In this document: positions 1 through 27,534 of the stretch, one piece after another | Position numbering within the stretch: the stretch's first letter is position 1 | How the letters are laid out: each line of letters starts with the position of its first letter | The notes under the pieces: model-generated | The model's database searches: none | What the model saw: only the letters and a program-made list of their open reading frames with translations | Told to the model about the DNA's origin: nothing | Program-made: the position numbers and the translations under genes | Source: a virus | IMG/VR virus record: IMGVR_UViG_3300043294_000487 | Location: 1 to 27,534 of that record | Length of the DNA stretch: 27,534 nt | Strand: one strand, 5' to 3'

Positions 1-267
1 GCCGGGATAGCTCTGGCGGACTTCCTGTGACCATGCGGAGGACTTGTAAGCCGTTTCGCCCTCCACCTTCTGGTCGCAATCGTCCCAAATTACCATATCT
101 GCCCACTCAATCCACTCCCGCCAGTTATCCACTTTATCCACAAATCCGTCGCTACAGTCTTTAGCTTCTGTTTCGTGGATGTACATTTTGACCTGGTGGC
201 CTTCTCCCAGCAACCGGATTGCCAGGCCGCAGCTTTCCCCCAAACAGGAAACAATCAGGATGTTCAA
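1..267 (-). CDS. PurD-like (phosphoribosylamine-glycine ligase/ATP-grasp family) protein, 5' part only
   Basis: The first 89 codons are visible and stay open to the window edge. The TTG start at 267 is chosen because AGGAGG lies seven bases upstream (280-275), inside the stop codon region of the 1445-aa gene, so translation is probably coupled. The protein opens MNILIVSCLGESCGLAIRLL, a dinucleotide-fold-like strand and glycine loop. It then has GHQVKMYI, a VDKVDNW segment and WADMVIWDD. This order resembles the N-terminal domain of the PurD-like proteins that some phages carry; PurD joins glycine to phosphoribosylamine in purine synthesis. The ATP-grasp catalytic part would lie outside the window, so the activity is inferred. 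It could also be another Rossmann-like phage protein. Confidence 0.55.
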   Translation of the reverse strand, partial: MNILIVSCLGESCGLAIRLLGEGHQVKMYIHETEAKDCSDGFVDKVDNWREWIEWADMVIWDDCDQKVEGETAYKSSAWSQEVRQSYPG

Positions 268-278
268 GCTATTCCCTC

Positions 279-3200
279 CTAATGTGCTTTGGTTCTTCCG
301 CTTGTTCTCAGTCGGGTGTGGATGGCAGTTCGCAAGGGCTTCGTAAGTTGCAGGGTATCTAACTGCGCCTGTTCACTGGGCGATGCTAGCGGTAGAAGCC
401 GTGCTTTCGTAACCGCGCTGAGGTATGACCATTTGCGTTGCAGGGTGTCCATCTTGGAATCCTTCAGGAATCGGGATTCGCCCTTCTTTGTAACTAACCC
501 TTGCTGTACGGCTTGATCTGCAATTGCCTGCGCGTTGGTTGGGTCTTGCTGTATGCGTTGTCGTACCGCGTCCCTGAGTTGTATCTGTGCCATCGTCCCA
601 GACGATTCAAGCATGGTCGGCGTTTGTTGGTAGTACGCGTTATCCACAGCTTTCTCAAAGGATGATTCACCTTGAGTGTAATCTGAAGGTATGTAAGCAT
701 ACCGTCCGATGCCTGTGGCTGTTGCCACTATACCAGCAGGCGTGATTTGAGGATTTACTTGTTGACCGAGATTGCCCTGGATAGCGCCCCTGATTATGTC
801 AGCAAGACTACTGTTAGGGAAAACATACGTACTAACTGAGGACGTGCTAAAAGGCGTTGCCTCTTTGCCAAAGTATTCCAGGCTTGCAACCGTTTGTTGC
901 CACAAGGGATCTTTTGGATTTGCTATAGGATGGTTGCCATAGGCCACGTTAGTCGCCCACCCTACAAGTCCGCGTGTTAGCGGTGAAAGTTTTGATTGGG
1001 CAAATTTGCCCGCGCCACTAATAGGACCTTCCTCACCGATATATTCAGCCATGTAAATCATATCCCCCAAAGCGCCACGAAATGGGGAGAAGAACACTCC
1101 AGGGGCGATCTGTATGTCGGCTTCATGTCCTCTGGGATTTTGTAGAGTAGAGTGTCCTGTAAACAAGTAGTTGAATACCTGAGCTAGCATTATCCCGCCA
1201 ACGGCGGATGTAACCAGGTTTTGTCTTGCCAAGCTGCCTAATGTTCCGCCTTTAACGGCATTTAAAGGCATGTCGTATACATTAGATACGGTGTAATCCG
1301 GTGCGAGAAATGCCAGTCTGAAAACGCCTCTCCAGAAAGGCGTAGTGCCCAGGGCTTCCCAATTACGGCCACCAAAAGCGGCGTTGACTTGGCGTGCTAC
1401 ATCTCGTTCCAGTTGTGTTGATTCGGCGTTATCCATATCAGGAGTTACATGGGAGGCGACTTTAATTGTCCAATCAGCTATTTTTGCAAAACGTATAATT
1501 TTTCCAAATAGCAGTTTATTGGACTTATTAAGCAGACCGGGACGTTCTATCTTTGAAAGCAGGCTATTATCTTGAACAAGATTAGTAACTATATCTTGGT
1601 TTTTGTAAAGCGCGTCTGTCGTGCCTGATGCTCTGACAAAATGCAATTCTTGAGCGTTCAGGAAATCATTATCGGTAAATAATTGATGAATTAGCTTTGG
1701 GTGTGTGAGAATGTCAAATCCATATTTTGACTCGTTAAGCGCAGCAAAAAGCGTATTTATGTAGTGAAAGCCTGACATGGCAAAATTGTATATCCTTACA
1801 GTATTCTGAAACTTTTGGATGTTTCGTACTAAATCCACTTTCCGCAAAGTATCGGGTTCGGTAATCGCTTTCAATCCTCTGGCGTATTCCGTAGGCAAGT
1901 ATAAGTGTTTACCCTCTGAGTTTGCTATGCCCGTATCTTCCGTGCCGAAGACCGGCTTATTCGACCACAGACCCAGCCCCATGTCGGCTGTCTCATTAAG
2001 CAGTTCACGCCGGGTGCCTGCACGGGCCATACTCTCGTTATACGAATCGTATAAAGTATTGGCACGTGCCGTAATTGGCTCGACACGGGCTTTGGGATCG
2101 AGAAGCGATTCAAGTGGATTGTCGTATTCACGGGCTCTGCCGTGGGCTGTTCCGGCAGTTCTAGCACTGTCCTTTTCTCTGTAAAGAACGTTCATATAAT
2201 CATCGTGGGTACTTTTAAGTATTCCCAGGAACTTACCGTATGCTCCGTGTTCGCTGTATGCCTTGTCAAGCATTTTATAGGCCGTTGTTGCCTCTGGTGT
2301 GGGATTGTCCGCAAGGTTTTTTGCCCCGGCAATAGCTTGCCTCCAGGTCATTCCTTTGGAGGCCGCGTCAGGAATTTTTTGATCCAATGCTTCTGCCGGA
2401 TTATCCAGGTATTCTTGTATGAGGTTCTTGTCACCATGCAACCAGCGATATACAGTAATAGCTTCCATATCGTTTGGTGCTGCTTCGGCAGCTTGGGTGG
2501 CCGTTCTATGTCCCAGCGTTATTTGTTCGCCTTTCTTGCCTACAACATCGTATCGCCAAGATTCAGTTGATTTGCTGGCATTGTCTTTCATTTGCAGGTT
2601 GAGTGGATCGGTCAGGACGCTTTTGAAATCTTTGAACTCATTTTGTGTTCCTAGCAGCGAACTCTTGGCGTCGTTGTATTGTTTTAGAGATTCCGTCCAT
2701 ATGGGTTCCAAGTATGGCCTGATAAGATCGCCAAAATCACCAAGCATACTTGCCGACCAATCAGAGAAATCAAGTGTTCCATTCAAAATCTTTTCAGCGC
2801 CAATTTGGGCATACGCCTGCAATATATCCGGGTCTAATCCTGCGCCAAGTTTCGTTATACCCTGTTTTTGCTGCTGTGCCAGTTCTACAAGTTTATCTCT
2901 GCCTGCCTGCCCAATCTCGGTTGCCTTGATACGCATCGCTGATTTCATCCGGTTATCTACAGGTGTTTCGCCTGTTTTAGCCGGAGCCTGTTCAGCCGTT
3001 CCAACCTGTTTTGGGGCTAAATCGGGAAACTCTCCCTGAAGTTCCGGGTACTTATATAACACTGCCCGAGCAACATTAGGCTTTGTATCTTTATTGCGAA
3101 GTAGATCCCGCACCTTGTCAAGTTGTTCTGGTGTACGCTCTGTGGTTGGTGTTACAGCTTTTCTGAGATTATTTACAACCTCTGGGGAAGTAGTTGGCGC

Positions 3201-4616
3201 GGGTTCAGCAGAAACGCCTTCTGCGGCCTCACCAGAAGCCTTTGCCGCATAACCTCTAAGCACTGATGCAAATTCGTTAGGAGCGTGAAGATTAAAGAGG
3301 CTAAAGTGCTGTTCCATACCCATCGGATTTTTCGGAAAGATAACATTGTCTTTTGGCATTCTCGCAGGTCCAAATTCGGCTATGTTTCCTTGCGAATCCT
3401 TTGGCGTAAACTCTTTAATTACAATTTCGGCATCATGTGTAAAGTCTTGCAAAGTGTATTCTGGATGATCCTGTTGAATCGTTTTCAACATGGCTTTCAG
3501 ATCAACGGGACGACCCCACAACGTACCAGGACGCTCGTAAGCCATCTGATTAACTTTTTCATAATATGGACGCCAAAAGTCCAGCACTTTCTGTACTGAA
3601 GTGACTGCTTGCTCCTGTGCCTCGCCAGGAGCGTTTTCTAGGGGGGTCACTGGTACTTCAGGGTACTCCTTACTTGGTACTGCTCCTTCAGAAACGCCGC
3701 CCACGTCCGCATTAGAGGGAGTTATAGGTGGTACGGCTGGTGCTTCTGGTACAGTAACTGCCTCACTCGGTGTTACTTCAGCAGAAACGCCTTCTGCGGC
3801 CTCACCAGAAGCCTTTGCCGCATAACCTCTAAGTGCTTGTACCAATGAAGTTGGTATCATGGCTAACCCGGCAAATAAAGCGGCATTCTCCGCCGCTGTT
3901 TTTGGTATGTTCCATCCTTGCGCTCCTTGTGCTAGAGCTTCACCCGTTCCATAAATTCCTCCGGCAACGGCAGACCCCGCAATCCTTTCTAGCAAGGGGT
4001 TTGCTATTCTCGCGCCTATTCCAGCAACTCTTTCTCCAACTTCCCCGATAGGTCCGAAAGCTGGTGTAAGGCTGGCCTCAAGCACACCACCAACAAGATT
4101 GCGTCCCAGACCCGGTTTCATTCCCTCAGAGGCAAGAAGCTGCTCGCCCGTAGTCTGCCGTTTGCCTTCAAGTCCTTGCAACCACGCCTGGCCTCCGCCC
4201 GCAAAAGATTTCCATGACCAGGGGTTCTCACCCTGAGCCTTGTTTACATCTTCTTGCTGTGCTGCACTCAAGAAAGCGTTGGGAACGGCATTTAAGGCAT
4301 ACCAAAGGGCTTTGCGTGCTGTACCTTGAGGCAACGCGGGTGCCGTTACCGATTTTCCCGTTTCTTCTGCCGCTGCCACATCTTCCACAGGTACTCCAGA
4401 CTGAGCAGCAGCCATTTCCTGGGGAGAAACGCGGGCGCGACCGGACTTCTCCGCCTGCAAACCGACAGCAATGGAACGCAGTTTTTGCGCTACGGGAGTA
4501 GCTTGGTTAATGCCACTTGTAAGCATGCCAAAGCTTCCGAAGCCGGCAGAGGCTAAACTTTTCTTTTGTGCCGGAGCACCGGGTAAACTACTTCCAAAGT
4601 CAGCGAAAGTTAGCAT
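279..4616 (-). CDS. giant putative internal virion / DNA-ejection protein (1445 aa)
   Basis: This is the largest gene here and sits at the end of the structural operon, where podoviruses place internal-core or ejection proteins. That role is inferred from position and composition. Residues 1-260 are Gly/Ala-rich with amphipathic and hydrophobic stretches. Residues 262-280 and 453-471 are an identical 19-residue repeat (LRGYAAKASGEAAEGVSAE) flanking a Pro/Val-rich linker and a small domain (GTLWGRPVDLKAMLKTIQQ). Around 1080-1112 lies FGGRNWEALGTTPFWRG followed by FLAPDYTVSN, a motif seen in very large phage proteins of the 'large polyvalent protein' kind. No transglycosylase or protease motif was recognised. 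It starts at an ATG after a GAGGG-type ribosome site. The next gene's ribosome site overlaps its stop. Confidence 0.75.
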   Translation of the reverse strand: MLTFADFGSSLPGAPAQKKSLASAGFGSFGMLTSGINQATPVAQKLRSIAVGLQAEKSGRARVSPQEMAAAQSGVPVEDVAAAEETGKSVTAPALPQGTARKALWYALNAVPNAFLSAAQQEDVNKAQGENPWSWKSFAGGGQAWLQGLEGKRQTTGEQLLASEGMKPGLGRNLVGGVLEASLTPAFGPIGEVGERVAGIGARIANPLLERIAGSAVAGGIYGTGEALAQGAQGWNIPKTAAENAALFAGLAMIPTSLVQALRGYAAKASGEAAEGVSAEVTPSEAVTVPEAPAVPPITPSNADVGGVSEGAVPSKEYPEVPVTPLENAPGEAQEQAVTSVQKVLDFWRPYYEKVNQMAYERPGTLWGRPVDLKAMLKTIQQDHPEYTLQDFTHDAEIVIKEFTPKDSQGNIAEFGPARMPKDNVIFPKNPMGMEQHFSLFNLHAPNEFASVLRGYAAKASGEAAEGVSAEPAPTTSPEVVNNLRKAVTPTTERTPEQLDKVRDLLRNKDTKPNVARAVLYKYPELQGEFPDLAPKQVGTAEQAPAKTGETPVDNRMKSAMRIKATEIGQAGRDKLVELAQQQKQGITKLGAGLDPDILQAYAQIGAEKILNGTLDFSDWSASMLGDFGDLIRPYLEPIWTESLKQYNDAKSSLLGTQNEFKDFKSVLTDPLNLQMKDNASKSTESWRYDVVGKKGEQITLGHRTATQAAEAAPNDMEAITVYRWLHGDKNLIQEYLDNPAEALDQKIPDAASKGMTWRQAIAGAKNLADNPTPEATTAYKMLDKAYSEHGAYGKFLGILKSTHDDYMNVLYREKDSARTAGTAHGRAREYDNPLESLLDPKARVEPITARANTLYDSYNESMARAGTRRELLNETADMGLGLWSNKPVFGTEDTGIANSEGKHLYLPTEYARGLKAITEPDTLRKVDLVRNIQKFQNTVRIYNFAMSGFHYINTLFAALNESKYGFDILTHPKLIHQLFTDNDFLNAQELHFVRASGTTDALYKNQDIVTNLVQDNSLLSKIERPGLLNKSNKLLFGKIIRFAKIADWTIKVASHVTPDMDNAESTQLERDVARQVNAAFGGRNWEALGTTPFWRGVFRLAFLAPDYTVSNVYDMPLNAVKGGTLGSLARQNLVTSAVGGIMLAQVFNYLFTGHSTLQNPRGHEADIQIAPGVFFSPFRGALGDMIYMAEYIGEEGPISGAGKFAQSKLSPLTRGLVGWATNVAYGNHPIANPKDPLWQQTVASLEYFGKEATPFSTSSVSTYVFPNSSLADIIRGAIQGNLGQQVNPQITPAGIVATATGIGRYAYIPSDYTQGESSFEKAVDNAYYQQTPTMLESSGTMAQIQLRDAVRQRIQQDPTNAQAIADQAVQQGLVTKKGESRFLKDSKMDTLQRKWSYLSAVTKARLLPLASPSEQAQLDTLQLTKPLRTAIHTRLRTSGRTKAH
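3204..3260 (-). repeat. 57-bp perfect direct repeat, copy 2 in the coding sense
   Basis: This segment is identical base for base to 3777-3833. The offset is 573 bp (191 codons), so the repeat is in frame and encodes LRGYAAKASGEAAEGVSAE in both places within the 1445-aa protein. Confidence 0.97.
3777..3833 (-). repeat. 57-bp perfect direct repeat, copy 1 in the coding sense
   Basis: This is the partner of 3204-3260. The flanking bases diverge immediately on both sides, so the repeat has sharp ends. It brackets a linker-plus-domain module of the giant protein. Confidence 0.97.
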
Positions 4617-4630
4617 TAGAAATCCCTCAT

Positions 4631-6094
4631 TTAAAATACTCCTTGAAATGGTGAATCCGATGCCGTAGGTGTCGCAGGTGCTTGATTTTGTTCCTCTGCT
4701 GCCAACCGTGCGTTATTTAGATTTATCGCGTAGGTCACTATATCAGCAGGATTAACACCCTCTGCTTCAAGAGCGGCAGCATTGTTATAAATGTCGGCGG
4801 TAATATCCGCTATTGACATTCCGCTTTGGTACTCCTGAGCGACTATATTATAGGCGCTGGAGTACGCTTGATTACTCAACTGCGCTGTAGTCGGTTTAGA
4901 AGATTTGCCTGATGCCGTATTCAATGCTTGAGTAAGTCTTTCCTGAGCATCGGTAATCTCCTGCCCCTGGTATGCTGTAGTCTGATTGTACGGCATCTGC
5001 TTCCATTGGTTCTGCAATTCCAACTGGTATTGTTTCAATAGATTGGCTTGGCTCGTTTCCTGTGCCGTCTGTTGTTGCTGGGCGTACCATTGGTTTAACT
5101 GGCTAGTCAGGCTGTACTGCTGTTGATTTATCCCGGATTCCTGTGTGTTGTAGGCTTGTAAGTTAGTTGCCTCTTGTTGAATGGGTGCCGTATACGCTTG
5201 CTGGTAAAGATTTGCTTCCTCAGTGGCTCCCTGCATTTGGGTACTTGCCAGTTGTAAAGTTCCTTGGAAAACTTGGTTCTGTTGTTGGGCAAACCAACTT
5301 GCTAAAGCTGATTCTTCGTTGGTCAATGCTCCTGTTTGCATTTTCTGCTCAATGTAAGCCGCCGCGCCAGAAGTTAGAGTCCCATCCTGCGCCATTTGAT
5401 TTCTAGTCTGGGCGATATTATCGTCAAGATCCTGCTTCATCTGAGCAATGGAAACTTGGACGCTCTGAGGAACGGACTGGTTCTGGTCCTGCGCGATCAT
5501 AGTCTGGAGAGTTCCTAAAGCCTGGGAATATTGCGTCTGGTACGCCTGAAGCATAGCCTGACCCGCCGAACCCATTTGCTGGGCGTATGTATTCATCTGA
5601 TTGTAAGTGCTCGTCGCCAGTGCCTGCTGTTGCTGAATGTATTGCGGTATCTGCGCCAATTGCTGGGTGTAGACTGACTGATACGCCGGAGTAAGGCGGC
5701 TTTGAACAGATTGGAGCACAGCAGGAGTATCGTAGGTTGTACCCCCGATGTTGTAGTCCGGCGTAACCGATGCTGTCTGCCCTGTGGTTGGATTGGTCAC
5801 ATCTACGTTACCAGCCTCGTAATTGAGGCCATAGTCGCTTCCCAGGGTAGACCTGACCGGGGATTCTCCCATGCCCTGCATCATAGAATTGATCGCGCTC
5901 TGACTGGTATAGGCCGATCCATTTTGAAGTTGGTAGTCACTAGGACTGAAACTGTAGGATTGCCCCTGGGAATTGGATACAGTAATCGGCTGATTAGCTC
6001 CCTGCCAGTTCACCGTAAAACCGGCGTTCTCCAGAGTCTCTCTCAAGGGTACACTGTAATCGCTTGTCGTTGCTGGTGCTGTAGTTGTTGCCAT
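4631..6094 (-). CDS. Gln-rich virion-associated protein with stalk-like N-terminus (487 aa)
   Basis: The function is not recognised. Residues about 12-70 (VPLRETLENAGFTVNWQG, then an ITVSNSQGQ strand and an NGSAYTS segment) resemble the copper-amine-oxidase N-terminal/stalk repeat of clostridial surface proteins, which typically reads VPLR..E.lGa.V.W. The rest, about 130-480, is a long Gln/Ala/Tyr-rich, probably helical or coiled-coil region with many QQQ runs. That composition fits an extended or internal virion protein. It lies between a fibre-like gene and the giant internal protein, so a role in the short tail or ejection apparatus is inferred. The start is supported by AAGGAGG before the ATG. 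It ends 14 bases before the next gene. Confidence 0.7.
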   Translation of the reverse strand: MATTTAPATTSDYSVPLRETLENAGFTVNWQGANQPITVSNSQGQSYSFSPSDYQLQNGSAYTSQSAINSMMQGMGESPVRSTLGSDYGLNYEAGNVDVTNPTTGQTASVTPDYNIGGTTYDTPAVLQSVQSRLTPAYQSVYTQQLAQIPQYIQQQQALATSTYNQMNTYAQQMGSAGQAMLQAYQTQYSQALGTLQTMIAQDQNQSVPQSVQVSIAQMKQDLDDNIAQTRNQMAQDGTLTSGAAAYIEQKMQTGALTNEESALASWFAQQQNQVFQGTLQLASTQMQGATEEANLYQQAYTAPIQQEATNLQAYNTQESGINQQQYSLTSQLNQWYAQQQQTAQETSQANLLKQYQLELQNQWKQMPYNQTTAYQGQEITDAQERLTQALNTASGKSSKPTTAQLSNQAYSSAYNIVAQEYQSGMSIADITADIYNNAAALEAEGVNPADIVTYAINLNNARLAAEEQNQAPATPTASDSPFQGVF

Positions 6095-6106
6095 AAAAAC
6101 GCCTCC

Positions 6107-6628
6107 TTATGAGGTAGGTACATAAATCAAAGATGCCCCCAAAGCTGCTGCTGTGTAACTCGTCCCGCTGCTTACTAAATTGCAGGTTAAAACGGTAGGC
6201 GTCATTGGCAGAGCTATCGGACTGCTTCTCACCAATGCAAAAGTTGTATTTGGAGTCGATACGCTAATGACTATGTTAGCGCCGTTCATCAGATCGAGCG
6301 AGGCCGTTCCCCCGGAAGTGATCTGCAATATGGCTTCCAGGTACCATGTTCCGTCAGGAAACTTTGCCGGGTCAAAATAAAAATACCCTCCGCTGAGGGT
6401 CGTCGTCGTGGTCGCGGCGGGCATTACCTTAAATAATGGTATCGGCCATTCTTCCCACAGCAATTTACTCAAACTTACGCTGTAGTCCTGCAAGGCATCT
6501 CCCGTCAAGCTCCCAGAGGGGATGTTCGTATTGTCAAGGTCATTGACAGCATTCTGAGCTAAAATGAAACACTGGTAAACATCCTGGCTTCTAATATTAT
6601 TGGCAAATATGCCGTAATCCAAAAACAT
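6107..6628 (-). CDS. putative tail-fibre/appendage protein (173 aa)
   Basis: The N-terminal 70 residues look helical (DVYQCFILAQNAVNDLDN, then SVSLSKLLWEEWP). The remainder is beta-rich with many Thr/Ser/Gly, including a TTTTTLSGGYFYFDP stretch and WYLEAILQITSGGTASLDLM. This resembles a trimeric fibre or head-fibre protein with an N-terminal anchor. No exact family is recognised. It follows the nozzle gene by 18 bases and has an AGGTGG ribosome site, so it belongs to the same transcript. The context suggests it attaches to the tail complex. Confidence 0.65.
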   Translation of the reverse strand: MFLDYGIFANNIRSQDVYQCFILAQNAVNDLDNTNIPSGSLTGDALQDYSVSLSKLLWEEWPIPLFKVMPAATTTTTLSGGYFYFDPAKFPDGTWYLEAILQITSGGTASLDLMNGANIVISVSTPNTTFALVRSSPIALPMTPTVLTCNLVSSGTSYTAAALGASLIYVPTS

Positions 6629-6646
6629 ACTACCACACCACCTGTC

Positions 6647-9600
6647 TTACCAAACACGCTCAGGCCGCATTGCCCGTGGATAGAACGCGAGAGCATAGCC
6701 CAGAAATACGGGACCGGAGTTTTCCACTGCGGACCAGATTAGTTCAAGCCCTGCCGTTCGCGCATACGGATACGGGTAGAGTCTTTTTACCGTTAGGTTG
6801 TTGGCCGCAGGAACGGTGAAAGAGACTGGAGGTTGAATTACTCCGTCGATGATCGGGGAAACCTCTACGGTTGTATCAGTCGCTCCTCCGCCAAAAGCCA
6901 CGTCGAAGTATTTCAATCTCTTCTGCCAATCCTCTCCGATAAGAGGTAATTGAGCGGTATCAACGGTAACGGTAATTGGGGTTCCGCTGTCATTATCTGC
7001 TTGTTCCATCTCGAAAACATTCCCGGAAACAGATGATCCATAAACGTATTTCCATTCACCACGTTCCCAGAAAGACAGAAAACAGGCTGGTGTCCAGTTC
7101 CTCCAGATCGACCAGGGCATCATTTTAGGATTTGACATATCGTAGACTAAAAGCGTGTCGTTGTAAGTGGCATTCTCGCTTGGCACAGCAGCGATCAGTT
7201 TGTTTTTGTAGTAAAATAGAGCCGCATTTCCCAGTAAGCTCTGATTCAAAGAGTTCCAGAAGTTTTGTATTTTCCGTGTTAAGAGAGTGCTTTTCCTAAA
7301 GTCGGTTGCCCAAATTCCGTCCCGGTCAAGAAGGAAAAATCCTCGTGGAGTCCAGATCGCTCCCCAAGGAGAAATCGTGCCGCCACTTCCAGCAGTATAG
7401 ATGTTGAACTCCACAGCCGATCCCGTATAAGTGCCTCCAGCCAGGTAATAGGATTGATGCTGTTTTATAATTACAAACATGGTTGACGTAGCGATCAATG
7501 ACATAATCTGGTCGCCATCGGAAGGGTTCACATCCTGAAAATTGATTGCAGGCCACGAAGTCATATCTAGCGGGTCTGAGTAGTATAGCCTTGCCGGATA
7601 GCCGGGGGTGCAAGCAGCAAAAGTTCTGTTTGCATAAATGGCACATGTTGCCGCTCTGGGAGCCGCAGATAATACATTTACATTCGTTCCATCATAAGAA
7701 ACAGGAATATCTGCTCCATTAAAGACGATCATGGTATCCTGCAATTGCCCAAAGAAATACTTGCTTGCAGGAGCCATTCCTGCTTTAATCACCGCAGCAG
7801 ACGGATTGCCCGCATAAGACACTGTGGCCGTGCTTACGTTCGGAGACCCGGCGTTGCTTATCTCTTGCAGGATGAAACGGATCTGGGAGTACGGTTCTGG
7901 CGGCGCTGAAGCTGTACCGCCGTTGATCTGCGAATACCAGTTTGACCAGTTTACTCCGTCTGCCGAAGTTCTCGCCTGGCAAAAGTCCGTAGTGCCCGAA
8001 GGTTGGTTGTCAACCCACAATACTTCCAAGGTGGAATAATCGGAAGCGTTGAAAGCGTTCAAAACCGGGCTTTGCCAGACGCTCTGCCGGGTAGCCGGGT
8101 AGTTCAGGTTGCCATCAAACGAGAGCAGGTAAGTCGTGTCCACATCCCAAGCCTGGGGTTGTTGGTTGGTTACATACGCCTGATGTTCCGCCAGCGTTCG
8201 GGCCCTGGATGAGGTGCGGAGGTCGTCGATCAGTCCATCGCATTGCGCAGTTCCACCCGCCCATGAGCCAATATACATATTCGCCGGAAGTGTTCCCACA
8301 GGTTCAACGTAGGCCAGATCGCTGCCTATTTGTGAGCCTTCCTTGCATAACCGTATGTGCGTTCCATCGCCGCTAAAACTAATTCGATATGGCGTTCCCA
8401 CCGTTAAGGCAACCGTATCGACAATATCATAAAAGGTTCCGCCGCTTTTTATTTCGCCGCTTAGATACCCTGACGACGTAATTCTAATATCGAAATAATT
8501 ATTTGAGTCGATCTCATAGCTACAAAGCATCACTTGCGTTCCTAATGTGTTGGATGTCGGTATATAGACCATCTCTACCGCCCAATTCCCCTTCGCAAAC
8601 ACCCCCGCCGTGGGGATGGTCAGGGTTTCAGCGGCGCGGGTGGCACTACCAGTGATCCAGGATGTGGCATATTGCTTGTTCTCGATCTGGATACCGTCAA
8701 CCCAGAAAGTAACAGCCGCCTGTACTTCGGTGCAGACAAGTATAACGGCAAATGTAGCGGTTGCTGGGGCAATAGCCACGCCTGAAATCTCTTGCCAAGC
8801 GGATGTTGCAGTTGCTCCCGGCAGATATAGAGGAGCGCCAATCTGAGTACCGCTAGAATTATACCAGTACAGCGTTGAGCCTATTGATCCTGAACCATAA
8901 AGATGAAAAGATACGGCATAGGAATTTCCTGCTGTTACAGGCGTCCCACCTTCACCAAGGTTAGGACTGTTAGTGGAAACATAAACGCCTTCATAGTTGT
9001 TTGCAGATGTTGTAACAACCTTTAGGCTTGAAGTACCCGCCCATGTTTCTGTTGCGTCAATACTGAGGGTCGCCCCATTTGCGGCTGTAAATCCGGTTGT
9101 CCCGCTTGTCGGGTGACTCCGGTTTGCCGTAAGCAGGTTGGTCGTGCCTTCCTCCATCTGCAATGCTTCGCCAAAGTAAGCGCTGCCCATGCCATCGCCC
9201 ACCTGCCAAGACGTGGCATATTGCTTGTTCTCGATCTGGATACCGTCAACCCAGTACGTATGGCTGTTTGTGTCGTTCTGAAAGGCCGACAGATAGACAC
9301 CTGTTTTACCCGTTGGGATCTGGAAGGTATAAGTAAGGCGTGTCCACCCTGTATTGATTAGAGTCGTAGGGGCGTTATTCCCTATCTCCGTGCCATCGTT
9401 GTTGAAGGCAGCAATATAAATCTGCTTTCCTCCAGTGTTTCCTCTTGCATAAAATGATGCCGTATAATACTGCCCCGCGGTTACAGGCCATGAACCACCA
9501 GAACCGTTACGCAGGGATACACCAGTATATAACGCCCCCTGACTGACAACTTTTATAGAATAGCTTTCTTCCCAGGCGTAGGTGTTATCTCTCGTTACCG

Positions 9601-10600
9601 CACCTGTTCCTATGGGCGTGTATCCGGGGTCAAGTGATGTTTCAATATTACTCTGGTTCGCCGTGAGCATGTTGCAGGAATAATACCGGGGAGTGCCCGA
9701 TGTAACCTGCGTACCGTTCTGCATGTAGGCCGCAGATAAGCGGGCAAAGGCATTTCCCGGTGGAGTTACCATGGCGATCCCGCCGTAGTAGGTATAGCCT
9801 ATATCGACAATGCCGTAGATATCCGCTGAATCTATCGTCGTCGGGAAAGCTCCCAAAGTCCCCATTCTTCCTTCTTCAATTGTCAGGAGAGGATTTGCCG
9901 CGTAACTCACGATAGTAGAATAACTGCTGTTCGTTCCCGAAGGCCAGGAAACCGAGATGACGTAAGATGTGCTCGCCGATAGGACAACGGGCGTTATCGA
10001 CCCGGATACCCAAGCGTTGGCGATAGCAGTAACCGAGACCGAAGCTAACTTGGTCCCTGTAGCGTTCCATAGGTTTATAGTGATCGCCGCAACGGGAGGA
10101 TTAACACAGTATATCCGAAGTTGGTTCACAGTTAAAGCCGTCTCATTCAAAGTAAAGCGCCAGCCGATTTCCCAAGCGCTGGTATTGTAATTTACCAGAG
10201 TCCCAAGAATAGGAAGCCCTATTCCACTACTCGTTGTAGTCGTATTGTCATATACCCCGCTCTGAGTCCAATCTACCTGAGACTGGTAGTTGAATATAAC
10301 ATGCGGGGTGTCAGAATACAATGTTGTTCCTGCGGCCATGACCAAACGCGTGGTGCCATCAGATTTGTAGAATCCCCCCAAGCCCCTGACCGCGCCAGGG
10401 TCGAAGTCAGAAGAGAATCGTTTAAGCTCTCCTGGACGCGGTTGAATCCTACCCGCAAGAGTGAACATAGCATTATCCGCTCGCGATAATTCTTCAGGGG
10501 CAATAGAAGCCGGATGATCCGTATTCAAACCCTCAAAGGCGTCTATCCGTTGAACATCATAACCTTTAGGTGCTTTAGGAGTTTTAGAAGTTTTAGCCAT
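6647..10600 (-). CDS. tail nozzle/hub (P22 gp10 / T7 gp12-like) with inserted carbohydrate-binding modules (1317 aa)
   Basis: The ends look like a beta-propeller tail nozzle. Residues 1-110 have RIDAFEGLNTDHPASIAP, typical of the 'FxGLNT' start of these proteins. Residues about 940-1317 carry ARLYYSDPLDMTSWP, FQDVNPSDGDQI, a MFVIIKQHQSYYLAG strand and FFLLDRDGIWA. Between them sits foreign-looking material: a DUF4082-like beta domain (about 130-270), two CBM_4_9-like sandwiches each ending in YWVDGIQIENKQYATSW or FWVDGIQIENKQYATSW (ending near 453 and 636), and a LamG/concanavalin-like domain (about 665-825). P22 gp10 is about 470 aa, so over half of this protein is added. It probably both extends the tail and binds host glycans. 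The assignment is by motif, without a database search. Confidence 0.75.
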   Translation of the reverse strand: MAKTSKTPKAPKGYDVQRIDAFEGLNTDHPASIAPEELSRADNAMFTLAGRIQPRPGELKRFSSDFDPGAVRGLGGFYKSDGTTRLVMAAGTTLYSDTPHVIFNYQSQVDWTQSGVYDNTTTTSSGIGLPILGTLVNYNTSAWEIGWRFTLNETALTVNQLRIYCVNPPVAAITINLWNATGTKLASVSVTAIANAWVSGSITPVVLSASTSYVISVSWPSGTNSSYSTIVSYAANPLLTIEEGRMGTLGAFPTTIDSADIYGIVDIGYTYYGGIAMVTPPGNAFARLSAAYMQNGTQVTSGTPRYYSCNMLTANQSNIETSLDPGYTPIGTGAVTRDNTYAWEESYSIKVVSQGALYTGVSLRNGSGGSWPVTAGQYYTASFYARGNTGGKQIYIAAFNNDGTEIGNNAPTTLINTGWTRLTYTFQIPTGKTGVYLSAFQNDTNSHTYWVDGIQIENKQYATSWQVGDGMGSAYFGEALQMEEGTTNLLTANRSHPTSGTTGFTAANGATLSIDATETWAGTSSLKVVTTSANNYEGVYVSTNSPNLGEGGTPVTAGNSYAVSFHLYGSGSIGSTLYWYNSSGTQIGAPLYLPGATATSAWQEISGVAIAPATATFAVILVCTEVQAAVTFWVDGIQIENKQYATSWITGSATRAAETLTIPTAGVFAKGNWAVEMVYIPTSNTLGTQVMLCSYEIDSNNYFDIRITSSGYLSGEIKSGGTFYDIVDTVALTVGTPYRISFSGDGTHIRLCKEGSQIGSDLAYVEPVGTLPANMYIGSWAGGTAQCDGLIDDLRTSSRARTLAEHQAYVTNQQPQAWDVDTTYLLSFDGNLNYPATRQSVWQSPVLNAFNASDYSTLEVLWVDNQPSGTTDFCQARTSADGVNWSNWYSQINGGTASAPPEPYSQIRFILQEISNAGSPNVSTATVSYAGNPSAAVIKAGMAPASKYFFGQLQDTMIVFNGADIPVSYDGTNVNVLSAAPRAATCAIYANRTFAACTPGYPARLYYSDPLDMTSWPAINFQDVNPSDGDQIMSLIATSTMFVIIKQHQSYYLAGGTYTGSAVEFNIYTAGSGGTISPWGAIWTPRGFFLLDRDGIWATDFRKSTLLTRKIQNFWNSLNQSLLGNAALFYYKNKLIAAVPSENATYNDTLLVYDMSNPKMMPWSIWRNWTPACFLSFWERGEWKYVYGSSVSGNVFEMEQADNDSGTPITVTVDTAQLPLIGEDWQKRLKYFDVAFGGGATDTTVEVSPIIDGVIQPPVSFTVPAANNLTVKRLYPYPYARTAGLELIWSAVENSGPVFLGYALAFYPRAMRPERVW
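8664..8705 (-). repeat. 42-bp perfect direct repeat in nozzle gene (end of CBM module 2)
   Basis: This is identical to 9213-9254 at an offset of 549 bp (183 codons). It encodes the module end WVDGIQIENKQYAT. It is the most conserved part of a duplicated carbohydrate-binding module. Confidence 0.95.
9213..9254 (-). repeat. 42-bp perfect direct repeat in nozzle gene (end of CBM module 1)
   Basis: This is the partner of 8664-8705. The surrounding module sequences have diverged, so the identical patch points to recent conversion or to recombination between modules. Confidence 0.95.
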
Positions 10601-10609
10601 GTGACCACC

Positions 10610-11239
10610 TTAAAAAGCGACATCATCGAAGATCCAAGTACGCTCGATTCGAGAACGTTGCGGATTTTTACTGGCATCAAGAAGCACCCATTCCAGGCGT
10701 TCTTGCTCCCATATCTGCTGCCACAACCCCGAATTGACGGGATCGGAATCGGAAACGTAGCAGCGATAAGTAGCGTAGGCCACAATAGGATCTTCCGAGT
10801 CTTCAAGTGATGGATAGCTCGTGTCCGGGCTGTTCACGTTCATGTCCACGGAGCGGGCATTGCCTCCAATAATCAGGTTGCCGTCCTGGTTGGGAACAGG
10901 ACGAAGATAAATGCATCCAGCCGCAAAGTAAGCCACGTCGGGATCACCCTGGATGGTATTGGGATCTTCGGGCACGCCATGACGCAAGGTAAGCGGCCAC
11001 TGATCCTCCTCGATGTTAAAAAACAATGCCTGGGGAGCCAGAAGGTCGGAGGGGCGCGAAACAAAATCCGTACCCGCCGGGATTGGCACTGACCAATTAT
11101 TTAAAAGAAAAGCATTGGGAGCGAGTTTGCCCTGCCCGGCATTCAGGTACTGAGTAATCAGGGTATCCGTCCAGCGCAAAGAATTCGGGTCCTGCACGTT
11201 GTCCCGTACATTGGAAAGCAGGGTCGTCAGATTTAACAT
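10610..11239 (-). CDS. head-tail adaptor (P22 gp4 / T7 gp11-like) (209 aa)
   Basis: The N-terminus is helical (LTTLLSNVRDNVQDPNSLRW, then TDTLITQYLNAGQGKLAP). This is the usual pattern of phage adaptor proteins that bind beneath the portal: an RxxLxD..xxxRWtdxxLixxlNxAq signature. A beta-rich middle follows and the C-terminus is helical (QQIWEQERLEWVLLDASKN). About 200 aa is normal for this family. The ATG directly follows the TAG of the 123-aa gene with no gap, and the nozzle gene begins nine bases after its end. Capsid, small protein, adaptor and nozzle in that order match podovirus head-completion clusters. Confidence 0.75.
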   Translation of the reverse strand: MLNLTTLLSNVRDNVQDPNSLRWTDTLITQYLNAGQGKLAPNAFLLNNWSVPIPAGTDFVSRPSDLLAPQALFFNIEEDQWPLTLRHGVPEDPNTIQGDPDVAYFAAGCIYLRPVPNQDGNLIIGGNARSVDMNVNSPDTSYPSLEDSEDPIVAYATYRCYVSDSDPVNSGLWQQIWEQERLEWVLLDASKNPQRSRIERTWIFDDVAF

Positions 11240-11611
11240 CTAGCTCGCCCTCCAACCTTGCCATTGGCCCATATAGCGGAAGTTATTGTCGTGCCGGTAA
11301 AACATCTCCTCGGTCGCCTTGGTTAGCTCCCGATCTTCCCGGTATTCACGGTCATCCACACCCCGAATCAACTGCTTGTAAGGATCGCCGGTCGTCCTGG
11401 CAATCCAATAAGCGTGCCTGATTGCCTGAATAACACGCTGATCGAGGTAGGGCCACGCCCCCAAGCGATATGCTACGCGGGCGTCATCAAGTGTCATCAC
11501 GACATAGTTCTGTCTGCGGGTATCAAGAAACACCTGAATGTTGGGGTCTATCTCGCACAGACGCTCCGGGATGCAAAAAGCATTTGTTTCAATCGGGATA
11601 AGTTTGGACAT
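11240..11611 (-). CDS. conserved-looking head protein of unknown function (123 aa)
   Basis: It starts SKLIPIETNAFCIPERLCEI, then has an alternating VFLDTRRQNYVVMTLDD segment and a charged helical C-terminus (DDREYREDRELTKATEEM). No signal peptide or membrane segment is visible. It sits between the major capsid and adaptor genes and abuts the adaptor start (TAG-ATG). The position suggests a head-completion or capsid-associated role, but no family is recognised. The ribosome site GGAGGG precedes the ATG and follows a hairpin downstream of the capsid gene. Confidence 0.75.
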   Translation of the reverse strand: MSKLIPIETNAFCIPERLCEIDPNIQVFLDTRRQNYVVMTLDDARVAYRLGAWPYLDQRVIQAIRHAYWIARTTGDPYKQLIRGVDDREYREDRELTKATEEMFYRHDNNFRYMGQWQGWRAS

Positions 11612-11630
11612 TTTCTTCCCTCCATAGAGG

Positions 11631-11654
11631 AGAGCGCCCCCGGAGGAGCGCTCG
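11631..11654 (-). promoter_or_regulatory. intergenic hairpin after capsid gene
   Basis: GAGCGC at 11632-11637 pairs with GCGCTC at 11648-11653 around a ten-base loop, just beyond the capsid stop codon. There is no U-tract on the minus transcript, so this looks more like a partial attenuator or a 3' stabiliser of the abundant capsid message than a full terminator. Confidence 0.5.
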
Positions 11655-11659
11655 TAGTT

Positions 11660-12880
11660 TTAGGCAGCAGCAAGACCGTAGAGCAGGCCAAGACGATTCC
11701 GGGAGTGGGCAACCATGTTCATGTCCCAGATCCAGATCGCCGTATAGCCTCTCTGACCGTCCCAGTGAATGACGTCTCCACCAAGATCCTGCCATCCGCC
11801 ATCACTAATCTCTGCAAACTTCACGATTTCCTTGTCGATGAACCACGCCGTATTCACCGGGCAGTCTCTTCCGTCACGGATCAGCGGGATGCCGTTCCAG
11901 TCGATACCCTTGTGGCCGCCGGAAAGCTGCGGAGTCTCAACCACAGGTATGCGCCGGTAGGCCGTCAGAACAGCAGCGGCTACGCGGAAGGTTGAAGAAT
12001 CGCAGACGATGAAGGAGACCTCGCCGTTGTTATCCTCGATGGGCATGATCACTTGGTCCATTAGAGGCACGGAGACAGCAGCGTTTGAGGCGTTGACGAT
12101 AATGCTCTGCCATTCCTCGTTACCCGCGGTAGCAGGGTTGATTGTGGCATAGATTGCCGTCCCATAAACCGTGGAGCCAATTACCGCTCCGAGTCCGAGC
12201 ATTTCCGAACCGTAAGAGCCATAGAAGGAAACCACATCGCCGGTATTAACAGCCACCGCCGCACCAGAAATGGTAATCGAAGTAGAAGTCTTGGACAATA
12301 CCTGGCGGTTGGTTGCGATGTCCCCAATAGTTGCACGGGAGATGTCAATATAGACACCATTGTTCGCCTGGGCAAAAAGATACTTCGTTGTGTCGGAAAT
12401 GGTGAGCGTATTGGAACTGCCCGTAGCGGTGCAGGTCGCGACAACGCCAATGCCGTTGGAGTAAATCTGCCGGTTGATCGACTGGCGCATCCACTTGACG
12501 GTGTTATCCATTTCCAACGTGGGAATACCCTGCCATACGGCGGTCTTGTTATCGCCGACATTCTGCGCCCGGAAAGTGAACCCGATACGACCAGTCTGCT
12601 GAACCGGGGTAAAGGTCGCGCCGCCGCCGGTCGTCCGGCCCGGGTTTGGCAGTACGCCGGACTCTCCGGTAGTATTGTGGCCCTGGGGCAGCCCTAACAT
12701 GATCGGAACATAGAACTGCAAACCGAAGGGGGTGGAAACGGTGAAGTCGGTCGTGCGCTCCAACTCATCCAGGAAAATCGTCTTTTTCGTGGCGTTATCC
12801 CGGATGTAGTCATCGTAGACTTCCTTCAAAAACGCAGAGTAATATGCTAATACTTCTGGTGACGGTGTGCCGTGTGCCAT
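11660..12880 (-). CDS. major capsid protein, HK97-fold with insertion domain (406 aa)
   Basis: This forms the icosahedral shell. The N-terminal arm is followed by an FGLQFYVPIML segment, then TFTPVQQTGRIGFTFRAQNV and a long helix (PTLEMDNTVKWMRQSINRQI). Residues about 145-220 form an inserted beta domain (TNRQVLSKTSTSITISGAAV, then NTGDVVSFYG) of the kind seen in many short-tailed-phage coat proteins. The C-terminus has the A-domain-like IEDNNGEVSFIVCDSSTFRV and GIDWNGIPLIRDGRDCP. Its place right after the scaffold gene fits. AAGGAGG precedes the ATG. The family call rests on fold-like features and synteny. Confidence 0.8.
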   Translation of the reverse strand: MAHGTPSPEVLAYYSAFLKEVYDDYIRDNATKKTIFLDELERTTDFTVSTPFGLQFYVPIMLGLPQGHNTTGESGVLPNPGRTTGGGATFTPVQQTGRIGFTFRAQNVGDNKTAVWQGIPTLEMDNTVKWMRQSINRQIYSNGIGVVATCTATGSSNTLTISDTTKYLFAQANNGVYIDISRATIGDIATNRQVLSKTSTSITISGAAVAVNTGDVVSFYGSYGSEMLGLGAVIGSTVYGTAIYATINPATAGNEEWQSIIVNASNAAVSVPLMDQVIMPIEDNNGEVSFIVCDSSTFRVAAAVLTAYRRIPVVETPQLSGGHKGIDWNGIPLIRDGRDCPVNTAWFIDKEIVKFAEISDGGWQDLGGDVIHWDGQRGYTAIWIWDMNMVAHSRNRLGLLYGLAAA

Positions 12881-12907
12881 CGTTATTCCTCCTTAAATTT
12901 CCGTTAA

Positions 12908-13834
12908 TTAAGTTCCTGTTTGACCTTGCATACTTTCCCACATCTGCCGTGCTTTCTTCATCAATTCAGTGGAGTTCTTGGGCTTTGCCTGTCCATCCTG
13001 ATTCTCGCCCGTTGCAATGCCTCCGCCGCGGCCTTCCTGCGGCGGTGTGAGTTTACTGCCTCTGGCCTGGGCAGCCCCGGCGAGAATGCGATCTTTCAAG
13101 TTCCCTTCTCCGCCAGTTGCCTGTTCCATAACCATCAGGGCATGAGCGATGTCAAACGGATCGACTTTGCCGCCCATCACGTCAGAGACCTTTTGAAGCA
13201 ATGCCTGTTCGTCCATATTTTCCGGCAGGGCGTTCCCGAAGTGACCGCGCATCTTCTGATACTGTGGCCCCATTCGTGCCATCTGCCGGTCAACATGCTG
13301 ATCGGCATTTGACTTCTGGAACATTTCCAACTGAGCCAGAAGCTGCGGGGGGAGTTGTCCCATTGATATTGCACCTTGTGCGCCTTGCCCACCTATCTGC
13401 GTAGGCCCCTGGCCCCCTTGCGGAGCGCCAAACTGCGAAAAATTCGTTCCCGCTGCTGGTGTTGACGGTGCCATTGGTGCTGCTGGCGTTGCAGGAGCAC
13501 CACCAGGCATTCCACCTGGAGCGCCACCCATAGTCGCGTCCATTGGTTGTGAACCTCCTTTTCCTTCAATCAAGTCTGCAATCTGTAAAGCCAACTGCGG
13601 ATTCTGCCGCATCATCTCAACCAATTGCTGTCCAATCTGGTCAAGCGGATCACCCTGCCCGGACTCCGGGCTGCCTGGCTGCACGTTCTGAGGATTGACT
13701 TCACCTGTTTGATTTCCATTAGCAGGTCCCCCCGAAGGTGCCGCTCCAAGAGAAGAACTTCCTGAAGGCGATCCCCCCGGAGAGACACCCCCGGCACTCT
13801 GTATTAAATCGTTAGGTTTGTTAGGTACTGGCAT
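12908..13834 (-). CDS. scaffolding protein (308 aa)
   Basis: The first 150 residues are low complexity, rich in Gly, Pro, Ala, Gln and Ser, with an EGKGGSQPMDATMGGAPGG tract and a short helical LVEMMRQNPQLALQIADLI between disordered parts. The C-terminal half is helical (MFQKSNADQHVDRQMARMGP, then DPFDIAHALMVMEQATGG) and ends with a charged helix (NSTELMKKARQMWESMQG). A disordered N-part with a helical, basic C-terminus just upstream of the capsid gene is the classic scaffold pattern. In P22 the C-terminal helix-turn-helix binds coat protein. The start has GGAGG upstream, after the portal terminator. Confidence 0.75.
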   Translation of the reverse strand: MPVPNKPNDLIQSAGGVSPGGSPSGSSSLGAAPSGGPANGNQTGEVNPQNVQPGSPESGQGDPLDQIGQQLVEMMRQNPQLALQIADLIEGKGGSQPMDATMGGAPGGMPGGAPATPAAPMAPSTPAAGTNFSQFGAPQGGQGPTQIGGQGAQGAISMGQLPPQLLAQLEMFQKSNADQHVDRQMARMGPQYQKMRGHFGNALPENMDEQALLQKVSDVMGGKVDPFDIAHALMVMEQATGGEGNLKDRILAGAAQARGSKLTPPQEGRGGGIATGENQDGQAKPKNSTELMKKARQMWESMQGQTGT

Positions 13835-13857
13835 TTTCTGCCTCCTTTCTTCCTATT

Positions 13858-13890
13858 AAAAAACCCGCTCCATGAAGGAATGGGTTTTTA
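13858..13890 (-). terminator. rho-independent terminator overlapping the portal stop codon
   Basis: AAAAACCC (13859-13866) pairs with GGGTTTTT (13882-13889), with a shorter inner pairing of TCC and GGA. The portal TAA (13890-13888) lies inside the stem. On the minus transcript the stem is followed by TTTTTT, so some termination is expected before the scaffold and capsid genes. The arms also make it A/T-tracted in the plus sense. Confidence 0.7.
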
Positions 13891-15789
13891 TGATATTGCA
13901 AGCCCTCCAGCCCGGTAACTTGGATTCATCACTCTGGCTTGAAGTGGCAATTTGCCCTTTGCTCCTCCTGGTGGAACAGGAGTTTGTTGTGGCATCTGAG
14001 TAGGCGGCCTGGCGTTAGGTTTGCCCTTTTCAGGTGGCGATTGCTGTGACTGAGCTTGTGCCATAAACTGCTGGTGTTGCTGATCATGTTGATCGAAAAT
14101 CTTTTTGATTTTAGTCGGCTGCTGTTCAAACGCCGGGGTCTTGCGCTCCCGGTTATGCTCCAGCCTGTGGATGATGTGGTTGTGCCACTCCTCCACTTGA
14201 ACGGGATTGCCCTGCTTCATCTGATCGTTTTCTCTGAGCGCCTGCTTTTCATCAAGCTCTAAATCAACGGTTATCTCATTGAAATCCAGTTCCTGATTTT
14301 GTGCCTTGATTAGATAACGTGGATCTTGAGCAATCCCCCGGTCAGTCAGTCCCATGACAAAACCAACGTCCGCCTGGATCTCCTGCGGGGTTTTTTTACT
14401 CTTGACGGAAACCGCCACTCTAGCGTTATCGGGAATGTCAGATCCTTTGAATAAAGCACTTCCCTGATCCTCGCCGGAAACAGTGATAAACCGTGGCAAA
14501 TCACAGTTGGCACGCCCCAGTTGAAGCACACCATTCAAGGATTTTTCCACCATGTTCGTATATTCATCCCGCATAGGTTGCCGGGCATCATCCGTGCTTT
14601 GCATAAGCTGCTGCATCTGATTGCCCGTCACGCCCCGTTGTGCGCCCCTAACTACTCCAGCCATCTCGTCAGCTTCTTGCTCCAACCTCAGCAAAATATT
14701 TGGCAACGATGGCGGATACGGCTGAATCTGCACTTGCTGGATAGGATTACCCTGTTGTACCAAAGGATTGGTGTAAACAACCTCACCTGGATACCAACCA
14801 GGCTCCTGCCACAGAGACCCTTTAGGAGCGATTAACGGTGGGTTTGCCAGTTTGACTGAGCTTTCCAGGATGTCACAGCGTAAACGGTTATAGATAACGT
14901 TGATCTGCCGCATGTCCGTTACTGAAGAATCGCCGATGATCTCCCCAGGTATTTGAGTATGGCGCATGATTTCAAAAGGAATTTCACAGCCCGGTATTCC
15001 GGCGTTCGGATTATCCCCCTCGAACAAGACGTTTTCAGCAGAGAAAACTAAGTAATACCCTGATGGATAGCGATCCGTTGAACGCATGTAAAACGTAGAC
15101 ACAGGAGCAGATGGTAGACGGTTCTGAACATTTTGCATTCTCAGTTTGCTTACAGTAGTGCTCATCATGTCGTAATTCGTTCCGACAGCCACATCCTTAC
15201 CATACTTCTGCCTGATGTATTCCTTGCTGCGGAGCTTCTCCCGGATTAGCCAGGAGGATTCGTCTACAAAACGGGCATGAGGATCGAACAGCATTTCAAA
15301 GGGAGAGCAGGCATCGATCATTGGATCTCCACCAGGAACTATCTCCCCAGCCATGTCGTATTTAGGGCCTGCATTGTAATCATATAACCATTGAATACCG
15401 CCAAAGCCGCAAAGCATGGCATAAAACACGGCATCACGATATTGGCGGGCAAAATCATATGTCTTATAAAGCTGATCAAGATATGCCTTGGCCGCTTTGC
15501 ACCTCTGAATGGAATCGGGGGTCACAGGAGTAGTTTCTACGTTATACTTTAATTGCTGCGCCATGATAGCGCCGAACTCCCGGCGCGTCCTCGGACGAAT
15601 GATGTTGGACGTTGGCCGTGGCTTTTTTGTATCTTGGATGACCGTTCGCAAGCGTTGGGTATAGGGATCGTAAGCCACCCACTGCTCATTCATGAAGAAG
15701 CAGACGTTGAGCAACCAGTTTCTCTTGTAGGGCTTGATGATCTCCTTGGCGGCTTTATAAAGTTTGAACACTTCTGCCGGTGAGGGCAT
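13888..15789 (-). CDS. portal protein, P22 gp1-like (633 aa)
   Basis: This forms the dodecameric DNA channel at one capsid vertex. Residues 1-70 hold an NVCFFMNEQWVAYDPYTQRL segment and KPRPTSNIIRPRTRREFG, the typical 'R P..N.i' patch. YAMLCGFGGIQWLYDYNA and ACSPFEMLFDPHARFVDESS are characteristic of P22-type portals. A long helical region (QEADEMAGVVRGAQRGVTGN, then NQMQQLMQSTDDARQ) matches the stem/wing helices. The last 70 residues are Gln/Pro-rich and probably disordered. P22 gp1 is 725 aa, so the size is close. It is 15 bases downstream of the 325-aa gene, and its stop lies inside a terminator stem. Confidence 0.85.
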   Translation of the reverse strand: MPSPAEVFKLYKAAKEIIKPYKRNWLLNVCFFMNEQWVAYDPYTQRLRTVIQDTKKPRPTSNIIRPRTRREFGAIMAQQLKYNVETTPVTPDSIQRCKAAKAYLDQLYKTYDFARQYRDAVFYAMLCGFGGIQWLYDYNAGPKYDMAGEIVPGGDPMIDACSPFEMLFDPHARFVDESSWLIREKLRSKEYIRQKYGKDVAVGTNYDMMSTTVSKLRMQNVQNRLPSAPVSTFYMRSTDRYPSGYYLVFSAENVLFEGDNPNAGIPGCEIPFEIMRHTQIPGEIIGDSSVTDMRQINVIYNRLRCDILESSVKLANPPLIAPKGSLWQEPGWYPGEVVYTNPLVQQGNPIQQVQIQPYPPSLPNILLRLEQEADEMAGVVRGAQRGVTGNQMQQLMQSTDDARQPMRDEYTNMVEKSLNGVLQLGRANCDLPRFITVSGEDQGSALFKGSDIPDNARVAVSVKSKKTPQEIQADVGFVMGLTDRGIAQDPRYLIKAQNQELDFNEITVDLELDEKQALRENDQMKQGNPVQVEEWHNHIIHRLEHNRERKTPAFEQQPTKIKKIFDQHDQQHQQFMAQAQSQQSPPEKGKPNARPPTQMPQQTPVPPGGAKGKLPLQARVMNPSYRAGGLAIS

Positions 15790-15804
15790 ATCGGAACCCC
15801 CTGT

Positions 15805-16782
15805 TTAACTGCTTTGCGTCTGACTACCCTGGTTTTGTGTTTGATTCTGTGCCAGTCTGTTTTGCACTGCCTGATGCAAAAATTGTTGCCATTGGGCATC
15901 GTTTTGCATGTACATAGGTGTGTTTCCTTGGAGTGCCTGCTGAACATCGCCACTCTGTAAATATTGCTGCAATCCCGGAGGCACGTTGCCGAATACCTGT
16001 TGGTAAGTATTCATGAGGGTGTTAATATCGGGCATCGCCGCAGAAGCGCCCCCCTGGTAGGTAAACCCGCTGGCGCTCTGTCCCATACCCGAAGGAAGGG
16101 CGACCGTGGGCGCGGTAGGCGTTGTTGGAGTTGCTGCCGATATAGTTGGAGACACTGTTACCGGGATTGGCGGCGTGGTCGATGGCGCTGTCGTTGTAGT
16201 CGTTGTTGGAGTCGTTGTAGCAACAGGTTGTATTGTAAATCCGGGCGTTGTGCCAGATCCCCAACTAGCCACATACTTCTCTGCATCCTGTAGACTAGCG
16301 AATCCATAAAGTGTGCCATTTGGCGCTGTCCAGCTATAGTCGCCAGCACTGGAATCATAAGTAATCCCACTGGGAAGATTTGTTGTTTGGGGCGGTGTGG
16401 CAACTGGTGCTGCGACTGGTGCAACCTGAGATACGCCAGCAGTACCCGCCGCGTCCGCGTTTTTGCCCCCTGTGTTCCCAAAGTAATCAGCAGTTGTGCC
16501 GATAGTAACGGGAGCCGCAGGTGTAGTGCCCAGCTTAGCATTTAGTAAACTACCCAGGTCTGCTCCTACCAAATCCTGTACGGAACCACCACTTGATCCT
16601 GTTGTGTTGGCGCTTGAACTTGTGCCCGTGCTGCTAGAACTGGGCGCAGTTATACGGCTGCTGACCGCCGATTGTAAAGATGCTTCATGCGAGGTAGCCG
16701 CAGACTGTGACGAAAACTGGTTTCCGTCCGAAGTTTGAAAAGCCGTACCGCCCATAATTCCACTAACTGTAGTTACTGCCAT
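15805..16782 (-). CDS. low-complexity Ser/Thr/Pro-rich protein beside portal (325 aa)
   Basis: The protein is not recognised. The first 80 residues are Ser/Thr-rich and may be disordered. A small folded-looking unit at about 140-180 contains GITYDSSAGDYSWTAPNGTL and LQDAEKYVASWG. A Thr/Pro linker follows (TTTPTTTTTTAPSTTPP), then a helical Gln-rich tail (DINTLMNTYQQVFGNVPPGL, then QWQQFLHQAVQNRLAQNQ). AGGAGG precedes the ATG. It lies directly upstream of the portal and faces the cargo operon across a 64-bp gap. It may be a virion decoration or accessory packaging protein; position is the only evidence for that. Confidence 0.65.
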   Translation of the reverse strand: MAVTTVSGIMGGTAFQTSDGNQFSSQSAATSHEASLQSAVSSRITAPSSSSTGTSSSANTTGSSGGSVQDLVGADLGSLLNAKLGTTPAAPVTIGTTADYFGNTGGKNADAAGTAGVSQVAPVAAPVATPPQTTNLPSGITYDSSAGDYSWTAPNGTLYGFASLQDAEKYVASWGSGTTPGFTIQPVATTTPTTTTTTAPSTTPPIPVTVSPTISAATPTTPTAPTVALPSGMGQSASGFTYQGGASAAMPDINTLMNTYQQVFGNVPPGLQQYLQSGDVQQALQGNTPMYMQNDAQWQQFLHQAVQNRLAQNQTQNQGSQTQSS

Positions 16783-16846
16783 TTTATTTACCTCCTTGAC
16801 AAAAAGGTTTAACCGGGCTTACCATCCTCCATAGGGGGGAATTTCC

Positions 16847-17509
16847 ATGAAAAAGAGAATTTTGGTTCCGATTCTCATTGCCTTATTCTCAATAATAGGA
16901 ATTGCCTATGCTGATAATCCAATCTCTATCTACATCAATGGACAGAAAATACAGAGTGACGCGCAGATCATTGATGGTAAAACAATGGTGCCCATCAAAA
17001 CCGTCTTTGAGAGTCTTGGCGCTCAAGTCAATTGGAACGGAGACAGCGTTTTCATCACAACTGATCCAATTATTGAGCCGATGATCACAGGTCCTAATGA
17101 TTTCACTTCTCTTATCCACGAAGCCTTAAATTTAACCAAACAAAAAGACGTAGCCGTTTATGACTACATCTGCACCGGGATCACGACGATTGACTTCGGA
17201 CCTGGAGAAAAAGGTTATACCGCTTTCAACATTAATAAGAATGTTCACTATGTTGACAGTGACTTTTCGTTAGTCGAACAAGATTTGCCAAATCACAGCG
17301 ACCAGGTTGCCTATTATGTAGCTTCGCTCATGCACGAAGCATCCCATACACACATTTACAAACAGGAAGGCTTTTTCATCGGTGACTCCGGTTATGAACT
17401 TGCAATTTGCAACATCAATGCTCTTCGGGCACTTCAAATATGCTGCGATTCACCCAAGATTGAACAGTCTTACGAAAGTACCATTGAGAAGGAGTTAAAT
17501 TTGCAATGA
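16847..17509 (+). CDS. secreted HExxH protein with N-terminal copper-amine-oxidase-like stalk domain (220 aa), cargo gene
   Basis: The N-terminus (KKRILVPILIALFSIIGIAYA) is a clear signal peptide, probably cleaved near residue 22. Residues about 25-72 match the copper-amine-oxidase N-terminal/stalk domain: ISIYINGQKIQSDAQIIDGK, then MVPIKTVFESLGAQVNW. The C-terminal part has H163-E-A-S-H167, and E184 in GYELA lies 17 residues further on. That is a plausible gluzincin zinc site (two His from HExxH plus a downstream Glu), so a secreted metallopeptidase is inferred; substrate unknown. It is on the opposite strand to all neighbouring structural genes, which marks it as a likely moron acting on the lysogen's surface. 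A TTGACA box lies at 16796-16801 without a good -10 box. Confidence 0.75.
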   Translation: MKKRILVPILIALFSIIGIAYADNPISIYINGQKIQSDAQIIDGKTMVPIKTVFESLGAQVNWNGDSVFITTDPIIEPMITGPNDFTSLIHEALNLTKQKDVAVYDYICTGITTIDFGPGEKGYTAFNINKNVHYVDSDFSLVEQDLPNHSDQVAYYVASLMHEASHTHIYKQEGFFIGDSGYELAICNINALRALQICCDSPKIEQSYESTIEKELNLQ

Positions 17510-17697
17510 AACACAAAATGAATTGGATTGCACTTCTTGATTACGCATTCTTCATTTCTTGGCTCATTATTTTTATGGTGTCATCTGCTGTTTCTCATTG
17601 GCTATGCATACCGAATCTATTTGTCATGTTTTACGGGATTATCAGGCTTCTCATGCTGCTGGAAGAAAGAGAAAGACTTCGCCGAGAAAAAGGCTAA
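17506..17697 (+). CDS. small two-helix membrane protein paired with the HExxH gene (63 aa)
   Basis: Its ATG overlaps the stop of the HExxH gene as ATGA, so the two are translationally coupled and should work together. Residues about 7-27 (WIALLDYAFFISWLIIFMVS) and about 30-50 (HWLCIPNLFVMFYGIIRLLM) form two membrane helices. The charged tail EERERLRREKG is probably cytoplasmic. No family is recognised. It could anchor, protect from, or help export the secreted partner; that is inference from coupling alone. The stop codon touches the stop of the convergent 88-aa gene (TAATTA), leaving no room for a terminator. Confidence 0.65.
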   Translation: MKHKMNWIALLDYAFFISWLIIFMVSSAVSHWLCIPNLFVMFYGIIRLLMLLEERERLRREKG

Positions 17698-17964
17698 TTA
17701 GTCTCCTGGTTGTAGCGTCCTCAAGAAAGCATCTTCGTCAAAAGGTTGCGGTTGCGGCGTTGGCTGTACTGGGGCAGTCATCGCTTCGCCCCACTTGTAG
17801 ATCGTATAGTTGGTCGCCATGATCCGATCTAGGCATTTGTCGATTCGCTCGAAGGACTTATCCACGTTGGTCATATACATTTTCTCAATGCGGATCTTCT
17901 CTATAAAACGCATAAACTCCACACCCAAAAGAACCACTATCAATGCAATGGTAATAGCGATCAT
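17698..17964 (-). CDS. single-span membrane protein (88 aa)
   Basis: Residues 1-17 (MIAITIALIVVLLGVEF) form a strong N-terminal transmembrane segment. A charged helix (RFIEKIRIEKMYMTNVDKSF) and a Pro/Gln-rich tail follow. The start overlaps the stop of the zinc-finger gene by ATGA, so it is in that operon. Small one-TM phage proteins in late operons are sometimes lysis accessories, but no holin, XhlA or spanin signature is visible, so no function is assigned. It converges head-on with the plus-strand cargo pair. Confidence 0.65.
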   Translation of the reverse strand: MIAITIALIVVLLGVEFMRFIEKIRIEKMYMTNVDKSFERIDKCLDRIMATNYTIYKWGEAMTAPVQPTPQPQPFDEDAFLRTLQPGD

Positions 17965-18251
17965 ACGCTTGCCCCCCTCTTATGCTGCTTCCTGTGTGCC
18001 ATGAATGACCCATGGTTATCAAAGCGTTCACCGCAACCCTCGACATTGCAGACAAGATACTTTGGCAATTCAGAAACAGGCTCTCCCAGCATTCCAAATT
18101 TCCTACCGACATCCACCATCAGTTTGAAGCAGGATTCACAGATGAAATCTGCTCCATACTCAATACTCTTCTGCCCCGTAAACAGAGTGTTGTAGCAATA
18201 CGTACAGACTCTAATTCCCCGGTCGTTATAAGTGAACTGGAATCCTAACAC
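17961..18251 (-). CDS. two-zinc-site protein: double CxxC plus eukaryotic-type C2H2 finger (96 aa)
   Basis: Counting from the GTG at 18251, C16-x2-C19 and C38-x2-C41 form a four-Cys ribbon-like zinc site. C68-x4-C73-x12-H86-x3-H90 is a canonical C2H2 finger, including Phe four residues after the second Cys (F77), the core hydrophobic F83 and the 12-residue spacer. The finger ends in basic RKQHKRG. Bacterial Ros/MucR fingers have different spacing. A nucleic-acid-binding or adaptor role is inferred. GTG is preferred because AGGAGG (18267-18262) is ten bases away; the TTG at 18260 would leave only one base. It overlaps the downstream membrane gene by ATGA. Any regulatory target is unknown. Confidence 0.75.
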   Translation of the reverse strand: MLGFQFTYNDRGIRVCTYCYNTLFTGQKSIEYGADFICESCFKLMVDVGRKFGMLGEPVSELPKYLVCNVEGCGERFDNHGSFMAHRKQHKRGASV

Positions 18252-18265
18252 TTTTTTCAAGCCTC

Positions 18266-18469
18266 CTATTTCTTAATTCGCCGTTTTACAGCCTCATGTG
18301 TATGCTTGCGCGCTTCGCTCTCCGCAATCGCTATCGCTTGCTTTTCAGGGTAGCCCGAATGTCTAAGCTCGGATATGTTAGCTGAAACTGTTGCTTGAGA
18401 ACTTCCTTGTTTGAGGGGCGTAAGCCATCACATCTTTTCTATTGAGGAATATCCGGCCTGGAGCGGCAT
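18266..18469 (-). CDS. small phage protein interrupted by in-frame UGA (13 + 51 codons)
   Basis: A frame opens with ATG at 18469 after AAGGGGG, reads MPLQAGYSSIEKM and meets TGA at 18430-18428. The same frame then continues W-L-T-P-L-K-Q-G-S-S-Q to TAG at 18268-18266. The second part, with SANISELRHSGYPEKQAIAI and ESEARKH, looks like a small phage protein family that usually begins MPLKxGSS and contains a KQAIAIxxSEAR-type motif (DUF6496-like proteins share this). Where the family would have Met there is ACG (18421-18419). So the gene either starts at ACG, is read through UGA, or was broken by mutation. Nearby genes use TGA as a normal stop. The TAG overlaps the next ribosome site. Confidence 0.55.
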
Positions 18470-18485
18470 AAGATCGCCCCCTTTT

Positions 18486-19274
18486 TTAGCTTAAAACATA
18501 GTCGATGGACACGGTAACGCTCGTCAGAGTCGTGATCCCGGCCGCGGCCGGGATCTGGATACCCTTCGCGGTTGTCAATGGAGCAAGATACCCTGCCCCC
18601 AGAGTTATGCTTGCTGTATCTGGCTTAATCATCCCCGACAATTGAGCTTCGGCGACTGTCACGATCACAACTGGAGCGCCGTTAGTGTCCTCCAGGATGA
18701 AGTTGCCAGAGCCACCCGCTGTTCCGTTCACAACCAGACGGAAACTAAGCACCGTGATCGTAGCACCTGCAATGTTCGCCAGAATGATCTCGCCGGCCTG
18801 GAGTTGCGCTAGGGTAACGGTTGTCAGCAGATTCAGCATTACACCCTTGGGAGCGGTCAGGGTTTTTCCCGTCAAAGTCTGCGTCGCGGCCAAAGTCACG
18901 AGGGTGTCACTGGCCGTGTTGGGCAGAGTCATCAGTTTGGTTTTCCCAGCATCCTGATACATCGAAGCGATGATCGGAGTCGTCAGCGTCTTGTTGGTCA
19001 GGGTCTGGATATCATTCAAGGTAGCGCCAGTACCCGAAGGCAGTAACTGCCACTTCGAGCCGTCAGAAACGAAAATCATCCCTGCTCCCGTGGCGTTGCT
19101 GGTGATCGCAAGGGAGACATTGGCAGGCAACGATGTAGCCGTGCTGTTCGCTGTAATCGCGGTGGTAAGTGAGTAGAGGGTCACACCGTTAGTAAAAGCG
19201 ATGCTATTCACGTTCGGTAGATCGACAGCATCTAGAAACAACGGATCAACATCTGCGGCATTACGTTCCACCAT
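18486..19274 (-). CDS. tail-fibre/appendage protein with TLTNKTLT repeats (262 aa)
   Basis: The signature is the fibre motif LNDIQTLTNKTLTTPIIAS, echoed 47 residues later by AATQTLTGKTLTAPKGVM. This 'TLTNKTLT-P' pattern is widespread in trimeric phage fibres and appendages. The rest is Thr/Ala/Val-rich beta structure. The N-terminus (ERNAADVDPLFLDAVDL) may be the virion-binding anchor. AAGGAGG precedes the ATG, but a hairpin terminator lies just upstream, so expression may depend on readthrough. It belongs to the fibre cluster between TerL and the portal. The exact receptor or partner cannot be read from sequence. Confidence 0.75.
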   Translation of the reverse strand: MVERNAADVDPLFLDAVDLPNVNSIAFTNGVTLYSLTTAITANSTATSLPANVSLAITSNATGAGMIFVSDGSKWQLLPSGTGATLNDIQTLTNKTLTTPIIASMYQDAGKTKLMTLPNTASDTLVTLAATQTLTGKTLTAPKGVMLNLLTTVTLAQLQAGEIILANIAGATITVLSFRLVVNGTAGGSGNFILEDTNGAPVVIVTVAEAQLSGMIKPDTASITLGAGYLAPLTTAKGIQIPAAAGITTLTSVTVSIDYVLS

Positions 19275-19299
19275 ATTTCATTCCTCCTTTTGTTTTGCA

Positions 19300-19328
19300 A
19301 AAAAACAAAAAACGGCCTTGTAGCCGTT
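19300..19328 (-). terminator. rho-independent terminator between fibre genes
   Basis: On the minus strand AACGGC (19328-19323) pairs with GCCGTT (19316-19311) around a six-base loop. It is followed by TTTTG and a further seven T (19310-19300). It lies 38 bases after the 89-aa gene and 26 bases before the next start, inside the late operon. Confidence 0.7.
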
Positions 19329-19365
19329 AAATCCTACTGAAGATTAGCCCTCCGAAAGCGCGAGA

Positions 19366-19635
19366 TCAGGGGCCGGTCAGCCACTGCCAATCATCCGGTA
19401 AGAAGTTGAGAATCTGAACCCCTGTTTGCCCCTGTAATTGCTCCGTCAACCATGCAGAATCAGTGTCGTTGAATGGGTAGTCGATAGCCTGTCTACCATC
19501 CAAACTGGCACAATACACTATTTGGTTTGTTTCTGAGCCAGCCGCCGGATACCAAAGATAGACACCGGATGGGGTACAATTAAGGTTCTTACATACCTGA
19601 TTTGCCGTATTAATATTGTCAAACACCAAAATCAT
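19366..19635 (-). CDS. small fibre-cluster protein of unknown function (89 aa)
   Basis: The start overlaps the stop of the LamG-domain gene by ATGA, indicating translational coupling. The sequence (MILVFDNINTANQVCKNL, then VYLWYPAAGSETNQIVYCAS) looks like a small alpha/beta protein, and the C-terminus is aromatic (LPDDWQWLTGP). Small genes coupled to a fibre gene often encode fibre-assembly chaperones or a distal piece. That is a positional guess only. The terminator at 19300-19328 follows. Confidence 0.55.
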   Translation of the reverse strand: MILVFDNINTANQVCKNLNCTPSGVYLWYPAAGSETNQIVYCASLDGRQAIDYPFNDTDSAWLTEQLQGQTGVQILNFLPDDWQWLTGP

Positions 19636-20426
19636 GCTGCAGCACCACCTGTCAATGCTATTGTGTAGTTGTAAAGAGAAGCAACTTCATCAGCACCCAG
19701 CGCTCTTGTCCAAACTCTCGTAGGTCCATGAGTACAAGGTAGATTATCGGCAAAATCATTATGGCACCCAAAACCAAGTTTCTGCGTCGGACTCTGCATT
19801 GGTGCTGTCCATACCAAGTTGATGTTATTGATAGTAGCTAACAATACTCCGTTACAGTAAAAAGCATCACTGTATCCACTTGCCAACTTGTTGATTGTAA
19901 CAACATAATGCCACCAGACATTCAGTGGGCATAAAATTTCGTGCCCTTCACTGTGGCCCGTTGAACCATCCCAAAAATAGATGTCGTAGTATATGTTCTT
20001 GCCACCGCCCTGTCCAGTAATCGAGCAGTCGGTTCTATTCGTGTAACCATACATCAAAGTTTTTGGATAATTTACGAAATTACCCGACAGGTTGATCTTC
20101 ATCCAACTTTCGATTGTCATGGCATTGTATGGTGCAAGACTGAGGTTTACAACACAACCCGCGCTTACACCATTGAAGAGCAACCCGTTTGGTATCCACG
20201 CAGGATCATTGACATCGACTACTGGAGTGGAACCAAGGGTCATGTGATTTGCGTTACCACTGGAATCGTGAGCAACTTGGCCTGATCCCTCAGTAAAAAG
20301 CCACTCAGCTAGTAAACCTGATCTACTGATCGGAAACCGCAAACCCGATTTCGTTCCCATAGGGCGCAGAAGTTTATCCATCCCTGCGCTCACCGTCGTA
20401 TATCCTAATCGTAGTCCAAGAGCCAT
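19632..20426 (-). CDS. LamG/concanavalin-like lectin-domain fibre protein (264 aa)
   Basis: Residues about 38-245 form a LamG-like jelly roll. GLLAEWLFTEGSGQVAHDSS is the usual opening strand and 'DSSGNxxH' motif. NAMTIESWMKINL, VWWHYVVTINK, AFYCNGVLLATI and the closing RVWTRALGADEVASLYN are the standard successive strands. Such domains bind glycans, so this is probably a receptor-binding appendage. The 35-residue N-terminus may attach to the virion. It lies in a run of short beta-rich genes between TerL and the portal and is coupled to the 89-aa gene. The nozzle protein contains a related but distinct domain. Confidence 0.75.
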   Translation of the reverse strand: MALGLRLGYTTVSAGMDKLLRPMGTKSGLRFPISRSGLLAEWLFTEGSGQVAHDSSGNANHMTLGSTPVVDVNDPAWIPNGLLFNGVSAGCVVNLSLAPYNAMTIESWMKINLSGNFVNYPKTLMYGYTNRTDCSITGQGGGKNIYYDIYFWDGSTGHSEGHEILCPLNVWWHYVVTINKLASGYSDAFYCNGVLLATINNINLVWTAPMQSPTQKLGFGCHNDFADNLPCTHGPTRVWTRALGADEVASLYNYTIALTGGAAA

Positions 20427-20438
20427 GCTGATCGCTCC

Positions 20439-21017
20439 CTACTCATTTTCCAGTTGCAGCGTGCTGGCGTTCACCAGCGTAGCCTGCCCGACTTCCTTGG
20501 CTGTACCGCCGGTAATCGCCTTCATCACGACGTAATATGTGTACGGTGTTCCAGCGGTAAGCCCGGTATCAACGAATCCATTGCCTACCTGCATGTTACA
20601 AGCAGCAATGGCATGAGTAGTGGCCTGCTCCCAGACTTTCGTATCAGAGCCGCCAAAAGCAGCACCTGCAACAGGGGCACTTCCTGCTGTGCGATAGAGA
20701 GCGATTCCCACTCCGTCGTTGATTGTGCTGTTCTGGACAGTGATATCCACTACAACCTCTATCGCTGTCCCGATAGGCGTTAGAACCGCTGTATGGCCTG
20801 TAGCAACGTATGTTGCCGAGGCGGTCGTGTAGTCCGCTGCCAGTGTACCAAGAGCATAGACCTCTCTCATTGCTATAAGGCCGGTCGTCAGGTTGAGTAC
20901 CCATTCTGTTTCCCACGCGGTGACAGTCCATCTCTGCATCAGAATAGCCGGAATGGTAGGATCATAACCCCATTGAAACGTACCCGTCAGAATCGGAAAA
21001 GCTGTTGTAATTGCCAT
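20439..21017 (-). CDS. beta-rich putative appendage protein (192 aa)
   Basis: No exact family is recognised. The N-terminal segment (AFPILTGTFQWGYDPTIPAI, then RWTVTAWETEWVLNL) suggests a virion-binding part. The remainder is rich in beta-strands, and DTGLTAGTPYTYYVVMKAIT resembles a fibronectin-III-like strand pair. It sits in the fibre cluster, 13 bases upstream of the lectin gene. A structural or adhesin role is inferred from neighbours and composition. Confidence 0.65.
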   Translation of the reverse strand: MAITTAFPILTGTFQWGYDPTIPAILMQRWTVTAWETEWVLNLTTGLIAMREVYALGTLAADYTTASATYVATGHTAVLTPIGTAIEVVVDITVQNSTINDGVGIALYRTAGSAPVAGAAFGGSDTKVWEQATTHAIAACNMQVGNGFVDTGLTAGTPYTYYVVMKAITGGTAKEVGQATLVNASTLQLENE

Positions 21018-21038
21018 CTAATTTACCCTCCTATTGTT

Positions 21039-21677
21039 TTATAAAAGTGGGTTGACTTCGAGAATACCACCAGGCCCCATGATCAACGTGCTATTGGCTG
21101 CTTGAGTTACCGATTTGCATCTTACTGTCCCATAGATTGCAAGTGTTCCGTCGATGGTTAGAGCCCCAACAGCCATCTCGTTACCCGATGAGATATACGC
21201 TATCTTTCCGGCGGGGACGGTGTAATCATGCACCCACAGAGTATTTGCTGCTGTCACTTCGAGATTATTGTCCTCGTCAACGTCGGCCATTACTCCCGTT
21301 ATACTCCCAGAAACTTGTACAGTCTTGCCGCCTGAATCAACGTACCCAGTAACGTTGATCCCCGTTCCTCCAGTCCATACCGAACAGTTCATGCGGATAT
21401 ACGCAAATGGTTCGACCTCAAGATAGAGAACGTAATCGAAATTGGTGTTCATCGGGACATGAGGATCACCGATCTCGTTTACGGTTTTACCGGCGTAATT
21501 CCAACCCCAATACTTGAACCACCCTGTACTGCCAGTGACATCATCGGTTGCTTCGATGAACAGAGATGCGGCAAACTGCCCCGTAATACGCAGGGAAGCT
21601 TTGTTTGCCCCCACCACGCTCATTCCAGTCGTCGGGCCTATTGCCTGTTGTAAGGTTGCCATTGTAGTAGCGGGCAA
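21039..21677 (-). CDS. beta-rich putative appendage protein with repeat-like C-terminus (212 aa)
   Basis: The middle has aromatic beta strands (TGWFKYWGWNYAGKTVNEIG, then YVLYLEVEPFAYIRMNC). The C-terminal 45 residues (MAVGALTIDGTLAIYGTVRC, then SVTQAANSTLIMGPGGILEV) look like short beta-helix rungs. This fits a fibre or head decoration protein. The TTG at 21677 directly follows the upstream TAA. An ATG at 21662 is an alternative start, and neither has a strong ribosome site. No family is recognised. Confidence 0.65.
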   Translation of the reverse strand: MPATTMATLQQAIGPTTGMSVVGANKASLRITGQFAASLFIEATDDVTGSTGWFKYWGWNYAGKTVNEIGDPHVPMNTNFDYVLYLEVEPFAYIRMNCSVWTGGTGINVTGYVDSGGKTVQVSGSITGVMADVDEDNNLEVTAANTLWVHDYTVPAGKIAYISSGNEMAVGALTIDGTLAIYGTVRCKSVTQAANSTLIMGPGGILEVNPLL

Positions 21678-21875
21678 TTAGATCATCTCGCTTTCAACAT
21701 CTGAAAGAATCATGTCAACGAGTTCTTCTGTACGCTTACTCCTATGTGCTCCGCTGGAATTCTTCTCCCTCTTGCCTTCTAGGGTTTTATTGTAATAGTC
21801 GATCATAAATTTCCGAACTATATCCTTCCCCCGGAGGCAGATCATTGCCCGGATAACATCACGCTGTAAAGGCAT
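21678..21875 (-). CDS. small charged protein after TerL (65 aa)
   Basis: The protein is mostly helical and charged: MPLQRDVIRAMICLRGKDIV, then KFMIDYYNKTLEGKRE, and a closing acidic helix EELVDMILSDVESEM. AAGGAG precedes the ATG. It lies 11 bases after the large terminase and directly abuts the next gene. No family is recognised. It could be a packaging accessory, judged from position only. Confidence 0.6.
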   Translation of the reverse strand: MPLQRDVIRAMICLRGKDIVRKFMIDYYNKTLEGKREKNSSGAHRSKRTEELVDMILSDVESEMI

Positions 21876-21886
21876 AGGATCACTCC

Positions 21887-23629
21887 TTAATAAAACAATC
21901 CAAGATCAGGATGCTGCCATTTTTCTGGGTATAAATGTCTCCTACGCGCATCATGGAAAAACGCGGGTTGTTCTTCTACCGCAGACCCTTGACCTAATAC
22001 CCGCCGTTTCATCTCACTTTGGCCTACTGTAGTCATTAACATAGGTTGATACTCTTCTCTAGCAATATTTGCCAACAGCAAAGAAATCACCTGGTCATCA
22101 TGTTCACCTTGAATAGCCGCGATTTTACCCTTCGCGTTCTGGACAAACGCTAACATCTCGACAAGAGTTCGCTGGTCGTTCACCGTAATTGCTCCCGTCA
22201 TAAAAGCTGAACGACCCTTATCCAGTAAATACGGTCGGGTCTTCGGACCCGTGTAAAACCCCAGGCGATTTTCCCAAGTCTTGTTGATATGATTGTACGC
22301 ACGTGAATGATACAGAAACTGATAACCCATATCACGAAGCCAATTTAACACGGTGATTCCGTGGCCGTTAGACTCCGTATTGATCAGCGCATAATTATAA
22401 AATTGTCCTATCAACAACAATTTTTTAGCAAACTCAATCGGCTCGCACAACACAACAATATGAGCTACCTGTTCGCCTGTCTGAGCATCCAAAACGTCTG
22501 CCGATGAATTATCGGGAGAGACAATTGATGTTGCCACACCACTTGAAGTATCTGCTCCAATCACATAAATTCCATCTTTGACTGGAAACTTAAACACACG
22601 CAAAGAATCTCCCACAGGTGTAAATTCCGGGGCCATAGTTGTCTGAAGAATATCGCCCTGGTCATATTGAAGATGTTGGACTTGTGACAAGCGTTCGGTA
22701 ACACGGGTTGTTGAAAAGAAGTTGGCGCTATCTTGAATCCAAGCCTCCTGTTCGGTTGCTGGGAAACTCTTCTTGAACTTCTCTTCCGAACCGTTATACT
22801 TGTCTGCAATCGTATGCTGCCGCCAGTAAAGCTGCTCACGCGTGATCTTTCCCCGCAGGTACAGTGGCCTCAATTCATCCGGCACGACAACTTCCACGCC
22901 AAAAGGAACAGGTAAAGAGTACGCTTTATGTCTGTACCAAGGAAAGAACAACGGGGTATAGGAGTTCTTACCGTTCTTCGCGCCCTCATAAGTGTCGTGA
23001 AAGTAGCCTGAGATCCCATTTCCGGTAGACTCTTGAAGCACCACGGAACTGACCGTTTCGTGAAACGAGGCAAACAGGGAACTGAGCACGTCGTCCGGCC
23101 TGGACCAGAACGCGACTTCGGTTAAATGAAGCACCTGTTTGGTTCCACCCTGGCCGATTCCTTTGCCGCCTGCCGTTTGGATGCTCAAACGGGAAAAGGT
23201 ATGAGAAAAACTCAAAGTATTCCCACTAAATTCCAGCATTCCAATATTCAAAGCGTTCGTAAACCACTTCGGCAAGTTTTCCACGGCAAACTTGATAATG
23301 CCGTAGACTTCAGCTTCACCATCATCCGTATGAGCCAACTGAATGCCCTTGACCGTTCTTGTTAGCATCAACCACAAAACGTATGCGCTACAAAAAGTTG
23401 AAACCCCAATCTGCCGGGATTTCAGTACAATAATTCTAACTGGTCTGCCGCGCCGTTCCTGAATAGCCTTCCAGATTTCCTGTTGCTCATTGTTAAACTC
23501 TAAAAAACAAATCTGACCCTCTACATCAATGATTTGAAAACAATTAGCGCAGAAAAACTTGAAGTCGCTGACCGCCTTTTTAGTAGCCGCTACCACCGTT
23601 TGTAAGTCAGTTTGTGTGTTATCCAACAT
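21887..23629 (-). CDS. terL: terminase large subunit (TerL), 580 aa
   Basis: This is the DNA-packaging ATPase and nuclease. K-S-R-Q-I-G-V-S-T (about 70-78) is the Walker A variant common in TerL. VLHLTEVAFW (about 166-175) is the Walker B region with the catalytic Glu; the usual Asp is Thr, similar to the S-E-V-A-F-W found in many TerLs. ESTGNG is the coupling motif. GADTSSG (near 360), INTESNGHG and EHDDQV (near 510) supply the acidic residues of the RNase-H-like nuclease. ATG 23629 is chosen over 23677 because it overlaps TerS by only 11 bases and follows GGGGAAGGG; the upstream start has no ribosome site. Confidence 0.92.
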   Translation of the reverse strand: MLDNTQTDLQTVVAATKKAVSDFKFFCANCFQIIDVEGQICFLEFNNEQQEIWKAIQERRGRPVRIIVLKSRQIGVSTFCSAYVLWLMLTRTVKGIQLAHTDDGEAEVYGIIKFAVENLPKWFTNALNIGMLEFSGNTLSFSHTFSRLSIQTAGGKGIGQGGTKQVLHLTEVAFWSRPDDVLSSLFASFHETVSSVVLQESTGNGISGYFHDTYEGAKNGKNSYTPLFFPWYRHKAYSLPVPFGVEVVVPDELRPLYLRGKITREQLYWRQHTIADKYNGSEEKFKKSFPATEQEAWIQDSANFFSTTRVTERLSQVQHLQYDQGDILQTTMAPEFTPVGDSLRVFKFPVKDGIYVIGADTSSGVATSIVSPDNSSADVLDAQTGEQVAHIVVLCEPIEFAKKLLLIGQFYNYALINTESNGHGITVLNWLRDMGYQFLYHSRAYNHINKTWENRLGFYTGPKTRPYLLDKGRSAFMTGAITVNDQRTLVEMLAFVQNAKGKIAAIQGEHDDQVISLLLANIAREEYQPMLMTTVGQSEMKRRVLGQGSAVEEQPAFFHDARRRHLYPEKWQHPDLGLFY

Positions 23630-24044
23630 CAATAACAACACCCTTCCCCAAGTTCTGCCGTAGTCTGGAAAGCTCATCAGGTGTCACATTTATATTTTGC
23701 AGATTGATATTTGTTTTAGCACCGCTGCGAAGAACGCCGGCAACCTCCAATAGAAGGCGGCTTGCTGTAATGTTGCCCTCCTTCCCTGATAGTGCTGTTT
23801 TTGCCAGGTTGTCAATCAGTTCTGGCACATAAACGGCAGCCTTGACCGCGACTTTTTCCCGAAAAACCTCCATAAACATTTGGGTATTCACAGCGGCATT
23901 CAAAGCAGCCTTTACACCCACAGGCTTGTCAACCAGCATCTTCTCAACGAACTCGCAGGTATTTCGCAATAGTTCTTCAGTCTTCTCCGCCAGCACTTCC
24001 GGGAGTTGCGTTGGCACTTCTAAGTTTTTCGGCCTGCTGTTCAT
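23619..24044 (-). CDS. putative terminase small subunit (TerS), 141 aa
   Basis: The assignment is by size, position directly before TerL, and the C-terminal pattern. ASRLLLEVAGVLRSGAKTNI followed by NLQNINVTPDELSRLR resembles the oligomerisation and tail parts of TerS proteins. The first 60 residues are helical. TerS recognises the packaging site and feeds DNA to TerL. Its annotated ATG overlaps the end of the upstream gene by 68 bases and has a poor ribosome site (GAGG, 13 bases away). The true start may therefore be internal, for example the GTG codon in PEVLAEK. Confidence 0.65.
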   Translation of the reverse strand: MNSRPKNLEVPTQLPEVLAEKTEELLRNTCEFVEKMLVDKPVGVKAALNAAVNTQMFMEVFREKVAVKAAVYVPELIDNLAKTALSGKEGNITASRLLLEVAGVLRSGAKTNINLQNINVTPDELSRLRQNLGKGVVIDVG

Positions 24045-24807
24045 GGTGCTTTTGTGTCCTCAATTCTTTAAGTTTCTGATACAGTTCGTAATTGTCCCGC
24101 ATGGCATCCAGCTTGCAGAAGCGATTTTTTCTCACTATTGATTCACCGCTCCGGTAACGGATAATAAGTTCCCTGGCTGCTTCGGACAATACTTGGGTAG
24201 ATTGTTTGGAGTTAAGGATTTTAGCTACACCAACAAGGATCTTCATATCTTGCATGGTCAATCTGTGGAAGATGTCTGATAATGGAGAAATTTTTTCGGC
24301 CAAGGCCGCCATTGACATATCGCGATCCTTGGAAAGAATAATGTCTGGCAAAGTTAGGCCGGACATATCCAGCAATTCTATAATGTGTTTGAAGTGAATG
24401 TTAGTGCCCCACTCGAAGAAATTACTTAGGGAATGTTCGCTAATTCTAGTAACATCAGCAAAAGCACCGTGGATATTTTCTCTGATCCAACCTTTACGCG
24501 CCATCTCAAACAAAATCCGGTAGGGCATTAACGGGGTATGCCGGGTTGTACAATACAATCCGGCTGCAACAAATGATTCTCCAGGGATGCCAAACTGTTC
24601 CCCAAGTTCGTGCAAGTCCCACCAGTTCGTCGAATGATCCAGCACAAGAGTTTTACCCCTGATTTGAATGTAAATATCCTGGCCGCAAATCTCCACAGCC
24701 TTAGCCTCGTCAGCGGCGGCCATTAGAATTACGAACTGCGAATCAATAGGAAGTTTTACGGCGTTGATTAAATCACCCGTTATAAGTTTCCGGTTGGTCA
24801 ATGGCAT
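23977..24807 (-). CDS. HTH-containing protein upstream of terminase (about 276 aa)
   Basis: The start is set at ATG 24807 (MPLTNRKLITGDLI). The longer TTG version (24930) would run through the promoter start site and the 18-bp hairpin. An Xre/Cro-like helix-turn-helix is visible at about 113-150: GAFADVTRISEHSLSNFFEW and the following HIIELLDMSGLTL match the 'tgis.stLsnfl...l..ll..lgl' pattern. The N-terminal 100 residues look alpha/beta. The C-terminus is charged helix (YELYQKLKELRTQKHHEQQ). It is the first gene of the late unit, so it may regulate that unit or help recognise the packaging site; both are inference. The ribosome site is weak. Confidence 0.65.
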   Translation of the reverse strand: MPLTNRKLITGDLINAVKLPIDSQFVILMAAADEAKAVEICGQDIYIQIRGKTLVLDHSTNWWDLHELGEQFGIPGESFVAAGLYCTTRHTPLMPYRILFEMARKGWIRENIHGAFADVTRISEHSLSNFFEWGTNIHFKHIIELLDMSGLTLPDIILSKDRDMSMAALAEKISPLSDIFHRLTMQDMKILVGVAKILNSKQSTQVLSEAARELIIRYRSGESIVRKNRFCKLDAMRDNYELYQKLKELRTQKHHEQQAEKLRSANATPGSAGGED

Positions 24808-24850
24808 TAAAAGCCGCCCGCTCCCGTTCGTGTTCTCTGCCCTGGTAAAT

Positions 24851-24904
24851 AAATAACCCGTTCCGCCAGAGGGGGATAGAAGAGCATGGCGGAACGGGTT
24901 ATTT
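24851..24904 (-). terminator. 18-bp perfect hairpin just downstream of the late promoter
   Basis: Bases 24851-24868 are the exact reverse complement of 24887-24904, with an 18-base loop. On the minus transcript the stem is followed by TTATTTATTT, and on the plus strand by TTTCG. It sits roughly 25 bases after the expected start of the minus promoter. It could act as a terminator/attenuator in both directions. Confidence 0.8.
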
Positions 24905-24935
24905 TCGTATTGTAAACGATAGTTGTACAATTATG

Positions 24936-24964
24936 ATTATAAATCCAAACGCGAACTTTGTCAA
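24936..24964 (-). promoter_or_regulatory. consensus sigma-70/sigma-A promoter for the late (packaging/structural) unit
   Basis: TTGACA (24964-24959), a 17-base spacer and TATAAT (24941-24936) match the consensus perfectly on the minus strand. The palindrome TTGTACAA (24923-24930) lies at the predicted start site, and the 18-bp hairpin follows. The TGA stop of the 57-aa ORF lies inside the -35 box. Confidence 0.85.
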
Positions 24965-25134
24965 CACTCCTGATATGCCCTGTAGTACCACCCGGTAACT
25001 TTTTTTGCGGTCCTCCTCTTGCGCCCCGCTTTTTTATTACCGGAATGATGCCCGTCAGAACGAATCTCAATTATACCATGCTGACTTGGATAGCCTTTTG
25101 GAAGGCATTGCGAAAGCCCAGAATACAGTGACAT
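24961..25134 (-). CDS. small basic protein between the divergent promoters (57 aa)
   Basis: ATG 25134 is chosen because GGAGGT (25146-25141) is six bases upstream. A start at 25158 would place that site inside the gene. The protein starts MSLYSGLSQCLPKGYPSQHG and has a very basic middle (HHSGNKKAGRKRRTAKKVTG) and an aromatic end (WYYRAYQEC). No family is recognised. The charge suggests nucleic-acid binding. Its location between the early and late promoters suggests a switch role, which is inference only. No clear promoter of its own is seen. Confidence 0.5.
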   Translation of the reverse strand: MSLYSGLSQCLPKGYPSQHGIIEIRSDGHHSGNKKAGRKRRTAKKVTGWYYRAYQEC

Positions 25135-25168
25135 CAAGCCACCTCCATTATTTGCCATTCAAAAACCC

Positions 25169-25197
25169 TTGACATGTATGGCAACAGGGCATATAAT
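25169..25197 (+). promoter_or_regulatory. consensus promoter of the early regulator operon
   Basis: TTGACA (25169-25174), a 17-base spacer and TATAAT (25192-25197) are a perfect consensus match on the plus strand. Transcription should start near 25204-25207, at the edge of the operator palindrome. Confidence 0.88.
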
Positions 25198-25206
25198 GAT
25201 GTTAGC

Positions 25207-25226
25207 ACTACATAATGTTATGTAGT
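25207..25226. promoter_or_regulatory. 20-bp operator palindrome
   Basis: ACTACATAATGTTATGTAGT has perfect nine-base arms around a central TG. It lies at the predicted transcription start, so a bound protein would block the promoter. The adjacent Xre-type regulator is the obvious candidate, giving autoregulation. Confidence 0.75.
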
Positions 25227-25254
25227 AGCCACTAAATGGGGGAGGAGCAAACGT

Positions 25255-25464
25255 ATGATCTCAAGTAATCTCTCTGCTATTTTAGGCCAAAAGCGCCTAA
25301 AAATTTCTCAGGTGTCAAGAGACACAGGGATCAGCCGGAACGTCCTGACTAAATTATACTTCGATAAGCAGCAGGGTGTCCACTACGGCACGCTTGACAA
25401 GCTCTGTGCCTATTTGAAAGTGACTCCAGGAGACTTAGTTACATTTATCTCTGATCTAAACTAA
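25255..25464 (+). CDS. Xre/Cro-type HTH regulator, YozG-like (69 aa)
   Basis: A single helix-turn-helix fills the protein: LSAILGQKRLKISQVSRDTG, then ISRNVLTKLYFDKQQGVHYG, TLDKLCAYLKVTPGDLV. This is the usual one-domain Cro-like arrangement with the recognition helix near SRNVLTKLY. GGAGGAG lies seven bases before the ATG. It is the first gene after a perfect promoter with a palindromic operator, so it most likely represses its own operon. A role in holding or tuning lysogeny is inferred. About 70 aa is normal for YozG-like regulators. Confidence 0.85.
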   Translation: MISSNLSAILGQKRLKISQVSRDTGISRNVLTKLYFDKQQGVHYGTLDKLCAYLKVTPGDLVTFISDLN

Positions 25465-25501
25465 CTATGTCAACAATACTAGAGAGAAAGGATGATGACT
25501 A

Positions 25502-25816
25502 ATGCCAGATACACCAGAAGACAAACGCGCCAAACGGACATTCACTCAGGAAACCATACCGGAAATGTGCGCTGGCTGTATCCGCGGTGATGCAGTTGTA
25601 GGGCGGTGCAAAACTATTAGAGAACCGGGGCACTTCTACGAAACTTACGGTTACTGCTTTGCCAAGATAACATCTATTCAAGAAGCCGATAATATTGAAA
25701 CTGACTGTGACGATTATGAAAAAGCGCATACTCGCATTAATAATTGGATAAGCGAACTGGTAAATAAGCACAAAGAAGCCTTCAAAGCACAAACTCACAT
25801 TAAGGAGGTTAATTAA
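25502..25816 (+). CDS. Cys-containing small protein of unknown function (104 aa)
   Basis: C23-x2-C26, C36, C52 and C69 suggest a metal-binding site or a disulphide-rich fold in the middle. The C-terminal 25 residues (NNWISELVNKHKEAFKAQ) repeat the start of the next gene's protein. It is second in the early operon, 37 bases after the regulator, with an AAAGGATGA-type ribosome site. No family is recognised. Adjacent genes are a regulator and the attachment site, so an excision or regulatory role is possible but not shown. Confidence 0.65.
   Translation: MPDTPEDKRAKRTFTQETIPEMCAGCIRGDAVVGRCKTIREPGHFYETYGYCFAKITSIQEADNIETDCDDYEKAHTRINNWISELVNKHKEAFKAQTHIKEVN
25743..25789 (+). repeat. imperfect direct repeat copy A (early operon)
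   Basis: 39 of 47 bases match 25831-25877 at an offset of 88 bp. The copy encodes the WISELVNKHKEAFKA end of the 104-aa protein. Confidence 0.85.
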
Positions 25817-25817
25817 A

Positions 25818-26015
25818 ATGGCTGAAAAGGATTGGATAAGTAAAGCGGTAAGTAACCACAAGGGAGCCTTCAAAGCAAGAGCCGAGAAAGCGCATGCCTT
25901 GGACAAAGAAGGAAACATTAAAGAAAGTTTCATTGAGAAGTCAGAAAGAAGTACTAATCCTGTAATTGAAAAAGAAGCCGTACTTGCAGCAACATTGAGG
26001 CGACTGCATAAATAA
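25818..26015 (+). CDS. small phage protein sharing a duplicated segment (65 aa)
   Basis: The protein begins AEKDWISKAVSNHKGAFKAR. This resembles a family of very small phage proteins that start with a WI..A...KGAF/AL segment and end in a helical ...A.LA.TLR.LHK tail; here the end is EAVLAATLRRLHK. AAGGAGG precedes the ATG. It is last in the early operon, with one base between genes. Its first 20 residues are a copy of the preceding protein's C-terminus. No activity is known to me. Confidence 0.7.
   Translation: MAEKDWISKAVSNHKGAFKARAEKAHALDKEGNIKESFIEKSERSTNPVIEKEAVLAATLRRLHK
25831..25877 (+). repeat. imperfect direct repeat copy B (early operon)
   Basis: This is the partner of 25743-25789. 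It encodes WISKAVSNHKGAFKA near the start of the 65-aa protein. Confidence 0.85.
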
Positions 26016-26061
26016 TTTTCTCCGGCACCAAACTGGCACCGTTAAAGGTCTGGTAGAATAG

Positions 26062-26158
26062 AAAACACTTTATGGAATCCAGGACATCATGTATAAAACA
26101 CTTTAGGATCGTAGTCCTATAATGCCCAGAACCAACCATATGCAGGTGTCCATGCAGG
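26062..26158. repeat. short direct repeats, possible integrase arm-type sites
   Basis: The 26016-26206 gap holds no gene. It contains AAAACACTTTA twice (26062-26072 and 26095-26105, exactly 33 bp apart) and ATGCAGG twice (26140-26146 and 26152-26158). Paired short repeats beside an attachment core are typical of tyrosine-integrase or excisionase arm sites. Near the core, TTACGTAGA (26170-26178) and ACTACACAA (26199-26207) resemble half-sites of the 25207-25226 operator. Confidence 0.5.
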
Positions 26159-26206
26159 GTAACAAAATGTTACGTAGACCACATAAAAACAGTAGTGTAC
26201 TACACA

Positions 26207-26271
26207 ACGCGGCGGACTCAAAATCCGTTCCTGGCGACAGGGTGTGGGTTCAAGTCCCTCCTTCGGCACCA
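26207..26271 (+). other. 3' fragment of tRNA-Leu(CAA): attachment-site core
   Basis: The segment contains an anticodon arm with a seven-base CTCAAAA loop (anticodon CAA, 26219-26221), a long class II variable arm, a TTCAAGT T-loop, CTTCGGC as the 3' acceptor strand, A and CCA. The matching 5' half (GCCGAAG acceptor strand and D arm) is absent: the sequence to the left is repeat-rich phage-like DNA. A tRNA 3' half alone at a phage end is the classic product of integration into a tRNA gene. The T-stem has one U-U mismatch (GUGGG against CCCUC). Confidence 0.8.
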
Positions 26272-26283
26272 AGAAAAAGCTAG

Positions 26284-26308
26284 ACCCTGCAGGCGATGCA
26301 GGGTTTTT
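26284..26308 (+). terminator. rho-independent terminator after the tRNA fragment
   Basis: ACCCTGCA (26284-26291) pairs with TGCAGGGT (26297-26304) around GGCGA, and five T (26304-26308) follow. It starts 12 bases after the CCA, as expected for the original tRNA terminator. The remaining gap to 26446 holds no gene, only two copies of TTGGGGATA eleven bases apart (26350 and 26361). Confidence 0.85.
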
Positions 26309-26446
26309 GATTTTCCCGGAAAATATTCAGCGGGTGAATAAAAAAGGAAGTTGGGGATAATTTGGGGATAGTCTCATTCAAAGGACACTCAAAAGAACCG
26401 ATGAACACCGAACATTTCGCAGGGCAAAAAGATCAGATCGTTTCAA

Positions 26447-26668
26447 TTATTCGATTCTGTCCCAATCATCTCTAGAAATATTGGCTCGTCTTAAAATCCT
26501 TGACAATAAATTAGGCCCGATGTCATTATCATGTTCATTAGGAATGCTAAATTTCAATTCCCCGTTTTTCATAAAAGGATGACTGCCTCCAACGTATGGG
26601 CCTGTACAACCATATGCTCTAAGTTTCCTGATTAAGTCAATCCTGGAGATGTTTGGCAAACTATTCAC
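26447..26668 (-). CDS. hicA: HicA-type mRNA interferase toxin (73 aa)
   Basis: The start is set at GTG 26668, which overlaps the end of the antitoxin gene and gives the usual HicA opening (NSLPNISRIDLIRKLRAYG). The catalytic histidine motif is G-G-S-H-P-F. The following strand and SIPNEHDNDIGPNLLSRILR with NISRDDWDRI match the family's dsRBD-like fold. HicA cleaves mRNA and is neutralised by HicB. Length is typical (60-80 aa). The longer frame reaching 26788 would overlap hicB by over 100 bases and is not needed. It probably belongs to flanking chromosome. Confidence 0.8.
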   Translation of the reverse strand: MNSLPNISRIDLIRKLRAYGCTGPYVGGSHPFMKNGELKFSIPNEHDNDIGPNLLSRILRRANISRDDWDRIE

Positions 26669-27065
26669 CCCTGGCTCTTTCTTCTTGCCAGTCTTCATTA
26701 AGGTTCGCATTTCCCAAAAGCGGGAAATCTTTATCGCCGTCACGAAATTTAAAAAGCATCCAGTCTTCCAATACTTTCTGTAAGGCATCTAGGCATTCTT
26801 CATTCTTCTTCCCCATGGCCCACACGCCCTGACACGAAGGAATTTCTCCGTAAAATATGCCTTCTTCTTCTAAAAATTCAATCCTTGCCTGCTTCATAGC
26901 AGCACTAATAAAAACTGTAATTGCTCCCATTGGCTTCTTTTCAAGAGTTTCTGGCGACACCATTACGAATGTGCCCCCTTCTATAGTTACATAGTTTACG
27001 GTGATTTGCGTACCATCCGATTGAACGGGGAAATGCTCTCTGATGTCCGCAGCCCTTAGTCCCAT
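26661..27065 (-). CDS. hicB: HicB-type antitoxin with N-terminal extension (134 aa)
   Basis: The HicB core is at about 56-115: ARIEFLEEEGIFYGEIPSCQ, then GVWAMGKKNEECLDALQKVL and EDWMLF. This is the usual partial RNase-H-like fold (Y.a.iP...G....G.t..Ea...l.e.l..w). Residues 1-50 (ADIREHFPVQSDGTQITVNY, then ETLEKKPMGAITV) are an extra N-terminal piece not present in minimal HicB. GAGGGG precedes the ATG. It is transcribed before hicA and overlaps it. No C-terminal DNA-binding domain is obvious, so autoregulation is uncertain. Confidence 0.75.
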   Translation of the reverse strand: MGLRAADIREHFPVQSDGTQITVNYVTIEGGTFVMVSPETLEKKPMGAITVFISAAMKQARIEFLEEEGIFYGEIPSCQGVWAMGKKNEECLDALQKVLEDWMLFKFRDGDKDFPLLGNANLNEDWQEERARGE

Positions 27066-27228
27066 TTATATTATCCCCTCTTCTTTAATATGAAATCAAG
27101 AATAGCTTCATGGAATAAAATTGGGGTACAAGGCGTGATCACCTATTTACAAGATATGCCACAATTGAAGTCATTGGTGCTTGTCATTTTTATTGGCCAT
27201 ACTAAGGGAATTATAAATTCTCACCAGT

Positions 27229-27534
27229 CTAGATCCGCCCTGGTTGAAACTTTTGCATCGCCTTTTGCATTGCCTCTTCATTGGGGGTAATATTGATTTC
27301 ACCATATATTTTTTCATAAGCTTCTAGCGCCTGATTAAATGCCTGAATAAGTCCTTTGGCATGCTGAGGACTCATAAAAACAAAAAGATCGATATCTTCA
27401 GGGCTTGGGAGAGCTCCTGGATTGCGGTCTTTTTTCATCCCCAATCCTATCTGAAAATCAACCCCACTAAATCCAACGCCTGAATTATTGATATACATGA
27501 ATGCTTTTGTGGCTGCTCCTTCTCCCTCTGGCAT
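27229..27534 (-). CDS. DUF3467-family protein (101 aa, 5' end at window edge)
   Basis: The diagnostic segment is MSPQHAKGLIQAFNQALEAY followed by EKIYGEI, the conserved core of DUF3467 proteins. The N-terminal half (NSGVGFSGVDFQIGLGM, then SPEDIDLFVFMS) is the preceding beta part. About 100 aa is the family's usual size, so the ATG at the very edge may be the true start, but upstream sequence is missing. The function of the family is unknown to me. The 163-bp gap to hicB (27066-27228) is AT-rich and shows no clear promoter or terminator. Confidence 0.7.
   Translation of the reverse strand: MPEGEGAATKAFMYINNSGVGFSGVDFQIGLGMKKDRNPGALPSPEDIDLFVFMSPQHAKGLIQAFNQALEAYEKIYGEINITPNEEAMQKAMQKFQPGRI

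Follow-up and report, generated by a model that had tools for sequence, protein, structure and literature searches.

A two-gene cassette antisense to the late operon of a little-sampled phage encodes a stalk-domain protein with a putative zinc peptidase site and a small membrane protein

An antisense position combined with a promoter of its own is the layout characteristic of accessory loci (PMC7067206). The Ltp lipoprotein of phage TP-J34 binds the tape measure protein and acts in superinfection exclusion (PMC3952083), and in PaSOD, the Cu/Zn-SOD of Paenibacillus lautus (PDB 8IMD), a stalk domain is carried by a secreted enzyme and forms a homodimer (PMC10432803).

The two-gene cassette described here can be set beside these systems. 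Like the prophage morons, it has its own promoter-like site, lies antisense to a lytic operon and has no evident virion role, whereas no terminator was found behind it, after position 17697. As in the PaSOD-type PF07833 proteins of Bacillota, the product of gene 1 has a signal peptide, followed by PF07833 and by a C-terminal, in this case putative, metal-binding domain; it differs from them in that the C-terminal domain (C-domain) matches no family, SOD included, and in that the PF07833 profile is matched in part. Like Ltp, gene 1 is phage-encoded and its product is predicted to be exported to the cell surface. Ltp, however, has a lipobox and repeat domains and is encoded beside int, whereas the cassette has a membrane partner and an HExxH motif, and no sequence match to Ltp. 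As in the gluzincins, the HExxH motif lies in a predicted helix and a Glu is found 17 residues past the second His, but gene 1 has no profile match to them, its HEASHTH sequence breaks the PROSITE signature PS00142, and its structural models have low pLDDT.

The window, i.e., the whole stretch of 27,534 bases that was analyzed, is a virus record with a long minus-strand virion operon. The cassette (16847-17697, plus strand) lies head-on within this operon, flanked by the minus-strand ORFs 15805-16782 and 17698-17964, and the stop that ends it (17697) is immediately next to the stop of the adjacent minus-strand gene. The preliminary description had reported two plus-strand genes interrupting a minus-strand structural operon, with the second overlapping the first by ATGA; both ORFs are present at these positions, and the ATGA overlap is seen in the sequence. 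The features of the cassette and the landmarks of the operon are:

16796-16825, plus strand: promoter-like site TTGACA-N18-TACCAT, a 10/12 match to the sigma-70 consensus
16847-17509, plus strand: gene 1, secreted 220-aa stalk-domain protein with HEASH...E184
16847-16912, plus strand: signal peptide, residues 1-22 (sequence and hydropathy), with K2K3R4, a hydrophobic core and an A20-Y-A22 cleavage site
16931-17047, plus strand: PF07833 (Cu_amine_oxidN1 / stalk), first part of the profile (profile search)
17333-17347, plus strand: codons for H163-E-A-S-H167
17396-17398, plus strand: codon for E184, candidate third zinc ligand, 17 residues past H167
17488-17494, plus strand: Shine-Dalgarno-like aaggag for gene 2, within the end of gene 1 (sequence)
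17506-17697, plus strand: gene 2, 63-aa protein with two hydrophobic segments
11660-12880, minus strand: major head protein
13888-15789, minus strand: P22-like portal
21887-23677, minus strand: large terminase

When codons were scored with the phage's own genes as the reference, the gene 1 frame was clearly the best of six (0.121, with the next at -0.14), and the gene 2 frame weakly so (-0.03, with the next at -0.173). The genes look real, and chance ORFs were rejected on the PF07833 match and the best-of-six coding frames. The G+C content of gene 1 (0.41) and gene 2 (0.38) is at the low end of the window, where most virion genes have 0.45-0.55, and the codon usage of the two genes is not foreign. 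A known defence system was also rejected, as no PADLOC match was obtained, and so was a structured RNA at the cassette. Elsewhere in the virion operon, a 1445-aa protein (279-4616, minus strand) matches DarB-like antirestriction proteins of the PHROGs along ∼200 residues (E 4.8e-8); its gene contains an exact 57-base direct repeat (3204-3260 and 3777-3833), and a 96%-identical 49-base direct repeat (8657-8705 and 9206-9254) lies inside the gene of a 1317-aa protein.

A second copy of the cassette, with 100% identity, was found in record IMGVR_UViG_3300025469_000089, in which the shared sequence is identical over 12.6 kb and which differs from the window by one mismatch over 17.6 kb. This matching copy rules out an assembly join or a chimeric window; it gives no evolutionary information. 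In the searches made, either gene was present elsewhere only in this sibling record. Scans with exact 8-residue patterns, which miss divergent relatives, returned only this record for gene 1, the C-domain, the HEASH core and gene 2 in viral contigs, and nothing for gene 1 and the C-domain in genome contigs. By tblastn against phages and plasmids we obtained stalk-domain matches only or, for the C-domain, matches at chance level, and portal and terminase searches revealed no similar locus in a related phage. With a gapped, degenerate DNA pattern encoding HEA(S/T)H...G(F/Y)E we picked out 30 loci, none of which was C-domain-like once translated. A third record, IMGVR_UViG_3300038426_000003, matches window positions 1-5595 with one mismatch and runs on beyond the overlap, where it has genes for a Dam-type methylase, for small membrane proteins and for a 643-aa lysin-like protein, as well as one in which DNA polymerase A is fused to a 3′-5′ exonuclease domain and, at the N-terminus, to a domain of the uracil-DNA glycosylase superfamily (L020 474-2768, minus strand). 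Directly downstream of the virion genes is a 442-aa PurD-like ATP-grasp protein (L017 5329-6657, starting within the stretch common to window 1-5595), which matches GARS_A (PF01071, E 1.7e-11) and, weakly, GARS_C. The phage lineage is little sampled, and one lineage is known.

The signal peptide and the copper-amine-oxidase-N/stalk domain that had been proposed for gene 1 were both borne out. The former has the KKR, hydrophobic core and AYA site listed above, and no lipobox Cys is found in its region, the first Cys of the protein being C109. The PF07833 match covers residues 30-67 (Pfam, E 5.8e-9) and scores 36.3 bits, above the Pfam gathering cut-off of 24.2, while spanning just positions 2-41 of the 108 of the profile. 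Because the PF07833 matches obtained by tblastn were mostly from Paenibacillus and other Bacillota on plasmids, and from Paenibacillus phages among the phages, the host would be a member of the Bacillota; among 14 control genomes, PF07833 was found in Deinobacterium only. Three proteins of the phage carry stalk or stalk-like segments, the other two being:

L017 7914-9845 (stretch of the third record): 643-aa lysin-like protein with Big_2 and a C-terminal PF07833 (E 1.4e-11)
5957-6055, minus strand: N-terminal, weakly stalk-like motif of a 487-aa virion-operon protein (4631-6094); a search of one genome gave E 2.4e-5, short of the Pfam cut-off

Pairwise alignments of these three segments beat 500 of 500 shuffles, as expected of a common motif.

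Gene 1 was described beforehand as having a plausible zinc peptidase site. The residues themselves were confirmed: H163, E164, H167 and E184 are at these positions, H169 is an additional His, and, read from sequence alone, gene 1 thus has the HExxH and the downstream Glu of the gluzincins. It is the sole HExxH among the 29 ORFs of the window. The assignment to a peptidase family did not follow, since A165 and H169 violate the extended signature PS00142, and residues 76-220 matched no profile of either Pfam or PHROGs at E values up to 5, and no plausible PDB chain; with the whole protein, nothing beyond PF07833 was obtained in NCBIfam. AlphaFold2 was run on the single sequence of the whole protein and of the C-domain alone, with pLDDT values of 38.9 and 37.6. 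In both of these low-confidence models a helix ends at HEASH or just before it, and a further helix follows; in the C-domain run the latter helix starts at about residue 184 and is preceded by a predicted strand pair. A minimal gluzincin would be expected to show this order of helices, but models of such quality are no evidence of a fold. A zinc peptidase is a plausible reading of the C-domain.

It could instead be that gene 1 encodes a non-catalytic secreted or surface stalk protein, acting as an adhesin, a decoy or a dimerisation partner, and that HEASH is fortuitous. An HExxH arose in 0.9% of shuffles of the mature sequence, a rate of ∼1% per protein of this composition that becomes several-fold higher across the whole window, so that the motif on its own goes modestly beyond chance and is suggestive but weak. 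The departure from PS00142 and the missing peptidase profile also fit this reading, as does the occurrence of PF07833 in other proteins of the phage, strong in the lysin-like protein and weak in the virion-operon protein. On the other hand, the motif lies in a predicted helix with a Glu at the spacing usual for gluzincins, which is coherent for a chance motif. We consider a non-catalytic stalk protein a possibility to be kept in mind, although an unlikely one.

Gene 2 had been described as a two-TM protein, in agreement with our analysis: 19-residue hydropathy windows peak at 2.1 and 2.0, which defines two hydrophobic segments, and the C-terminus is charged and rich in Arg, Glu and Lys. No holin profile was matched in Pfam or PHROGs. 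The weak matches obtained were to DUF6903 and to two PHROGs of unknown function (E 0.0045 to 0.035).

The promoter-like site lies in the 64 bases that precede gene 1, the only intergenic gap of the cassette. Counted over both strands, the window has nine sites that match the consensus at 10 or more of the 12 positions (0.16 per kb per strand), so that one is expected by chance on the plus strand of such a gap in ∼1% of cases; the TTGACA adjoins the complement of the divergent gene's ribosome binding site, which may account for some of the matching bases. Perfect promoters are also present in the window, in a divergent control region (24936-25464) that contains:

24964-24936, minus strand: perfect 12/12 promoter just upstream of the late operon
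25169-25197, plus strand: perfect 12/12 promoter ahead of the regulator
25255-25464: Cro/CI-type HTH_26 regulator

Since two 12/12 promoters are found, sigma-70-type promoters are plausible for this phage, and judging from the consensus match the cassette probably has its own. A near-perfect 20-base palindrome, ACTACATAATGTTATGTAGT (25207-25226), lies between the 12/12 promoter and the HTH_26 regulator, and the phage thus has a Cro/CI-type regulator with a palindromic operator. A link of the cassette to this operator was looked for, and the palindrome has no second copy in the window. Beyond the control region is a toxin-antitoxin pair of HicA (PF07927, E 3e-8) and a HicB-like protein (UPF0150, E 3.1e-24), at 26447-27065 on the minus strand. 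The three records, each of them possibly a fragment, yielded no tyrosine integrase or resolvase, and for this reason lysogeny of the phage and expression of the cassette in a lysogen are putative. The preliminary description had taken the two genes for an envelope-acting lysogenic-conversion pair. The part of this proposal that stands is an antisense, moron-like unit with a promoter-like site and an envelope-directed product; no integrase or resolvase was found to back the lysogenic part, and no terminator was found for the unit. The roles suggested there, receptor shaving and superinfection exclusion among them, are candidates.

Because the pair has a promoter-like site of its own and is antisense to the lytic genes, its anatomy is that of a moron. 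The reading that we tentatively favor, at somewhat less than an even chance, is that of a moron-type accessory unit in which an exported, stalk-bearing, gluzincin-like metallopeptidase works with a membrane partner and clips a host envelope protein. The unit would have been inserted antisense into the late operon and would be transcribed from its own promoter. The gene 1 protein would leave the cytoplasm by the Sec route, lose its signal peptide by cleavage after A22 and be set free on the outer face of the membrane. Without a lipobox, it would be held there, if at all, by the stalk domain, which may dimerise or associate with the wall, or alternatively by the 63-aa membrane partner, made via translational coupling. 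Its C-domain would most likely be a small gluzincin-like metallopeptidase, with the HExxH helix followed by the helix that starts at E184, and would clip a host envelope protein or peptide in infection or lysogeny. The gene structure, signal peptide, stalk domain, motif, promoter-like site and orientation are seen in the sequence; catalysis, the partnership of the two proteins, the target and expression in the lysogen are what we infer. Superinfection exclusion is one possible outcome.

Exclusion might also be brought about without catalysis, by a surface protein that, like Ltp, blocks other phages via their receptor or an entering tail protein. Surface-exposed prophage proteins with such a role are known in Gram-positive hosts (PMC3952083), and the moron-like context of the cassette would suit one. 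However, Pfam and PHROGs scans showed no sequence relation to Ltp, gene 1 lies in the late operon and has no lipobox whereas Ltp is a lipoprotein encoded beside int, and there is no evidence of lysogeny; we therefore regard non-catalytic exclusion as improbable.

Still less probable is an auxiliary lysis unit, in which gene 2 would be a small holin-like protein with two TM segments and gene 1 an exported wall endopeptidase. With its charged C-terminus and two hydrophobic segments, gene 2 is laid out like a class II holin, the gene 1 protein is predicted to be exported, and the lysin-like protein of the phage also has a stalk domain. Against this, L017 already contains a downstream candidate lysis cluster, formed by the 643-aa lysin-like protein, a 74-aa protein that weakly resembles XhlA and a membrane protein of 77 aa; the cassette runs antisense to the genes of the late operon, and gene 2 has no match to a holin profile.

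Finally, a phage-wide docking role of the stalk domain is possible, because PF07833 occurs in gene 1, strongly in the lysin-like protein and weakly in the virion-operon protein, and because the domain dimerises in PaSOD, the one solved member that we found described. We give very little credence to the full scheme, in which gene 1 would pair with the stalk domains of the lysin-like and virion-operon proteins and, at the cell surface, exclude or regulate related phages that arrive there, while its HExxH domain would cut the captured target and gene 2 would hold gene 1 at the membrane.

The metallopeptidase reading that we favor concerns a well-formed cargo unit of putative function, carried by a phage lineage that is poorly sampled. 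Should the C-domain be a true zinc peptidase, it would represent a new family, with no detectable relatives in the scanned collections, that is delivered by a phage to the surface of its host, and the cassette would then be a defined case of a phage that edits the host envelope proteolytically.
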